Of a stretch of DNA of 64,000 bases, positions 1 to 64,000 are shown piece after piece. Each line of letters opens with the position of its first letter. The first letter of the stretch is position 1. Source of the DNA: Micromonospora sp. NBC_01813. Its GTDB lineage: Bacteria > Actinomycetota > Actinomycetes > Mycobacteriales > Micromonosporaceae. The stretch covers positions 2,665,001 to 2,729,000 of the forward strand of contig NZ_CP109067.1 of assembly GCF_035917335.1 (NCBI RefSeq), written 5' to 3'. Made by a program: the position numbers and the translations under genes. The notes beneath the pieces were generated by a model, which did not search any database, was not told the origin of the DNA, and worked only from the letters and a program-made list of their open reading frames with translations.

Positions 1-51
1 CCCGACCAGGCCGCCACCCCGACCAGGCCACTACGGCTGGCCGACCGTCGG

Positions 52-1611
52 TCAGCTGATCTGGCAGGCGGCACCGTTCAGCCGGAAATCCGCTGGTGGC
101 GGATTGCTCCCGCTGTAGGTCGCCTGGAAACCGAAACTCACCGTGCCGTTGGTCGGCAGGCCGCCGTTCCACGCGGCGTTGCGCGCGGTGACCGACTGGC
201 CGGACTGGCTGATCTGCGTGTTCCACCCGTTGGTGATCTGCTGGTTGCCGGTGAAGGTCCAGGTCAGGGTCCAGCCACTCAGCGCGGCCCCACGGTTGGT
301 GATCCGCACGTCCGCGGTGAACCCGTTGCCCCACTGGTTGACCTGCCAGGACACCTGACAACCGGCGGCCGGCGGGGCCGTCGTCGGCGGTGCCGTGGTC
401 GGTGGAGCCGTCGTCGGCGGAGCGGTGGTCGGCGGAGCGGTGGTCGGCGGGGCTGTGGTGGGGGGAGCCGTCGTGGGGGGAGCCGTCGTCGGCGGCGGGA
501 CACCGTCAGCGGGCGGGAATCGCAGGATGCGGTCGTCGTTCGCGGCCGGGGTGCCGCGACCGTCCCGATTGCTGGTGGTCACCCACAGCCAGCCGTCTGG
601 GCCGTACTCGACGGTACGCAGCCGGCCGTAGGTACCCAGAAGTTCGGCGGTCGGCGTGCCCACCCCGCCGGACCCGTTCAGCGGCACGTTCCACAACCGG
701 TTGCCCCGCAGCGCGGCGACGTAGAGCCGGTTGCCGGCGATCGCCGCCCCGCTCGGCGACGCCTCGGCCGGCGTCCAGACGAGCAGCGGATCCCGGAACC
801 GAGGGTCGTTGGCCCGGCCTTCGACCGTCGGCCAGCCGTAGTTGCCGCCGGCGACGATCAGGTTGATCTCGTCCCAGGTGTTCTGCCCGAACTCGGTGGC
901 GTACAGCCGGCCCTGGGCGTCCCAGGCCAGGCCTTGCACGTGCCGGTGCCCCAGGCTGTAGACGAGCGAACCCGACGTCGGATTGTCTGCGGGAACACCG
1001 CCGTCCGGACGCATCCGGAGGATCTTGCCGTTGCGGCTCTGCGGATTCTGCGCGGAAGCCGTCTGTCCGGCGTCACCCACCCCGGCGTACAGCATGCCGT
1101 CCGGGCCGAAGGCGATCCGGCCGCCGTTGTGGATGGTGGCGCGGGCCAGGCCGGTGAGGATCGGCACCTGGTTCTGCGGCGAGTCGAGCCGGAACCGGGC
1201 GATCCGGTTGTCGGTCGCGGTGGTGAAGTAGACGTAGACGTAGTTGTCCTGCGCGTGGGTTGGCGAGACCGCGAGGCCGAGCAGCCCTCCCTCGCTGACC
1301 GGCGTCACCCCGGAGATCGTGACCACCTGCTGGGGCGGCTGGCCGGGCCGCACCCGGACCACCTGGCCGGTGCTGCGCTGGGCGACCAGGGCGCTGCCGT
1401 CGGGCAGGAAGTCCATCCCCCACGGCACCTGCAGGCCGGTCGCGACCACCTCCGGGCGCGAGAAGTCGAAGTCGCCGAGGGCCAGCGCGCCGATGTCGCC
1501 GACCACGCGGTCGTCGACGGCCGGAGTGGTCGCGGCCGTCGCCGCGGCGCTCGCCCCGGCCGCGATGAGGCTGGCGGCGAGTACGACGCCAGCAACGGAT
1601 CTGAGCTTCAT
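52..1611 (-). CDS. Secreted PQQ-type glucose/sorbosone dehydrogenase with C-terminal CBM2
   Basis: Predicted extracellular sugar oxidase that binds cellulose. A signal peptide (about residues 1-25) is followed by a beta-propeller of the soluble glucose/sorbosone dehydrogenase family (about 40-365). The family signature HNGGRIAFGPDG carries the likely catalytic His. Next come a linker of eight PPTTA repeats and a C-terminal CBM2 (about 417-519) starting GCQVSW, with the usual spaced Trp residues and an end Cys. I chose the ATG at 1611 because GAGAGG lies 7 nt upstream; a GTG-type start 18 nt earlier has no such site. The cofactor is inferred from family membership to be PQQ. Such enzymes oxidise sugar ends and could feed electrons to lytic polysaccharide monooxygenases, but no such oxidase is in the window. 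It is divergent from the ABC permease gene. Confidence 0.88.
   Translation of the reverse strand: MKLRSVAGVVLAASLIAAGASAAATAATTPAVDDRVVGDIGALALGDFDFSRPEVVATGLQVPWGMDFLPDGSALVAQRSTGQVVRVRPGQPPQQVVTISGVTPVSEGGLLGLAVSPTHAQDNYVYVYFTTATDNRIARFRLDSPQNQVPILTGLARATIHNGGRIAFGPDGMLYAGVGDAGQTASAQNPQSRNGKILRMRPDGGVPADNPTSGSLVYSLGHRHVQGLAWDAQGRLYATEFGQNTWDEINLIVAGGNYGWPTVEGRANDPRFRDPLLVWTPAEASPSGAAIAGNRLYVAALRGNRLWNVPLNGSGGVGTPTAELLGTYGRLRTVEYGPDGWLWVTTSNRDGRGTPAANDDRILRFPPADGVPPPTTAPPTTAPPTTAPPTTAPPTTAPPTTAPPTTAPPTTAPPAAGCQVSWQVNQWGNGFTADVRITNRGAALSGWTLTWTFTGNQQITNGWNTQISQSGQSVTARNAAWNGGLPTNGTVSFGFQATYSGSNPPPADFRLNGAACQIS
374..495 (-). repeat. Tandem 15-bp repeat encoding the PPTTA linker
   Basis: Eight near-identical 15-bp units encode PPTTA between the dehydrogenase and CBM2 domains. 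Units differ mainly at third positions. The array is coding and is expected to be an O-glycosylated flexible linker; its copy number may vary between strains. Confidence 0.85.
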
Positions 1612-1748
1612 GGGCACACCTCTCAACATTGAGTGACAGATATCAATGTATCAACGAGTTCCGGCTGACACGTGGCTCAGCACCGACCGCGGTCGGGCAA
1701 GCGTCCTCCTGTTTCGCTACGGAAACCTCGCCACAACGGCTCGGTCAC

Positions 1749-1779
1749 GGTTCGATCTTGAACCGGTCACGATCGAACC
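1749..1779. promoter_or_regulatory. Candidate operator between the dehydrogenase and ABC genes
   Basis: A perfect 9-bp inverted repeat, GGTTCGATC and GATCGAACC, is separated by 13 bp. The octamer CGGTCACG also occurs twice here as a direct repeat (1742-1749 and 1764-1771). It lies in the 283-bp divergent region upstream of both genes. No cognate regulator is adjacent, so the binding protein is unknown. Confidence 0.3.
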
Positions 1780-1894
1780 CCGGCTCATGCTGGCCGGGGC
1801 GGATGCGAACCTTTCCCGGAACCCGCGGCATCAGGATCGGTGGAAGCGCCGTGCCCACCGCCACGGCCCCGCCCGACGACGGAAGCAGGAATCG

Positions 1895-4800
1895 ATGGGG
1901 CTGGTCCACCGGCGTGCCCGGGCAGCGACCGGGCTACTGCTCGCGGCCTGCGGCGCGGCGACGATCGCGATCGTTGCCCTCACCGGCCTGACGGGCTACA
2001 GCCGGCAGGTGGTCGACGCCGGCACCCACAGCGCTGTCGACTCCGCCCCGGCCCGGGAACGCTCGATCCTGGTACGCGGACCGGTCGGCCGATCCCCGCA
2101 GGAACTCGCCGAACGGGACTCCGCGCTACGCTCAGCCATGGCCGACGGGGTCGGCGGCCGGCCCGCAACCGTGACGGCAGCCGGCTACGCGGCCGGGCGG
2201 CAGTTCGCCGGCCCGACCGGCGATGCCGCCCCGGACCCCGACGGGGTGGTCTACGCCTCGGTGGCTTTCCTCGACGACCTGGCCGACCATGCCGTACTCG
2301 TCGCCGGCACCTGGCCGGTCGATCCCCCCGCCGGGGACGGCGGCACCGTCCAGGCCACGCTCGCCCAACCCGCCGCCGACCTGCTCGGGATCAAGGCGGC
2401 CGATCGGGTGCCGATCCTGGACCGGATCACCGGTCGCACCACCGATCTCGTGGTCACCGGGATCTGGCGGGCGACCGATCCGCAGGACAGCTTCTGGCGG
2501 CTGGCGCCCGAAGCGGTCAGCACCACCGACACCAGCCAGGTCGCGGCGGCCGGCGCCGCCACCTACGGCCCGCTGGTCGTACGACGCGCCGACTTCGACG
2601 CGCGTTTTCTCGCCAACGCGTCGGCGGCATGGCTGATCGACCCGGACCTTTCCGGGCTGACCCGCGCCGGCTTCGATCCGCTGCGTGCCGCCACCACCGA
2701 ACTGCCGCAGACTCTCCCCCAGGTCACCGGCCTCGGCTCCGCGGCGCTGGTCGACACCGAACTGCCTCGACTCGTCGACCGGCTGCAACGGGCGCAGCTG
2801 GTCGGGTCGTCGGCACTGGTCACCCCGGTGCTGCTGGTGCTGATCCTCGCCGGCTACACCCTGCTGCTGGTCGCCCTGCTGCTCGTCGAGCACCGACGCG
2901 ACGAAACCGCCCTGCTGCGCGCTCGGGGCGCCGACCGGGCCCGACTGGCCTCGATGGCACTGCACGAGGCGGTCCTGGTGGTGGCTCCGGCCGTACTGCT
3001 CGCACCACCCCTCGCCGTCATGATCGTCGGGTACGCCGGCCGCCTGCCCGCATTCACCGATGTCGGCCTGTGGGCGGCGCCTCGACTCGACGGCACGACC
3101 TGGCTCGTGGCGGGGCTGGCCGCGGTGGGCTGCGTACTGGCGATCGCGGCGCCGGCGCTGCGCGGCGGCGGCACCTACACCAGCGAGTTGGCGACCCACT
3201 CCCGGCCGCGCCGGGCCGCCCTGCAGCGAGCCGGCGCCGACCTGGCGCTGGTCGGCCTCGCCGTGCTCGCCTGGCTGCAGCTACGGCAGTACGCGTCACC
3301 GCTGAGCGGGGTCGGTGCCGGCCTCGGCATCGACCCGCTGCTGGCCGCCGCGCCCACCCTGGCGGTGCTCGCCGGGACCGTGCTCGCGTTGCGCCTGCTA
3401 CCGGTCGCCGCCCGGCTCGCCGAGCAACTGCTCGATCGGCGGCCCTGGCCGGCCGCGCTGCTCGGCAGCTGGCAGGCCGGCCGCCGGCCGCACGCCGGCC
3501 CGGTCCTGCTGGTCGCGCTGGCCGTCGCCGTCGGCACCCTGGCCTGGACTCTCGCCGGCACCGCCGAGCGCTCCCGCACCGACCAGGCGGACCACCTGGT
3601 CGGCGCCGACCTGCGGCTGGTCGAGACCACCGGTTTCCCGCCGGCGGGCCGGACCGGGCAGATCGCCGATCTGCCCGGCGACCCGAAGGTGTTGACGGTG
3701 TGGCGGGACACGCTGCGGCTCGGACCCGTCGCCGAACCGGCGTCGCTGGTCGCCCTCGACGCCGGCGCGGCCGCCGGTGTGCTGCGGATCCGCGACGACC
3801 TCGCCGGCGGCTCCGCCACGGCGCTGCTCGACACGGTGGCGCGCGACCGGACCGCGCCCCCGGTGACGGAGCTCCCCGCCGGCACGGTCCAGCTGACCGG
3901 TCTGATCAGCACCAACATCCAGCGGCCTGAGGCCGACTACGGTCCGCCGACCCACATCCGCAGCTACGCGGTGTTCACCACCACCGCCGGCTACCACCGG
4001 GTCCCGCTCGGCGTCAGCTCCAACGGCGAGTCGCTGCGCTTCGCGGTGGACGTACCCGCCGACGCCCTCGGGGCCGACCTGGCGGGGTTCCAGGCGATCG
4101 GCCAAGGTTCGCCGGCCGCGGCCCTCACCTGGCGGCTGGCGGGACTGCGGGCCGTCCCGGAGACTGCCGCGTCGCACGCCGACGGTGGTGACACCGGGCC
4201 GGCGCTGGACGACACCGGATGGCAGGTGGTCGACGCCACCGGCGACGCACGACCCACCGCCGCCACAACGGACGGGCTGACCGCCGACTACCAGCTGCCA
4301 CGCGGCACCGGACCGTCATGGCGGGCCGCGACGATCCGGGTGGGGGTGGTCCGGACGCTGCCGCCGCAGCCGGTGCCGGTGCTGGCCACCCCGGCCGCCT
4401 TGACCGCGCTCGACCTGACCGTCGGTGCCCAGACCCGGTTGTTCCTCGCCAGCGCCGACGTCGAGGTCCGGATCGCCGGCGTCGTCCAGGCCCTGCCCGG
4501 CGACACCGCACCGGCCGCCGTGCTGGCCGACCTGCCGGCCCTGGCCGGCCAACTGTTCTACGGCCACGGCATCGTCCGCCCGCCCCAGGAATGGTGGGTA
4601 CGGGCCGGTTCGCAGCCGGCACAGCGGATCGCCGGAGCAGCCACCGCACTCGGCGGGCTGCGGGTGCTCGACCGCCGGGTCGTCGCCGACGAACTCGCCG
4701 CTGACCCGTTCCGGGCCGGGGCCCGGTCGGCGCTGTTCGCCGCCGCGCTCTGCGCGCTGCTCCTCGCCGCGATAGGCCTGGCCGTCGACATCCGGGCCAC

Positions 4801-5146
4801 CGCCCGCCGTCGCCGGGCCGAGCTGGCGATCCTTCGTACGCTCGGGGCCGGCCGGCGGATGCTGGCCCGTTCGCTGTTGGCCGAACAGATCTTCCTGGCC
4901 GGGTTGGGGGTACTGGTGGGTGCGGTGGTCGGCCTGGCGGTCGCGGCGACGACCGCGCCCCTGGTGATCCTCACCCCGACGGCCGATCGTCCGACCCCGG
5001 AGCCGGTGCTGTCGGTCGACTGGCTACCGGTCGCCGGGACCGCCGTCGGGCTGCTGGTGCTCGCGTTGGCGATGAGCATGCTGGTGGCGGCCGGGCTCCG
5101 GGGCCGGATCGACGCCGCGCTGCTCCGCACCGGCGGTGACCAATGA
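1895..5146 (+). CDS. FtsX/MacB-type ABC transporter permease (first of two)
   Basis: Large integral membrane permease (1083 aa) of the FtsX superfamily. It has an N-terminal membrane anchor (LLAACGAATIAIVALTGL), a first extracytoplasmic domain, about six membrane segments in the middle, a second extracytoplasmic domain, and three terminal segments. A coupling helix of the form RAELAILRTLGAG precedes the last segments. This two-FtsX-domain layout is typical of Gram-positive exporters that act mechanically on envelope substrates or export lipids or peptides. The frame is open from 1646, but the ATG at 1895 follows AGCAGGA and begins the membrane anchor directly. The stop overlaps the next start by 4 nt (ATGA), so the four ABC genes form one operon. 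The substrate is not predictable. Confidence 0.88.
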   Translation: MGLVHRRARAATGLLLAACGAATIAIVALTGLTGYSRQVVDAGTHSAVDSAPARERSILVRGPVGRSPQELAERDSALRSAMADGVGGRPATVTAAGYAAGRQFAGPTGDAAPDPDGVVYASVAFLDDLADHAVLVAGTWPVDPPAGDGGTVQATLAQPAADLLGIKAADRVPILDRITGRTTDLVVTGIWRATDPQDSFWRLAPEAVSTTDTSQVAAAGAATYGPLVVRRADFDARFLANASAAWLIDPDLSGLTRAGFDPLRAATTELPQTLPQVTGLGSAALVDTELPRLVDRLQRAQLVGSSALVTPVLLVLILAGYTLLLVALLLVEHRRDETALLRARGADRARLASMALHEAVLVVAPAVLLAPPLAVMIVGYAGRLPAFTDVGLWAAPRLDGTTWLVAGLAAVGCVLAIAAPALRGGGTYTSELATHSRPRRAALQRAGADLALVGLAVLAWLQLRQYASPLSGVGAGLGIDPLLAAAPTLAVLAGTVLALRLLPVAARLAEQLLDRRPWPAALLGSWQAGRRPHAGPVLLVALAVAVGTLAWTLAGTAERSRTDQADHLVGADLRLVETTGFPPAGRTGQIADLPGDPKVLTVWRDTLRLGPVAEPASLVALDAGAAAGVLRIRDDLAGGSATALLDTVARDRTAPPVTELPAGTVQLTGLISTNIQRPEADYGPPTHIRSYAVFTTTAGYHRVPLGVSSNGESLRFAVDVPADALGADLAGFQAIGQGSPAAALTWRLAGLRAVPETAASHADGGDTGPALDDTGWQVVDATGDARPTAATTDGLTADYQLPRGTGPSWRAATIRVGVVRTLPPQPVPVLATPAALTALDLTVGAQTRLFLASADVEVRIAGVVQALPGDTAPAAVLADLPALAGQLFYGHGIVRPPQEWWVRAGSQPAQRIAGAATALGGLRVLDRRVVADELAADPFRAGARSALFAAALCALLLAAIGLAVDIRATARRRRAELAILRTLGAGRRMLARSLLAEQIFLAGLGVLVGAVVGLAVAATTAPLVILTPTADRPTPEPVLSVDWLPVAGTAVGLLVLALAMSMLVAAGLRGRIDAALLRTGGDQ

Positions 5147-7941
5147 GTGCGGTCATCCGCCGGCTCACCGCGTACGCCGGTCACTTCGCGCTGCTGGCGG
5201 TGCTGGGGCTGGTCGCCGCGGCGATGGTGACGGCGGTGCCACGGGCCGCCAACGAGACCGTCGACCGGGCGCTACGTTCGCACCTGTCCGCACTGCCGCA
5301 CCTGGCCCGTGACCTGGTCCTCACCGAACAGCCGAACAGCGTACCGGGGCCGGGCATCGGCACCTCGGCGGTCGGCTCCGCCGCCGGGCAGACCCGGACC
5401 GCCAGCCAGCGTGACGGGCTGCCTCGACCGATCCCGGAGCTGATCGGGCCCGCCTGGTACGCCGCCGCGATCGGCCCGGACGGGATCGACGCCCGTGGGG
5501 ACGCACCGCCGTTCGTCCGCAACCCGCCGCCCGCGTTCGGGCTACGCGCCCAGACCGGGGTACGGGAGGCGTCGAGGCTGGTCGAGGGGGTCTGGCCGGC
5601 CTCACCGGACGGCACCGGTGGCTCCGCCGCACCGACCCAGATCGTCATTTCCCGGCAGGCGGCCGACGCGTTGTCCCTGCGGGTCGGGGACGTGCTGCGG
5701 ATCTCCGGTGGCGTGGGCGACGACACGGCCCGGCTGGAGTTGGTCGGCCTGTTCGAGCCGCTGGACGCCGAGGACCCGGTCTGGGACGACCTCGGTTACG
5801 CGTTGGCACCGTTGCGGCCGATCCTCGACTCCGATCCCTGGTATGTGACGGCGGTGACCGACTGGACCGGGTTGGACGCCGCCGCGCGCACCCTGGGTGT
5901 CGTCCGGTACGAATGGCGGTACCGGATCGCGGCCGACCGGGTGGATGCCACGCACATCGGGCCGGTCGGCGCCGCCGTGGCCGCCGCCCGCCGTACCCCG
6001 CCGTACGGGATCACCGTGACCAACTCACTCGACACCGCGTTGGCCGACTTCGACGGACAGGTCCACGCCGCGCAGGCGTTGCTGGCCGTCGTCGGCACCG
6101 GGTTGTTCGCCTGCGTGTTCGGGCTGATCGGAATCGCCGCCGGGCTGCAGCTGCGCCGCCGCGACGACGAGTTGTCGTTGCTGCGGGCCCGGGGCGCGTC
6201 GGTGCCGACGCTCGGCCGGCACGCCCTCGTCGAATCCGCGCTGGTGCTACCCGCGGCGGTCGCCGCCGGCTGGCTGCTCGGCACGGCGGCACCGGGCCGC
6301 CCCGGTGCCGCCGAACTTCCGCTGCTGCTGCTCGTCGCGGTGATCACCATCGCGGCCGTACCGACGCTGGTGGCTACCCGGGCGGCGCTCGCGGCGGCCA
6401 CCATGGCCCGGCGGGGCGGCGCGCAGCCGGGCGGCGGGCGCACCGATCTGGCCCGACGGCGGCCGTCGCCGGGCCGGCTCACCGCCGAGGGGGCGGTGCT
6501 GGCGCTGGCCGTACTCGGGCTGTGGCTGCTGCGCCGACGTGACCTCGCCGCCGCCGACACCGTCGACCCGTACCTGGTCTCGGTGCCGGTGCTGCTCGCG
6601 GTCGGCGCGGCGCTGATCACCCTGCGGGCGATGCCGTGGCCGCTGCGCGGGTTGGACCGACTCGCCGGGCGGACCCGTGGGGCGGTGTTCTTCCTCGGCC
6701 TGGCCCGCGCCGGACGTGGCGCACCGGTGACCCTCGGTCCGCTGGCCGTGCTGGTGACCGCGATCAGCGTCGGCCTGTTCAGCGCGGTGGTCGCGACGAC
6801 CATCACCGACACCCGGGACCGGGTCAGTGACCGGGAGGTCGCCGGTGACGCGGTGCTCACCGGCTTCGGCTTCGCCGCCGGCACCGGGGACGAACTCGCC
6901 GCGCTGCCGGGGGTGGCGGCGGTCGCACCGGCGGTGCTGGCGACGAACCGGCAGGTGGTCGCCGGCGTCGGCGGCGCGGCTCAGGAGCTGGGTCAGGCCC
7001 AGGTGCTGGTGGTCGACATGCCGGCCTTCGCCGAGGTCGTCGAGGTCAGTGGGGTACGCGTCGAGTTGCCGGCCGCGCTGCGCGACGCCGTCGCCGACCC
7101 GGCCGGCGACACCCCGGTGCCGGCGATCGTCTCGCCCGAGGTCGCCCGGCTGCTGGCTGAGAGGTCACCGGAGGAGACGACGAGCGTACTGGTGAACGTG
7201 CAGGGCCGCCGGCACAGCTTCTCGGTGGCGGCCGTCGCGGACGGCTTCCCGGGGCTGCCGGTGGACGCCCGTAGGTTCATCGTGCTGCCGATGCAGGCGT
7301 TGATCGTGCCGCAGTACCAGCCGATCGTGCCGGAGCGGTACCTGCTGGCCGGCACCGGCTTCGACGCAGCGGCGGTGGTCGCCGCCGGTGATGCCGGGCA
7401 GCGACAGCGGATAGCCGACGTCACCGGCGGCACGCCCGACGATCTGCCGCAGCCGGCCGTACTCACCACCTGGTCGGCGCACCGCGAGGCGCTGGAACGC
7501 ACCGGCGCCAACGGACTGCTGACCCTGGTCTTCACGCTCGGCACCCTCGGGGCCGTCGCGTTGGCGCTGGTGACCGTCGGGTTGGCGGTGCTCGCGGGTT
7601 CGACCGCCCGGGGTCGGACCCTGTCCCGGCTGCGCACCATGGGGCTGTCCAACCGGCAGGGTCGGCTGCTGCTGATCTACGAACTCGTCCCGGTGGTCGG
7701 CGCGGCGGCGCTCGCCGGCGGCGCCGTCGGCGTGGCCCTGCCCCGACTGCTCGGGCCGGCGCTGGGCCTGACCGCCTTCACCGCCGGTGTGTCCGCGCCA
7801 CCGCGCTTCGACCCGCTGGTGATCGCCGGTGTGCTGGCGACCGTCGCTGCCGGCCTCGTGGCGGCCCTCATGCTCGACAATCTGGTGCACCGCAACGCCC
7901 GGCTCGGCCGGGTGCTGCGGGTGGGAGGAGAAGACCGTTGA
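5143..7941 (+). CDS. FtsX/MacB-type ABC transporter permease (second of two)
   Basis: Second large permease (932 aa) with the same plan as its upstream partner. It has an N-terminal anchor (residues 13-31), a long extracytoplasmic domain, a central membrane block starting near residue 310, a second outside domain, and a terminal trio of segments after GRTLSRLRTMGLSNRQG, the likely coupling helix. Its ATG overlaps the stop of the first permease and its own stop overlaps the TTG start of the first ATPase, implying translational coupling. The two permeases probably pair as a heterodimer. It is not obviously a recent duplicate, because the two differ in length and outside domains. Confidence 0.87.
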   Translation: MSAVIRRLTAYAGHFALLAVLGLVAAAMVTAVPRAANETVDRALRSHLSALPHLARDLVLTEQPNSVPGPGIGTSAVGSAAGQTRTASQRDGLPRPIPELIGPAWYAAAIGPDGIDARGDAPPFVRNPPPAFGLRAQTGVREASRLVEGVWPASPDGTGGSAAPTQIVISRQAADALSLRVGDVLRISGGVGDDTARLELVGLFEPLDAEDPVWDDLGYALAPLRPILDSDPWYVTAVTDWTGLDAAARTLGVVRYEWRYRIAADRVDATHIGPVGAAVAAARRTPPYGITVTNSLDTALADFDGQVHAAQALLAVVGTGLFACVFGLIGIAAGLQLRRRDDELSLLRARGASVPTLGRHALVESALVLPAAVAAGWLLGTAAPGRPGAAELPLLLLVAVITIAAVPTLVATRAALAAATMARRGGAQPGGGRTDLARRRPSPGRLTAEGAVLALAVLGLWLLRRRDLAAADTVDPYLVSVPVLLAVGAALITLRAMPWPLRGLDRLAGRTRGAVFFLGLARAGRGAPVTLGPLAVLVTAISVGLFSAVVATTITDTRDRVSDREVAGDAVLTGFGFAAGTGDELAALPGVAAVAPAVLATNRQVVAGVGGAAQELGQAQVLVVDMPAFAEVVEVSGVRVELPAALRDAVADPAGDTPVPAIVSPEVARLLAERSPEETTSVLVNVQGRRHSFSVAAVADGFPGLPVDARRFIVLPMQALIVPQYQPIVPERYLLAGTGFDAAAVVAAGDAGQRQRIADVTGGTPDDLPQPAVLTTWSAHREALERTGANGLLTLVFTLGTLGAVALALVTVGLAVLAGSTARGRTLSRLRTMGLSNRQGRLLLIYELVPVVGAAALAGGAVGVALPRLLGPALGLTAFTAGVSAPPRFDPLVIAGVLATVAAGLVAALMLDNLVHRNARLGRVLRVGGEDR

Positions 7942-8927
7942 CCAGCATCGACGTGCCGGATCTGGCGCAGTTGCAGCAACGGGCGGCCCGCCGGGCCGCC
8001 GATCGGGCCGGCGGGATGGACCGGCTCGGCGGACACATCGTCTGCGAGGGCCTGGTCCGGATCTTCAAGGCCGACGGCATCGAGGTCGTCGCCCTGCAGG
8101 GTCTGGACCTGTCGGTCGACCGGGGCGAACTGCTGGCCATCGTCGGTGCCTCCGGCTCCGGCAAGTCGACGCTGCTGAACATTCTGTCCGGGCTGGACGT
8201 GCCGACCGCCGGGGTCGCCCGGGTCGCCGGGGTGGATCTGCTCGGCATGTCGGCGGCGACCCGGCTGCGGTACCGGCGGCGTACCGTCGGGTTCGTCTGG
8301 CAGCAGACCAGCCGGAACCTGCTGCCGTACCTGACCGCCCGGGAGAACGTCCAACTACCGATGTCGCTGGCCCGTCGTGCCCGTGGCCGCACCGCCCGCG
8401 CCCGGGCCGACGAGCTGTTGGAGCTGGTCGGGGTCGCGCACCGCGCCGACCAACGGCCCGAGCAGCTCAGCGGCGGCGAACAGCAGCGGTGTGCGGTGGC
8501 GGTCGCGGTCGCCAACGACCCGGAGGTGCTCTTCGCCGACGAACCGACCGGCGAGCTCGACGAGGACACCGCCGAGGAGGTCTTCGCCGCGCTTCGCGCG
8601 ATCAACGCCGAGTTGGGCGTCACCATCGTCGTGGTCACCCATGACCGCAACGTCGCCGGCCAGGTCCGCCGGACGGTCGCGATCCGCGACGGTCGGACCG
8701 CCTCCGAGGTACGCAGGTCCGCCCGCGTCGGCCGCGACGGGATCACCGAAACCGTGACCGAGGAGTACGCCGTGCTGGACCGCAGCGGGCGGCTGCAGTT
8801 GCCGGCCCCCTTCGTCGACGCCCTCGCGCTGCGCGACCGGGTACGGCTGAACCTGGCGCCCGACCATGTCGAGGTCCGACCCGGTGACCCGACCGCCGGT
8901 GCCGATGTCGTGGAGGAGGCACGATGA
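7938..8927 (+). CDS. ABC transporter ATP-binding protein with AbrB-like C-terminal extension
   Basis: ATPase of the MacB/LolD class (329 aa). It has Walker A GASGSGKSTLL, signature LSGGEQQR, Walker B VLFADEPTGEL and the switch His in VVTHDRN. After the ATPase core (about residues 30-240) comes an extension of about 90 residues containing EYAVLDRSGRLQLP followed by VRLNLAPDHVEVRP. That pattern resembles an AbrB/SpoVT swapped-hairpin strand-turn-strand unit; this is my reading and was not tested. The start is TTG, overlapping the previous stop, with GGGAGGAG upstream. It probably pairs with the next ATPase as a heterodimer driving the two FtsX permeases. Confidence 0.87.
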   Translation: MTSIDVPDLAQLQQRAARRAADRAGGMDRLGGHIVCEGLVRIFKADGIEVVALQGLDLSVDRGELLAIVGASGSGKSTLLNILSGLDVPTAGVARVAGVDLLGMSAATRLRYRRRTVGFVWQQTSRNLLPYLTARENVQLPMSLARRARGRTARARADELLELVGVAHRADQRPEQLSGGEQQRCAVAVAVANDPEVLFADEPTGELDEDTAEEVFAALRAINAELGVTIVVVTHDRNVAGQVRRTVAIRDGRTASEVRRSARVGRDGITETVTEEYAVLDRSGRLQLPAPFVDALALRDRVRLNLAPDHVEVRPGDPTAGADVVEEAR

Positions 8928-9640
8928 CCGACGAGGTGGTCCGGGTCGACGGGCTGAGCAGGGACTTCCACGGTGGCGGCCGGGTGGTGCACGCGTTGCG
9001 CGACGTGTCGCTGCGGGCGGGACGGGGCGAGCTGATCGCCGTACAGGGCCGGTCGGGGGCGGGCAAGACGACGCTGCTGAACCTGATCGGCGGGCTCGAC
9101 CAGCCGACGGCCGGCACGGTGTGGGTCGCCGGTCGGGAGGTGTCCACCGCCGGTGAGGGGGAACTGTCGGAACTGCGCCGATCCACCATCGGCTTCGTCT
9201 TCCAGTCGTTCGGGCTGATCCCGATCCTGTCGGCGGCGGAGAACGTCGGGGTGCCGATGCGGCTGGCGAAGGTGCCGTACGCCGAACGCGAGCAACGGGT
9301 CGCGATGTTGTTGGAGCTGATCGGGCTGGGCGGCCAGGCGAAGCAGCGGCCGTACGAGTTGTCCGGCGGTCAGCAGCAGCGGGTGGCGATCGCCCGGGCG
9401 CTGGCCAACGACCCGCCGCTGCTGATAGCCGACGAGCCGACCGGTCAGCTCGACTCCGAAACCGGGCGGTCGATCATGGATCTGGTCCGGTCGCTGGTCC
9501 GGGCCCGCGGCATGACCGCCCTGGTCGCCACCCATGACCCGGCGCTGATCGACCTCGCCGACCGGGTCGTCTCGCTGCGCGACGGCGCTCTGATCGACCC
9601 GGCCTCGACCGGTCGAGCAGCCGAGGGTGCTGTTCGGTAA
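8924..9640 (+). CDS. ABC transporter ATP-binding protein (MacB/LolD class)
   Basis: Compact ATPase (238 aa) with Walker A GRSGAGKTTLL, Q-loop FVFQSFGLIP, signature LSGGQQQR, Walker B LLIADEPTGQLD and the switch His in VATHDPAL. Unlike its upstream partner it has no C-terminal extension. Its ATG overlaps the preceding stop by 4 nt, and it is the last gene of the four-gene exporter operon. Both ATPases retain all catalytic motifs, so neither half looks degenerate. Confidence 0.9.
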   Translation: MTDEVVRVDGLSRDFHGGGRVVHALRDVSLRAGRGELIAVQGRSGAGKTTLLNLIGGLDQPTAGTVWVAGREVSTAGEGELSELRRSTIGFVFQSFGLIPILSAAENVGVPMRLAKVPYAEREQRVAMLLELIGLGGQAKQRPYELSGGQQQRVAIARALANDPPLLIADEPTGQLDSETGRSIMDLVRSLVRARGMTALVATHDPALIDLADRVVSLRDGALIDPASTGRAAEGAVR

Positions 9641-9674
9641 CTCTGTTGAAAACAACGGCCGGGACCATGGGTGG

Positions 9675-11000
9675 ATGGTCGACGAGTCGGCGCGGCTGCG
9701 GATCCGGACGCTGGGCGGGTGCCTGTTCGACTCGCCACTGGCCCGGCTGCTGCTCGGTCGCAACACCAGTTGGCACTACGTCGACGAGTCCGACCGGGTG
9801 CTGCTCGACGACACCGTCGGGATGCTCACCGGCCGGGGTGTGCCCATCGACGAGCTGCCCAGCCTCGAACCGGGCGGACCACGGCAGAAGATCTTCTTCG
9901 ATCCGACCCGGACCCGGGTCGGGATCGTCACCTGTGGCGGGCTCTGCCCTGGTCTGAACAACGTCATCCGGGCGCTGGTGCTGGAGCTGACCACCGGCTA
10001 CGGCGTACATCAGATCGTCGGCTTCCGCAACGGCTACCAGGGCCTGGTCGCCCGGCACCGCCACCCGGTGGTGCCGCTGACCCCGGCGGTCGTCGACCGG
10101 ATCGACGAGTCCGGCGGCACCATCCTCGGCACGTCCCGGGGCAACCAGGATCCGGAGGAGATCGCCGACACCCTCGACCGGCTCGGCATCGACATCCTGT
10201 TCGTGATCGGTGGCGACGGCTCGATGCGTGGCGCGTCGCGGATCACCGAGGTGCTCGCCCGGCGGGGTCGGCCGGTCGCCGTGGTCGGGGTGCCGAAGAC
10301 GATCGACAACGACATCCCGTACATCGATCAGAGCTTTGGTTTTCAGACGGCCGTCGCACACGCGACCGAGGTGATCCGGGCCGCCCACGTGGAAGCCACC
10401 GCGTTCCCCGGCGGCATCGGTCTGGTGCAGTTGATGGGTCGACACAGCGGTTTCATCGCCTGCTACGCGGCGCTGGCCACCCACGACGCCGACTTCGTCC
10501 TGGTGCCCGAGGTGCCGTTCGCCCTGGACGGACCGGGTGGCTTCCTGGCGCACCTGCGCCGTCGGGTCGCCGACCGGGGGCACGCGACGATCGTCGCCGC
10601 CGAGGGTGCCGGGCAGGAGCACCTGGCCGGTGAGCCGGCCGGCCACGACGCCTCCGGCAACCTACGGCTGCACGACTTCGGGCGGTATCTGCGCCAGCGG
10701 ATCGTCGAGGACTTCGCCAGCGCCGGGGTCGAGGCGAGTTTGAAGTACATCGATCCGAGCTACACCATCCGTGGGGTGCCGGCCAACCCGTACGACAGCG
10801 TCTACTGCATCCGGCTGGCGCACGCGGCCGTGCACGCGGCGATGGCCGGCCGGACCGACCTGGTGGTGGGTCGGTGGCGGGGCAGGTTCGTCCACGTGCC
10901 GATGCCGCTGGTGGTGAGCACCCGCAACCAGGTCGACCCGCGCGGCGACCTGTGGCTGTCGGTCCTGGAGGCCACCGGCCAGCCGCCGTTGATCGCCTGA
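9675..11000 (+). CDS. 6-phosphofructokinase (ATP-type motif in a PPi-like clade)
   Basis: Phosphorylates fructose 6-phosphate in glycolysis. Seen: GGLCPGLNNVIR, GGDGSMRGA (phosphate donor site), PKTIDNDIPY (catalytic Asp) and MGRHSGFIA. A Gly after GGD indicates ATP, since PPi enzymes have a second Asp. The Lys in PKTIDND replaces the Gly of the E. coli enzyme and is shared with PPi-dependent and plant or trypanosome-type enzymes. This combination marks the group III ATP-dependent family. The frame is open from a GTG at 9627, inside the upstream ABC gene; I prefer the ATG at 9675 (441 aa), where the conserved N-terminus MVDESARLRIR begins. Its job in relation to the exporter upstream is unclear. 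Confidence 0.85.
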   Translation: MVDESARLRIRTLGGCLFDSPLARLLLGRNTSWHYVDESDRVLLDDTVGMLTGRGVPIDELPSLEPGGPRQKIFFDPTRTRVGIVTCGGLCPGLNNVIRALVLELTTGYGVHQIVGFRNGYQGLVARHRHPVVPLTPAVVDRIDESGGTILGTSRGNQDPEEIADTLDRLGIDILFVIGGDGSMRGASRITEVLARRGRPVAVVGVPKTIDNDIPYIDQSFGFQTAVAHATEVIRAAHVEATAFPGGIGLVQLMGRHSGFIACYAALATHDADFVLVPEVPFALDGPGGFLAHLRRRVADRGHATIVAAEGAGQEHLAGEPAGHDASGNLRLHDFGRYLRQRIVEDFASAGVEASLKYIDPSYTIRGVPANPYDSVYCIRLAHAAVHAAMAGRTDLVVGRWRGRFVHVPMPLVVSTRNQVDPRGDLWLSVLEATGQPPLIA

Positions 11001-11045
11001 CCGGCGCGACCTCCGTACGGCTGACCTTGACCAGCTGTCCGGGCT

Positions 11046-11075
11046 CTGACTGTTCCGGCCCTGACTGGTCCGGCC
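11046..11075. repeat. Two tandem 15-bp copies in an intergenic spacer
   Basis: CTGACTGTTCCGGCC is followed directly by CTGACTGGTCCGGCC, with one mismatch and a partial third unit (CTGACT). It lies between the converging phosphofructokinase and methyltransferase genes. It has no stem-loop character and no assigned role. Confidence 0.5.
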
Positions 11076-11080
11076 CTGAC

Positions 11081-11893
11081 TCACACGTCCTTGACCGCGA
11101 CGGCGGCGTACTCGGAGCACGGGGTGGTGTCGTTGCCGTCCGGGCGCCACTGGGAGCAGGTGACCAGGCCCGGTTCGAGCAGTGTGAAGCCCTCGAAGAA
11201 GCGGGCGATCTCGGCCGGGGCGCGGACCGCCATCGGGGCGGAGCCGCCCTCGTTCCACAGGTGCACGGCCCGGTCCACCGCCTCCGCGTTGACTTCCCGG
11301 GTGGGATGGGAGATCACCAGGTGGCTACCGGGCGGCACGGCCTCGCCCAGCCGCCGCACGATCCGGTACGCCTCGTCGTCGTCGACCACGAAGTTGAGGA
11401 TGCCGAGCAGCATGATCGCGATCGGCTGGTCGAAGTCGAGGGTGCCCCGGGCGGCGGCCAGGATCTTCTCCGGGTCCCGGATGTCCGCGTCGAGGTAGTC
11501 GGTGGCCCCCTCGGGACGGCTGGTCAGCAGGGCCCGGGCGTGCACCAGGACCAGCGGGTCGTTGTCGACGTACACGATCCGGGATTCCGGGGCCAGCGCC
11601 TGGGCCACCTCGTGGGTGTTGTCGGCCGACGGCAGGCCGGTGCCGATGTCGAGGAACTGGCGGATGCCGACCTCACCGGCCAGGTGCCGGACGGCCCGGC
11701 CGAGGAACTGCCGGTTGAAGCGGGCCGACTGGACCAACTCCGGCAGGAAGGCGAGCACCTGCTCGGCCGCCTCCCGGTCGACGGCGAAGTTGTCCTTCCC
11801 ACCGAGCAGGTGGTTCCACAGCCGCGCCGAGTGGGACACGTTGGTGTCGAGCTTGGCGATCCGACCGTCGGCAAGGGGCGACGACTCCACCAC
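11081..11893 (-). CDS. DUF574-type SAM-dependent methyltransferase
   Basis: Belongs to the actinobacterial S-adenosylmethionine methyltransferase family PF04672 (DUF574), about 270 aa. Seen: the family start PSVARLWNHLLGGKDNF in the local form HSARLWNHLLGGKDNF, a SAM loop FLDIGTGLPS, an acidic strand VYVDNDP, and the C-terminal PEIARFFEGF-like motif. I place the start at the GTG at 11893 because GGAGG sits 7 nt upstream. The frame extends 13 codons further, but that part is poorly conserved in type and lacks a ribosome site. The substrate is unknown. The family is greatly expanded in Streptomyces and Micromonospora and often sits beside regulators; here it stands alone. Confidence 0.85.
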   Translation of the reverse strand: MVESSPLADGRIAKLDTNVSHSARLWNHLLGGKDNFAVDREAAEQVLAFLPELVQSARFNRQFLGRAVRHLAGEVGIRQFLDIGTGLPSADNTHEVAQALAPESRIVYVDNDPLVLVHARALLTSRPEGATDYLDADIRDPEKILAAARGTLDFDQPIAIMLLGILNFVVDDDEAYRIVRRLGEAVPPGSHLVISHPTREVNAEAVDRAVHLWNEGGSAPMAVRAPAEIARFFEGFTLLEPGLVTCSQWRPDGNDTTPCSEYAAVAVKDV

Positions 11894-12103
11894 GGCATTT
11901 CCTCCACATTGGCCCTGAGCTGGCCTGGACACCGTCCGGGCCTGTCGATCGCAGGCGGCACAGCCCCCGATTGTCCGCCCATCCAGGCGCCGGGGAACCC
12001 CGGCAGCGCCGTCAGTCTATCGTCGACCGATGTCTCACCGGCTGCCGTCGACGGAGGCTGTCTCGGGCTGGGCTGACGCTGTGGTGCCGTCGATCCGCGT
12101 CGA

Positions 12104-13573
12104 CTACCGGCGTTCGTAGAAGGTGATGCTCACCCCACCCGGCGCGATGCCCGGGTCGGAACTCAGCCAGGTGTTCGCGTTGAGGAAGGCGTACGGACCG
12201 GCCGCACGGGCCTCGAAGGTCGGCACCAGCCGGCCGAACTGCCCGCAGTTGCGGACCAGGATCAACTCGCGGTCGTTGGTCGACAAGGTGTACCGGGCGT
12301 CCAGCGTCGTGGTTGATCCGCTCAACTGGTAGTCCGCTCCTCCGGCGAGGATCGATCCGGTCACCCGGCCGCTGGTCGTACCGCCGGTGATGGGGATGAT
12401 GTTGCGGTTTCCGCGCTTGCTGGCACCGACGGCGAGGCTGGAGCCGAGGGTGACCGATGCGGTGAACACGGTGGCACCCCTCGTTCCACTGCCCGTCGCG
12501 CAGTTCCAGAGCTGGTTGGGCAGTCCCGCCGGATCCCGGAGCTGAATCCGTGGCTCGGCCGGGGACACGCCGGAGACGTCGTAGACGGCGAGTTCGAGGG
12601 TGTTCGTCGCGGTGTCGACCACCCGGGTACCGGCGAACGTCCCGGTGTTCAGCCAGGCGTACGGACTCGCGTTCGGTGCCTCGAAGTCGGGCACGATCCG
12701 GACCGTGGAGTCGCCGGTCGGTGCCACCCCGCAGCTACGGAGATAGATGAGGGTGCCGTCGCTGGCGCGCAGGACGTTGATCTCCTCGACCTCGACCGAA
12801 CCATTGGTGAGCGTGAGTTCCAGGTCGAGTCCGCCGGTGAGGACGGTGCCGCTGAGCCGGTCCCCGACGAACGAGCCGCCCGTCACGTCGAGGATGCGGC
12901 GCTGGCCGTACTGGGTCGCGCCCACCTCGCGGACGGCGCCGAGCTGGGCAGCGATGCGCAGGACGAGCCGGCCGCGCGTCGGTGGCACGATGCCGGTGGG
13001 CATTCCGCACGTCCAGGACGGGTCGGGCACGATCGTCGGCTCCGGGTCGCTGGGCGTCGCGCTAGGGGTGGGCGAGCTAGGCACCGACGGGGTCGGGCTC
13101 GGTGTTGGCGTGGCGCTCGGTGTTGGCGTGTTCGGCCCGGACGGCGAGCTGGACGGGACCGTACTACCGGTGCACGGTGTGCCGTTGAGCGCGAAGTCGG
13201 CGGGCGCCGGATTGGTGGCGTTCCACGACCCGTTGAATCCGAACGATGCGCTCGCTCCGGTGGCCAGGGTGCCGTTCCAGGCGGCGTTGGTGACGGTGAC
13301 CTGGGCGCCAGCCTGACTGACGGAGCCGTTCCAGAGCTGCGTGACCTGTTGTCCGGCGGCGAATGACCAGGTCAGCCACCAGCCGCTGAGCGGGTCGCCG
13401 AGGTTGGTGACGGCAACGTTGGCGCCGAAACCGCCGGGCCACTGGCTGGAGATCGTGTAGGTCACTCGGCATCCCGTGGCGGCGTGCGCCGAGGTGGCGA
13501 TCCCGCCGACCGTGACGGCGAAGGCGACGGCGATCGCTCCCGCGAGCAGGTGCCGACCGTGAGCGATCCTCAT
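12104..13573 (-). CDS. Secreted CBM2 protein with two tandem DUF3237 domains
   Basis: Predicted secreted protein of 489 aa. A signal peptide (1-31, ending AHA) is followed by an N-terminal CBM2 (about 33-135, GCRVTY to APADFALNGTPC), a Ser/Thr/Pro linker (about 138-182) and two copies of a domain matching DUF3237. Copy one holds GGSFVGDRLSGTVLTGG, TLIYLRSCG and SPYAWLNTGTF. Copy two holds GGTTSGRVTGSILAGG, ELILVRNCG and GPYAFLNANTW. Those three blocks (GG..G.R..GT(V/I)L.GG; L..(L/V)R..G; YA(W/F)LN) are the DUF3237 hallmarks. The function of DUF3237 is not established. The start has GGGAGGA 5 nt upstream. No CebR box was found upstream. Confidence 0.85.
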   Translation of the reverse strand: MRIAHGRHLLAGAIAVAFAVTVGGIATSAHAATGCRVTYTISSQWPGGFGANVAVTNLGDPLSGWWLTWSFAAGQQVTQLWNGSVSQAGAQVTVTNAAWNGTLATGASASFGFNGSWNATNPAPADFALNGTPCTGSTVPSSSPSGPNTPTPSATPTPSPTPSVPSSPTPSATPSDPEPTIVPDPSWTCGMPTGIVPPTRGRLVLRIAAQLGAVREVGATQYGQRRILDVTGGSFVGDRLSGTVLTGGLDLELTLTNGSVEVEEINVLRASDGTLIYLRSCGVAPTGDSTVRIVPDFEAPNASPYAWLNTGTFAGTRVVDTATNTLELAVYDVSGVSPAEPRIQLRDPAGLPNQLWNCATGSGTRGATVFTASVTLGSSLAVGASKRGNRNIIPITGGTTSGRVTGSILAGGADYQLSGSTTTLDARYTLSTNDRELILVRNCGQFGRLVPTFEARAAGPYAFLNANTWLSSDPGIAPGGVSITFYERR

Positions 13574-13743
13574 CTGGTCCTCCCGGATCCGGCGGCTGAA
13601 CGCCAGGTGAGACAGGTTGCGTCACAAAGAGTGTCCCGATCGGACAAGAATCTGTCAATCGATGTCCGTGGATTAAAGAAGGGTGTCGACCACCAAGGGA
13701 GCCGCGCACGGCCGCCGAGGTGAACGGCAGGCCGGTCACCAGG

Positions 13744-13754
13744 TAGCCTGGGCC
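13744..13754 (+). promoter_or_regulatory. Leaderless-type promoter of the DUF1963 gene
   Basis: TAGCCT ends 5 nt before the ATG at 13755. There is no purine-rich ribosome site in between, so the transcript probably starts at or next to the start codon. Confidence 0.45.
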
Positions 13755-14627
13755 ATGGACCATCAGGGGCAGTTTCGGCGCGCAGCGCTCGAGTTGGCCA
13801 TCCCGGACGACGAGGTCAGCAGGTTCACCAGGCACCTGCGCCTAGCGGTCCGGTTGAGCGGGAGTTCCGACGGCGTTGCGGTCGGCCAGTTCGGCGGGTT
13901 GCCCCGGCTGCCGGTGGACATGGACTGGCCGCTCGCCGGGGTCAGTCCATTGCCGTTCATCTTCTCCGTCGACTGTGCGATGTTGCCGAGAATCGACGAC
14001 TCCGGCCTACCGGCAGACGGCTCGCTGCTCTTCTTCCTGGACCACGAAAAGGACCACCTGGCCGCCGCCACCGGGGAGCGCAGGTACGCGAAGGTCGTTC
14101 ACGTACCGGCCGGCGTCGACACCCAGGTGGCGCAAGAGCCCACCAACTACCAGGCCAACGGCGAGCAGTACGACGTCGGAGCCACGCTCCTCGCGCAACT
14201 GCCCGACTGGTTCGGGACGGACGAGGACGAGGACGATCTGTCGCCCTTCCAGCAGCAGTTGGCCCGTGACCTGGAGCGCGACCTGCCACACCTCGATGAA
14301 CTCCGCGCTCTGGCCTACGACCTCTGGCCGCCCGACGAGGGACTCGCCAGCGCCTGTATCGGCGGGTACGTCGACGATGAGGTGATCACGAGCATCGCGG
14401 AGCAGACCCTCGCGGGGCGCGAGAAGGCCGGCGAGATCGTCATCCCGGTGGCAAAGTGGTACACCCATGTGGAGCAGGAGAAGCACCGGCTGACGAGTGA
14501 GTGGTTGTCGCTCGCCAGCTTTCCCCTGGTCGACACGTACTACTACGGGAGTTTTGTTATCCGCCACGACGACCTGACCGCTCATCGACTGGAGAATGCG
14601 TTCTCGGTCACCGAGTTCAGCGAGTAG
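13755..14627 (+). CDS. DUF1963 (YwqG-like) protein
   Basis: Cytoplasmic 290-aa protein of the YwqG/DUF1963 family. Seen: FGGLPRLPVDMDWP and PLPFIFSVDC near the N-terminus, LLFFLDHEKD, and an end block YYYGSFVIRHDDLTAHRLENA matching the usual closing part in which the fold binds a partner or ligand. The biochemical function of the family is unknown. The frame is open from 13683, but the ATG at 13755 directly follows a TAGCCT element and starts where homologues do. It stands alone on the plus strand, divergent from the CBM2-DUF3237 gene. Confidence 0.78.
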   Translation: MDHQGQFRRAALELAIPDDEVSRFTRHLRLAVRLSGSSDGVAVGQFGGLPRLPVDMDWPLAGVSPLPFIFSVDCAMLPRIDDSGLPADGSLLFFLDHEKDHLAAATGERRYAKVVHVPAGVDTQVAQEPTNYQANGEQYDVGATLLAQLPDWFGTDEDEDDLSPFQQQLARDLERDLPHLDELRALAYDLWPPDEGLASACIGGYVDDEVITSIAEQTLAGREKAGEIVIPVAKWYTHVEQEKHRLTSEWLSLASFPLVDTYYYGSFVIRHDDLTAHRLENAFSVTEFSE

Positions 14628-14778
14628 ATCACTGGCTGCGCCGAATGCCTGCTCCCGGGCGTCGCCGACAACGGCCTCGACCGGCCACTACCCGCTCATC
14701 CATACGGGACGGTGTTCGGCACCGACGCCCGCCGGTGGCTATGGTGCACCACCCGGTCCCCTCCTAGGCTCACTTGCT

Positions 14779-15777
14779 ATGCGCGTGACCCACTCGCTCC
14801 TCCACACCGGGGACCTCGCCCAGCTCGTGGAACGGGAGTACGCCATCACAGCGCCCGTCAAGGTGAGCTTGCTGAAGCGCGGCTTCAACGACACCTACCT
14901 CGTCACCGACGTCGAGGGAGGTCGCCGCGTGCTGCGGGTCTACAACCGAGAAAAGTACTGGATCCGTTCGGAGTCCGACCTTCGCTTCGAGCTCGAACTG
15001 CTCGAACACCTGGCCGGGGCGGGGCTGGGCGTCATCCGCCCGCACCAGCGGACCGCCGGCGACCAGCTCGGCCGGCTGATGGCACCAGAAGGCGAACGAT
15101 GCTTCGCCCTGTTCACCCACGCACCCGGCACGCCCGTGCACGAAGGCACGCTGACCGCCGAGCAATGGCGCGAGTTCGGCGCCGGCATCGGCCGGATGCA
15201 TCTGGAGATGGACGCCTTCCTCACCAGCCACGACCGCTACCACCTTGACGAACGCATCCTCGTCGAACGGCCGCTGGCCAGCCTGGCACCCTATGCCGGC
15301 TCGGGCCGGGCCGCGACGGACCTCGCCGAACTCGGCAAGCTCGGCGAGCGACTGACCGGCGGGATCCAGCGGCTCCGAGCGATCGGCGGTGCTTGGGGAA
15401 TCATCCATGCGGACCTGCACCAGGGCAACACCCACATCGACGGCGACGGGCGGTTCGTCACGTTCGACTTCGACCACTGCGGGTTCGGATTACGCGCGTA
15501 CGACCTGGTATCGCTCTATCACGGGCCCGATTCGCCGCAGGCGGATCGCGAACGCTGGTCAGCGGTCCTCACCGGCTACCAGCAGATCCGTCCGCTGAGC
15601 CGGAGCGAGGTGGCTTCCTTCCCCGTACTGGCAGCCTGCCGGGCGCTGTGGGACATCGGTGATTGGCTGGGTGCCGCCAACCGCACCGGCGACGCCTGGG
15701 TGACCGAAGCGGTGATCGCCAAGCTGCTGACGGACGTCCGCAAAGCCGAATCCGACCGATCCCACGACTGGCAATGA
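14779..15777 (+). CDS. Phosphotransferase of the APH/choline-kinase fold
   Basis: Kinase-like small-molecule phosphotransferase (332 aa). Seen: a nucleotide-binding start LLKRGFNDTYLV, the catalytic loop IIHADLHQGNTH (HxDxxxxN pattern) and the metal-binding segment VTFDFDHCGFG. The spacing resembles homoserine kinase II/SrkA-like members more than antibiotic phosphotransferases. The natural substrate cannot be read from sequence. The frame is open from 14596, but the ATG at 14779 begins the conserved part and follows TAGGCT by 8 nt, so leaderless transcription is possible. A strong palindrome lies 20 nt after the stop. Confidence 0.8.
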   Translation: MRVTHSLLHTGDLAQLVEREYAITAPVKVSLLKRGFNDTYLVTDVEGGRRVLRVYNREKYWIRSESDLRFELELLEHLAGAGLGVIRPHQRTAGDQLGRLMAPEGERCFALFTHAPGTPVHEGTLTAEQWREFGAGIGRMHLEMDAFLTSHDRYHLDERILVERPLASLAPYAGSGRAATDLAELGKLGERLTGGIQRLRAIGGAWGIIHADLHQGNTHIDGDGRFVTFDFDHCGFGLRAYDLVSLYHGPDSPQADRERWSAVLTGYQQIRPLSRSEVASFPVLAACRALWDIGDWLGAANRTGDAWVTEAVIAKLLTDVRKAESDRSHDWQ

Positions 15778-15796
15778 CCGGTAGATGACCTCGTCA

Positions 15797-15828
15797 TTAC
15801 CGTGGGAGCAGAACTGCTCCCACGGTAA
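15797..15828. terminator. Perfect 15-bp stem palindrome after the phosphotransferase gene
   Basis: Two perfectly complementary 15-nt arms (TTACCGTGGGAGCAG and its reverse complement) are separated by AA. It starts 20 nt after the stop. There is no U-run, but such stems terminate in actinomycetes. The almost missing loop would also suit a protein-binding operator. The half-sites TGGGAGC and GCTCCCA are those of the CebR box, spread apart by 6 bp. Confidence 0.55.
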
Positions 15829-16128
15829 CAAGATCACAGTCTCTAGTGGGCGCCGATCGAGAGAGGCTGTCGACGTACACGGCGATCTCGACCTGGTGCG
15901 CGGCGAACGTGCTGGTCAGCTCGGCGCGGATCGGCGCTTCGGCGGCGGTGATGGCGTCGCGCAGGCCGTCGTCGGCGGCGCGGAACTACATCGATCTCCC
16001 GCAAGAATCGACCGCGCCGCCCAGCACCCCGAATGTGCCCGCCGAGTTGCCGGATACCACCTTCACGCCCGCGCTGCTCCACAGGATTCCGATGCGGCCT
16101 GCGATCTTGGCGTCACCCGCAGGGCAGC
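15829..16128 (-). pseudogene. Possible decayed coding fragments near the tRNA cluster
   Basis: The 459 bp between the phosphotransferase and the tRNA genes hold no intact gene. On the minus strand two stretches read like protein in different frames. One contains GRIGILWSSAGVKVVSGNSA and ends at a TAG. The next begins right after that stop and contains LRDAITAAEAPIRAELTSTF and AAHQVEIAVYVDSLSR, running to the palindrome at 15797. There is no start codon with a ribosome site. Because tRNA 3' ends are common integration sites, this could be a phage or element remnant, but I recognise no family. Composition is as GC-rich as the neighbours. Confidence 0.2.
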
Positions 16129-16158
16129 TCCCTGGGGAGCGGCCCCACTCCCCAGGGA
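16129..16158. terminator. Hairpin, 11-bp stem, distal to the tRNA operon
   Basis: Arms TCCCTGGGGAG and CTCCCCAGGGA are perfectly paired around an 8-nt loop. It is the second of two stems downstream of the tRNA-Val end, and may act as a back-up terminator. Confidence 0.45.
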
Positions 16159-16186
16159 CTCCTCGGGTAGGGGCGGGACAGCAGCA

Positions 16187-16216
16187 GGCCCGTTACCAGA
16201 TAACCGGTAACGGGCC
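16187..16216 (-). terminator. Terminator hairpin of the tRNA operon
   Basis: Arms GGCCCGTTACC and GGTAACGGGCC pair perfectly around an 8-nt loop. It begins 20 nt after the CCA end of tRNA-Val on the minus strand. Confidence 0.7.
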
Positions 16217-16236
16217 GCAGGACGTGCTTGTATAGC

Positions 16237-16311
16237 TGGTGGGCGATACTGGGTTTGAACCAGTGACCTCTTCCGTGTCAAGGAAGCGCGCTCCCACTGC
16301 GCCAATCGCCC
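16237..16311 (-). tRNA. tRNA-Val(GAC)
   Basis: The acceptor stem GGGCGAT pairs with ATCGCCC. The anticodon loop CTTGACACG reads GAC. The T arm contains GGTTCAAACC. A CCA end is encoded, unlike in the other two tRNAs here. It is last in the three-tRNA unit. Confidence 0.95.
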
Positions 16312-16323
16312 TCGTTGTTGACG

Positions 16324-16394
16324 AGGTGGAGACGGGATTTGAACCCGTGTACACGGCTTTGCAGGCCGTTGCCTCGCCTCTCGGCCACTCCACC
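16324..16394 (-). tRNA. tRNA-Cys(GCA)
   Basis: The acceptor stem GGTGGAG pairs with CTCCACC. The anticodon loop reads GCA, and the discriminator base is U, the Cys identity element. CCA is not encoded. The D arm has the class-typical short form. It lies 12 nt upstream of tRNA-Val. Confidence 0.95.
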
Positions 16395-16429
16395 GAGGTT
16401 GCCCCCGACGTGCTCTGGTGGCATCTCCG

Positions 16430-16502
16430 AGCGGACGACGGGATTCGAACCCGCGACCCTCACCTTGGCAAGGTGATGCGCTACCAGCTGCGCTACGTCC
16501 GC
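16430..16502 (-). tRNA. tRNA-Gly(GCC)
   Basis: The acceptor stem GCGGACG pairs with CGTCCGC. The anticodon loop CTTGCCAAG reads GCC. The T arm is GGGTTCGAATCCC. CCA is not encoded. It is first in the Gly-Cys-Val unit, an order conserved in actinobacteria. Confidence 0.95.
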
Positions 16503-16552
16503 TTGTCTTGCTCGACCGGACCACCCTGAGGTGTTCCTGCCGACGGATGGAA

Positions 16553-16582
16553 ACTTTAGCCCAGCCCTCGCGGTAGTGCCAA
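16553..16582 (-). promoter_or_regulatory. Promoter of the tRNA-Gly/Cys/Val operon
   Basis: On the minus strand, TTGGCA (16582-16577) and TAAAGT (16558-16553) are spaced by 18 bp. This is a housekeeping-type promoter about 50 bp upstream of tRNA-Gly. Confidence 0.6.
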
Positions 16583-16720
16583 CTCGGGGTGCCCTCGGCG
16601 CGCCCCTGCGGATGTTCCCGACAAAAAGCCCAGACAGCGGCAACGGGCCACGAGTGTCGCTCTCCCCCATGCGAACCAGATTCGGGTTACCTCATCCCAA
16701 CGGTTGCCTGAGTCAGGAAA

Positions 16721-16751
16721 TTGACTGGTAACTCATCGTATCGATGATAGT
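16721..16751 (+). promoter_or_regulatory. TetR-gene promoter with an embedded operator palindrome
   Basis: TTGACT (16721-16726) is a good -35, and GATAGT (16746-16751) is a plausible -10 at 19 bp spacing. Between them lies TCATCG-TAT-CGATGA (16733-16747), a perfect 6-bp palindrome, and the wider pair GGTAAC/GTTACC (16727, 16754). The site would let the TetR protein repress itself. The start codon at 16760 is so near the -10 that the mRNA may be leaderless. Confidence 0.5.
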
Positions 16752-16759
16752 GCGTTACC

Positions 16760-17371
16760 GTGTTCGCCGTGACAAGACGATCGGCCGAGGTACGCCTCGA
16801 CTCGCTGCTGCGCACCGCCTGCCAGGTGATCGTGGAGCGTGGTCTGGCCAACACCCGTACCGCAGACGTGGCGGAGGCAGCGGGAGTCAGCCAGGCGCTG
16901 GTCTTCTACCATTTCGCCACCAAGGAGCGGCTTCTCGCCGAGGCGTTCGCCTACGCGGCCGAACAGGATCTGGCGCGGCTCGACGCCGTCGTGCGGTCCG
17001 CGGCGGACCCGCTGGAGAAGCTCAAGAAGATCATCCGGCTGTACGCGCCGACGGGCAGGTCGAAGTCGTGGACGCTCTGGATCGACGGATGGTCCGAGTC
17101 GCTGCGGACCCCCGCGTTGAACCGGGTCTGCCGCAACCTCGACCTGCGCTGGAAGGAGGCGCTGACCGGGGTGATCGCCAGCGGGTGCGCCGACGGCACC
17201 TTCGACTGCCCCGATCCCAAGGGCGCGGCGTGGCGGATCAACGCCCTGATCGACGGGCTGGCCGTCCAAGCGGCGATCCACGACCGAGGGGTGACCCGCC
17301 GGCAGCTCACCGACTGGATCCGACTGGCCGTGGCCCGGGAGATCGGGCGGGAGCCGGCGGAACTCGGCTGA
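16760..17371 (+). CDS. TetR-family transcriptional regulator
   Basis: DNA-binding repressor of 203 aa. The helix-turn-helix is complete near residues 25-60: TRTADVAEAAGVSQALVFYHF followed by ATKERLLAEAF. The C-terminal ligand/dimer domain has no recognisable specificity. The GTG at 16760 fits a leaderless start; a second GTG at 16769 is a possible alternative. The next gene is convergent, so a target other than itself is not apparent. The promoter holds a palindrome suited to autoregulation. Confidence 0.85.
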   Translation: MFAVTRRSAEVRLDSLLRTACQVIVERGLANTRTADVAEAAGVSQALVFYHFATKERLLAEAFAYAAEQDLARLDAVVRSAADPLEKLKKIIRLYAPTGRSKSWTLWIDGWSESLRTPALNRVCRNLDLRWKEALTGVIASGCADGTFDCPDPKGAAWRINALIDGLAVQAAIHDRGVTRRQLTDWIRLAVAREIGREPAELG

Positions 17372-17393
17372 GCAGCCGGCTGGTCGAAGCGGT

Positions 17394-18239
17394 TCAACTC
17401 CCGTCGTCGACCAGGTCCGCGACCTGCTGACGGCTCAACGTACCGTCGACGACCAGCACCCGGTGCCGCCGTTGGACCTGCCCACCGGCCGAAACCGGCA
17501 GCGGCTCGTCGAAGGCGAGCGCGACGCAGACACCCGGGTAGATCCCGGTCCGGACGAACCAGTGGTCACCGTCGCCGAGCCCGGCGAAGACCAGGGTGTA
17601 CGGCTGCCCGCCGGCACCCTCGCCGGTCAGCGCCACCCACGGCTCGGTGCTGCCGTTGACCGCCTCCTCGCCATCGGCGGCGGCGCTGAAGGCGTGCGGC
17701 GTGCCGGGGGCGAGTCGCCAGAAGAATCCTCCGTAGCCGGCGCCGCCCGGTCGGCCGTTGGTCGCCGGGCTGCCCAGGCTGATGGCCCGGTCGGCGGGCG
17801 CGGTCAGGGCGTACCCGATGTCGAAGGCCCATGCCTCGTCGTGTCCGGCGACCTCGCCGACGGACACCGCGCGCTCCTCGGTCAGCAGCGTCGTTCCGGC
17901 GGGGTCGCACCACCGCAGCCGCTGCCGGAAGCCGCTCGGCCGGCGGTCGAGCCAGCTGTCGTGGGTGATCCGGCCGTGGTCGGCCCGCCAGGTGTAGCCG
18001 GTGTCGCGGACGTAGGTCCGGCCGCCCCAGAGGTTCGTGCCGGAGACGTCCTGCATGGTCACCGAGACGCCCAGGTGCCAGCGGTGGTCCGCCGGCAGGG
18101 TGTCGGTGACCGGCACCCCGGCGAGGGTCCGGACGGGATGCAGGTACGGCCGCGGCGAGTAGCGGGGGTCGACCTCGGGGTGGACGACGTACTCGGCGAC
18201 GGGTCGGCCCGCCACCTCCAGCAGCATGGGATCGGTCAT
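17394..18239 (-). CDS. PmoA-like protein (DUF6807)
   Basis: Protein of 281 aa matching the PmoA/DUF6807 family, which is found in sugar catabolic gene sets and has no proven reaction. Seen: RPYLHPVRTLAGVPVTD and DHRWHLGVSVTMQDVSGTN with the family His pair, WGGRTYV, GFFWRLAPGT, and GDGDHWFVRTGIYPGVC near the end. There is no signal peptide, so it is cytoplasmic. It is divergent from the LacI gene, and a LacI-type palindrome lies about 45-57 bp upstream of its start. The name PmoA is historical and does not indicate methane oxidation here. Confidence 0.78.
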   Translation of the reverse strand: MTDPMLLEVAGRPVAEYVVHPEVDPRYSPRPYLHPVRTLAGVPVTDTLPADHRWHLGVSVTMQDVSGTNLWGGRTYVRDTGYTWRADHGRITHDSWLDRRPSGFRQRLRWCDPAGTTLLTEERAVSVGEVAGHDEAWAFDIGYALTAPADRAISLGSPATNGRPGGAGYGGFFWRLAPGTPHAFSAAADGEEAVNGSTEPWVALTGEGAGGQPYTLVFAGLGDGDHWFVRTGIYPGVCVALAFDEPLPVSAGGQVQRRHRVLVVDGTLSRQQVADLVDDGS

Positions 18240-18282
18240 CAGCAGGTCGCCTCTCGGGGATTCGCGGCTGGGAGCTCGAGCT

Positions 18283-18296
18283 GGAAAGCGCTTACC
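18283..18296. promoter_or_regulatory. LacI-type operator upstream of the PmoA-like gene
   Basis: GGAAAGCGCTTACC contains the perfect core AAGCGCTT with near-symmetric flanks, the classic LacI-family operator shape. It sits between the PmoA-like gene and the LacI gene and resembles the sites before rhaM. Confidence 0.6.
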
Positions 18297-18438
18297 GATG
18301 CTGGCAGGTTACCCGCGCACCGGCGTGGCCGCCCAGACTGGACCACCGCCGGTGTCCGACAGCGGCCGGCGGGCGGATAATCGCCGCAGCGTTGTGACGT
18401 TTCAGGCCAGCGCACCGCCACCATCGAAGGAGACACAG

Positions 18439-19482
18439 GTGCCGGGACCAGCGATCAGCATTCGGGACGTCGCCTCCCGTGCCGGTGTGTCGGTCGGCAC
18501 CGTGTCGAACGTGCTCAACCGGCCGGACATCGTCGCGGCCGGCACCCGGACGAGGGTGCTCGCCGCGATCAGCGAACTCGGCTTCGTCCCGAACGACGCG
18601 GCCCGGCAACTGCGTCGTGGCCGGAGCCGCACCCTGGGCCTGGTGGTGCTGGATGTGGCGAACCCGTTCTTCACCGACGTGGCCCGGGGCGTCGAGGACG
18701 CCACCAGCGCCGCCGGGATGCCGGTGATCTTCTGCAACAGCGACGGCGACGCCGCCAAGGAACGCGCCTATCTCGACCTGCTCGAGGAGCAGCGGGTGCA
18801 GGGGGTGCTGATCACCCCGGTCGACGACGCGAGCGAACGGTTGATGCGGCTGCGGGAACGCGGCGTACTGGTGATCCTGCTGGACCACCGGTCACGCCGG
18901 CCGGACATCTGCTCGGTCTCCGTCGACGACCGGCTCGGTGGCGCGCTGGCGCTGCGGCACCTGATCGACGCCGGGCATCGGCGGATCGCGTTCGTCGGCG
19001 GACCGCAGCACCTGGAGCAGGTCCGGGACCGGTACGCCGGCGCGGTCCAGGCAATGACCGAGACAGGCCTGCCCGAGGGGCAGCTGCGCCGCTTCGACAC
19101 GCCGAGCCTGACCGTCGCCGCTGGCCGCGACGCCGCCGCCCGGATGCTCGGGATGCCACGTACCTCCCGGGTCACCGCGGTCTTCTGCGCCAACGACCTG
19201 CTCGCGCTCGGGGTGCTGCAGGGGCTGACCCGCCAGCAGGTGCGGGTGCCGGACGACATCGCGTTGGTCGGCTACGACGACATCGAGTTCGCCGCCGCAG
19301 CGGCGGTGCCGTTGTCGTCGGTGCGCCAGCCTCGGCAACGGCTCGGGCACACCGCCGCGACCCTGCTGCTCGACGAGGCGGCCAACCCCGACACCCACCG
19401 GCACCGGCAGGTCGTCTTCGACCCGGAGCTGGTGGTCCGCGAATCCAGCCAGGAGTCCCGTAGCCAGCGCTCCGGCGGCTGA
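18439..19482 (+). CDS. LacI-family regulator of the rhamnose genes
   Basis: Repressor of 347 aa. The N-terminal helix-turn-helix is ISIRDVASRAGVSVGTVSN with the hinge helix pattern, followed by a periplasmic-binding-like sensor domain (RTLGLVVLDVANPFF onward, RITAVFCANDLLALG-like block, and VALVGYDDIEF). The start is GTG at 18439, with AAGGAG 6 nt upstream. It is transcribed in the same direction as, and 97 bp before, rhaM. Matching palindromes in front of rhaM and of the PmoA-like gene suggest it controls both; a rhamnose-derived inducer is inferred from this context. Confidence 0.85.
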   Translation: MPGPAISIRDVASRAGVSVGTVSNVLNRPDIVAAGTRTRVLAAISELGFVPNDAARQLRRGRSRTLGLVVLDVANPFFTDVARGVEDATSAAGMPVIFCNSDGDAAKERAYLDLLEEQRVQGVLITPVDDASERLMRLRERGVLVILLDHRSRRPDICSVSVDDRLGGALALRHLIDAGHRRIAFVGGPQHLEQVRDRYAGAVQAMTETGLPEGQLRRFDTPSLTVAAGRDAAARMLGMPRTSRVTAVFCANDLLALGVLQGLTRQQVRVPDDIALVGYDDIEFAAAAAVPLSSVRQPRQRLGHTAATLLLDEAANPDTHRHRQVVFDPELVVRESSQESRSQRSGG

Positions 19483-19510
19483 CCGCGGCCGTCCGCCGCG
19501 CCCGGCGACC

Positions 19511-19567
19511 TTGACAGTCACATTGAAGCGCTCGTATGTTTGGAACCTCGCACTTGAAACGGTTCAT
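19511..19567 (+). promoter_or_regulatory. rhaM promoter with two LacI-type operators
   Basis: The -35 is TTGACA (19511-19516) and the -10 is TATGTT (19535-19540), with an 18-bp spacer. The operator-like sequence TTGAAGCGCTCG (19523-19534) fills the spacer, and TTGAAACGGTTCAT (19554-19567) lies just after the predicted start of transcription. Both share the core of the site at 18283. Confidence 0.65.
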
Positions 19568-19579
19568 TCAGGAGTTGAC

Positions 19580-19927
19580 GTGCGGCGATACTGCTTCATG
19601 CTGCGGGTCCGCCCGGAGCGGCTGGCGGAGTACCGGACCCGGCACGCGGCCGTCTGGCCGGAGATGCTGTACGCGTTGCGCGACGCCGGCTGGCACGACT
19701 ACTCACTCTTCCTGCACCCCGACGGGCTGCTGATCGGTTACGTCCGGGCAACCGATCTGGCAGCGGCGCAGGCCGCGATGGCCGCCACCGAGGTCAACGC
19801 CCGCTGGCAGGCCGAGATGGCACCGTTCTTCACCGAACTGGACGGCCGCCACCCGGACGAGGGCTTCGTCCTGCTCGACGAGATCTTCCACCTCGATGAA
19901 CAGCTTGCCGCGACACCGGACGCGTGA
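19580..19927 (+). CDS. rhaM: L-rhamnose mutarotase
   Basis: Interconverts the anomers of L-rhamnose before isomerisation. The protein has 115 aa, near the family length of about 104. Seen: the opening RRYCFMLRVRPERLAEYRTR with its conserved Tyr, HAAVWPEMLYALRDAGWHDY with the active-site His/Trp region, and NARWQAEMAPFF. I chose GTG at 19580 because AGGAG lies 5 nt upstream; earlier codons in frame fall inside the promoter and operators. It is the first gene of the rhamnose operon. Confidence 0.88.
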   Translation: MRRYCFMLRVRPERLAEYRTRHAAVWPEMLYALRDAGWHDYSLFLHPDGLLIGYVRATDLAAAQAAMAATEVNARWQAEMAPFFTELDGRHPDEGFVLLDEIFHLDEQLAATPDA

Positions 19928-19943
19928 TCTGAAAGGGCATCCC

Positions 19944-21104
19944 ATGACCGAGCGGATCAAGGCCGCGCTGCGCGACCAGCGGATCGAGGTGCCGTCCTGG
20001 GCGTACGGCAACTCGGGCACCCGGTTCAAAGTGTTCGCCCAGCCCGGCGTGCCCCGTACGCCGCAGGAGAAGATCGCCGACGCCGCGCAGGTGCACGCGT
20101 TCACCCGCATCGCCCCGATCGTGTCGCTGCATATCCCGTGGGACCGGGTCGACGACTACCAGCGGCTCGCCGACCACGCCGACGAACTCGGTGTACGGAT
20201 CGGCACCATCAACGCCAACGTGTTCCAGGACGACGACTACCGGCTGGGCAGCGTCACCAACCCCGACCCGAGGATCCGCCGCAAGGCCGTCGCGCATCTG
20301 ATCGACTGCGTCGACGTGATGGACGCGACCGGCTCGACCGACCTCAAGCTGTGGTTCGCCGACGGCACCAACTACCCCGGGCAGGACAGCATCCGGGCCC
20401 GCCAGGACCGGCTCGCCGAGGCGTTGGACACCACGTACGCCCGGCTCGGTGACCGGCAGCGGCTGCTGCTGGAGTACAAACTGTTCGAGCCGGCCTTCTA
20501 CACCACCGACGTGCCGGACTGGGGTACGGCGTACGCGCACTGCCTGCGCCTCGGCGACCGGGCGAAGGTGGTGATCGACACCGGCCATCACGCCCCCGGG
20601 ACCAACATCGAGTTCATCGTGGCGTTCCTGCTGCACGCCGGCAAGCTGGGCGCGTTCGACTTCAACTCCCGTTTCTACGCCGACGACGACCTGATGGCCG
20701 GTGCCGCCGACCCGTTCCAGTTGTTCCGGATCATGTTCGAGATCGTCTCCGCCGACGCGCTGCGCCCAGCGGGCGGCATCAACTTCATGCTCGACCAGTG
20801 CCACAACATCGAGCCGAAGATCCCCGGCCAGATCCGTTCGGTGCTCAACGTGCAGGAAGCAACCGCGAAGGCGCTGCTGGTCGACGCCGAAGCGTTGGCC
20901 GCCGCGCAGGCCGCCGGTGACGTGCTCGGCGCCAACGCCGTACTGATGGACGCGTACCACACCGATGTCCGGCCGCTGCTGCGCGAGCTGCGCGCCGAGC
21001 AGGGCCTGGACCCGGACCCGATGGCCGCCTACGGCCGCAGCGGGTACGCGCAGCGGATCGCCGCCGAGCGGGTCGGCGGTCAGCAGGCCGGCTGGGGGGC
21101 GTGA
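19944..21104 (+). CDS. rhaI: L-rhamnose isomerase
   Basis: Converts L-rhamnose to L-rhamnulose. The 386-aa protein is of the Pseudomonas/actinobacterial RhaI type, a xylose-isomerase-like TIM barrel with two metal ions. Seen: RIEVPSWAYGNSGTRFKVF, IVSLHIPWDRVDDY, WFADGTNYPGQ, LLLEYKLFEPAFY with the metal-binding Glu, DTGHHAPGTNIEFIV with metal-binding residues, and INFMLDQCHNIEPK. The ATG at 19944 has GAAAGGG upstream. It is followed without a gap by the aldolase fusion. Confidence 0.92.
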   Translation: MTERIKAALRDQRIEVPSWAYGNSGTRFKVFAQPGVPRTPQEKIADAAQVHAFTRIAPIVSLHIPWDRVDDYQRLADHADELGVRIGTINANVFQDDDYRLGSVTNPDPRIRRKAVAHLIDCVDVMDATGSTDLKLWFADGTNYPGQDSIRARQDRLAEALDTTYARLGDRQRLLLEYKLFEPAFYTTDVPDWGTAYAHCLRLGDRAKVVIDTGHHAPGTNIEFIVAFLLHAGKLGAFDFNSRFYADDDLMAGAADPFQLFRIMFEIVSADALRPAGGINFMLDQCHNIEPKIPGQIRSVLNVQEATAKALLVDAEALAAAQAAGDVLGANAVLMDAYHTDVRPLLRELRAEQGLDPDPMAAYGRSGYAQRIAAERVGGQQAGWGA

Positions 21105-21109
21105 GGACG

Positions 21110-23221
21110 ATGAGCGACGAGTCGCATCAGCCGGTCCACGACGAGGTGGCCGCGCTGCTGGCCCGGGGGCACCGGCTCGGTGCCGACCGGCGGACCACCA
21201 ACTTCGGTGGCGGCAACATCTCCGCCAAGGCCCACGCCGACGACCCGGTCACCGGTGAGCCGGTCGAACTGATGTGGGTCAAGGGATCCGGTGGTGACAT
21301 CGGCACGCTGACCGCCGACGGGCTGGCGGTGCTGCGGGTCGACCGGCTGCGCGCACTCGCCGAGGTGTATCGGGGCCAGCGCGGAACCGGAAGCGCCCAC
21401 CCGGGCCAGCGCGACGGCGAGGCGGCCGGGTCGCGGCGGGAGGACGAGATGGTGCCGGCGCTCGACTACTGCCTGCACGGCCGGGGCGGTGCCGCACCGT
21501 CGATCGACACCGCGATGCACGGGCTGGTCGACGCCGCGCACGTCGACCACCTGCATCCGGAGGCCGGGCTGGCGTTCGCCACCGCCGCCGACGGTGCCGA
21601 GTTGACCCGCCGCTGCTTCGGCGACCGGGTGCGGTGGGTGCCGTGGCGTCGGCCCGGTTTCCAGCTCGGCGTCGACATCGCCGCGATCGCCCGGGACGAT
21701 CCGCAGGCGATCGGGGTGGTCCTCGGTGGGCACGGCATCACCGCCTGGGGGGCGACCAGCGACGAGTGCGAAGCCCGTTCCCTGGAAATCATCCGTACCA
21801 TCGAGCGGTTCCTGGCCGAACACGGCCGGCCGGAGCCGTTCGGACCGGTCCGTGCCGGGTACGTCGCCCTGGCGGCCGGGCAGCGCCGGGCGCGGGCCGC
21901 CGCGCTCGCCCCGGTGATCCGGGGCCTGGTCAGCACCGACTCCCGGCAGGTCGGCCGGTTCAGCGACGACGAGGTGGTGCTGGACTTCCTGGCCCGGCAG
22001 GCGCATCCCCGGCTGGCCGCGCTCGGCACGTCCTGCCCGGACCATTTCCTGCGGACCCGGGTCCGGCCGCTGCTGCTGGACCTGCCGGCCCACGCGCCAC
22101 TGGGCGACGCCGTCGCCCGTCTCCGTGAGCTGCACCGGCGGTACCGGGCCGACTATCAGGCCTACTACCAGCGGCACGCCGGGCCCGACTCGCCGCCGAT
22201 GCGGGGTGCGGATCCGACGATCGTGCTGGTGCCGGGGGTCGGCATGTTCAGCTACGGGCGCGATGCCGCCACCGCGCGGATCGCCGGCGAGTACTACCGC
22301 AACGCGATCGAGGCGATGCGCGGCGCCGAGGCGGTGTCGACGTACGCGCCGATCGACGAGGCGGAGAAGTTCCGCATCGAGTACTGGGCCCTGGAGGAGG
22401 CGAAGCTGCGGCGGCTGCCGGCGCCCCGTCCGCTGGCCGGGCGGATCGCGCTGGTCACCGGTAGCGGGTCGGGCATCGGCGCGGCGACCGCCCGACGGCT
22501 GGCCGCCGAGGGTGCCGCCGTGGTCGTCGCCGACCGGGACAGCGCCGCCGCCTCACAGGTCGCCGAGGACATCGGCGGGCCGGACCGGGCGGTGGCGGTC
22601 ACCGTCGACGTGACCGACACCGGCGCGGTCGACGCGGCGGTGGCCCGGGCCGCGCTGGCCTTCGGCGGCGTCGACCTGGTGGTCAACAACGCCGGGTTGT
22701 CCCTGTCCCGGCCGCTGCTGGAGACGACCGACGCCGACTGGGACCGTCAGCACGACGTGATGGCGCGCGGGTCGTTCGTGGTGTCCCGGGCCGCCGCCCG
22801 GCTGATGATCGACCAGGGGCTCGGCGGCGACATCGTCTACGTGGTCAGCAAGAACGCCGTCTTCGCCGGCCCGGCGAACGTCGCGTACGGGGCGGCCAAG
22901 GCCAACCAGGCGCACCAGGTGCGGCTGCTCGCCGCCGAGCTGGGCGAGCACGGCATCCGGGTCAACGGCGTCAACCCGGACGGGGTGGTCCGCGGCTCCG
23001 GCATCTTCGCCGCCGGTTGGGGTGCGCAGCGGGCCGCGGTGTACGGCGTACCCGAGACTGAGTTGGGCGCCTTCTACGCGCAGCGGACCCTACTCAAGCG
23101 GGAGGTGCTGCCTGAGCATGTGGCGAACGCCGTGTACGTGCTGACAGCGGGCGAACTGTCGCACACCACCGGCGCCCACCTGCCGGTGGACGCCGGCGTA
23201 CCGGCGGCGTTCCTGCGGTGA
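21110..23221 (+). CDS. Bifunctional rhamnulose-1-phosphate aldolase / short-chain dehydrogenase
   Basis: Fusion enzyme of 703 aa. The N-terminal class II aldolase domain (about 1-430) should cleave L-rhamnulose 1-phosphate to dihydroxyacetone phosphate and L-lactaldehyde; it has TTNFGGGNISAK, VKGSGGDIGTL and the metal site DHLHPE with later GGHG. The C-terminal SDR domain (about 440-703) has TGSGSGIGAATARR for NAD(P), NNAG, and the catalytic pair in YGAAK. It should oxidise the lactaldehyde. This fused form is known in actinobacteria and Bacillus relatives. I prefer ATG 21110, because the GTG at 21101 overlaps the previous stop but has GGGGGG too near it. Confidence 0.9.
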   Translation: MSDESHQPVHDEVAALLARGHRLGADRRTTNFGGGNISAKAHADDPVTGEPVELMWVKGSGGDIGTLTADGLAVLRVDRLRALAEVYRGQRGTGSAHPGQRDGEAAGSRREDEMVPALDYCLHGRGGAAPSIDTAMHGLVDAAHVDHLHPEAGLAFATAADGAELTRRCFGDRVRWVPWRRPGFQLGVDIAAIARDDPQAIGVVLGGHGITAWGATSDECEARSLEIIRTIERFLAEHGRPEPFGPVRAGYVALAAGQRRARAAALAPVIRGLVSTDSRQVGRFSDDEVVLDFLARQAHPRLAALGTSCPDHFLRTRVRPLLLDLPAHAPLGDAVARLRELHRRYRADYQAYYQRHAGPDSPPMRGADPTIVLVPGVGMFSYGRDAATARIAGEYYRNAIEAMRGAEAVSTYAPIDEAEKFRIEYWALEEAKLRRLPAPRPLAGRIALVTGSGSGIGAATARRLAAEGAAVVVADRDSAAASQVAEDIGGPDRAVAVTVDVTDTGAVDAAVARAALAFGGVDLVVNNAGLSLSRPLLETTDADWDRQHDVMARGSFVVSRAAARLMIDQGLGGDIVYVVSKNAVFAGPANVAYGAAKANQAHQVRLLAAELGEHGIRVNGVNPDGVVRGSGIFAAGWGAQRAAVYGVPETELGAFYAQRTLLKREVLPEHVANAVYVLTAGELSHTTGAHLPVDAGVPAAFLR

Positions 23222-24732
23222 GCGCGGGTACGGACGGCCGACGACCGCGCCGGGCAGCCGCCACGGTCGCCGCCGTCGACCTCGGCGCGGCCAGCGGGCG
23301 GGTGATGCTGGGCGAGGTCGACGGCGACGGCGTACGCCTGACCGAGCTGCACCGCTTCGACAACGGCGGGGTGCGGGCCGGCGGCACGTTGTACTGGGAC
23401 GCGCTCCGGTTGTACGCCCAGACCCTGACCGGGCTCCGCGCGGCGCTGGCCCGCCGCGCCGACCTGGCGAGCATCGGCATCGACTCGTGGGCGGTCGACT
23501 ACGGGCTGCTGGATGGCACCGGCGCGTTGCTGGCCAACCCGGTGCACTACCGCGACCGGCGCACCGACGGGGTCGCCGAGCAGGTCGTCGCCCGGCTCGG
23601 CACCGAACGGCTCTACCGTGCCACCGGCGTGCAGCAGCTGCCGTTCAACACCTTGTTCCAGCTGGTGGCGGCGGCCGGGTCCCCGGCGATGGCGGTCGCC
23701 GACCAGCTGCTGATGATCCCCGACCTGATCGCCTACTGGCTGACCGGTCAGGCCGGTACGGAGGTCACCAACGCCTCCACCACCCAGCTGCTCGAGGTGC
23801 GTACCCGCCGGTGGGCGACCGATGTGATCACCGACGCCGGCCTGCCGCAGCGGATCTTCGGACCGCTGCGGCAGCCGGGTGACGCCGCCGGCGAACTCAC
23901 CGGGGAGGTTCGCGCGGAACTCGGCACCGACCGGGCGGTGCCGGTCACCGCGGTCGGCTCACACGACACGGCCTCGGCGGTGGTCGCCGTGCCGGCGACC
24001 GACGAGAGTTTCGCGTACATCTCGTGCGGCACCTGGTCCCTGGTCGGCCTGGAGTTGGCCGCCCCGGTGCTGTCGGCGGCCAGCCGGGCCGCCAACTTCA
24101 GCAACGAGGCCGGGGTCGACGGCACGGTCCGGTACCTGCGCAACGTGATGGGGCTGTGGCTGCTCCAGGAATGCCTACGGCACTGGCGGGCACAGGGCCG
24201 GCCGGTGGAGTTGGCCACGGTGCTGGCCGACGCCGCACGCGTACGGCCGCTGGCGGCCGTGGTCGACCCGGACGACCCGGTCTTCCTGCCGCCGGGCGAC
24301 ATGCCTGGCCGGCTGGCGCGCAGGTGCGCGGCCGGCGGCCAGCCGGTGCCGGACTCCCCCGCGTCCGTGGTCCGCTGTGTCCTCGACAGCCTCGCCCTCG
24401 CCCACCGGGCGGCGGTACGCGAGGCGGCCCAGCTCGCCGGACGTACGGTGACGGTGATCCACCTGGTGGGTGGCGGTGCCCGCAACGAGCTGCTCTGCCA
24501 GCTCACCGCGGATGCCTGTGGCCTGCCAGTGGTCGCGGGCCCGGTCGAGGCGACCGCGTTGGGCAACGTGTTGGTGCAGGCCCGGGCGCTCGGCGTGGTC
24601 GACGGTGGGTTGTCCGAGCTCCGGGGGCTGCTGCGGCGACGCTGCCGGCTGCGCAGCTACCGGCCGGACCTGACCTCGGCCCCCGCCTGGGCGGCCGCCG
24701 CAGCGAGGGTTCAGCCACCGCGATTGGGGTAG
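23218..24732 (+). CDS. rhaB: Rhamnulokinase
   Basis: FGGY-family sugar kinase (504 aa) that phosphorylates L-rhamnulose with ATP. Seen: AAVDLGAASGRVMLGE at the N-terminus, IDSWAVDYGLLD, the FGGY-type fold with VGSHDTASAVVAVP, ISCGTWSLVGLE, and GGGARNELLCQLTADACG in the ATP domain. The GTG start overlaps the stop of the aldolase fusion by 4 nt. It completes a full intracellular route from L-rhamnose. No dedicated rhamnose transporter is present in this window. Confidence 0.92.
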   Translation: MSAGTDGRRPRRAAATVAAVDLGAASGRVMLGEVDGDGVRLTELHRFDNGGVRAGGTLYWDALRLYAQTLTGLRAALARRADLASIGIDSWAVDYGLLDGTGALLANPVHYRDRRTDGVAEQVVARLGTERLYRATGVQQLPFNTLFQLVAAAGSPAMAVADQLLMIPDLIAYWLTGQAGTEVTNASTTQLLEVRTRRWATDVITDAGLPQRIFGPLRQPGDAAGELTGEVRAELGTDRAVPVTAVGSHDTASAVVAVPATDESFAYISCGTWSLVGLELAAPVLSAASRAANFSNEAGVDGTVRYLRNVMGLWLLQECLRHWRAQGRPVELATVLADAARVRPLAAVVDPDDPVFLPPGDMPGRLARRCAAGGQPVPDSPASVVRCVLDSLALAHRAAVREAAQLAGRTVTVIHLVGGGARNELLCQLTADACGLPVVAGPVEATALGNVLVQARALGVVDGGLSELRGLLRRRCRLRSYRPDLTSAPAWAAAAARVQPPRLG

Positions 24733-24740
24733 GCCCGTTC

Positions 24741-25976
24741 GTGGCCGCCGCCCGAAAGAACGCCGCCAGCGAGGAGAACGCCGCCGTCGAGGAGAAACAG
24801 TCCCGGCTGGCGGCCACCGTCGACCGGGTCCGGCGGGGGGTGCGGGACCTGCCGGCCCGCGGGTTGCGGGAAGGTCGTCAGCGGGTGCGGCACCTGCGCG
24901 GCAGATCGATCATCCCGGTGCAGGCCGGCGTCGCCGCCGCGCTGGCCTGGCTGCTCGCCGACGACGTGCTGCGCAATCCGGACCCGGTGTTCGCGCCGGC
25001 GGTCGCGGTCGGCACCATCGTCTCGGCGCTCGGTCAGCGGCTGCGGCGCACGATCGAGACGGTGGTCGGCGTCGCCGTCGGCATCGCCGCCGGCGATCTG
25101 CTGGTGGCGCTGCTCGGCGCTGGTCCGTGGCAGACCGGTCTGATCGTCGCGCTCGCCGTGGTGGTGGCGATCCTGCTCCGTGGCGGCAGCACCCTGCTCG
25201 TGCAGGCCGGCGGCACCGCCGTACTGATCGCCACCCTGACACCCGTGAATCCGGAGATCGGGCTGCCCCGCTTCCTCAACGCCCTGATCGGTGGTCTGGT
25301 CGGGCTCGCGGTGGTCCTGGTGCTGCTGCCACTCAACCCGTTGCGACTGGTGCAGCGGGCGGTCGGCCCGGCGCTGGAGCGGTTGGCCGCCCTGCTGGAC
25401 CAATCGGCGGCAGCGCTGGCCAGCCACGATCTCGACCGGGCCAGGGTGGCGCTCGACCAGGTACGCGACTTCGACCCACGGTTGACCCAACTCCAGGAGG
25501 CGTTGCAGGCCGCCGACGAGGTGGTCACGCTGGCACCGCGGCGCTGGTCGAACCGGCATGTGCTGGCCGAGTTGACCGACGGCAGCGATCACATCGAACG
25601 GGCCGCCCGCAACTGTCGGGCGATGCTGCGCCGGGTCGTCTCGGTGCTCGAGGACGACGAGCCCGTCCCTGACCGGTTACCGACCGCGTTGGGTCAGCTC
25701 GCTGCGGCGCTGCGGGCGATGCACCGGGAGCTGGACCGGGGCCGAGAGTTCGTCGACACCCGGGAACGGGTGCAGCGGGCGGTCAGCGAGGCGGGTGAGG
25801 CGTACGCGCAGGGGCTCGGATACTCGGGGAACGTGGTGGTCGCCCAGGTCAGGACGGCCGGCAGTGACCTGCTGCGGGCTACCGGGATCGGCCGGCGGGA
25901 CGCCAACCGGACCGTACGCTGGGCTGCCGGACGTAGCCGGCCGCCGTCACCGCCACCGGCCCCGCCCCGGCCGTGA
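24741..25976 (+). CDS. FUSC-family membrane protein (aromatic acid exporter type)
   Basis: Integral membrane protein of 411 aa. After a charged N-terminal stretch come about six membrane segments (IIPVQAGVAAALAWLLADDV, VFAPAVAVGTIVSALG, TVVGVAVGIAAGDLLVALLG, TGLIVALAVVVAILL, LVQAGGTAVLIATLTPV and LIGGLVGLAVVLVLLPL). A long helical cytoplasmic domain follows. This is the half-size FUSC/ArAE layout proposed to export aromatic acids or related compounds. The start is GTG at 24741, with GGGGTAGG about 9 nt upstream, 8 nt after rhaB, so it may be read through from the rhamnose operon. Its 3' end overlaps the next gene, on the other strand, by 30 nt. Confidence 0.75.
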   Translation: MAAARKNAASEENAAVEEKQSRLAATVDRVRRGVRDLPARGLREGRQRVRHLRGRSIIPVQAGVAAALAWLLADDVLRNPDPVFAPAVAVGTIVSALGQRLRRTIETVVGVAVGIAAGDLLVALLGAGPWQTGLIVALAVVVAILLRGGSTLLVQAGGTAVLIATLTPVNPEIGLPRFLNALIGGLVGLAVVLVLLPLNPLRLVQRAVGPALERLAALLDQSAAALASHDLDRARVALDQVRDFDPRLTQLQEALQAADEVVTLAPRRWSNRHVLAELTDGSDHIERAARNCRAMLRRVVSVLEDDEPVPDRLPTALGQLAAALRAMHRELDRGREFVDTRERVQRAVSEAGEAYAQGLGYSGNVVVAQVRTAGSDLLRATGIGRRDANRTVRWAAGRSRPPSPPPAPPRP

Positions 25977-26891
25977 CCGTACCTGCGTCTGGGTCTGGGT
26001 GTCGGGCCAGCTGGCAGCGGGGTGGGGTGCGGTGGTCTGTGGCCAGCTCGCGGTCGGTGCCGTCGCCGACTGCCACAGGGCGCCGGACCTGCCCGGGCCG
26101 GCAGCGGCCGCGAGTGGCTCATCGACGTCACCGGTGGCCCGCAGCAGCCTGGCCCGGACCCGCATCAGCAGCCCGAAGCCGACGAAGACCAGGGCACCGC
26201 CGGCGATGAACCACGCCACCGGGATGCCGGACGTGTCGCCGGCCGGGATGGCGCCGGTCGGCTGGGCCGCGCCGCCGCCGGCACCGGCCGCCGGATCGGT
26301 GGCACCGCCGACCGGCTCCTCCTCCACCAGGTCCACCGCCGTCTCGGACGGTTCCGGGTCGGCCGACGCACCCGCCTCGGCCACCACCGGCAACGTCGCG
26401 GCGGTGTCGGCGAGCAGCTCGGCGTCGACGTTGTACGCCTCGGCGGTGAAGGTCACCCGCCCTTCGGCGTCGTCGGTGAAGCTGAACTGGTAATCGGCGG
26501 TGACCGTCCGGTCCTGGCAGAGGGTGCCGGGGTCGAGTTGGACATCGGTGAGCCGGGCAGTGTCCCCGTCGACCTGCACGTCGAGGGCGAACGCCCCGTC
26601 CTGCTCGATGCGGGCCGCCCGGATCTGGTCCAGGCCGACGCCGTCCGACCGCAGCACCATCGACCAGCGGACCTTCTCGCAGTCACCGCCGAGGTCCCGG
26701 CTGACCACGACGGTCAACCCGATCGGCCCTTCGCCGGCCACGGCCTCCTCCGGCAGTTCGGTGATCTGTGCCCGGTAGCCGCCCTGGGCGAGTGCCGGTG
26801 TGGCGACGGCGAACAGAATGCCGGCCGCCCCGGCCAGTCCGACCGCGACGCGGGTCGCGAACCGCCCCACCGTGCCCACCACCTTCGTCAC
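25947..26891 (-). CDS. Secreted, C-terminally membrane-anchored protein of unknown function
   Basis: I do not recognise a family. Seen: a signal peptide (about 1-36, ending ALAQ); an extracellular domain of about 150 residues rich in beta-strand pattern with paired Cys (GGDCEK and GTLCQD), suggesting one disulfide; a low-complexity Gly/Ala/Pro stretch; one membrane helix VAWFIAGGALVFVGFGLLM; and a cytoplasmic tail with SWPQTTAPHPAASWPDTQ. The plan is a type I membrane protein. Its 3' end overlaps the convergent FUSC gene. Confidence 0.7.
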   Translation of the reverse strand: MTKVVGTVGRFATRVAVGLAGAAGILFAVATPALAQGGYRAQITELPEEAVAGEGPIGLTVVVSRDLGGDCEKVRWSMVLRSDGVGLDQIRAARIEQDGAFALDVQVDGDTARLTDVQLDPGTLCQDRTVTADYQFSFTDDAEGRVTFTAEAYNVDAELLADTAATLPVVAEAGASADPEPSETAVDLVEEEPVGGATDPAAGAGGGAAQPTGAIPAGDTSGIPVAWFIAGGALVFVGFGLLMRVRARLLRATGDVDEPLAAAAGPGRSGALWQSATAPTASWPQTTAPHPAASWPDTQTQTQVRSRPGRGRWR

Positions 26892-26989
26892 TCGTACCGC
26901 CGATCAGGTCCCATCCGCCACAGTACGGGCGTACCGGTGGACCGGACAGGGTCCGTTCTTCTCACCCACCGCAAAGTAAACGGGGCGAA

Positions 26990-27007
26990 TTCACCACCTG
27001 TGGTGAA
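26990..27007. promoter_or_regulatory. Perfect 18-bp palindrome in a divergent promoter region
   Basis: TTCACCAC-CT-GTGGTGAA has 8-bp perfect arms. It lies between the anchored-protein gene (minus) and the methyltransferase gene (plus), about 57 bp before the latter. It is probably an operator; the regulator is unknown. Confidence 0.45.
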
Positions 27008-27063
27008 CCGGTAACGACGGGCCGAGGAGCGCGCCGCGAGGCCGGCGCGGCACAATCCGGGTC

Positions 27064-27741
27064 GTGTCTGCTGATCTGTCTGGTTTCGTCCGCGCCCATG
27101 CCCGACTCGCTCCGGTGCCGCACGTCCCCGAGTTGCAGCTCTACCAGGCGGCCGAGCCGATCGGGCTCTGGGAACTGACCGAGGGCGAGTTCCGCAGCGA
27201 GCAACCACCGCCGTTCTGGGCGTTCGCCTGGGCCGGCGGGCAGGCCCTGGCCCGCTACCTGCTGGACCACCCGGACACCGTCGCCGGGCTGCGGGTCCTG
27301 GACCTGGCGACCGGCTCCGGGCTGGTCGGGATCGCCGCGGCCCGCGCCGGAGCGGCGACGGTACGCGCGGTCGACGTGGATCCGGTGGCCGGTGCCGCGG
27401 CCGGGCTCAACGCGACGGCCAACCAGGTGCCGCTGCAAGTCTCCACCGGCGACGCGCTGGCCGGCGACCACGGTGACGCGCAGGTCGTCCTCGCCGGTGA
27501 CGTGTTCTACAGCGAGGCGATGGCGTCGCGGGTCCTGCTGTTCCTGCTGACCGCCGCCGCCGACGGTGCCCGGGTGCTGGTCGGTGACCCGGACCGGGCG
27601 TTCCTGCCCCGGGACCGGTTCACCGAGTTGGCCGACTACCAGGTGCCGGTGCCGGTGGCGCTGGAGAGCGTCGCGCAGCGGCACACGCGGGTCTGGCAGC
27701 TACGCCCGCCGGTACGCCGTCCGACGCGGGCGCTAGCGTGA
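27064..27741 (+). CDS. Class I SAM-dependent methyltransferase (ETFB-KMT/NNMT-like)
   Basis: Methyltransferase of 225 aa. Seen: PPPFWAFAWAGGQALARYL upstream of the SAM site, VLDLATGSGLVGIAAARAGA (motif I), VRAVDVDPVAG (acidic residue binding the ribose), and LAGDVFYSE (motif IV). The FWAFAWAGG block is typical of the METTL20-like protein lysine methyltransferases and nicotinamide methyltransferase relatives, and argues against a BioC role despite the biotin genes nearby. CACAAT lies 7 nt before the GTG start, with no ribosome site, so it may be leaderless. It is followed after 4 nt by the P450 gene. Confidence 0.8.
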   Translation: MSADLSGFVRAHARLAPVPHVPELQLYQAAEPIGLWELTEGEFRSEQPPPFWAFAWAGGQALARYLLDHPDTVAGLRVLDLATGSGLVGIAAARAGAATVRAVDVDPVAGAAAGLNATANQVPLQVSTGDALAGDHGDAQVVLAGDVFYSEAMASRVLLFLLTAAADGARVLVGDPDRAFLPRDRFTELADYQVPVPVALESVAQRHTRVWQLRPPVRRPTRALA

Positions 27742-27745
27742 TCAG
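27734..27745 (+). promoter_or_regulatory. Leaderless-type promoter element before the P450 gene
   Basis: TAGCGT is followed by 6 nt and then the GTG start of the P450. The element overlaps the methyltransferase stop. There is no ribosome site. Confidence 0.35.
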
Positions 27746-28948
27746 GTGTTGTTCCGCAACTGGGAGCGGGTCGACGACCGGTGGCCACCGGTGGTCGAGG
27801 TCGCCGACCACACCGGCACCGCCCATCTGCTGGTGACCCGGCACGCCCTGGTCCGCCAGGTGCTCGCCGATCCGGAGACCTTCCGGCCGGACAACGCGCT
27901 CGACGCGGTCACCCCGATCCCGGTCGCGGCCCTGCGCATTCTCGCCTCGTACGGGTTCCGGCTCCCGCCGACCCTGGCCAACAACGGCACGGCGAGCCAT
28001 CCGGGAATCCGGTCGGTGCTCGCCGAGGCGCTGCACCCGATGAGGGTCGCCGCCCAGCGGGACTGGCTGGCCGGGGTGGTCGCCGCCCGGGTGGCCGGGC
28101 TCACCGAGGCGCTGGACGCCGGCCGGCCGGTCGACCTGTACGCGGAGCTCGCCGCCGACCTGCCGCTGCTGGTGCTGGCCCGGTTGGTGCAGCTTCCGGA
28201 CGCGGCGACCGGCACGGTGAAGCGGTTCGCCCGCGCGGCACTGGAGCTGTTCTGGGCGCCGGTCGACGTCGGGCGGCAGCGGGAACTGGCGCACACGGTG
28301 GGCCGGTTCCATACGGTGCTCCGCGAGTTCGCGGTGACCGGCGGCGGGTTGGCGAAGGCGCTGCGCGACGCCGGGCACCCCCCGGACACCGTCGTCGGCG
28401 CGTTGTTCTTCCTGCTGGTCGCCGGGCAGGAGACGACGTCGCAGTTCCTTGCCCTGTTGCTGCACCGGCTGGCCGGCGAGCCGGCGGTGCTCGCCGGTCT
28501 GATCGACGGCTCGGTCGGGGTCGACGACGTGGTGGAGGAGGGGCTGCGGCTCGTGCCGCCGATCGTCACCTGGCGGCGGCGGGCAGCGGTCGACACCACG
28601 CTCGGCGGGACGGCTGTGTCCGGTGGTTCCAGCGTGGTGCTGTGGCTGGCCGCGGCCGGCCGGGATCCGTTGGTGGTGCCGCACCCCGACGAGTTCCTGC
28701 CCGGCCAGCGGGGATCCCGCCGGCATCTGGCGTTCGGGGCGGGCGTACACCGCTGCGTCGGGGCGCAACTCGCCCGGATGGAGACGGCGGTGGTCGTCGG
28801 GCAGGCGGCACCGCTGCTGGTGGGCTGTGAGGTGGTGCGGGCACCGTGGTCGCCGGACAACCTGTCGTTCCGGATGCCGGACGCGTTGGTGATCCGCCGG
28901 CCCCGCGCCGACGCGACGCGGCGGCCATCGGACGGGCCGGTCAGCTGA
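27746..28948 (+). CDS. Cytochrome P450
   Basis: Soluble bacterial P450 of 400 aa. Seen: the I-helix oxygen motif AGQETTSQFL (Gln where His or Asp is more usual), the ExxR pair in EEGLRLVPP, and the haem loop FGAGVHRCVGAQLARME with the Cys ligand. All essential residues are present. No ferredoxin or reductase gene is near. The 3' end overlaps bioD on the other strand by 8 nt. A P450 (BioI) makes pimeloyl-ACP in Bacillus, so a link to biotin is conceivable, but the strand arrangement gives no operon support. Confidence 0.92.
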   Translation: MLFRNWERVDDRWPPVVEVADHTGTAHLLVTRHALVRQVLADPETFRPDNALDAVTPIPVAALRILASYGFRLPPTLANNGTASHPGIRSVLAEALHPMRVAAQRDWLAGVVAARVAGLTEALDAGRPVDLYAELAADLPLLVLARLVQLPDAATGTVKRFARAALELFWAPVDVGRQRELAHTVGRFHTVLREFAVTGGGLAKALRDAGHPPDTVVGALFFLLVAGQETTSQFLALLLHRLAGEPAVLAGLIDGSVGVDDVVEEGLRLVPPIVTWRRRAAVDTTLGGTAVSGGSSVVLWLAAAGRDPLVVPHPDEFLPGQRGSRRHLAFGAGVHRCVGAQLARMETAVVVGQAAPLLVGCEVVRAPWSPDNLSFRMPDALVIRRPRADATRRPSDGPVS

Positions 28949-29666
28949 CGTCGTCGGCCCAGGCCCGCCAGTCGTCGAGTACGCCGTACAGCGCCGGGGT
29001 CAGCCAGCCTGGTGCCGACCGGCGGAACACCCCCGGTTCCATTGCCCCGGCACCGTCCGGCAACGCGCCGACCATGGTGGGCACCAACTCGCTCAGGTTG
29101 GCCCAGTGCACCAACTCAGGCTCGGCCGGCCAGGCGCCGAGCACGACACCCGCCGGGATCGCCCGACGTTCGAGAGCCTCCAGGGTGAGTGCGGTGTGGT
29201 TGAGGGTGCCGAGTCCGGCGCGGGCGACCACGACGGCCGGGGCGCCCAGCGACACCGCCAGGTCGGCGACGGTCCAGGACTCGCCGGAGGGCCGCAGCCC
29301 CATCGGCACCAGCAGTCCGCCGGCGCCTTCGACGAGCACGAGGTCGTGTTTGTCGGCCTCTTCGCGGACCGCGTCGACCGCGGCGTACAGCTCCAGCGGC
29401 TCGGCGGCGGCGACCCGGGCGGCGGCCAACGGCGCGAGCGGCTCCGGATAGCTGGCGAGGGTGCGGACGGTCGCCGGGTCGGCGAGCCGGGTGACGATGT
29501 CGGCGTCCGACGGATCGCCGGTGACCGTACCGGTCTGCCCGGGTTTGACCATGGCCACCCGCAGCCCTGCGGCCTGGGCGGCGGCGGCGATCGCCGAGGT
29601 GACGATGGTCTTGCCGACCCCGGTGTCGGTGCCGGTGACGACGACCGGGCCCCGCCAGCCGGTCAC
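28941..29666 (-). CDS. bioD: ATP-dependent dethiobiotin synthetase
   Basis: Closes the ureido ring of dethiobiotin using CO2 and ATP, the penultimate step of biotin synthesis. The protein has 241 aa. Seen: P-loop VTGTDTGVGKT, the catalytic Lys in MVKPGQTG, VEGAGGLLVPMG, and ARAGLGTLNHT with the substrate-binding segment. I chose the GTG at 29666, whose bases overlap the bioF stop (GTGA) and which has GGAG 8 nt upstream; a GTG three codons earlier is less favoured. Confidence 0.92.
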   Translation of the reverse strand: MTGWRGPVVVTGTDTGVGKTIVTSAIAAAAQAAGLRVAMVKPGQTGTVTGDPSDADIVTRLADPATVRTLASYPEPLAPLAAARVAAAEPLELYAAVDAVREEADKHDLVLVEGAGGLLVPMGLRPSGESWTVADLAVSLGAPAVVVARAGLGTLNHTALTLEALERRAIPAGVVLGAWPAEPELVHWANLSELVPTMVGALPDGAGAMEPGVFRRSAPGWLTPALYGVLDDWRAWADDVS

Positions 29667-30802
29667 GGGGCACACTCCACGATCACGTCGAGCGCCCGGT
29701 CGAAATCGGCCCGGGGCACGCCGACGTTGACGGTGATCCGCAGCCGGGCCCGATGGTCCGGTGTGGCGGGCGGGCGGAAGCAGCCGACCGCGACGCCCCG
29801 GTCGTGGCAGTCGCGGGCCCAGGCCACGGCGGTCTCCGGCCCGGGCGCACCGATCGAGACGACCCCGCCGGCCGGGGGGCCGCCGACGTCGAACCCGGCA
29901 CCGGTGAGCCGGTCGACCGCCGAGGCGACCCGGTCGGCGAGCTCGGCCCGCAGTTGGTCACCGTCGCGGGCCAGGCATAGTGCGGCGTGCACCCCGGCGG
30001 CGACCGCCGGCGGCAGCGCGGTGTCGAAGATGAACGTCCGACCGGTGTCGATCACGTGCCGGATCAGCGGTTCGGGGCCGGCCAGCACCCCACCGGCGCC
30101 ACCGAGCGCCTTGGACAACGTGGCGGTGACCAGCACGTCGGGTTCACCGGCGAGCCCGGCGCCGGCCACCGCACCGGCGCCGGCCGGGCCGGTCACCCCG
30201 AGTGCGTGCGCGTCGTCGACCAGCAGCAGGGCGCCGTGCCGGCGGGCGACCGAGTGCAGGGCCGCCAGCGGTGCCAGGTCGCCGTCGACCGAGAAGACGG
30301 ACTCGGTGACCACGACCGCCGGCCGCCCGGGATGCCCGGCCAGCACCGACTCCACCGCAGCCGGGTCGGCGTGTGCGACGACCTCGGTCTGCGCGCCCGA
30401 TATGCGGCATCCGTCGATCAGCGAGGCGTGGTTGTGCGCGTCGGACACCAGCAGGGTACGGGGCCGCACCAGGGCCCGGATCGCACCGAGGTTGGCCAGG
30501 TAGCCGGAGGAGAAGACCAGGGTCCGGTCGGTGCCGAGCCAGTCGGCGAGGGCTGTCTCCACCTCGGCGTGCGCGTCGGTCGAGCCACGGACCAGCCGGG
30601 AGCCGGTGGCGCCGAGCCCGTACCGGTGCAGTGCGTCGGCCGCCGCCGCGACGACCTGGGGATGTCGGGCGAGGCCGAGGTAGTCGTTGCCGGCCAGATC
30701 CGTTCGCGCGTCGCCGGGCGAGCGGGGACGTAACTCGCGGGTCAGTCCGGCCTTGGCCCGTAACGCGGCACGGCGTCGCAGGCCGTCCAACCAGTCCGCC
30801 AC
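29663..30802 (-). CDS. bioF: 8-amino-7-oxononanoate synthase
   Basis: PLP enzyme condensing pimeloyl-thioester with L-alanine. The protein has 379 aa. Seen: DYLGLARHPQV, the glycine-rich GLGATGSRLVRGSTDAH, SSGYLANLGAI, VDDAHALGVTG with PLP-ring residues, and SKALGGAGG with the Schiff-base Lys. The start is GTG, with GGGGGA upstream. It is co-transcribed with bioD and divergent from bioB across 41 bp. No bioA or pimeloyl-ACP genes are in the window. Confidence 0.93.
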   Translation of the reverse strand: MADWLDGLRRRAALRAKAGLTRELRPRSPGDARTDLAGNDYLGLARHPQVVAAAADALHRYGLGATGSRLVRGSTDAHAEVETALADWLGTDRTLVFSSGYLANLGAIRALVRPRTLLVSDAHNHASLIDGCRISGAQTEVVAHADPAAVESVLAGHPGRPAVVVTESVFSVDGDLAPLAALHSVARRHGALLLVDDAHALGVTGPAGAGAVAGAGLAGEPDVLVTATLSKALGGAGGVLAGPEPLIRHVIDTGRTFIFDTALPPAVAAGVHAALCLARDGDQLRAELADRVASAVDRLTGAGFDVGGPPAGGVVSIGAPGPETAVAWARDCHDRGVAVGCFRPPATPDHRARLRITVNVGVPRADFDRALDVIVECAP

Positions 30803-30831
30803 GGGTCCCCCTCGTCACTTACGCCGCCTTG

Positions 30832-30843
30832 TAGGGTACGACC
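30832..30843 (+). promoter_or_regulatory. Leaderless bioB promoter
   Basis: TAGGGT ends 6 nt before the bioB ATG, with no ribosome site: the TANNNT-N6-start signature of actinobacterial leaderless mRNA. The 41-bp bioF-bioB gap must also hold the opposing bioFD promoter. Confidence 0.6.
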
Positions 30844-31839
30844 ATGTCAGAGATCCTCGACCTAGCCAGCGCTCAAGTCCTGGAGCGTGGCGTCGGCCTG
30901 GACGAGGCTGGTGTCCTCGCCGTGTTGCGCCTGCCCGACGAGCAGGTGCCGGCCGCCCTGCAGCTCGCCCACGACGTACGGATGCGGTGGTGTGGGCCGG
31001 AGGTCGAGGTGGAGGGGATCGTCTCGCTCAAGACCGGCGGCTGCCCGGAGGATTGTCACTTCTGCTCCCAGTCAGGGCTGTTCGCCTCGCCGGTACGGGC
31101 GGTGTGGCTGGACATCCCGTCGCTGGTCGAGGCGGCGAAGCAGACGGCGGCCACCGGGGCCACCGAGTTCTGCATCGTGGCGGCGGTGCGGGGGCCGGAC
31201 GCCCGGCTGATGGAGCAGATGCGGGCGGGCGTCGCCGCGATCAAGGCCGAAGTGGACATCCAGGTCGCGGCGTCGCTGGGGATGCTCAGCCAGGAGCAGG
31301 TCGACGAACTGGTCGAGATGGGTGTGCACCGGTACAACCACAACCTGGAGACGTGCCGCTCGTACTTCCCGAACGTGGTGACCACGCACACCTTCGAGGA
31401 GCGGTGGGAGACGCTGCGGATGGTGCGCGACTCGGGCATGGAGGTGTGCTGCGGCGGCATCCTCGGTCTCGGCGAGACGATCGAGCAGCGGGCCGAGTTC
31501 GCCGCGCAGCTGGCCGAGTTGGACCCACACGAGGTGCCGTTGAACTTCCTCAACCCACGGCCGGGCACCCCACTCGGTGACCGGCCGGTGGTCGAGGCCC
31601 GGGACGCGTTGCGGGCCATCGCCGCGTTCCGGCTGGCGATGCCGCGCACGATCCTGCGGTACGCCGGCGGCCGGGAGATCACCCTGGGGGACCTGGGGAC
31701 CCGGGACGGGTTGCTCGGCGGCATCAACGCGGTGATCGTCGGTAACTATCTGACGACGCTGGGTCGACCGGCGACCGAGGATCTCGCCCTGCTGGACGAT
31801 CTGAAGATGCCGGTCAAGGCGCTGTCGGCGACGATCTGA
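30844..31839 (+). CDS. bioB: Biotin synthase
   Basis: Radical SAM enzyme that inserts sulfur into dethiobiotin. The protein has 331 aa. Seen: the SAM-cluster motif [11 protein letters not shown] (CxxxCxxC), [12 protein letters not shown], the ribose-binding [29 protein letters not shown] and [16 protein letters not shown] at 30844 is used, consistent with a leaderless message. It is followed after 10 nt by a small Cys-rich gene that probably supports it. Confidence 0.95.
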
Positions 31840-31849
31840 GGCCGGGCCG

Positions 31850-32059
31850 GTGGATCCGATCTGGTGCGACCGGTGCGGCGCGGCCGCCAGCACCGGTACG
31901 CATGACGACTGCGTCGCGGCGCGCGCCTGGGAGCCGCCACGCTACTGCGCCCGGTGCCGGCGCCGGATGAAGGTGCAGGTGCTGCCGGCCGGCTGGTCGG
32001 CGTGGTGCGTGGAGCACGGCAATGTGAATAGGGACAAGACCCCATCAGATCGGAGTTGA
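31850..32059 (+). CDS. bsaP: Biotin synthase auxiliary protein (BsaP-like)
   Basis: Small Cys-rich protein of 69 aa. Seen: WCDRCGAAASTGTHDDC and YCARCRRRMKVQ followed by AWCVEHG, giving six Cys, two of them in paired CxxC motifs, plus His. Position right after bioB, size and Cys pattern match BsaP, the iron-sulfur auxiliary protein needed by actinobacterial biotin synthases. The start is GTG, 10 nt after the bioB stop. The stop overlaps only the open frame leading into the next gene, not its true start. The name rests on context and Cys spacing. Confidence 0.72.
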   Translation: MDPIWCDRCGAAASTGTHDDCVAARAWEPPRYCARCRRRMKVQVLPAGWSAWCVEHGNVNRDKTPSDRS

Positions 32060-32157
32060 CCTATCGCATCTCCGACACCAAGAGTGACGGTTTACTGATC
32101 CTGAGTCACGCTTCCCCCCGGCGGTCCACCCGGCCCGCCGTATCCGGAGGAGGACAC

Positions 32158-33447
32158 GTGACACCTCACTCAGGCCCGACCCGCACCATGAAGCCCGGCA
32201 GCGTGCCACGCCTGCTCGGCACCGTCGGCGCCGCCACCTTGCTCGTCTGCACCTTGCTCGTCGCCCCGGCCGGGGCGGCACCAGCCGCCGGGGCCGCCGC
32301 CCGCGACACCGGCCGCGCCGCCGTGGTCACCGCAGCCATGGCCCAGGCCTACCTCAACGCCCATCCCGGGCTGAGCGCCGACGCCGCAGCCAGGGCCGCC
32401 GAGGTCCAGTCCCACGGCGAAGCACTCAAGACCGAACTCGTCAAGCGGCCGGAGACCTTCGGCGGCGCCTGGTTCGACCCGTTCTCGGCGACCTACCAGG
32501 TCGCGGTCACCACCACCGCCGCCGAACGCGAGATCACCAAGGTCAGCCGCGACCTGGGCGTCCCGGTTCGCACCCACCGGGTCACCCGCACCTACGCCGA
32601 ACTGGAACAACGGGCCGAGGCGCTGCGTACCGGCAGCGACCAGCTCAGCCGGGCCGCCGCCGGCCTGGTCGGCATCGACGTCGAGACCAACCAGGTCGTC
32701 GTCGCGTTGCCGCAGCGGCAACGCGACGCGCTCGCCGGCACCGTCCCGGCCGGTGTCACGCTGGTGACCGCCGACGCCCGCTCGTTCGACCTCGACGTGT
32801 GCAACTCCCGCAACGACTGCAACGACAGCCTCCGGTCCGGCCTGGTGATCCGCCGCTCCGGCGGCTCCTGCTCCGCCGGCTTCACCGCCCGAGGCAGCAC
32901 CGGCGTGCGCTGGCTGCTCACCTCCGGCCACTGCGCCGGACTCAACGCGGCCTGGTCGACCGGCACCACGACCCCCACCACGATCGGCACGATGACCGAC
33001 GCCATCGACTCCGGCAGGGTGGACGCCGGCGCCATCCAGGTCACCAACGCCACCTACCGCGCCGACACGGTGGGACGGATCTACATGCACAACGCGGCGG
33101 GCCGCTCGGTGCCGGTCAACGGCGCGGCTCCGTCCATGGGCTTCATCCTGCAGGGCGAGACGGTCTGCCTCGCCGCCCGGATCATCGACCCGGCGAACCC
33201 GGGTAACCCGTGCGGCACCATCACCTCGGTCAGCGACCCGAACAAGCGCGGCATGGTCCGCGTCGGTGGCTACGACGCCTGCCCCGGTGACAGCGGGGGC
33301 GGCTGGTACTGGCTCAGCTCCAGCGGCAGCCGCTGGGCGTACGGCCTGCACAGTCGCAGCGAGAGCGGCTGCAACGCGGCCCCGAACAACTCGTGGTTCA
33401 GCCCGCTGCCGTCGTTCTGGACCGGCCTGACCTACGAGCTCGGCTGA
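32158..33447 (+). CDS. Secreted S1E (streptogrisin/alpha-lytic type) serine protease
   Basis: Extracellular chymotrypsin-fold protease of 429 aa. Signal peptide (about 1-40), propeptide of the alpha-lytic protease kind (about 60-220: TYQVAVTTTAAERE and THRVTRTYAELEQ), then the catalytic domain. Catalytic His is in TSGHCAG, Asp in GRVDAGAIQ and Ser in CPGDSGGGW. Cys pairs surround them, as in streptogrisins. The start is GTG at 32158, with GGAGGAGG 4 nt upstream. A strong hairpin follows the stop. Confidence 0.9.
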   Translation: MTPHSGPTRTMKPGSVPRLLGTVGAATLLVCTLLVAPAGAAPAAGAAARDTGRAAVVTAAMAQAYLNAHPGLSADAAARAAEVQSHGEALKTELVKRPETFGGAWFDPFSATYQVAVTTTAAEREITKVSRDLGVPVRTHRVTRTYAELEQRAEALRTGSDQLSRAAAGLVGIDVETNQVVVALPQRQRDALAGTVPAGVTLVTADARSFDLDVCNSRNDCNDSLRSGLVIRRSGGSCSAGFTARGSTGVRWLLTSGHCAGLNAAWSTGTTTPTTIGTMTDAIDSGRVDAGAIQVTNATYRADTVGRIYMHNAAGRSVPVNGAAPSMGFILQGETVCLAARIIDPANPGNPCGTITSVSDPNKRGMVRVGGYDACPGDSGGGWYWLSSSGSRWAYGLHSRSESGCNAAPNNSWFSPLPSFWTGLTYELG

Positions 33448-33469
33448 CCGGCCCCCCAACGGTGTCCAG

Positions 33470-33504
33470 GGGGTGACCGGTGGGTGATCCCCACCGGTCA
33501 CCCC
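33470..33504. terminator. Terminator hairpin after the S1 protease gene
   Basis: A 15-bp perfect stem (GGGGTGACCGGTGGG and its complement) with a 5-nt loop, starting 22 nt after the stop codon. No U-run. Confidence 0.7.
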
Positions 33505-33567
33505 TGCCCGTCCAGTCGGGGCCACAGTGCACTGTCGGCGACCACGCCGACCGCCTACCGTAGACGG

Positions 33568-34098
33568 GTGCTGCTCCCCCCTGCCCCGGTGCTGCGCGGC
33601 GCCCGGGTCGTCCTGCGCCTGGCGACCCCGGCCGACGTCGCGGCGCTGTCCGCGATCCGGTCCCAGCCCGAGGTGACCCGCTGGTGGACCGACCCGAGCG
33701 ACGAGGCGACCATCCGGGCCGAGCTCGACGACCCCGACGTCGAACGGTTCGCGGTCTGGTTCGCCGGGCGGGTGGTCGGCGCCATCGGGTGGTACGCCGA
33801 ACCGACGCCGACCTACCGGCATGCCGGGATCGACATCTTCCTCGACCCGCCGGTGCACGGACGCGGGCTGGGCAGCGACGCCGTGCGTACCCTCGCCCGG
33901 CACCTGTTCGACGCGCACCGGCACCACCGGCTGGTCATCGACCCGGCGGCCGGCAACGCCGACGCGATCCGCTGCTACGCCCGGGTCGGTTTCCGCCCGG
34001 TCGGGGTGCTACGCCACTACGAGCGGCTACCCGACGGCGGGTTCCGCGACGGACTGCTGATGGATCTGCTGGCCGGCGAACTCACCGAACCGGCCTAG
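33568..34098 (+). CDS. GNAT-family acetyltransferase
   Basis: Acetyl-CoA-dependent N-acetyltransferase of 176 aa, in the RimJ/AAC(6')-like branch. Seen: VVLRLATPADVAAL at the start, GAIGWYAEPTPTYRHAGIDIF, the acetyl-CoA loop VHGRGLGSDAVRTLARHL, and NADAIRCYARVGFRPVGVLR near the end. The substrate is unknown; aminoglycoside, tRNA-linked amino acid or protein targets are all possible. The frame is open from 33484, but GTG at 33568 follows TACCGT by 6 nt, a leaderless signature, and starts the conserved fold. Confidence 0.82.
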   Translation: MLLPPAPVLRGARVVLRLATPADVAALSAIRSQPEVTRWWTDPSDEATIRAELDDPDVERFAVWFAGRVVGAIGWYAEPTPTYRHAGIDIFLDPPVHGRGLGSDAVRTLARHLFDAHRHHRLVIDPAAGNADAIRCYARVGFRPVGVLRHYERLPDGGFRDGLLMDLLAGELTEPA

Positions 34099-34113
34099 CC
34101 AGCGACTGTCCGA

Positions 34114-37100
34114 TCAGGGGCAGTACGCCGGCGGGGTGCCGCCGACGGACTGAGCCGCAGTGCCGCTGCTCTGGCACAGCCGCGCCACGACCTGGTCCGG
34201 TTCGAGCTGCCACAGCCGCAGGGTCGTGTCCGTCGAGCCGGACAGCAACACCCCGTCGGGGGTGAAGGCGATCGCGTTGATGTCGCTGGCATGACCGGTC
34301 AACACCCCGGTCAGCTGGGTGCTCTCGACGTCCCACAGCCGCACCCGGTCGTCGGCGGCGTCCAGGATGGTGGCCAACCGGGCACCGTCCGGCGTGAAGG
34401 CGACCTGTCGGATGGTCGCGCTGTGCGCCGGAAGTGCCCGCAACAGCTGAAACCCGTCGATGTCGCGCAGCTCGACCCGCCGGTTGGTGCCAGCCACGGC
34501 GAGCAGTCGACCGTCCGGGCTGACCGCCAGGTCAGTGATCCACTGCGGACCCGCCGCCGCCGGGCCCGCCGGGGACAGGTCGGCGGCCCGCCAGGACCAG
34601 ATCTCGGCGCGCGCTTGCACATCGTCGCCGACTTGGTCCGAGTAGTTGACTGCGGCGAGCAGCCGGGTGCCGTCCGGGGTAAAGGCCAGCGCGTCCGGGT
34701 CACCATCGCCGGTCGACAGGAACGTCGCCGGCTGCGCCGAGCCGACCTGCCAGACCGCGACACCGTCCTGGGGGGTGCCGTCCGGGCCGAGCCGGGTCAC
34801 GGTCGCCGCCAGCTGCCGGCCGTCCGGCGAGTACACCGGCTCGTGCACATCTTCCTCGGCCCCGTCGACGAGCAGTAGCTCGTCGACAGGAGTGCCGTCG
34901 GGCGCATAGCGCAGCACCCGCCCATCGGCGGTCGCCACCGCCAGCATGCCGTCCGGAGCGAGGGCGAGACCCGTCGCCGTCGCCTCGGGGCGAAACATCA
35001 TCGTCTCGTGCCGGGCCGCGACGTCCCAGATCCGGACCACGCCGTCGCCACCGGCGGTAGCCAGGATCTCTCCATCGGAATCAAGGGCCAGGAACTGCAC
35101 CGCCTCCGGGTGCTGCAGCCGGCTCTCACCTCGGCGGAACAGCATGGTGGGAGCGTCCGGCCCGGTGACCGCGACGACCCGCCCGTCAGCGGAGACCGCC
35201 ACATCCGGGCGATCCTGCCCGGCGAAGCCCACATACGCCGGACCGACGACCCCCTCGGCGATCGCCCAACCGTCCACCCGGCTCGTCTGCCAGCCACCGA
35301 GGCTGAGTAGCGTTCCATCCGGCGTGACGGTCAGCGGTGTCGGCGGCCGTCGCGGGCCGGTCTGCAGTGGACGGGGCGGCTCGTCGGACCCGACCGTCCA
35401 CACTGCAAGGTCGCCGTCGAATCCACTGACCGCAAGGGTGCCCGCTGGGCCGAACGCGACGTGGCTCGCGTCGCCTGGAATCGCCAGCACCTGCGTCTGG
35501 TCGGCCAGCCGCCACACCTGAGCGCCGTCGGCGGCGGGATTGGCGATCGCCAGCAGCCCGCCGTCCGCGCTGACGTCGAGATCGTAGGCCAGCATGCCGG
35601 TGGGCAGGGCCAGCACGAGCTCCCCGCTGGTCACGTCCCATCCGCCGACCTGCAGGTTCGGGGTCAGATCGGCAGCGATCCGGCTGGCCACCAGGGTCGT
35701 GCTGTCGGGCAGCCAACCGAGCGCGCCGACAGCGGGCAGCCGATGCAGCAGGCCGCCGGTGGCCACGTCCCACACCTGCACGCCCTCGGCGCTCAACGCA
35801 CCGGAGGCCAGGAACCGCCCGTCCGGGGAGAAGGCCAACGAGACGACCGGCTCGCGGTCGGCCTGCCACAGGACGACGTCCCGGGGGCGCAGGGTGGTCA
35901 CCTCCCAGATCCGCACCGTGCCGTCCGTGTGTCCGACCGCTGCCAGGGATCCGTCGGGGCTCAACGCCACCGACAGCCCACCCGCCTCGGTGCCCAGCGG
36001 CCCCAATGCGACGGTCTGCTGTGCCGAGATCAACGCGCCGTACGCCTCGATGGTCGGCGCCTGCGCCCAGGCGTCGAGCGCCTTGCGGACCGACAGCAGC
36101 TCGTCGCTGCCGGCCGCGATCAGCGACTCGGCGGCAAACTGCCGCGACGCCGCCTGGCGACGTTGCTCGTTCGCGGTGCCCTGTCGGTCCAGCGCGACCA
36201 GCCCACCGGCCACCGCCAGCAGCAGCGCTGCCGCCAGCCCGACCACCAGGCGGCGCAGCCGGCGGACCCCGCTGCGCCGGGCCGCCTCGGCGGCGTCGGC
36301 GGCCGCGACGCTGGCGGTGAGATAGTCGGACTCCGATGGCCGCAGGTCGTCACGGCCGGCGGCCCACTCCCGGACCGCGGTGAGCCGGGATCCGCGCAGC
36401 AGCAGGTCCGGATCCTGACCGGCGGACTGCCAGTCCTGAGCCGAGACGATGAACCGCTGCCGCAGGATCAGCTCGTCGCGGGCCTGCGTCAACCAACTGG
36501 CCAGCCGGGGCCAGCTGGTCAGCAGCGCCTCATGGCTGATCTCGACCGTTTCTTCGCCAGCGGTGACCAACCGGGCCGCGACGAGCCGGGCCAGCACGTC
36601 GGGGTCGGTCCCGGTGCGGGCACTCCGTCGGCGTACCACCGTGCCGGTGTCGGCGACGGTCACCAGGTTGAGCAGCGCTGCCCGCAACGCCCGGCGGCCG
36701 GGCTGGTCGAGGTCGAGGTAGATCTCCTCGGCCGTCTCGGCGACCGCGCGGTGGATCCCACCGGTCGCGCGGTAACCGTCGACAGTCAGCCGGTCGCCGG
36801 CGCGCCGCGCCCAGGTCGCGCGCAGCGCGTGGCTGAGCAGCGGCAGGGCCCCGGGGTCGTATCCGGCCGGGGCCGACGCGCCGAGGTCACCGAGCAGCAG
36901 CTCGACCAGCCCCGGCTCGATGTCGAGCCCGGCGCGTCTGGTCGGCTGGAGCACAGCCCGACGAAGCTCGTCGACGCTCAACGGGCCGAGAAGCAGGTGA
37001 TCGGCCGCCAACACCTCGGCCAGCGGTGACAGCTCGGCACAGGCGGCGTAGAAGTCCGCCCGGACGGCGATCACCACCAGCGCGGGGGCGGCGTTGGTCA

Positions 37101-38346
37101 ACGCGGTGACGTAGGCGAGCCGCTCGGCGGGGTCGGCGCAGTGGGTGAACAGCTCCTCGAACTGGTCGACCACGATCACCAGCCGGCCGGCTGCGGCGAC
37201 GGGGTCGGCCGCGTCGGTGGCGGCAGCCGCCCGGGGGACCAGGGCGGCGAGTTCCCCGAACCGGGTCGGGTCGTCGCGTACCGCTGCGGTGTCCAGCTCG
37301 CCGGGGTCGGTGCCGCCACTGGCGACGGTGCGCTCGATGAGTTCGGTCAGCGGGTGCGCGCCCGGGGTGGTCAGCAGCCAGGGCCAGTCTGAGGGCTCGC
37401 CGAGCGCTCCGCCGGCCACCGCGGGCAGCACTCCGGCCCGCAGCAGCGAGGACTTCCCGACTCCGGACACGCCGGTCAGCAGCAGCGGTGGCCCCCCGGC
37501 GGTCTGCTCGGCGAGGCGGCCCAGCACCTGCGCGACCTGCGCCTCACGGCCGTGGAACCACGCCGCGTCCGCCGGCTGGAAGCTGGCCAGACCCGGGTAC
37601 GGGCAGACCAGCGCCGGATCGGCGGCCAGCTGTTCGGCCGCCCCCGGCTGGGTGCCCGGATCCGGCCGGTCGGTCAGGCCGGGGCGGCGATCGGACCGGG
37701 CTTCGTCGACCCGGCCGGTCAGATAGGTGATCGTGACCAGTTGCCGCCTGATCCGTTCCATCTCGACACGCTGCTCGTGGCTGCGCTCGGCAAGCTGCCG
37801 CTGCAGCTCGCCGAGCACCTGCTGCACGTCGGTGACCATCCAGTGCAACGCGCCGATGTCCCGTCCGAGCAGGTGGAACGTGGCCGCGAGCTCGTCGCGC
37901 AGCTGCGGGTCACTGCGGACCGCCTCGGAGAGCGCGACCTCCACCGCGTCCACGGCCTGCAGCAACCGTCCGATGTCGGAGCGGATCGCGTGTGCCTGCT
38001 CGTCGTCGGCGTTGAGCCGGGCCAGCAACTCCTCGGCGATCGCGTCGCGCCACTGCGCCTCGGTGACCTTGCGGCCACGCAGCCGCTCGGCGGTGCCGGA
38101 CAGGACGTCGGTCAGATAGCCGCCGCCGACCTGGCCGAACTGGTCGAGGGTCGCGCCGAACATGCCGCTGGCACCCAGACCGGCACCGGCGATCGGGGCG
38201 AGGGCCGAAGCCGCCAGGAACGCGAGGATTCCGTACGGCGTGGCGTTGCGGAGCCCACGCCCGGTGCGCCGGCCGACCTCCCGGACCCAGCCGCGTACCC
38301 CACGCCTGGCCCGGTCGACCGGGGCGTCGCCGTCCTCCACCGACAT
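34114..38346 (-). CDS. Membrane-anchored nSTAND ATPase with C-terminal WD40 propeller(s)
   Basis: Giant 1410-aa signal-transduction ATPase. In order: a basic N-terminus; a hydrophobic Gly/Ala-rich segment (38-62); a helical/coiled-coil region (100-210); the nSTAND entry motif CPYPGLASFQPADAAWFHGRE (248-268, hallmark residues); Walker A GVSGVGKS (292-299); Walker B VIVVDQFEELF (390-400); a winged-helix part with ISHEALLTSWPRL (603-615); a second membrane helix (699-719); and from about 780 to the end many WD40 repeats (SPDGRLLAV, TPDGTRLLA and LWQLE-type ends). Such proteins oligomerise on sensing a ligand through the propeller and activate an N-terminal effector. Here the effector position holds the membrane/coiled-coil domain. 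Roles in antiviral defence or development are both known for the class. Confidence 0.88.
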   Translation of the reverse strand: MSVEDGDAPVDRARRGVRGWVREVGRRTGRGLRNATPYGILAFLAASALAPIAGAGLGASGMFGATLDQFGQVGGGYLTDVLSGTAERLRGRKVTEAQWRDAIAEELLARLNADDEQAHAIRSDIGRLLQAVDAVEVALSEAVRSDPQLRDELAATFHLLGRDIGALHWMVTDVQQVLGELQRQLAERSHEQRVEMERIRRQLVTITYLTGRVDEARSDRRPGLTDRPDPGTQPGAAEQLAADPALVCPYPGLASFQPADAAWFHGREAQVAQVLGRLAEQTAGGPPLLLTGVSGVGKSSLLRAGVLPAVAGGALGEPSDWPWLLTTPGAHPLTELIERTVASGGTDPGELDTAAVRDDPTRFGELAALVPRAAAATDAADPVAAAGRLVIVVDQFEELFTHCADPAERLAYVTALTNAAPALVVIAVRADFYAACAELSPLAEVLAADHLLLGPLSVDELRRAVLQPTRRAGLDIEPGLVELLLGDLGASAPAGYDPGALPLLSHALRATWARRAGDRLTVDGYRATGGIHRAVAETAEEIYLDLDQPGRRALRAALLNLVTVADTGTVVRRRSARTGTDPDVLARLVAARLVTAGEETVEISHEALLTSWPRLASWLTQARDELILRQRFIVSAQDWQSAGQDPDLLLRGSRLTAVREWAAGRDDLRPSESDYLTASVAAADAAEAARRSGVRRLRRLVVGLAAALLLAVAGGLVALDRQGTANEQRRQAASRQFAAESLIAAGSDELLSVRKALDAWAQAPTIEAYGALISAQQTVALGPLGTEAGGLSVALSPDGSLAAVGHTDGTVRIWEVTTLRPRDVVLWQADREPVVSLAFSPDGRFLASGALSAEGVQVWDVATGGLLHRLPAVGALGWLPDSTTLVASRIAADLTPNLQVGGWDVTSGELVLALPTGMLAYDLDVSADGGLLAIANPAADGAQVWRLADQTQVLAIPGDASHVAFGPAGTLAVSGFDGDLAVWTVGSDEPPRPLQTGPRRPPTPLTVTPDGTLLSLGGWQTSRVDGWAIAEGVVGPAYVGFAGQDRPDVAVSADGRVVAVTGPDAPTMLFRRGESRLQHPEAVQFLALDSDGEILATAGGDGVVRIWDVAARHETMMFRPEATATGLALAPDGMLAVATADGRVLRYAPDGTPVDELLLVDGAEEDVHEPVYSPDGRQLAATVTRLGPDGTPQDGVAVWQVGSAQPATFLSTGDGDPDALAFTPDGTRLLAAVNYSDQVGDDVQARAEIWSWRAADLSPAGPAAAGPQWITDLAVSPDGRLLAVAGTNRRVELRDIDGFQLLRALPAHSATIRQVAFTPDGARLATILDAADDRVRLWDVESTQLTGVLTGHASDINAIAFTPDGVLLSGSTDTTLRLWQLEPDQVVARLCQSSGTAAQSVGGTPPAYCP

Positions 38347-38516
38347 CGGCGCTCCGTCCCGAAGACATACGTCGCTGGCAGTCCAGCCTCGACACTACTC
38401 AACGGCGGCCGATCGAGATGCCCCGTTGACGGGACGGCAGTCTCCGGTGTCATAACACCAGGGATATATCGAAGGTGACGGGTAGTCATATCGCTACTCT
38501 TCGCGACAATGAAGGG

Positions 38517-39716
38517 ATGGACATCTCATCGATACGTAGGCTGCTGGCCGTCGGTCTGCTCGCCGCACTGGCAGCCGCCGGCAATCCCGCCCCTGCGCAG
38601 GCCGCCGACCGATCCGCCGACCAGGTCGGCGAGATCCGCCGAGCCGGTGGCGCCACCGCCCTACCGGACAGCTACATCGTCGTGCTGCACCCCGACCGCG
38701 TCGACGGTGCCACCGTCCGGCTGCTGAGCCAGCGGTACGCCGCGAGGGTCGACCGCGTGTACCGCAGCGCGGTCACCGGCTTCGCCGCACGGATGCCCGC
38801 CGCGCAGGCCAGCCGGCTCGCCACCCATCCCGCGGTCGCCTACGTGGAACAGGATCACGTCGTCGCGCCGTTGGCCGCTGGCGTACAGCTGAACCCGCCG
38901 TCGTGGGGCCTGGACCGGATCGACCAGCGCTACCTGCCGCTGGACGGCCGATACGCCTACCCGACGACCGCACCGAACGTGCGGGCGTACGTGATCGACA
39001 CCGGTGTCCGACGTTCCCACACCGACTTCGGTGGCCGGGTCGCCGCCGGGTTCGACGTCATCGACGGCGGCCCTGCCGACGACTGCAACGGGCACGGCAC
39101 CCACGTCGCCGGCATCATCGGTGGCCGGGCACACGGGGTCGCGAAGGCCGTTCAGATCGTGCCGGTACGGGTGCTCAACTGCGCCGGCTCCGGCACCACC
39201 GCAGGGGTGATCGCCGGCATCGACTGGGTCACCGCCAACGCGGTCAGGCCGGCGGTGGCCAGTATGGCCCTGGGCGGTAGCGCCAGCGCGGCGCTGGACG
39301 CCGCCGTCACCAATTCGATCAACTCCGGGATCAGCTACGCGGTGCCCGGCGGCAGCTCCGCCACCAGCGCCTGCAACACCTCCCCGGCCCGGGTGCCGGC
39401 GGCACTGACCGTGGCCGGCACCACGATCACCGACGCCCGGATGAGTTCGGCGAGCTACGGGCCGTGTATCGACCTCTTCGCCCCCGGCGCGGGCATCACC
39501 TCCACCTGGCACACCAGCGACACCGCGACCGCCACCATCAGCGGCAGTTCGATGGCGGCCGCGCACGTCGCCGGCTGCGCCGCGCTGGTGCTCGCCGGGA
39601 ATCCGCTGTGGAGCCCCGCGCAGGTCGCCAACCGGCTGGTGTCGACCGCCACGGTCGGCGTGGTCACCAACCCCGGCAGCAACACCGCCAACCGTCTCGT
39701 CTACTGCGTCGGCTGA
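38517..39716 (+). CDS. Secreted S8 (proteinase K-like) serine protease
   Basis: Subtilisin-family extracellular protease of 399 aa. Signal peptide (about 1-31, ending AQAA), inhibitor I9 propeptide (about 50-120: DSYIVVLHPD and ARMPAAQASRLATHPAVAYVEQD), then the catalytic domain. Catalytic Asp is in VIDTGVRRSHTDF, His in CNGHGTHVAGIIGG and Ser in SGSSMAAAHVAG. The frame is open from a GTG at 38475, but ATG 38517 begins the signal peptide directly, and TACTCT lies about 17 nt upstream. Its stop is 32 nt before the lysozyme gene, so the two may be co-expressed. Confidence 0.9.
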   Translation: MDISSIRRLLAVGLLAALAAAGNPAPAQAADRSADQVGEIRRAGGATALPDSYIVVLHPDRVDGATVRLLSQRYAARVDRVYRSAVTGFAARMPAAQASRLATHPAVAYVEQDHVVAPLAAGVQLNPPSWGLDRIDQRYLPLDGRYAYPTTAPNVRAYVIDTGVRRSHTDFGGRVAAGFDVIDGGPADDCNGHGTHVAGIIGGRAHGVAKAVQIVPVRVLNCAGSGTTAGVIAGIDWVTANAVRPAVASMALGGSASAALDAAVTNSINSGISYAVPGGSSATSACNTSPARVPAALTVAGTTITDARMSSASYGPCIDLFAPGAGITSTWHTSDTATATISGSSMAAAHVAGCAALVLAGNPLWSPAQVANRLVSTATVGVVTNPGSNTANRLVYCVG

Positions 39717-39748
39717 TGTCGGCCGCCCACGGATCTGAAAGGCAGCAC

Positions 39749-40531
39749 ATGGCTCCCACTGTCCGCTTCGGCACCGATGCGCGTGGTCACCGGCACCGGG
39801 TCGGTCGTCGGCTTCTCGCCACGGCGCTCACCCTGCTCTGCGCCACCGCGACCGCGCTGGTCTCCACCGCCGCCCCGGCGCAGGCGGCGACCACCGCCGG
39901 CATCGACGTCTCACACTGGCAGGGCAGCATCAACTGGACGAGCGTGCGCAACAGCGGAATCGAGTTCGCATACATCAAGGCCACCGAGGGCACCAGCTAC
40001 CGGGATCCCAGGTTCAACACCAACTACGTCGCGGCGTACAACGCCGGAGTGATTCGCGGCGCCTACCACTTCGCGCTGCCGGACCGCTCCTCCGGCGCCG
40101 TCCAGGCCAACTACCTGGCCAGCAACGGCGGCGCCTGGTCGGCGGACAGCCGGACGCTGCCGGCCGCGCTCGACATCGAACACAATCCGTACGGGGCGAT
40201 GTGCTACGGGCTGAGCCAGGCGGCGATGCGCAGCTGGATCAGCGACTTCCTCGCCACCTACCGGTCGCGTACCAGCCGATACGCGGTCGTCTACACCACC
40301 ACCAGTTGGTGGACCACCTGCACCGGCAACTGGACCGGACCGTGGAACAACCATCCGTTGTGGGTCGCTCGGTGGGCGGCCAGCCCCGGCACACTGCCGG
40401 CGGGCGCACCGTACTGGTCGTTCTGGCAGTACACGGCGACTGGCAGCGTGTCCGGCATCTCCGGGTCGGTCGACCGCAACCATTGGAACGGCACCCGGGC
40501 CCGGCTGGTCGCACTGGCCAACAACGCCTGA
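39749..40531 (+). CDS. Secreted GH25 lysozyme
   Basis: N,O-diacetylmuramidase of glycoside hydrolase family 25, 260 aa. Signal peptide (about 1-47, ending AQAA), then the catalytic domain. Seen: GIDVSHWQGSINW with an active-site Asp, FAYIKATEGTSYRD, GAYHFALPD, and ALDIEHNPYG with the catalytic Asp/Glu pair, then PLWVARWAASPG and YWSFWQYTATG. It has no extra wall-binding repeats. ATG 39749 has GAAAGG upstream. An in-frame ATG at 39716 overlapping the protease stop (TGATG) is possible but less likely. Confidence 0.9.
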   Translation: MAPTVRFGTDARGHRHRVGRRLLATALTLLCATATALVSTAAPAQAATTAGIDVSHWQGSINWTSVRNSGIEFAYIKATEGTSYRDPRFNTNYVAAYNAGVIRGAYHFALPDRSSGAVQANYLASNGGAWSADSRTLPAALDIEHNPYGAMCYGLSQAAMRSWISDFLATYRSRTSRYAVVYTTTSWWTTCTGNWTGPWNNHPLWVARWAASPGTLPAGAPYWSFWQYTATGSVSGISGSVDRNHWNGTRARLVALANNA

Positions 40532-40550
40532 CAGACACCTGCGGCGACGA

Positions 40551-40569
40551 CCGGGCCGAGCAGGCCCGG
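40551..40569. terminator. Bidirectional terminator between the lysozyme and LtrA genes
   Basis: CCGGGCC-GAGCA-GGCCCGG: a 7-bp stem with a 5-nt loop in the 40-bp space between two convergent genes. Confidence 0.45.
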
Positions 40570-40571
40570 CA

Positions 40572-41753
40572 TCACAGCGGCGGGGCCGGCGGCACCGGAT
40601 TGCGTCGGCCCCGCAGCGCCAGATCGAAGAGAATGATCGCTATCCCCACCAGCAGGGCACAGGTGGCGAGCAGCAGCGGCGACAGCGCCGGTGCGAGCGC
40701 AGCCAACCCCAGCAGCAGCAGCACGCCGGCCAGCAACGGCCAGGCGATCCGGCCAAAGACCTCGTACTCGAACCGGCTGCGGCCGAGCAGGAACACCACC
40801 GGCCCGCCGATCATGATCACCACCCAGCCCGCCGGAACGGTGCCGGTCGGCTGATCGATGGTCAACTTCGCGCTGCTGGCGATCGCCACCACCCCGGCGA
40901 TCATCAGCAGGTGGGTGAAGGGTGCCCATCGGGAAAACTTGCCGGGGGTACGGGCTGCCTCGATGGCGTTGGTGAGTTGCGCGCCGGCACAGTGCACGTA
41001 GATCCGGAAGAGGACCGCCGCGCTGGCGAACGCCACGACGAAGCCGGCGGTCCGGCCGGCGGTCACCGCGCCACGGCTGAACGCCATGCCAGCCACCAGA
41101 ATGATGTCACCCAGAGCAATGATGAAGAACTGGTAGTAGCGCTCGGTCAGATGCTCCGCGGTCGGGTTGAACTGGTGGGCCGGGACCCGCTGGCGGCCGG
41201 GAAAGGGGTACCCCAGGGCGAACACCGTGTAGTCGATCGCCAGCCCGATGCCCCACAGCACGAGTTGCGCGGTCCCGCCGACGACGACGCCGGCCAGCCA
41301 GGGCACCGCGGAGATGCCGAACCATGCCCAGATCCGCAGCGCCCGCTGGCGTGCCTGCTGCTCGTGCAGCGCCACGAAGAAGAGCAACCCACGGCCGAGA
41401 TGGATGGCGACGTACGCACCGGCGAACATCAACGCCCGGTCGCCGAAGGCCGCCGGCAGCGCCGCCGCCATCAGCAGGGCGCCGAACATCACGCCCACCG
41501 TCACGACCTTGATGGCCCGGCTCTCCGGGTTGTAGAGGTCGGTGACCAGGGTGGTGATGACCCACACCCACCAGATGGCGAGCAGCAGGACGGCGGACTC
41601 GGCGACCCCGGTCCAGCTCAGCCGGCTCACCAGGGTCTCGGACAGCAGGGCGAGCGCGACCACGAACACCAGGTCGAAGAAGAGTTCGAGAAACGTGGCC
41701 CGACGGGGTGCCTGCTCGCCACGCAGCAGGCTGAGGTTGTCGCCGGTGGTCAC
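40572..41753 (-). CDS. ltrA: Low temperature requirement protein A (LtrA)
   Basis: Polytopic membrane protein of 393 aa with about eleven to twelve predicted helices. Seen: the family opening RRATFLELFFDLVFVVAL, IWWVWVITTLVTDLYNPES, GRGLLFFVALHEQQARQR, RYYQFFIIALGDIILVAGMAF, and the terminal helix pair. The family was named from a Listeria low-temperature mutant; its molecular role is unproven. The start is GTG at 41753. It is convergent with the lysozyme gene and upstream of the GH9 terminator. Confidence 0.85.
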   Translation of the reverse strand: MTTGDNLSLLRGEQAPRRATFLELFFDLVFVVALALLSETLVSRLSWTGVAESAVLLLAIWWVWVITTLVTDLYNPESRAIKVVTVGVMFGALLMAAALPAAFGDRALMFAGAYVAIHLGRGLLFFVALHEQQARQRALRIWAWFGISAVPWLAGVVVGGTAQLVLWGIGLAIDYTVFALGYPFPGRQRVPAHQFNPTAEHLTERYYQFFIIALGDIILVAGMAFSRGAVTAGRTAGFVVAFASAAVLFRIYVHCAGAQLTNAIEAARTPGKFSRWAPFTHLLMIAGVVAIASSAKLTIDQPTGTVPAGWVVIMIGGPVVFLLGRSRFEYEVFGRIAWPLLAGVLLLLGLAALAPALSPLLLATCALLVGIAIILFDLALRGRRNPVPPAPPL

Positions 41754-41866
41754 GGCCGCTCCGGCGCAGCGGAACGCCGACGCCGCTGCGGATCCGGGTG
41801 AGGATGAGCCGACATGTCCGTCTCATCGTATGAAATCTCCCGGACTGATGTCGGCGTTCCCCCAGC

Positions 41867-41919
41867 ACCGACCGGCTCGGTACCGACAGATGCAGCCTGT
41901 CGGCACCGGGCCGGTCGGT
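41867..41919 (-). terminator. Long imperfect terminator hairpin after the GH9 cellulase gene
   Basis: The outer stem ACCGACCGG/CCGGTCGGT (9 bp) and the inner stem GGTACCGACAG/CTGTCGGCACC (one mismatch, pairable as G-U in RNA) are separated by 3-nt bulges, with a 7-nt loop. It begins 15 nt after the stop. Confidence 0.7.
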
Positions 41920-41934
41920 CCTACTCGACGCCGG

Positions 41935-44472
<2,538 letters not shown>

Positions 44473-44558
44473 TCACGGCGGAGTCAGCGGTCGGCCTGAT
44501 GGTCAAGCCGGGCCGGCCGGGTGGTGCGGGGGTGTGGAGCCGCAAGGACACCAACGCC

Positions 44559-44572
44559 TGGGAGCGCTCCCA
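44559..44572. promoter_or_regulatory. CebR box upstream of the GH9 cellulase gene
   Basis: TGGGAGCGCTCCCA is a perfect 14-bp palindrome identical to the CebR operator known from Streptomyces. It places the cellulase under cellobiose/cellotriose control. Confidence 0.9.
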
Positions 44573-44652
44573 TCAATAGAGAGCGATCAACACGCGTACG
44601 ATGATTTAACCGCCTCGAAACTGATTTGGGAAGCCCCGCCACCACCAAAGGA

Positions 44653-44692
44653 GCGGGGTCTCCTCCTGCCGTCCTACAGGAGGAGACCCCGC
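44653..44692 (-). terminator. Terminator hairpin after the ACT-acetyltransferase gene
   Basis: A perfect 16-bp stem (GCGGGGTCTCCTCCTG and its complement) with an 8-nt loop. It lies 68 nt after the stop, on the minus strand, and is followed there by a short T run (CCTTT). Confidence 0.75.
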
Positions 44693-44760
44693 GTGCCACC
44701 GCAGACCGAGTCGACCGACGCACCGGCCCCGCACCAGGACCGGGACGTCGGGGCAACCGC

Positions 44761-45828
44761 CTAGGTCATGGTGGCGGGAGTCGGTGCCGCGACGTCGACC
44801 GGCCGATCGACCAACGGCACCGTAACGCTCATGAGGTCACCATCACGCTCCACCTCGCCAGGACGCTGCAGCCGGGCCAGGGTCCGGAGCATCCCGAGGT
44901 CACTGGCGGCGACGTGGGCCACCAGCGCGGACTGACCGGTCCGGCCGGCGTAGGCGACCAGCCGGCGCAGCAGCGCGGTGCCGACCCCGCGACGACGCCA
45001 ACCGTCCTCCACCAGCACGGCCACCTCGGCGAGGGCACCCTCGACGACGAGCCGCCCGGCACCGACGATCCGCTCGCTCGTACCGCTGCTGTCGACGGCG
45101 ACCAGCAGCAGTCCCCGCGGCTGGTCGAGAATCCGCCGCAGACGCGCGGTGACCACGTCGGCGGGGCGGCCGACCAGGCCAGGGGTACCGCCCTCCGGCG
45201 AGCAACGGCCGACCATCGCCTGCAGCCCGGCGAGGTCGTCGGTGCCGGCGCCACGCAGCACCAGCTCCGCGCCGTCGGCGAGCATCAGCGCCAACTGGTC
45301 GCCGGTGCGCCGGCTCACCCCCGCCGCCAACTCCACCAGGGCCTGCGCCCGGGCGAACTCGGCCGGGGTGAAGCTCGGCTCCCGCCGGACGATGTCGTAG
45401 CAACCGCCGGCCGGGTCGGGCAGGCGCATCGTGTCGGTCAGCCGGGTCGCGGTCTGCGCCGCTGGCGCCGGACGCCAGGTCACCGACGTCGCGCCGAGCA
45501 GCGTACGCAGCACGTCGCCGAGCGCCTCCGGATCCCGGACCAACCGGTTGGCCAGGGCCAACGCCCGGGTCGGCTGGTCCGCCAGGCCACGGGCCTCGGC
45601 CCGGGCGACCCACGGGTCGCGGCCTCGGCCACGCTCCACGGCAGCGATCAGGTCCGCCTCGGTCATCGTCTCCGGGGCGTCGACCAGAAAGTCGTCGACG
45701 GCACCGCCCTCGGTGGTGTGCACCTGGACGGCAAGGATGTTCACCGCACGCAACGCCAGGCTCGCGGTGAGCACGGCCAGGTAACCCGGCCGGTCGTCCA
45801 CCGTCGCTCTGATCCGCCACAGCGCCAT
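44761..45828 (-). CDS. ACT domain-GNAT fusion (amino-acid-regulated protein acetyltransferase type)
   Basis: Protein of 355 aa. The N-terminal ACT-type regulatory domain (about 1-75: IRATVDDRPGYLAVLTASLA) is joined through a helical middle to a C-terminal GNAT domain (about 200-330) with AEVAVLVEDGWRRRGVGTALLRRLV, the acetyl-CoA loop being RRRGVGTAL. This layout matches actinobacterial AAPatA/MaKat-type lysine acetyltransferases, which are switched by amino acids such as Asn or Cys and modify acyl-CoA synthetases. The specific effector is not readable. ATG has GAGAGGAG 6 nt upstream. The next upstream gene also carries an ACT domain. Confidence 0.8.
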   Translation of the reverse strand: MALWRIRATVDDRPGYLAVLTASLALRAVNILAVQVHTTEGGAVDDFLVDAPETMTEADLIAAVERGRGRDPWVARAEARGLADQPTRALALANRLVRDPEALGDVLRTLLGATSVTWRPAPAAQTATRLTDTMRLPDPAGGCYDIVRREPSFTPAEFARAQALVELAAGVSRRTGDQLALMLADGAELVLRGAGTDDLAGLQAMVGRCSPEGGTPGLVGRPADVVTARLRRILDQPRGLLLVAVDSSGTSERIVGAGRLVVEGALAEVAVLVEDGWRRRGVGTALLRRLVAYAGRTGQSALVAHVAASDLGMLRTLARLQRPGEVERDGDLMSVTVPLVDRPVDVAAPTPATMT

Positions 45829-46013
45829 CGGCTGCTCCTCTCCCCCAGGGTGCTCGGTGCCCGCTCGTTCAGCGCCGCACTGCGCCCACTTCCCAGCTTG
45901 CCGTCGTGCTGTTTCCCTCAGATTGCCCGGCGGTGACTTCTCTCGGTGACGTCGGCCACCGATCCGGACGTCGAGATCCGGACGTCGACGTCGATCGGCT
46001 CACCGCTGGCGCG

Positions 46014-46850
46014 TCAACGCTGGACGACGACCGGTTCGGCGGTCACCAGATCCAGCCGGTCGCCGAGGATCACCGTGGCCGCTCGGACCAACTGGGCGAT
46101 CCGGTCCACCTCGGTGATGTGGAAGGCCGCCGCGGGCAGCCCGTCGCCGTCGGTCCGGGCGACGATCAGCACCAGACCGGCCCGGCCGAACGGCACCGAG
46201 GCGTACCGCACCCCGTCCGGCCCGTCCATCGGCCGCGCCCGCAGCGGAGTGACTTCGGGCAGTCGCAGCGGCACCGGAGCTCGCCAGCTGGCGTAGCCCA
46301 CCGCGGGCTCGCCGCCGGTCGGCGGCTCGTCGACCGGCACCGTCAGGCCCGCCACGAATCCGTCACCGGAGCGAAGCGGAGCGTCGAGGCGCAGCTCAGC
46401 GTCGAGCGAGCCGAGCGCCGTCGGTGCCGTGGCACCGGAAGATGGCCTCGAACCACTGCGAATCGCCCAGTCCGCCGGCACCACGGCGGCAACGGCCCAG
46501 TCGGCCGCCAGCAGCCCGGGCACCGCGTCGACCAAGGTGGCGAGTCCATCGGTGGGATTGGCCGCCACCTGCGCGAGCAGTTCGGCGTCCTGACCGCCGT
46601 TGACCGGGGCACCGATGGCGCGCCAGACACCGTCGACCTGGACGCCCGGAATAGCGGCGAGTCCGGCGAGCAGCCGGTCCACCCGGGCAGTCCCCGGCCA
46701 GACCACCGAGAAGTCGTCCACCGCCCGGCCCCCGAGCCGCTCCAGCACCGTCACCTGGACGATGTCGGCGCCCGCCACCCCGAGTGTGCGGGCCACCTGT
46801 CCGAGCGCACCGGGCCGGTCCGGCAGGGTCACACGAACCCTCAGCAACAT
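46014..46850 (-). CDS. ACT-domain protein of unknown function
   Basis: Protein of 278 aa. The N-terminal ACT domain (about 1-75) opens RVRVTLPDRPGALGQVARTLG with a Gly at the ligand turn, then ADIVQVTVLERLGGRAVDDF. The rest (about 90-278) resembles a divergent GAF-like sensor (VRYASVPFGRAGLVLIVAR and the end helix IAQLVRAATVILGDRLDLV), but this is weak. There is no catalytic domain or DNA-binding motif. It lies 185 bp upstream of, and is co-oriented with, the ACT-acetyltransferase, suggesting a shared amino-acid signal. The start has GGAGGA. Confidence 0.68.
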   Translation of the reverse strand: MLLRVRVTLPDRPGALGQVARTLGVAGADIVQVTVLERLGGRAVDDFSVVWPGTARVDRLLAGLAAIPGVQVDGVWRAIGAPVNGGQDAELLAQVAANPTDGLATLVDAVPGLLAADWAVAAVVPADWAIRSGSRPSSGATAPTALGSLDAELRLDAPLRSGDGFVAGLTVPVDEPPTGGEPAVGYASWRAPVPLRLPEVTPLRARPMDGPDGVRYASVPFGRAGLVLIVARTDGDGLPAAAFHITEVDRIAQLVRAATVILGDRLDLVTAEPVVVQR

Positions 46851-47027
46851 GTCAGTCCTCCAGTCGCGCGCCGGCCAGCCCCTCCCCGGTCGTCAACCAG
46901 ACTGCCCGATGACCATTTCATCCCTGTTGCGATGGCATGACCCGCCAGGAAATCACCTGGTCGACCGATCGGCTCTGGTCACACCATCACCCGTTCGGAT
47001 GATCTTCAGACCGGACGAGGCGTCCGT

Positions 47028-48074
47028 TCACGCTGAGGCTCGCGGCACCATATGGGTCTCTAGCAGGACATAGGGCACCTGCAGCTCGTCGCGTCGAATC
47101 CGGGACAACAGCAGCCGGGCCATCTGCCGCCCCATCTCCTCGACCGGCTGGTAAACGGTCGTCAACGGCGGGTCGGACTGCCGGGCGATCGAGGCGTCCT
47201 CGAACCCGACCACCGCCACATCGTCGGGCACCCGACGGCCCGTCTCGCGCAGCGCCCGCAGTGCCCCGCACGCCATCAGGTCGGACGCGACGAAGACGGC
47301 GTCCAGATCGGGGTGGCGTTCCAGCAGATGGCGCATGGCCGCGGTGCCGCTGCCCTCGCTGAAGTCCCCGTACGCCACCATCGTGGCCCCCGCAGGTTGG
47401 CCGCTGTGCCGGATCGCCTCGTGGTAGCCGGTCAGTCGGGCGACGCCGACGCCCATGTCCTGCGGTCCGGCGATCGTCGCCACCCGCCGACGCCCCCGGG
47501 CGAGCAGATACTCGACCGCCAGCCGGGCACCACCGGCGTTGTCCACGTCGACGAAGTAGGCCGGGCGCGCGTCCGGATGCAGCATCCGCGCCGGCCGGCC
47601 ACCCAGCACGCTCGGTAGCCCGCGTTGCTCGAGCAGCGTCGGCAACGGATCCGCGTCGTGCAGCGACAGCAGCAGGACGCCGTCGACGTGCTGGTTGGTC
47701 AGATGGTGCTCGACCCGCTCCCGCTCCGCTGGCGACTGGGCCATCGCCAACCACAGTTGCATCGGGGTGTCGAGCAGTCCGGAACTGATGCCCCGCACGA
47801 TGCCCGCGAAGAACGGCTCGCCGAACACCCGCTCCTCGGACTCGGAGACCACCAGAGCGACCGAGTCGGTCCGCTGGGTGACCAGCGCGCGGGCAGCGCG
47901 GTTCGGCACGTAGCCCAACTCGGCGATCGCCTGTTGGACGGCCGCCCGAGCCTCCGGGCTGACCTGCGGTGACCCGTTGACGACACGGGACACCGTGCCC
48001 CGCCCCACCCCGGCCCGCGCGGCTACCGCGTCGAGGGTGGGCCGGCCGAGCGACCGGGTGCGCTGGGTAGTCAT
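47028..48074 (-). CDS. cebR: LacI-family cellobiose/cellotriose repressor
   Basis: Repressor of 348 aa. The N-terminal helix-turn-helix is PTLDAVAARAGVGRGTVSRVVN, then a hinge helix with RAARALVTQRTDSVALVVSE, and a sugar-binding domain with GVLLLSLHDADPLP, VDNAGGARLAVEYLL and AVVGFEDASIARQSDPPLTTV. The sequence style and the place next to the beta-glucosidase and CebGFE genes identify CebR. The perfect boxes upstream of cebE and the GH9 gene are the expected targets. GGAGGAA precedes the ATG. A terminator separates it from the beta-glucosidase gene, so it can be expressed on its own. Confidence 0.9.
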   Translation of the reverse strand: MTTQRTRSLGRPTLDAVAARAGVGRGTVSRVVNGSPQVSPEARAAVQQAIAELGYVPNRAARALVTQRTDSVALVVSESEERVFGEPFFAGIVRGISSGLLDTPMQLWLAMAQSPAERERVEHHLTNQHVDGVLLLSLHDADPLPTLLEQRGLPSVLGGRPARMLHPDARPAYFVDVDNAGGARLAVEYLLARGRRRVATIAGPQDMGVGVARLTGYHEAIRHSGQPAGATMVAYGDFSEGSGTAAMRHLLERHPDLDAVFVASDLMACGALRALRETGRRVPDDVAVVGFEDASIARQSDPPLTTVYQPVEEMGRQMARLLLSRIRRDELQVPYVLLETHMVPRASA

Positions 48075-48094
48075 CGTCTGTTCCTCCGACCCTG

Positions 48095-48141
48095 GGCCGC
48101 CGCGGCGCCGGTTCCGGGCGGGGAACCGGCGCCGCGCGGCC
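48095..48141 (-). terminator. Terminator hairpin between bglC and cebR
   Basis: A 15-bp perfect stem (CGCGGCGCCGGTTCC and its complement) with a 6-nt loop, extended by GGCCG/CGGCC after a one-base bulge. It begins 22 nt after the bglC stop and would cut read-through into cebR. Confidence 0.75.
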
Positions 48142-48163
48142 AGTTATTGCTGGCTGACCACGC

Positions 48164-49582
48164 CTATTGTGCGGCCAGACCGTTACGTCGGATCACATCG
48201 GCGTACCACCTGGCGCTCGACTTGGGGATCCGAAGCTGCGTGCCGTAGTCGACGTGGATCATGCCGAAGCGCTTCGAATAGCCCCAGGCCCATTCGAAAT
48301 TATCCATCAAAGACCACGCGAAGTAGCCCCGCACTGGCACTCCAGCCGAGATTGCTTCGTGACACGCACGCAGGTGCAGGTCGAAATAGGTCAACCTGTC
48401 CGGATCATCAACTTTGTCGTTGACCACCTCGTCGACGTAGGCCGAGCCGTTCTCGGTGATGTAGATCGGCACCTCCGGGTACTCGTCGTGCACCCGGCGG
48501 AGCACCTCGACCAGCCCGGGGGCGTCGACCTCCCACCCCATGTCGGTCACCGGCAGCCCCCGGTCGACGAACCGGACCCGCTCGCTGCCCGGCCAGTTGG
48601 ACGGCTCGACGGCGGCGTCCGGCAGCGGCGCGGCGACCACGTGGCGGGTGTAGTAGTTGATCCCGAGCACGTTGAGCGGGGTGGCGATGACATCGAGGTC
48701 CCCGTCGCGCACGTGCGCCTGGTCGGTGACCGGGGCCAGATCCTCCACCACGTCCGACGGGTACTGCCCCCGCAGGATCGGGTCCAGGAAGATCCGGTTC
48801 GCCAGCCCGTCGATCCGCCGGGCCGCATCGACATCGGCCGCCGAATCGGTCTGCGGGGACACCGCGTACAGGTTCAGCGTGACGCCGAAGTCGTGGTCCG
48901 GGCGGGCCGCCCGCATCGCCTGCACGGCGAGGCCGTGCCCGAGCATCAGATGGTGGGCGGCGCGGACCGAGGCGGCACCGTCGGTGACGCCCGGAGCGTG
49001 CACCCCGGAGCCGTACCCGAGGAACGCCGAGCACCAGGGTTCGTTGAGCGTGGTCCAGTAGCGCACCCGGTCACCCAGTGCGCCGTGCACCAGCTCGGCA
49101 TAGTCGGCGAACCGCGCGGCGGTGTCCCGCGCCGGCCAGCCGCCCGCATCCTCCAGCGGCTGGGGCAGATCCCAGTGGTAGAGGGTCAGCCACGGCTCGA
49201 TCCCCTGGGCCAGCAGTTCGTCGACCAGGCGCTGGTAGAAGTCCAGGCCGGCCTGGTTGGCCGGGCCGGAACCGCCGGGCTGCACCCGCGGCCAGGACAC
49301 CGAGAACCGGTAGGACTTCAGGCCGAGCTCGGCCATCAGCCCCACGTCGTCACGGTAACGGTGGTAGTGGTCACAGGCCACGTCCCCGCTGTCGCCACCG
49401 AGGACCTTGCCCGGAGTGTGACTGAAGGTGTCCCAGATGGACGGTGTCCGGCCATCGACGCTCGCCGCACCCTCGATCTGGTACGCCGCCGTGGCGGCAC
49501 CCCAGAGGAAACCGGGTGGGAACAGGAGCTGACCGGAGCCTTCCCGGAACTCCGCGGTCTGCGGACTTGCTGCTTTGGTCAC
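48164..49582 (-). CDS. bglC: GH1 beta-glucosidase
   Basis: Cytoplasmic family 1 beta-glucosidase of 472 aa that splits imported cellobiose and cello-oligosaccharides to glucose. Seen: [19 protein letters not shown], the acid/base Glu in [13 protein letters not shown], the nucleophile Glu in [11 protein letters not shown], and [18 protein letters not shown]. There is no signal peptide. The GTG start overlaps the cebG stop by 4 nt, so it is the last gene of the cebEFG-bglC operon, as in Streptomyces. Confidence 0.95.
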
Positions 49583-50481
49583 GACTTGACGGCGCCTTCC
49601 ATGATGCCGCCGATGATCTGGCGGCCGAAGAGGATGAAGACAACGAACAGCGGGAGCGTCGCGATCAGCGTCCCCGCGAAAATCTGGGAATTATCGGCGA
49701 AGTACGCCGAGTTCAGACTGCGCAGGGAGATCTGCACCGTCGGGTTCGTCGGATCGGCGAGCACCACGAATGGCCAGAAGAACTGGTTCCACTGCTCCAT
49801 GAAGGTGAGCAGGCCGAGCACGGCCGCAGCCGGGCGCAGCGCGGGTGCCACCACGTGCCAGTAGATGCGCCAGGTGGAACAGCCGTCGACCCGGGCCGCC
49901 TCGATCAGTTCGTTGGGTACCGCCTGCTCGGCGTACTGCCGCATCATGAAGATCCCGAAGCCGCCGATGAGGAACGGCACGATGACCGACGGCATCCGGT
50001 TCAGCCAGCCGAGCTCGGACATCAGGATGTAGAGCGGAAGTACGCCGAGCTGGATCGGGATCATCATCGACGCTAGGACGACCAGCAGCAGGGCGTTCTT
50101 GCCGCGGAACCGCAGCTTGGCGAAGGCGAAGCCGGCGAGCGAGCCGAAGAAGACCGTCGCGATGGTGATCGTGCCCGACACCAGGACCGAGTTCATCAGC
50201 CCCTTGAGAATGTTGGCGTCCTGGTTGGCCAGCACCCGTCCGATGTTCTCACCGAGGTTGCCGCCGGGCAGGAACGGCGGTGGCCAGGTGTTGGCCGCGT
50301 CGTTGGTCCGCGAGGCGATGACGATCATCCAGTAGAACGGGAAGAGCGACAGGATCACCCCGAAGATCAACCCGATCCAGGTCAGTGGGCTCGCCTTGAA
50401 CAGCCGCTCGGAGGTTGACGACGGGCCCTTGCCGCCGCGTTTGGGTTTACGCGCCACGGGTTGCAGGGTTGCGGTGGTCAT
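49579..50481 (-). CDS. cebG: Cellobiose/cellotriose ABC transporter permease CebG
   Basis: Membrane permease of 300 aa, MalG type. It has six predicted helices; the first is [22 protein letters not shown] and the EAA-loop is [21 protein letters not shown], the contact to the ATPase. No ATPase gene is in the operon; in such actinomycete importers a shared MsiK ATPase encoded elsewhere supplies the energy. It is separated from cebF by 6 nt. Confidence 0.92.
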
Positions 50482-50487
50482 CGTGCC

Positions 50488-51474
50488 TCACTTGTCCGAG
50501 CTGATCCGACGGGCCAACAGGTAGTTGACGAGCGACATGCCCGCGATCAGCAGGAACAGCAGCAGCGACACCGCGCCCGCGTAGCCCCACTGGAAGCGCT
50601 GGTTCATGACGTCGAGCAGGTACATCGTGATGGTCTGGAACTGACCCTGTGATCCACCGGAGATGCCGCCGGGCCCGCTGGTGAACAGCAGGGGTTCGGT
50701 GAACAGCTGCAGGCCACCGATCGTCGAGATGATCAGGGTGAAGATGATGGTGGGCCGCAACTGCGGCACGGTGATCGACCAGAACTGCCGCATCCGGGAC
50801 GCGCCGTCGAGCGCGGCGGCCTCGTACATGTCCTTGGGGATGGCCTGCATTCCGGCGAGATAGATCAACGCGTTGTAGCCGACCCATCGCCAGTCGACCA
50901 TCGTGGAGATCGCGAACCAGGAGGCGAACTTGCTGGCCCGGAAGTCGATCGGGTCCGCACCGAACACCGACAGCAGCCAGTTGATCAGGCCGAAGTCGCG
51001 GGCGTAGATCATGGAGAAGATCAGCGCGACCACCGCGGTCGAGGTGATGATCGGCATCGCGATGGCCATCCGGAAGAAGGTCTGACCCTTGATCCGCCGG
51101 TTCAGCGCGTTGGCCAGCATCATCGCGATCACCAACTGCGGGACCGTGGCCATCAGGAACATGCCGAAGGTGTTGTAGACCGCGTTCCAGAACTGTGGGT
51201 CGTCGGCGATCAGCCGGACGAAGTTGTCCAGGCCGATGAAGCTGGTCTCGGCGTTCAGCGGTGACCGGTCGGTCATCGCGATCCAGACGGTGTAGACGAT
51301 CGGGTAGATGCCGAAGGTCGCGAAGATGACGAAGAACGGCAGGACGTAGAGGTAGGGGGAGAATTTGAGGTCCAGGCGGGTCAGCGAGCGGCGTCGGGCC
51401 TTCTCACCGCCGGCCGGACCCGCCCGGTGTCCGCGCGGCTGCGCCGGCGCGGGGGTGTCAAGCTCCAGGCTCAT
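50488..51474 (-). CDS. cebF: Cellobiose/cellotriose ABC transporter permease CebF
   Basis: Membrane permease of 328 aa, MalF type. A cytoplasmic basic N-terminus is followed by six helices (FSPYLYVLPFFVIFATFGIY first) and the EAA-loop KDMYEAAALDGASRMRQFWSI. The frame is open far upstream, but the ATG at 51474 has GAAGGA and starts just before the first helix. It follows cebE across a 137-nt gap that contains a strong hairpin. Confidence 0.92.
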   Translation of the reverse strand: MSLELDTPAPAQPRGHRAGPAGGEKARRRSLTRLDLKFSPYLYVLPFFVIFATFGIYPIVYTVWIAMTDRSPLNAETSFIGLDNFVRLIADDPQFWNAVYNTFGMFLMATVPQLVIAMMLANALNRRIKGQTFFRMAIAMPIITSTAVVALIFSMIYARDFGLINWLLSVFGADPIDFRASKFASWFAISTMVDWRWVGYNALIYLAGMQAIPKDMYEAAALDGASRMRQFWSITVPQLRPTIIFTLIISTIGGLQLFTEPLLFTSGPGGISGGSQGQFQTITMYLLDVMNQRFQWGYAGAVSLLLFLLIAGMSLVNYLLARRISSDK

Positions 51475-51552
51475 CGGGAGTCCTTCAGTTGTACGGCGGC
51501 CGGCCGCCGTTGGCCAGGGGGTCCGCGCGCCGCTGGCACCGCGACGCGGCGG

Positions 51553-51591
51553 GAGAGGTGGCGCCGGCAGATCCTGCCGACGCCACCTCTC
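51553..51591 (-). terminator. Intercistronic hairpin between cebE and cebF
   Basis: An 18-bp stem with one mismatch (arms GAGAGGTGGCGCCGGCAG and CTGCCGACGCCACCTCTC) and a 3-nt loop. It probably acts as a partial terminator or 3' stabiliser, giving more binding protein than permease. Confidence 0.65.
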
Positions 51592-51611
51592 ACACGGGGT
51601 GCCGCACCGCT

Positions 51612-52913
51612 CTATCGACCGGCGGCCGTACCGTTCGTCACGGCGTCCTGCCAACCCGCGTCCGGGGCTTGGCCCTGCTCCACCGCCCGCAGCGCGTTCT
51701 CCACCGCCGTACGGACCGCCTGGTTCTTCGGACCGAGGTAGACCGGCTTGAGCTCGCTGGCGCCGGCGGCGAAGATCTCACCGGTCGGAGCGTCCGAGAA
51801 GTAGTCGTTGACCGCGGCGGCGACCGTCGGGTCCTCCAGCGCCTGCGGCGAGGACGGCAGGTTGCCGACCGACTCGAAGGCGGAGATGTGACCCTCCGGG
51901 CTGGTCAGGTACTTCACCAGCTCGGCGGCGGCGGCCTGGTGCTTGCTGGAGGTGGGCACCGCGAGGAACGAGCCGCCCCAGTTGCCGCCGTTGCCCGGCG
52001 CCTTGGCGATGTCCCACTTGCCGGCGGCCTCCGGACCGGCCTGGCCCTCGATGACACCGGTCATCCAGGCCGGGCAGGCGATGGTGGCGAAGCTGGCGTT
52101 CTTGAAGCCGGCGTTCCACTCGTTGGAGAATGACTGCAGGTTGTTCGACAGCCCGGCACCGATCATGTCGGTGGTCAGGTCGAATGCCGCCCGCACGTCC
52201 GGGTTGCTCTCCAGGACGAACTGGTTGTCGGTGTCGTAGTAGGTGTGTCCGCTGCTGTCACCGGCGATCTGGCTCAGCACCAGGTTGTAGAAGCTGGTCG
52301 CCGAGTCGACGAACGCCTTGTCCGGGGTGGCGGCCTTGAACTGCTCGCCGACCTCGATGAAGTCCTCCCAGCTCGACCAGAGCGCGCCGACCTCGTCGCG
52401 TTCGGTCGGCAGGTTGGCGGCCTCGAAGTGGTCCTTGCGGTAGCACAGCGCCATGCCGCCGACGTCGGTGCCGAGTGCGAGCACCTTGCCGTCGGGCAGC
52501 ACGCCGGCCTCCCACTTCCAGGGCAGGAAGTTGTCCTTGAGGTCGTTGGCGCCGTACTCACCGAGGTCGACGAACTTGTCGGCCTGGGCGAAGAACTGCG
52601 ACATCGTGCCCTCTTCGATCGCCACCACGTCCCCGGCACCGGAGCCGGCGGTGATCTGCTGGGTGAGGCGGGTGTTGTAGTCACCCAGGCCAAGGCCCTT
52701 GCCCCGCTGCTGCACGGTGACGTTCGGGTTGTCGTTCTGGTACTGCTCGATCAGTTCGTCGTATCCGAAGCCCGCGTCGCCGAAGATGTCGACAACCAGG
52801 GTGATCGGGCCGTCTGGATCCGAATCGGCGTCGTCGGAGCTGCAGGCCGTGGCCGTGAACATAACGGCTGAGGCGAGTGCGACCGCGGCGTACCGCCGGA
52901 GCGTGACGCTCAT
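51612..52913 (-). CDS. cebE: Cellobiose/cellotriose-binding lipoprotein CebE
   Basis: Extracytoplasmic solute-binding lipoprotein of 433 aa. The lipobox ends TATAC at about residue 24, followed by an Asp/Ser-rich tether. Family features: ITLVVDIFGDAGFGYDELI, GSGAGDVVAIEEGTMSQFF, LALGTDVGGMALCYRKDHFE and SFLAVPTSSKHQAAAAELV. It captures cello-oligosaccharides for CebFG. ATG 52913 is preferred: it opens the signal peptide and has GAGAGGGG upstream; the in-frame codon 15 nt earlier is weaker. It is the first gene of the operon. Confidence 0.93.
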   Translation of the reverse strand: MSVTLRRYAAVALASAVMFTATACSSDDADSDPDGPITLVVDIFGDAGFGYDELIEQYQNDNPNVTVQQRGKGLGLGDYNTRLTQQITAGSGAGDVVAIEEGTMSQFFAQADKFVDLGEYGANDLKDNFLPWKWEAGVLPDGKVLALGTDVGGMALCYRKDHFEAANLPTERDEVGALWSSWEDFIEVGEQFKAATPDKAFVDSATSFYNLVLSQIAGDSSGHTYYDTDNQFVLESNPDVRAAFDLTTDMIGAGLSNNLQSFSNEWNAGFKNASFATIACPAWMTGVIEGQAGPEAAGKWDIAKAPGNGGNWGGSFLAVPTSSKHQAAAAELVKYLTSPEGHISAFESVGNLPSSPQALEDPTVAAAVNDYFSDAPTGEIFAAGASELKPVYLGPKNQAVRTAVENALRAVEQGQAPDAGWQDAVTNGTAAGR

Positions 52914-53080
52914 CCTGACCCCTCTCAAGGTCGCTTTTCATGGTGGGGGGTGACCGTGCGGTGTCCGCTCCGGGGGATGGAGCCGCGTTGGCGGGGTGGG
53001 AACCGTCGCGCGGAGCGGGCACTGCACAGCCACGCTCCGCGGTGATCCAGCAAGTGACGTGAATCTCACTCACCCCGGCC

Positions 53081-53093
53081 GGGAGCGCTCCCA
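53081..53093. promoter_or_regulatory. Proximal CebR box of cebE
   Basis: GGGAGCGCTCCCA matches the CebR palindrome except that the first T is C. It covers the predicted start of transcription. Confidence 0.85.
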
Positions 53094-53095
53094 TG

Positions 53096-53124
53096 AGATT
53101 GCCGGGAGGTTTCGGAGGTGTCAA
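53096..53124 (-). promoter_or_regulatory. cebE promoter
   Basis: On the minus strand, TTGACA (53124-53119) and CAATCT (53101-53096) are spaced by 17 bp, the best promoter match in the window. The predicted start is near 53089, inside the proximal CebR box. Confidence 0.7.
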
Positions 53125-53132
53125 GGGGCCAA

Positions 53133-53146
53133 TGGGAGCGTTCCCA
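53133..53146. promoter_or_regulatory. Distal CebR box of cebE
   Basis: TGGGAGCGTTCCCA has one central deviation from the perfect palindrome and lies just upstream of the -35. The two boxes are centred about 52 bp apart, close to five helical turns, allowing cooperative binding. Confidence 0.85.
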
Positions 53147-53297
53147 TTTCGTTACGGCGACAACCGTGGTTCTCTCGGCCGCCCGACGGGGCCCGTCCAC
53201 GGCCGGCAGATCGCCACAAAACGGTAGGAGATACGCCAGCTCAGCGCAGGGAGCTCCCGGGTCGGTCAGCGACCCGGCTCGGCCAAGGCCGCCCGGC

Positions 53298-53843
53298 TCA
53301 GGTCAACCGACGCAGCAACGTCGTCACCCGACCGGCGTCGAAGGCCACCGGATCGAAGCGGGTCCCCACCGTCGCGACCATCTCGGCGTGCCGAGGATCA
53401 GCCGGATCGGCGACCACGGCCAGGAACTCGGCGTAGCCGAAGGCACCACCCACGTCCTCCGGCGGGCAGGCGGACGCCCCGTCGGAGCAGAGCGGATACC
53501 GGACGTCCGGCTCGGGCGGGCCGACCTCCTCCACCACGACGTCGTGCTCCCACCAGTCACCGAAGTCGTAGGTGTAACGAAACCGGGCGCCCTTGGCGAC
53601 CACGGAGTCCAGCCGGATCTCCAACTCGTCACGCAGCAGGAGTTCACCATCCGGATCCGGTTCGCCGTACTGGGCACCGTTGATCTCGAACGAGTGCAGG
53701 TGGCAGTCCTGCCAACCCATGGCGTGCTGGATCACCCGGTGCACCCGGTCGAGGGTGTACCCGCCCGGCACCTGCACCCGACGCCAGACCGGCGGCGCCA
53801 CGTCGGACAAGGTGACCAGCAGGTGGAAGATCCGACGGGCCAT
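53298..53843 (-). CDS. Plasmid pRiA4b ORF-3 family protein
   Basis: Protein of 181 aa matching PF07929. Seen: FHLLVTLSDVAPPVWRRVQV, LDRVHRVIQHAMGWQDCHLH, RYTYDFGDWWEHDVVVE and YPLCSDGASACPPEDVGG, all family hallmarks; the last two Cys and the His residues look like a metal or structural site. The function is unknown; such proteins are widespread on chromosomes and mobile elements. ATG has GAGGAA 8 nt upstream. It is divergent from the pyrimidine reductase gene. Confidence 0.85.
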   Translation of the reverse strand: MARRIFHLLVTLSDVAPPVWRRVQVPGGYTLDRVHRVIQHAMGWQDCHLHSFEINGAQYGEPDPDGELLLRDELEIRLDSVVAKGARFRYTYDFGDWWEHDVVVEEVGPPEPDVRYPLCSDGASACPPEDVGGAFGYAEFLAVVADPADPRHAEMVATVGTRFDPVAFDAGRVTTLLRRLT

Positions 53844-53991
53844 GTCTGCCGTTCCTCTGACCTAGGCTCGCACTCATGATCTGCGGCGCGCGCCGAGAAG
53901 GCCAGTACTCGAAGTGTCGGATCGGTGACTGGTGGGGTTGTCGCCACCGTACCCCCGCACCCGCCGGGCCGGTCCGCGGACAGGCCGGCGA

Positions 53992-54762
53992 ATGAGCGGT
54001 CCGACGTCGAGTTCGATCCGACGGCTGGCCCCGGATCCGGACGGTGCCACCCTCGACGACGCCGACCTGATCTCCGGGTACGCCGTCGCGCCCGGCCCGC
54101 ACCTACGAGCCAACTTCGTGACCAGCGTCGACGGCGCGGTGTCCGTCGCCGGCCGGTCCGAAGGGCTGTCCAGCCGCGCGGACAAACGGATCTTCGCGAT
54201 CCTGCGGATGCTCTGCGACGCCCTGCTGGTCGGTGCCGGGACCCTACGGCAGGAGCAGTACCGGGCGCTTCGACTCGACGAGCGACGACGGCAGTGGCGG
54301 CAACGACAGGGCCGCCCGGCCCAGCCCACCCTGGTGGTCGTCTCCGGCTCGCTCGATCTCGACCCGAGTCAGTCCGCCTTCGCCGACGCACCGGTCCGGC
54401 CGATCGTGCTCACCACGGCCGACGCGCCGGTGCAGCGCCGAAAACGACTGGCGGAGGTGGCCGACATCGTGGTGGCCGGAGATCGCACCGTCGATCTCCC
54501 CCATGGGCTCGACCAGGTCCGCGCCCTCGGCCATCAGCAGGTGCTCTGTGAGGGGGGTCCACTGTTGTTCGGCACCCTGACCGCCGCCGACGCCATCGAC
54601 GAACTCTGTCTCACGGTCTCCCCGTTGCTCGCCGGCGCGGGTGCCGGCCGGATCACCGCCGGCCCGGCCAGCGCAGTACGGACGATGCGCCTACGGCAGG
54701 TGCTCGGCGACGACGACGGGATGCTGATGCTGCGCTACACCCGGGACGCCCAGCCGCGCTGA
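53992..54762 (+). CDS. Pyrimidine reductase family protein (RibD C-terminal domain)
   Basis: Dihydrofolate-reductase-fold enzyme of 256 aa related to the reductase half of RibD. Seen: ANFVTSVDGAVSVAGRSEGL, DALLVGAGTLRQEQYRALRL, QPTLVVVSGSLDLDP, and VLCEGGPLLFGTLTAADAIDELCLT near the end. Stand-alone members occur in many actinomycetes outside the riboflavin operon, so either a second riboflavin-type reductase or another pterin/pyrimidine reductase is possible. I chose ATG 53992, where homologues begin; the frame is open from 53932. It lies 176 bp before the HerA operon. Confidence 0.82.
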   Translation: MSGPTSSSIRRLAPDPDGATLDDADLISGYAVAPGPHLRANFVTSVDGAVSVAGRSEGLSSRADKRIFAILRMLCDALLVGAGTLRQEQYRALRLDERRRQWRQRQGRPAQPTLVVVSGSLDLDPSQSAFADAPVRPIVLTTADAPVQRRKRLAEVADIVVAGDRTVDLPHGLDQVRALGHQQVLCEGGPLLFGTLTAADAIDELCLTVSPLLAGAGAGRITAGPASAVRTMRLRQVLGDDDGMLMLRYTRDAQPR

Positions 54763-54938
54763 ACCGCTCGGCCCCTCGACGCCGCCCGCGCTGGCCGCTC
54801 GACCCTCGACGGCCACCGGACCGCCGGGACACGAACCTGGCCCCACGCCGGGTCGGATGCCGCCGTGGTCGTACCCGTGGGGCAGGATGCAACCCGTGGG
54901 AACGAAGCAACGCGATATACAGCAACCAGGGCATCACC

Positions 54939-56687
54939 ATGAGTGAGGACGTGCCGCCGGGCACCCCGGTCGGCCGGGTGCTCGGCACCGCCGACGCCAC
55001 CCCGCTGCAGTTCTGGACGGCGGTCGGCGCGGGCAGCTACCTGCAACTCGACGACGTCGTGGTGACCCGTCGGGAGTTGCCGGGCGGGAAGACGGTCACC
55101 ATCGCCGGCGTCGTCACCCAGGTGCGCGCCCGGCACGAGGGTGCGCAGTTCGACTCCGACGTGTTCGCCATCGCCGACGGCACACTGCCCGCCCAGGTGC
55201 AGGAGGCAGCCGAGATCACCGCCACTCGGGTCGACCCGGAGATCTACGTGCCACCGGAGCCCGGTGCCCCGGTGTGGCGGGCCGAGGGCGACGCCCGCGC
55301 CCGCGCCCTGCACTTCGACCGGATGGAGCGCCGGATCCCGATGGGCACCGGCCGCGACGGCGTGCCGGTCTACCTCAACGCCGACTTCCTCGACGGCCAG
55401 CGGGGCGCCCATGTGTCGATCTCCGGCATCTCCGGGGTGGCCACCAAGACCAGCTTCGCCACGTTCCTGCTCTACTCGGTGTTCCGCTCCGGCACCCTCG
55501 GCGGCGACGCGGTCAACGCCAAAGCGCTGATCTTCAACGTCAAAGGCGAGGACCTGCTCTTCCTCGACCACCCGAACATCCGGTTGGACGAGGCGACGAC
55601 CGCCGCGTACGCCAAACTCGGCCTGCCCGCCGGCGCCTTCCCGGACGTACGGGTCTACGCACCGCCGCGCGCCGGCGACGCCTCCGGCACCCCGGACGTG
55701 ACCAGCCGGCTCGCCGGCGTGGACAGTTTCTACTGGACGGTGACCGAGTTCTGCGAGCATCGGCTGCTGCCGTACGTCTTCGCCGACGCCGACGACGAAC
55801 GCCAGCAGTACACGATGGTGGTCCACGCGGTCACCGCCTACCTGCACCGGCACGCCCAGCCAGCCGACGGCGGGATCAGCCTCGACGGCCGGCGCATCCA
55901 TTCCTACCCCGATCTGGTCGACCACATCGTCGACCAGCTCGGCGACGAGGAGACCCGGTCGACCTGGGCCGGCTCGGCGGTCGGCATGGGTACGGTCAAC
56001 GCCTTCGCCCGCCGGCTGATCGGCAGCAAACGCGACCTGGCCCGACTGATCCGCGGCGACCTGGCCACCCGACGGCCGCACCAGATCAACACCACGGAGA
56101 GTGCCCAGGTCACCGTGGTGGACCTGCACAACCTGCCGGACCGGGCGCAGCGGTTCGTGGTCGGGGTGACGCTCAAGGGCGAGTTCGAGCGTAAGGAGCG
56201 GGCCGGCACCGCCAAACCGCTGCTGTTCGTGGTGCTCGACGAGTTGAACAAGTACGCCCCACGGGACGGCTCCTCCCCCATCAAGGAGGTGCTGCTCGAC
56301 ATCGCCGAGCGGGGTCGCTCCCTCGGCGTGATCCTGATCGGCGCCCAGCAGACCGCGAGCGAGGTGGAGCGACGGATCGTCACCAACTCGGCGGTCCGGG
56401 TCGTCGGCCGGCTCGATCCTGCCGAGGCGTCCCGGCCGGAGTACGGCTTCCTGCCGGCGGTGCAGCGCCAGCGGGTGCTGCTGGCCAAGCCCGGCACCAT
56501 GTTCGTCAACCAGCCGGACATCCCGGTGCCGCTCTGCCTGGAGTTCCCCTTCCCGGCCTGGGCCACCCGTTCGTCGGAGGCGGGTGCCGCACCGTCGGGC
56601 ACCCTGCGCTCCATCGTGCAGGCGGCCGATCCGTTTGCGGTGGTCGGCAGCCGGTCGACGATCACCGACGACGAAATCCCGTTCTGA
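54939..56687 (+). CDS. herA: HerA-like DNA-translocating ATPase
   Basis: FtsK/HerA-superfamily motor of 582 aa. The N-terminal HAS-barrel (about 8-75: VGRVLGTADATPLQFWTAVG and YLQLDDVVV) is followed by the ATPase core. The P-loop region is SGISGVATKTS (near 162-172), with one residue more than the classical GxxxxGKT and Thr before the Lys. Walker B is LLFVVLDELNKYAP, with an Arg/Gln sensor block VILIGAQQTASEVERRIV. HerA hexamers pump DNA for NurA. It is the first gene of a unit with Mre11, Rad50 and NurA homologues, ending 24 nt before the next gene. Confidence 0.85.
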   Translation: MSEDVPPGTPVGRVLGTADATPLQFWTAVGAGSYLQLDDVVVTRRELPGGKTVTIAGVVTQVRARHEGAQFDSDVFAIADGTLPAQVQEAAEITATRVDPEIYVPPEPGAPVWRAEGDARARALHFDRMERRIPMGTGRDGVPVYLNADFLDGQRGAHVSISGISGVATKTSFATFLLYSVFRSGTLGGDAVNAKALIFNVKGEDLLFLDHPNIRLDEATTAAYAKLGLPAGAFPDVRVYAPPRAGDASGTPDVTSRLAGVDSFYWTVTEFCEHRLLPYVFADADDERQQYTMVVHAVTAYLHRHAQPADGGISLDGRRIHSYPDLVDHIVDQLGDEETRSTWAGSAVGMGTVNAFARRLIGSKRDLARLIRGDLATRRPHQINTTESAQVTVVDLHNLPDRAQRFVVGVTLKGEFERKERAGTAKPLLFVVLDELNKYAPRDGSSPIKEVLLDIAERGRSLGVILIGAQQTASEVERRIVTNSAVRVVGRLDPAEASRPEYGFLPAVQRQRVLLAKPGTMFVNQPDIPVPLCLEFPFPAWATRSSEAGAAPSGTLRSIVQAADPFAVVGSRSTITDDEIPF

Positions 56688-56711
56688 CCCGAGGCCGAGG
56701 AGGTCCCCCCG

Positions 56712-57863
56712 ATGCGGATCCTGCACACCTCCGACTGGCATGTCGGCAAGGTCCTCAAGGGACAGCAGAGGCTGGCCGAGCAGATCCAGGCGCTCGGCCA
56801 GGTGGTGGAGATCGCCCGAGCCGAGCGCCCAGACCTGGTGATCGTCGCCGGTGACCTCTACGACACCTCGGCGCCGACCCCGGACGCAACCCGGGTGGTG
56901 ACCAGGGCGTTGACCGCGTTGCGCGGCACCGGCGCCGCCGTGGTGGCCATCGGCGGCAACCACGACAACGGGGCCGCGTTGGACGCGTTGCGGCCGTGGG
57001 CCGAGGCCGCCGGCATCACCCTGCGCGGCAGCGTACGGGACAATCCAGACGAACACGTCATCGACGGGGTGACCGACGGCGGCGAACGGTGGCAGCTGGC
57101 CGCGCTGCCGTTCCTGTCCCAGCGGTACGCGGTACGCGCCACCGAGATGTACCAGCTGAGCGCCGCGGAGGCCACCCAGACCTACGCCGACCATGTCAGC
57201 CGGGTCATCGCCAGATTGACCGACGGCTTCGGCGCGCCCGGCGTGATCAACCTGATCACCGCCCACCTGACCGTGGTCGGTGGGCGCTCCGGCGGCGGCG
57301 AGCGGGAGGTGCACACCGTCCTCGGGTACGCCGTACCGGCCACCGTCTTCCCGACCGGGACGCACTACGTGGCGCTGGGTCACCTGCACCGGGCCCAGCA
57401 GCTCGAGGCGCCCTGCCCGGTGCGCTACAGCGGCAGCCCGCTGGCGGTCGACTTCGGCGAGGAGGAGAACGTCGCCTCGGTCAGCGTCGTCGACGTCACC
57501 GCCAGCACCGCCGCCCGGGTACGCGAGGTGTCGGTCGCCGCCGCAACCGCGCTGCGTACCGTCCGGGGCACCCTCGAGGAGCTGGCCGCCGGCGACCACG
57601 GCGACGCCTGGCTGCGGGTCTTCATCCAGGAGGCACCCCGGGCCGGACTTCGTGAGCAGGTGCAGGAGCTGCTGCCCCGGGCGTTGGAGATACGGATCGA
57701 CCCGGAGTTCGCCCGTACCCAGCCCGGCCCCGCGCGTACCGCCCAACGCACCGGGCGGGCCCCCGGCGAGCTGTTCGCCGACTACCTCGACGCGCGCGGA
57801 CACGGCGACGACGGTGTCCGGTCCCTGTTCGACACCCTCTACGAGGAGGTGACCTCGTCGTGA
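56712..57863 (+). CDS. sbcD: SbcD/Mre11 nuclease
   Basis: Metallophosphoesterase nuclease of 383 aa. All five phosphoesterase motifs are seen: HTSDWHVGK, VAGDLYDTSAP, GGNHDNG, ITAHLTVVGG and LGHLHRAQQL, giving the two-metal active site. The C-terminal capping and Rad50-binding part follows (about 270-383). It acts with the Rad50-type protein on DNA ends and hairpins. GAGGAGG precedes the ATG. The stop overlaps the next start (GTGA). Confidence 0.93.
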   Translation: MRILHTSDWHVGKVLKGQQRLAEQIQALGQVVEIARAERPDLVIVAGDLYDTSAPTPDATRVVTRALTALRGTGAAVVAIGGNHDNGAALDALRPWAEAAGITLRGSVRDNPDEHVIDGVTDGGERWQLAALPFLSQRYAVRATEMYQLSAAEATQTYADHVSRVIARLTDGFGAPGVINLITAHLTVVGGRSGGGEREVHTVLGYAVPATVFPTGTHYVALGHLHRAQQLEAPCPVRYSGSPLAVDFGEEENVASVSVVDVTASTAARVREVSVAAATALRTVRGTLEELAAGDHGDAWLRVFIQEAPRAGLREQVQELLPRALEIRIDPEFARTQPGPARTAQRTGRAPGELFADYLDARGHGDDGVRSLFDTLYEEVTSS

Positions 57864-60364
57864 GGCCGCTGCGGCTGGACCTGGCCGGTTTCACCGTCTT
57901 CCGCGAGGAGACCACGGTCGACTTCACCGACGCCGACTTCTTCGCGCTGGTCGGGCCGACCGGATCGGGCAAGTCCAGCATCCTCGACGCGATCTGTTTC
58001 GCCCTCTACGGCCAGGTTCCCCGCTGGGGCAGCAGTCGGGGCATCGCCTCCGCGCTCGCCCCGTCCGCCAACGAGGCCAGGGTGCGACTGGTCTTCGAGA
58101 GCGCCGGCAGCCGCTACGTCGCCACCCGGGTGATCCGTCGCGACGCGCGCGGGGTGGTCAAGACCGGCAACGCCGGGCTGCAGCTGATGCCACCGGGTTT
58201 CGACGTGACCCGGCTCGACACCGGGATGAGCCCGGACGACCTCGGCGACGTGCTGGCCGGCACCCCGGCCGAGATGGAGCAGGCGGTGCTGGACGCCGTC
58301 GGGCTGCCGTACGAGCAGTTCACCACCTGCGTGCTGCTGCCCCAGGGCCGGTTCGCGGACTTCCTGCACGCCAAACCGGCCACCCGCCAGCAGATCCTGG
58401 TCAACCTGCTCGGGCTGCACGTCTACGAACGGATCCAGAAACAGGCCACCGCACGGGCGACCACCGCGGAAGCGGCGGTCGCGGCCGTCGATCAGCTGCT
58501 CGGCGGTCTGGCCGACGCCGACGCCGCGGCGGTCGACGCCGCGGTGACCCAACTTGACGCGATCCGGACCCTGACGGCGGCGGTCGAGGCGGCCCTCCCG
58601 GAGCTGGAACAGGCACACCGGACGGTGGCGAGCGCGACCGACCAGGTCACCGGGCTCGACGGCGACATCGGCCTGCTCGGCCGGGTCGAGCCGCCGGCGG
58701 CCGCCGCCGCGCTGGCCGGCGAGGTGGCGACGGCCCGGGCCACTGCCGCCGAGGCGGAGCAGGCCGTCACCGTCGCCGAGGAACGCGAGGAGAAGATCCG
58801 CGCCGAGTTGGCCGCCGCCGGTGACCCGGCCACCCTGCGACTGCTGGTGCAGGCCCACGCCGAACGGGACCGGGTCGCCGCCGAATCGGCCGAACTGGCC
58901 CCGGTGGTGGCCTCGGCGCAGACCGAGCACGAGGCGAGCGTCGCGGCGCTCCGGACGGCACGCGCGGCCGCCGCCACGGCCGACGCGGAACTGGAGCAGG
59001 CCCGCCGGGCGTACCAGGAGGCGCAGACCGCCGACCTGGCGGCGGCGCTGCGCCACGACCTGGCGGCCGGCGACGACTGCCCCGTCTGCGAACGCCCGGT
59101 CGGCGTCGTTCCGGCGGTCCCGGCCGGTTCCCGGGTCGCCGAGGCGAAAGCCGCCGGGCAGGTCGCACGGGCCACCGCCGACCGGGCGCAACAGCAGGTC
59201 ACCGCCGCCGAGCAGGCGGTCCGGGAGGTCGAACGCGCCCTCGACCGGGCCCGGGTGCGGGCCGAGCAGCTCGGCGTCCGGCTGGCCCAGCTCGACACCG
59301 AGCTGTCCGCGTCCCCCGGTGTCGAGGCGGTACGGGCCGAGCTGGCTGGCGTCGACCGGCTGCAGAGCTCGCTCGACGACGCGGGTGGCAAGGTACGCCG
59401 CGCCCGGGAGGCCGCCCGTCGGTCCCAACGTGCCGCCGTCGCCGACGAGCAACGGCTACAGACGGCGTGGCGGGAGTTCGATGCCGTCCGGGACACCGTC
59501 GCCCGGCTGGCGCCACCGGCGACCGACCGCTCCGACCTGGCCACCGCCTGGACGCAGCTCGCCGGCTGGGCACAGGAGCTGGCCGCCGACCGCCGCGCGG
59601 CCCGGGTCACCGCGGACGCCGAGCTGTCCGCCGCTCGGGCGGCGGCCGACAGCGTCGGCGCGCGCGCCGACGAACTGTTCGTCGCCGCCGGTCTGCGCCC
59701 GCCCGGCGCGGACAGTTCCGGGACGCCGCAGCCGGCCGAGTACCGGCAGGCCGCCGCGTTGGCGGTGCAGCGGGCGCAGAGCGAACACGACCGGGTCGTC
59801 GAACGGTTCGCCCAGGCCGGTGAGCTGCGCCAGCGGCGGGCGGAACAGGAGCGTTCCGCCCAGGTGGCCCGGACGCTGGCGGGGCATCTGCGGGCGAACA
59901 ACTTCGAACGGTGGCTGCTGGTCGAAGCGTTGGACCTGCTGGTGGACGGGGCTTCGCTGATCCTGCGGGAGCTGTCCAGCGGGCAGTACGAACTCGTCCA
60001 CGACGCCGGCGAGTTCTTCGTCGTCGACCATCACGACGCCGGGCTGCGCCGCGGGGTGCGTACCCTGTCCGGCGGCGAGACCTTCCAGGCGTCGCTGGCA
60101 CTGGCGTTGGCGCTGTCCGAGCAGCTGGCCGGGATGTCGACCAGCGCGGCGAGCCTGGAGTCGATCGTGCTCGACGAGGGATTCGGATCGCTGGACGCCG
60201 CGACGCTGGACACCGTCGCGGCGACCCTCGAAGGACTGGCCGCCCGGGGGGACCGGATGGTCGGGCTGGTCACCCACGTCCCGGCGCTGGCCGAACGGGT
60301 ACCGGTGCGGTTCGAGGTACGCAAGGACGCCCGGACGGCGTCGGTACACCGGAGCGGAATGTGA
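57860..60364 (+). CDS. sbcC: SbcC/Rad50 SMC-type ATPase
   Basis: Rad50-type ATPase of 834 aa. Walker A is GPTGSGKSSILDAI (from 32); long coiled coils flank a zinc hook CPVC (407-410); the signature is LSGGETFQASLALALALSEQ (from about 736); and Walker B is SIVLDEGFGSLD (about 770-780). It is shorter than the E. coli protein (1048 aa) because of shorter coils, as in many actinobacteria. It dimerises through the hook and clamps DNA for Mre11. The GTG start overlaps the sbcD stop, and its own stop overlaps the nurA start. Confidence 0.93.
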   Translation: MRPLRLDLAGFTVFREETTVDFTDADFFALVGPTGSGKSSILDAICFALYGQVPRWGSSRGIASALAPSANEARVRLVFESAGSRYVATRVIRRDARGVVKTGNAGLQLMPPGFDVTRLDTGMSPDDLGDVLAGTPAEMEQAVLDAVGLPYEQFTTCVLLPQGRFADFLHAKPATRQQILVNLLGLHVYERIQKQATARATTAEAAVAAVDQLLGGLADADAAAVDAAVTQLDAIRTLTAAVEAALPELEQAHRTVASATDQVTGLDGDIGLLGRVEPPAAAAALAGEVATARATAAEAEQAVTVAEEREEKIRAELAAAGDPATLRLLVQAHAERDRVAAESAELAPVVASAQTEHEASVAALRTARAAAATADAELEQARRAYQEAQTADLAAALRHDLAAGDDCPVCERPVGVVPAVPAGSRVAEAKAAGQVARATADRAQQQVTAAEQAVREVERALDRARVRAEQLGVRLAQLDTELSASPGVEAVRAELAGVDRLQSSLDDAGGKVRRAREAARRSQRAAVADEQRLQTAWREFDAVRDTVARLAPPATDRSDLATAWTQLAGWAQELAADRRAARVTADAELSAARAAADSVGARADELFVAAGLRPPGADSSGTPQPAEYRQAAALAVQRAQSEHDRVVERFAQAGELRQRRAEQERSAQVARTLAGHLRANNFERWLLVEALDLLVDGASLILRELSSGQYELVHDAGEFFVVDHHDAGLRRGVRTLSGGETFQASLALALALSEQLAGMSTSAASLESIVLDEGFGSLDAATLDTVAATLEGLAARGDRMVGLVTHVPALAERVPVRFEVRKDARTASVHRSGM

Positions 60365-61362
60365 CCGCCGCGACGACGCAGCAGCCGGCCGGCGGCGTCC
60401 GCTGGTTCGTCGAAGGGTGGCAGCCCGGCTACGGTACGTCGTTCGAGGCGCCGGATCCGGGGGGTCCGGCCGCGACGGACGACAGCCAGGACGCCGCCGA
60501 TCTCGCAGTGGAGCTGGACCCGGCGGCGTGGCAGGCGTTGCGCCAGCCAGCCGATGTCCGGGCACCGGACGTGGTGCTGCTGGTCGACGGGGTACGCCGG
60601 ATCGACGCTTCACTGTGGAGCGACGAGCCGGACGGGGTCTCCTACCCGGCCGTGGCGGCCTCGTACGCCGCCGGGGTGGTCCGGTGTGACCTGCGCCGGG
60701 GAGCGGCGACGTTGGCCGGAGCCCGCCCGGAGCGCGGCCTGTTCACCCCGAACGCCGCCGCGACCGACCTGACCATCGGACAGATCCGCTACCCGGCGCG
60801 GCGGGTCGACCACGCGGACCCGGCGACCCTGGCGCAGGCGGTGCAGCCGGCGCTGGCCGCGCTGGAGATCGCCGTGTCCGAGCAGGCCCGTGCCGATGCC
60901 GGCGCCGACGACGAACTGCTGGTGGTCGACGGTCCGCTACGCGGACGGCAGCTGCCGAACACCGTCGGATACGTCAAGTCGCACAGCCGCACGTACCTGC
61001 CGGCGAGCCTGATGCCGGTGGTGACCGGGCTGCGACCGGCCGAACGGAGCCCGGTGTTCCTGCACGGCACCCGGTGGCGCAACTACTCGTGGTATCTACG
61101 GCTGCCCGGGCCCCGCGGCGCGCCCTGGGCGGGGATCGTCCGGGTGGAGTGCCGACCCGACGTCACCGCGCAGGCGGCGATCGCGTTGGCCGATCTGTCC
61201 CTGGCCGCGCTGCCCCGGTTCGCCTCGACGCCGTACAAGGATCCACGGGCACCGCAGAACCTCGTGCCGATCGCCGGACTGGAACGGCGGCTTCGGGCGA
61301 TGCTCGGCGACGCCCGGCTGCTGCACCGGGCGTTGAGCCTCGGGGCTGCCCGGCCATACTGA
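60361..61362 (+). CDS. nurA: NurA-type nuclease domain protein
   Basis: Predicted 5'-3' DNA nuclease of 333 aa with the RNase H-like NurA fold. Seen: the first acidic motif LLVDGVRRIDA (Asp76), a second VVDGPLRGRQ (Asp190), GYVKSHSRTYLP, the strand WYLRLPGPRGAPWAGIVRVE, and the closing motif PRAPQNLVPIAGLERRLR. That order matches NurA. Position directly after the Rad50 gene, with a 4-nt overlap, and HerA in the same unit strongly support the call. The frame is open well upstream inside sbcC; the GTG at 60361 is chosen for the overlap. Confidence 0.8.
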   Translation: MTAATTQQPAGGVRWFVEGWQPGYGTSFEAPDPGGPAATDDSQDAADLAVELDPAAWQALRQPADVRAPDVVLLVDGVRRIDASLWSDEPDGVSYPAVAASYAAGVVRCDLRRGAATLAGARPERGLFTPNAAATDLTIGQIRYPARRVDHADPATLAQAVQPALAALEIAVSEQARADAGADDELLVVDGPLRGRQLPNTVGYVKSHSRTYLPASLMPVVTGLRPAERSPVFLHGTRWRNYSWYLRLPGPRGAPWAGIVRVECRPDVTAQAAIALADLSLAALPRFASTPYKDPRAPQNLVPIAGLERRLRAMLGDARLLHRALSLGAARPY

Positions 61363-61366
61363 TCCG

Positions 61367-62224
61367 GTGGGCCGCACCCGTAGGACTGCGCCGCCGACTG
61401 TGCAGGTCGACACCGGCATGGCGCAACTCGCCGTGGACCCGGACCGCCGCCGCGCGTACACCCTGCTCTTGGACGGCACCCAGCAGTCGCACGTCGATCT
61501 GGACGATCCGACGCACCTCGAGTTCGAGTACGTGCGCCGGATCGCCGCCGCCGTCGACCTGGCCGCGCCGGCCGGCCGGCCGTTGCGGGTGCTGCATCTT
61601 GGCGGCGGGGCGCTCACCCTCCCCCGGTACCTGGCCGCCACCCGCCCCGGGTCGAGCCAGCGGGTGGTGGAGATCGACGCCGCGCTGGCCGAACTGGTCC
61701 GCCGGGAACTGCCCTGGCCTCCCGACCGCAACCTGCGGGTACGCGTCGGCGACGCGCGGGCGGCCGTCGAGGGGGCCCGCTCCGGCAGCTACGACCTGGT
61801 GATCGCCGACGTGTTCGCGGGTGCCCGGACCCCGGCGAGGCTGACGTCGGTGGAGTTCGTCGCCGAGGTCGCCCGGGTGCTCGCCCCCGGCGGCCAGTTG
61901 CTGTCCAATGTGGCCGATGGGCCACCGCTGCGCTGGGCCCGCCGGCACCTGGCCTCGGTGCGCCACGTGCTGCCCGGGATCTGCCTGATCGCCGACGCGG
62001 CGGTGCTGCGGCAACGCCGGTACGGCAACCTCGTCGTCGTCGCCGGCAAGACCCTCCCCCGGGTCGCCGACCTGGCCCGGCGGGCCGCTGGCGACTGGTT
62101 CCCGAGCCGGGTGGTGCACGGCACCGAGCTCGACCGGCTGATCGCCGACGCCACCCCGATCGACGACGCGACCGCGCAACCGTCGCCGCCGCCACCGAAC
62201 AAAACTTTTCCCGATGGGCTTTGA
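61367..62224 (+). CDS. Spermidine-synthase-fold methyltransferase-like protein
   Basis: Protein of 285 aa with the Rossmann fold of spermidine synthase. Seen: VLHLGGGALTLPRYLAATRP (motif I), VVEIDAALAELVRRE (acidic residue), VRVGDARAAVEGARSGSYDL, VIADVFAGARTPARLTSVEF and VLAPGGQLLSNVAD. It lacks membrane segments. The polyamine-binding residues are not obvious, and many actinobacterial homologues are called only spermidine synthase-like. It begins 4 nt after nurA, so it is co-transcribed with the resection genes, though a functional tie is unproven. Confidence 0.8.
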   Translation: MGRTRRTAPPTVQVDTGMAQLAVDPDRRRAYTLLLDGTQQSHVDLDDPTHLEFEYVRRIAAAVDLAAPAGRPLRVLHLGGGALTLPRYLAATRPGSSQRVVEIDAALAELVRRELPWPPDRNLRVRVGDARAAVEGARSGSYDLVIADVFAGARTPARLTSVEFVAEVARVLAPGGQLLSNVADGPPLRWARRHLASVRHVLPGICLIADAAVLRQRRYGNLVVVAGKTLPRVADLARRAAGDWFPSRVVHGTELDRLIADATPIDDATAQPSPPPPNKTFPDGL

Positions 62225-62307
62225 TCCGTACGCCGGCCGACTCCGTACTTCGGGGTGGGCCCCCAGCCGCGGGCCGCATGTCGGTAACGTCGGATGGAGG
62301 TCCTGCG

Positions 62308-63003
62308 ATGTACGCGGTCGCAAGCGGCTGGCAGGCGGAATCGGTCCGGCCAGGCGTAACCGGCAGCAGGTCGCGCGGCACCGGGACCACGCAACGTTGG
62401 CAGACCATCGACGGGAGGGCGGCCGAGCGCGATGATGAGCCGGTGACGCCACGGACCACCCACAGCCGGCACCAGGCCGGGATGCCGGAGTCCAGCCATG
62501 GGGACGAACTCGTCCGTACGCTCTACGCGGAGCACGCCCGGCCGTTGCTGGGTTTCGTGCTCCGGCTGACCGGGGGGGACCGGCAGCGGGCGGAAGACAT
62601 CGTCCAGGAGACACTGCTACGGGCGTGGCGCAACGCCCACCGGCTCGGTGCGCAGGGCCAGGCGTCGTTGCGACCCTGGTTGGTCACCGTGGCCCGGCGG
62701 ATCGCCATCGACGATCACCGCAGTGAGAAGGCCAGACCGACCGAAGAGTACGACCGGGACCTGGAGAGTTTCGCCGAATCCGACGGCACCGACCAGGTGC
62801 TGCGTCAGATGACCGTCACCGATGCGATGCGGACACTGAGTCAGCCGCATCGGGAGATCCTGGTCGAGACCTACTTCCGAGGCCGGACCGTGCCCGAGGC
62901 GGCCGCCGAGCTGGGACTGCCATTGGGCACCGCGAAGTCGCGGGTCTACTACGCGCTACGAGCGCTGCGGACGGCGCTGCAACAGCGGGGGGTTACAGAA
63001 TGA
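62308..63003 (+). CDS. ECF-type RNA polymerase sigma factor
   Basis: Extracytoplasmic-function sigma factor. Region 2 is LYAEHARPLLGFVLRLTGGD with AEDIVQETLLRAWRN; region 4 is LSQPHREILVETYFRGRTVP followed by GTAKSRVYYALRAL. The start is uncertain: ATG 62308 has a perfect GGAGG 7 nt upstream but adds about 58 residues with no recognisable domain, whereas GTG 62443 or ATG 62482 gives the usual length near 175-185 aa but weak ribosome sites. The stop overlaps the anti-sigma start (ATGA). Confidence 0.88.
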   Translation: MYAVASGWQAESVRPGVTGSRSRGTGTTQRWQTIDGRAAERDDEPVTPRTTHSRHQAGMPESSHGDELVRTLYAEHARPLLGFVLRLTGGDRQRAEDIVQETLLRAWRNAHRLGAQGQASLRPWLVTVARRIAIDDHRSEKARPTEEYDRDLESFAESDGTDQVLRQMTVTDAMRTLSQPHREILVETYFRGRTVPEAAAELGLPLGTAKSRVYYALRALRTALQQRGVTE

Positions 63004-63872
63004 CACGGTCCGCACACTGGGATGTCGGGGCGTACGCGCTCGGCGCACTCGACCCCGACGACGTCGAACAGTTCGAGGAGCACCTGGCCGGATGTTGGGC
63101 CTGTGCGGCCGAGCTCGAATCGCTGATCCCGATCGTCGGGCTGATGTCGACGGTAGACATCAGCCAGCTGGAGGACAGCCCCGCCCTCCCTCAGGTGAGC
63201 CCCATCGGTGTGAGCCGAGCTGGTGGGGCAGCCGACGGCGACAACGACGTTCCGGAGCCGACCTGGTCGGCCGGCGGACTCGGCGCCGATCGGCATCGCG
63301 ACCACGGTCAGGTCCGTCCGCTCGGCCACGCCCGTAGCTCCCGGCGATGGCGGACCGGTCGCCCCTTGCAGATCGCCGCCGGGTTCGTCCTGACGGCCAC
63401 GTTGACCGGTGCCTCGTTCCTCGCCGGCTCGCAGTGGTTCGGTGACACCGGCTCCGTTCCGCAGGCCGGTCCGGACACCAGCGTGTCGGCCAGTGCGCCG
63501 CCGACTGATCCCCAGTCCGGGGTGGGCGGCCCTGAGGTCACCGGTGAGAAGTTCAGCACCCGGGACCCCTCCACCGGGGTGGAGGCCGACGTGGTGCTCG
63601 ACGAGGCGGCCTGGGGCACCCAGGTGTCGTTCGCGCTGCGCCGGGTGCCGGGGCCGATGCAGTGCCGGCTGGTGGTGATCCGGGCCAGTGGGACGGCCGA
63701 GGTGCTGTCGACCTGGTCGGTGCCGGAGGCCGGGTACGGGACCCCACAGCAGCCCGCACCGCTGCTGCTGACCACGTCGACGGCGGCACCACGCGACGAC
63801 ATCGAGCAGATCCAGGTGCAGGCGGTCGACCAGTCAGGGGTGGCCACCGCCATCGTGACGGTACCGGTCTGA
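63000..63872 (+). CDS. Zinc-binding anti-sigma factor, single-pass membrane protein
   Basis: Cognate regulator of the upstream sigma factor, 290 aa. The N-terminal anti-sigma domain has the HxxxCxxC zinc motif (His28, Cys32, Cys35 in EEHLAGCWACAAEL). One membrane helix lies near 122-145 (LQIAAGFVLTATLTGASFLA). The extracytoplasmic domain (about 150-290) ends with a small beta-rich part (VEADVVLDEAAWGTQVSFAL). Such proteins hold the sigma factor at the membrane until an envelope signal or redox change releases it. Start overlap with the sigma gene ensures balanced synthesis. Confidence 0.88.
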   Translation: MTRSAHWDVGAYALGALDPDDVEQFEEHLAGCWACAAELESLIPIVGLMSTVDISQLEDSPALPQVSPIGVSRAGGAADGDNDVPEPTWSAGGLGADRHRDHGQVRPLGHARSSRRWRTGRPLQIAAGFVLTATLTGASFLAGSQWFGDTGSVPQAGPDTSVSASAPPTDPQSGVGGPEVTGEKFSTRDPSTGVEADVVLDEAAWGTQVSFALRRVPGPMQCRLVVIRASGTAEVLSTWSVPEAGYGTPQQPAPLLLTTSTAAPRDDIEQIQVQAVDQSGVATAIVTVPV

Positions 63873-63912
63873 CCGAAGGCTCAGCCATTTCCGATATCAG
63901 CGGTACCGACTG

Positions 63913-64000
63913 TCAGAAGCGCAGCTCGTGGGTGTCCGGGTCTACCCGGACACCCACGAGCTGTTCGTCGTACCGGCTGGATCCGGACTGCGTAAACGCC
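63913..64000 (-). CDS. 3' end of a gene cut by the window edge
   Basis: Open minus-strand frame entering from the right edge, read as AFTQSGSSRYDEQLVGVRVD then PDTHELRF and a TGA stop at 63915-63913. Codon use is normal for this genome (third positions nearly all G or C). It would converge with the anti-sigma gene across 40 bp. The last codons coincide with a 20-bp perfect inverted repeat. I do not recognise the protein from 28 residues. Confidence 0.5.
   Translation of the reverse strand, partial: AFTQSGSSRYDEQLVGVRVDPDTHELRF
63922..63963. terminator. Perfect 20-bp inverted repeat at the convergent gene ends
   Basis: Two exactly complementary 20-nt arms, the left starting CAGCTCGTGG, surround CT. 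It starts 50 nt after the anti-sigma stop and overlaps the end of the frame entering from the right. It would form a very stable hairpin in both RNAs and may be a shared terminator. Confidence 0.6.

Follow-up and report, generated by a model that had tools for sequence, protein, structure and literature searches.

The window, the whole 64,000-nucleotide stretch of Micromonospora sp. NBC_01813 DNA analyzed here, contains four adjacent genes for a HerA translocase, the SbcD and SbcC proteins, and a NurA nuclease. Together, they form a real and conserved bacterial end-processing operon, which is probably damage-inducible and not categorically new. We consider it fairly likely that this operon serves double-strand end processing as part of the core of the Micromonosporaceae, and that DNA damage switches it on by way of PafBC and RecA-NDp, independently of LexA.

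All four open reading frames lie on the plus strand, with a 24-nt gap after the first gene and two 4-nt overlaps thereafter. The first gene, herA (54939..56687), encodes a Deinococcus-type HerA hexameric ATPase/translocase of 582 aa. It is followed by sbcD (mre11; 56712..57863), which encodes a bacterial SbcD nuclease of 383 aa that is the sole SbcD match in this genome, and by sbcC (rad50; 57860..60364), which encodes an SMC-like ATPase of 834 aa with a zinc hook. The last gene, nurA (60361..61362), starts with GTG, overlaps the sbcC stop by 4 nt, and encodes a NurA nuclease of 333 aa with an RNase H-like fold. Parts, packing, and coordinates are those proposed in an initial annotation of the window, which is confirmed in this observation. 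Residue conservation was assessed in alignments of 168 HerA, 152 SbcD, 130 SbcC, and 132 NurA sequences, which include those of the window and leave out low-identity loci and sequences beyond 0.8–1.6 times the length of the window's protein. Conservation in these alignments is 95–100% for the Walker motifs, the phosphoesterase ligands, the ABC signature, the cysteines of the hook, and the acidic residues of NurA, and all four proteins therefore look active.

HerA scores 489.3 bits against the solved Deinococcus HerA (PDB 7f6d_B), to which residues 10–548 align in two stretches, including the N-terminal part, and 12 bits with the archaeal HerA model. As 7f6d_B is a solved HerA, the missing match to PF01935 (Pfam DUF87/HerA; none at E ≤ 1) is taken as divergence. 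Residues T169-K170-T171 (Walker A), D434-E435 (Walker B), and R458 and R460, which we take to be arginine-finger candidates, are 100% conserved in the 168 sequences. The Walker A motif GISGVATKT (residues 163–171; 55425..55451, plus strand) is identical in Deinococcus HerA, and eight of its nine positions are conserved at 97–100% in the same set. The usual Walker A motif is GxSGxGKT, and the motif found here is one residue longer.

SbcD reaches 168.8 bits with TIGR00619, over the cut-off, and 52.6 bits with the best archaeal Mre11 model, and its phosphoesterase-motif residues D8, H10, D48, N83, H84, H185, H224, and H226 are 99–100% conserved (152 sequences). SbcC scores 265 bits with TIGR00618, under the cut-off of 478.5, and is shorter than this model (834 versus 1043 positions). 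Its Walker A motif is conserved at 96–98% and Q162 at 98% of the 130 sequences, with 100% conservation of LSGGE (residues 736–740), of D772/E773, and of C407 and C410 in the CPVC zinc hook (residues 407–410; 59078..59089, plus strand).

For the last gene, the initial annotation had depended on a NurA fold in 60361–61362, and this fold is present: residues 46–325 align to Deinococcus NurA, which has the same fold. The match to PF09376 is marginal (21.6 bits versus a gathering score of 21), and the protein escaped a genome-wide search with this model. The catalytic acidic residues D76, E169, and D190 are 100% conserved in 132 sequences; D76 (codon 60586..60588, plus strand) was assigned by alignment to Deinococcus NurA D53, and E169 and D190 by conservation alone. 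The match of D76 to D53 uses a 20-residue offset to the PDB chain numbering, which we counted here assuming a purification tag. The D53A mutant of Deinococcus NurA is described as catalytically inactive (PMC4663267). As a member of the NurA family, the protein is predicted to be a Mn-dependent 5'-3' nuclease bound to HerA. The operon had been described as archaeal-style, which is not supported for its products: Deinococcus proteins are far closer matches to HerA and NurA than archaeal models are, and SbcD and SbcC score as bacterial SbcCD. We keep the archaeal comparison as an analogy for function and give up the label for the proteins.

NurA is present in 39 of the 61 nearest genomes, comprising 36 of 37 genomes of the window's family, the Micromonosporaceae, and three of the 24 from elsewhere in the order; the one family genome without it is 80% complete. 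The operon is thus not exceptional. Of the 38 other genomes with NurA, all but G008, G011, and G025 provided a locus for comparison (n = 35). The arrangement herA-sbcD-sbcC-nurA on one strand is found in 34 of these relatives' loci, and the remaining one stops at a contig edge. The four genes thus stay linked in close relatives, and neither this check nor that of the NurA fold refuted the initial annotation.

Across an even sample of the phylum, 108 of 296 genomes have a HerA match, and 60 of these loci were read. All four genes lie on one strand in 41 of the 60, or in 41 of 52 if the eight loci with HerA below 37% identity are left out. Two gene orders occur, nurA-herA-sbcD-sbcC (26 loci) and herA-sbcD-sbcC-nurA (15 loci). 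The loci that are not complete include nine that meet a contig end less than 7 kb downstream, eight of a distant HerA clade, and two with HerA alone. Among the contig-end loci, L120 and L123 were read for 5–6 kb downstream of HerA without sbcD, and the two loci with HerA alone in the span, L096 and L099, have an SbcD gene about 11 and 14 kb downstream, respectively, on the same contig and strand. In a scan of named genomes, 59 of the best 80 loci contain the complete set of four genes. Another 18 end less than 7 kb downstream, among them L233, which extends about 6 kb there without sbcD. Of the three others, L183 and L184 have neither sbcD nor nurA nearby, with 7 kb or more read downstream, and L190 ends just after sbcC. 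The closest named genomes among the best 80 are Micromonosporaceae (Micromonospora, Salinispora, Actinoplanes, and Plantactinospora) with mostly 82–89% HerA identity. Sporadic copies are found, among the matches listed, in Pseudonocardia, Amycolatopsis, Frankia, Kineosporia, Streptomyces, Mycobacterium gastri, and others.

Within the Micromonosporaceae, the operon has a mostly stable chromosomal address and is probably a core repair module of the family. A RibD-type reductase gene accompanies it in 27 of the 35 relatives' loci (three of which come from other families; the window itself is left out) and in 44 of the 47 named Micromonosporaceae loci. A downstream methyltransferase-like gene (11/35 and 25/47, respectively) and a sigma-factor-like gene (14/35 and 29/47) also recur, with many loci too short to include them. 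None of the three genes was found in 35 sporadic loci, where clusters common to at least four loci are mostly the four operon genes and overlapping frames. Two further clusters occur in eight and four sporadic loci, the latter placed between the herA and sbcD genes in one example (Pseudonocardia records). A comparison by eye of the ORFs in 14 gapped loci (12 with herA/sbcD gaps and 2 with sbcC/nurA gaps) revealed no recurrent partner that could represent a fifth component. Two of these loci, L100 and L104 from one family, share a secreted-protein-like ORF in the gap, and the other gap ORFs vary by locus.

HerA matches were also found in 6 of 72,556 plasmid records. Three records were read, and all three contain the four genes together, so the module can move as a unit. 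On a Streptomyces linear plasmid, the operon lies opposite Wadjet genes (JetA2, 538.5 bits; JetB2, 348.9 bits); the second record, from Nonomuraea, is 11.9 Mb long and filed as a plasmid; and in the third, a conjugative plasmid from the cyanobacterium Sphaerospermopsis, nurA comes first.

In 35 stand-alone sbcDC loci from the order and the phylum, no HerA or NurA match was found in the 3.5–7.5 kb read. In a tree of 88 SbcD sequences, built by a quick method without bootstrap and after dropping the doubtful SbcD of L262 and L263, a branch with SH-aLRT 100 parts 31 of 33 stand-alone sequences from 55 called linked, which were chosen from those at hand. The other two stand-alone sequences, L251 and L260, are long-branched and fall on the linked side. 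Linkage was seen for 54 of the 55 and assumed for L312, whose contig carries sbcD and sbcC only; the HerA gene of this genome (G241) lies at the edge of another contig. Identity to the window's SbcD is 39–48% for herA-first linked sequences of the phylum sample, 30–39% for nurA-first linked ones, and 29–40% for stand-alone ones of the same order (L248–L261). Identity alone thus sets apart only the herA-first group. In the tree, the HerA-linked SbcD forms a lineage distinct from almost every stand-alone SbcD included, which shows that SbcD in Actinobacteria is not one interchangeable gene.

Upstream of the operon, we found a promoter-like element, TGGTCGTAC-N8-CAGGAT (54866..54888, plus strand), which starts 73 bases before the herA start and is arranged like the RecA-NDp (PafBC) element of recA. 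Pattern-free motif discovery on 65 non-redundant upstream regions yielded the family motif cTGTCGTAC-N8-CAGG, with an information content of 18.5 versus 8.2–8.3 in three shuffled sets, often located about 70 or 20–30 bases before herA. The element is the only match in the window to the family pattern at up to two mismatches (0.18 expected). A shorter pattern, GTCGTAC-N8-CASNNT, has 28 occurrences across the window's genome (8 when reversed), and these letters alone therefore do not mark a single promoter. The window's element matches the strict RecA-NDp consensus at only 7 of 12 positions; this degenerate fit makes the element a strong hint and no proof. Used genome-wide, the RecA-NDp consensus was too loose in a GC-rich genome (146 matches versus 44 in the reversed control) and was dropped. 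For this reason, we used a matrix of six distinct recA promoters, obtained from 13 of 15 genomes (L405 and L406 gave no match). The recA gene of the window's genome carries CTGTCGGACCCAGCGCCTAGCGT, and that of G007, from the same family, TTGTCGTACCCAGCGCCTAGCGT. As the recA promoters were picked with a RecA-NDp-like pattern, the matrix tests likeness to recA promoters and is not independent proof of PafBC binding.

With this matrix, the element scores 11.5 bits, which 3 of 2000 shuffles reach. At a threshold of 10 bits, matches upstream of herA are found in 48 of 78 family members (1.1 expected), the other 30 having none, and in 9 of 30 sporadic copies (0.4 expected), hence not in most of the latter; the 78 and 30 regions are related sequences and not independent draws. 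Control sets of neighboring genes gave 0/38, 0/46, 2/71, 0/36, and 0/43 with the same matrix, and two of the seven sets had a fair number of matches, 9/28 before the gene at 63000 and 6/94 before nurA, inside sbcC. A LexA scan of 110 upstream regions returned 33 matches at up to two mismatches, with 17.1 expected in single-letter shuffles, and a stricter form at up to one mismatch returned two in the same regions, neither in the window. The genome also contains adjacent PafB-like and PafC genes (HTH_PafC, 143.4 bits), with tatA shortly downstream. RecA-NDp is described as the promoter element of PafBC in two papers (PMC8223512, PMC6789036). The element upstream of herA thus appears RecA-NDp/PafBC-like, a strong hint of damage control, and the herA operon is a predicted further member of the PafBC regulon. 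The resection role suggested by the initial annotation fits these results, and the element adds evidence that points to DNA-damage control.

We infer that the four proteins act as a joint machine. SbcCD would recognize and open or clean the DNA end, above all blocked or hairpinned ends; a HerA hexamer would then be loaded and pump duplex towards the bound NurA dimer; and NurA would degrade the strands to leave a tail for RecA. Against the damage-inducible end-processing reading stand HerA genes without sbcD in the span read (L183, L184, L096, L099, L233, L120, and L123), and the small contribution of HerA-NurA to radioresistance in Deinococcus (PMC4663267). A rival reading is that of two separate enzymes behind one promoter, commonly regulated without a joint machine, where SbcCD cleaves hairpins or blocked ends and HerA-NurA has another job, such as helping RecJ or chromosome handling. 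In Deinococcus, HerA stimulates RecJ, an effect that is blocked by NurA (PMC4663267). This favors such a division, as do herA/sbcD gaps of 0.6–4.2 kb in 12 of 95 relative and phylum loci and the distance of the nearest SbcD from HerA in L096 and L099. We nevertheless regard separate enzymes as rather unlikely, given that the genes stay linked in both of their orders and also on plasmids from two phyla, and that the linked SbcD form their own lineage.

A defense role, in which HerA-NurA and SbcCD would degrade incoming linear DNA of phages or plasmids, had also been raised for the operon. It is unsupported at the window's locus, though one plasmid copy adjoins Wadjet genes, and we consider it improbable: the core site is mostly conserved, presence in the Micromonosporaceae is near-universal, and a recA-type promoter element lies upstream of herA. 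The closest kin of the plasmid copy, L168, has no Wadjet gene in its flanks. At the window's locus, no defense island was found, the neighbors examined (RibD-type, PRiA4_ORF3, and methyltransferase-like) being non-defense families that mostly recur at the site; PADLOC gave partial matches to HerA, SbcD, and SbcC and none to NurA. Around sporadic copies, 10 large ORFs from 8 of 35 loci were scanned. Four of them match PADLOC models (E ≤ 1e-10), namely PDC-S27, mad3/mad8, PDC-M37B/DolB, and HEAT-ARM_XIII, none of which alone is a recognized complete system; according to Pfam, these four are AAA/DUF234, ABC-type, Clp-type AAA, and WD40 proteins. A role as a DNA pump in segregating chromosomes or transferring DNA, to which the nuclease would be accessory, would leave the linked SbcCD and the damage-type promoter unexplained and seems very improbable. 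We therefore retain damage-inducible end processing as the preferred reading.

Tentatively, a HerA-NurA motor with a dedicated SbcCD lineage could represent a third end-resection machine of Actinobacteria beside AdnAB and RecBCD/RecFOR, which spread on mobile DNA, was domesticated in the Micromonosporaceae, and came under PafBC control with recA. If so, SbcCD-initiated resection in bacteria would parallel Mre11-Rad50-initiated resection in archaea and eukaryotes. With the four genes as a conserved operon in a large culturable family, the cooperation of SbcCD and HerA-NurA in bacteria becomes directly testable. Earlier publications already cover HerA/NurA in Actinobacteria and the linkage of HerA, SbcD, and SbcC in Oceanithermus; titles and abstract openings in the open-licence literature yielded no paper on the actinobacterial four-gene cluster, and older papers may mention it.

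According to a review (PMC8708640), Actinobacteria are among the groups in which HerA and NurA are conserved, and Deinococcus radiodurans is the only organism in which they have been studied. The Deinococcus HerA-NurA system (PDB 7f6d; PMC9960219, PMC4663267) shares the odd HerA Walker A motif and the NurA fold with the window. In that organism, nurA and herA were deleted together as an operon, whereas in the window SbcCD lies inside the operon; the link of SbcCD to HerA-NurA is called yet to be uncovered (PMC4663267). In Oceanithermus profundus, bacterial sbcD and sbcC lie downstream of hepA, a HerA homologue, as in the window, and the authors of that study liken hepA-sbcD-sbcC to the archaeal system (PMC5448004). 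Oceanithermus belongs to another phylum, and in the window nurA comes last. A Thermus study also reportedly exists, despite the restriction to D. radiodurans stated in the review. Archaeal Mre11-Rad50-HerA-NurA operons also bring these four activities together in a single cluster (PMC2288612, PMC8708640), and archaeal Mre11 binds HerA (PMC2288612). Stand-alone SbcCD of Actinomycetota consist of the same two enzymes from adjoining genes, but 31 of 33 of their SbcD lie across the SH-aLRT 100 branch from the linked ones. The mycobacterial-type helicase-nuclease AdnAB presumably shares the end-resection role and differs in family, combining a UvrD helicase with PDDEXK. An AdnAB-type UvrD-PDDEXK pair is encoded elsewhere in the window's genome, which rules out the operon as the sole resection machine and undoes the earlier contrast of the two as alternatives. 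The operon therefore adds to AdnAB and is no substitute for it, and its machine would work beside AdnAB, not in its place.

The SbcC proteins encoded by the operon loci fall into two length classes (loci L168-L198 versus L199-L247). Most Micromonosporaceae loci encode a protein of about 820-850 aa, and most sporadic copies, the loci outside this family, encode one of about 1,090-1,190 aa, with 812 aa in L198. Because two SbcC lengths occur, the coiled-coil arms of the two classes are probably unequal in length.

In the tree of 88 SbcD sequences, those of L251 and L260 group on long branches with the HerA-linked lineage; neither locus has a HerA or NurA gene in the span read. The source genome of L260, G036, additionally has the linked operon.

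Plasmids also carry the operon. In the Streptomyces plasmid NZ_CP134205.1 (L165, positions 1-9779), it stands back to back with the Wadjet genes JetA2, JetB2, and TIGR02680 and with a gene for an ImmA/IrrE-type peptidase. In L168, the closest relative of this copy, the helicase gene downstream is the one neighbor in common; Wadjet genes are absent from its flanks. The conjugative plasmid AP018315.1 of the cyanobacterium Sphaerospermopsis (L167, positions 4946-11946) carries a nurA-herA-sbcD-sbcC cluster, in which nurA is annotated only as hypothetical and scores 18.5 bits against PF09376, below the cut-off.

In Kineosporia rhizophila, a gene for an AlkZ-like DNA glycosylase immediately follows nurA (L185:16536-17669), which again hints that the setting is one of DNA repair. 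In another genome of the phylum, a short open reading frame between herA and sbcD (L102:5730-6218) resembles, as judged by eye, a small metallophosphoesterase.

The pattern TGTCGTAC-N8-CANNNT matched 99 times in G040, a genome of the same order, versus 3 times in the control (example, L357:1501-1522), and many of these 99 matches end in CAATCT. One match lies about 300 bases ahead of a gene that by eye resembles a RecQ-type helicase; the sequence just upstream of this gene itself is TGTCGGACCCCGCCTCCAGACT.

Finally, eight loci (L134-L138 and L145-L147), seven of them from family f32, form a distant clade with HerA proteins less than 37% identical. An SbcC-like stretch (24-27%) is found within seven of the eight loci. 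L136 alone has an SbcD-like match, and L134 alone a NurA-like match, which is weak. This clade possibly represents a different HerA system.
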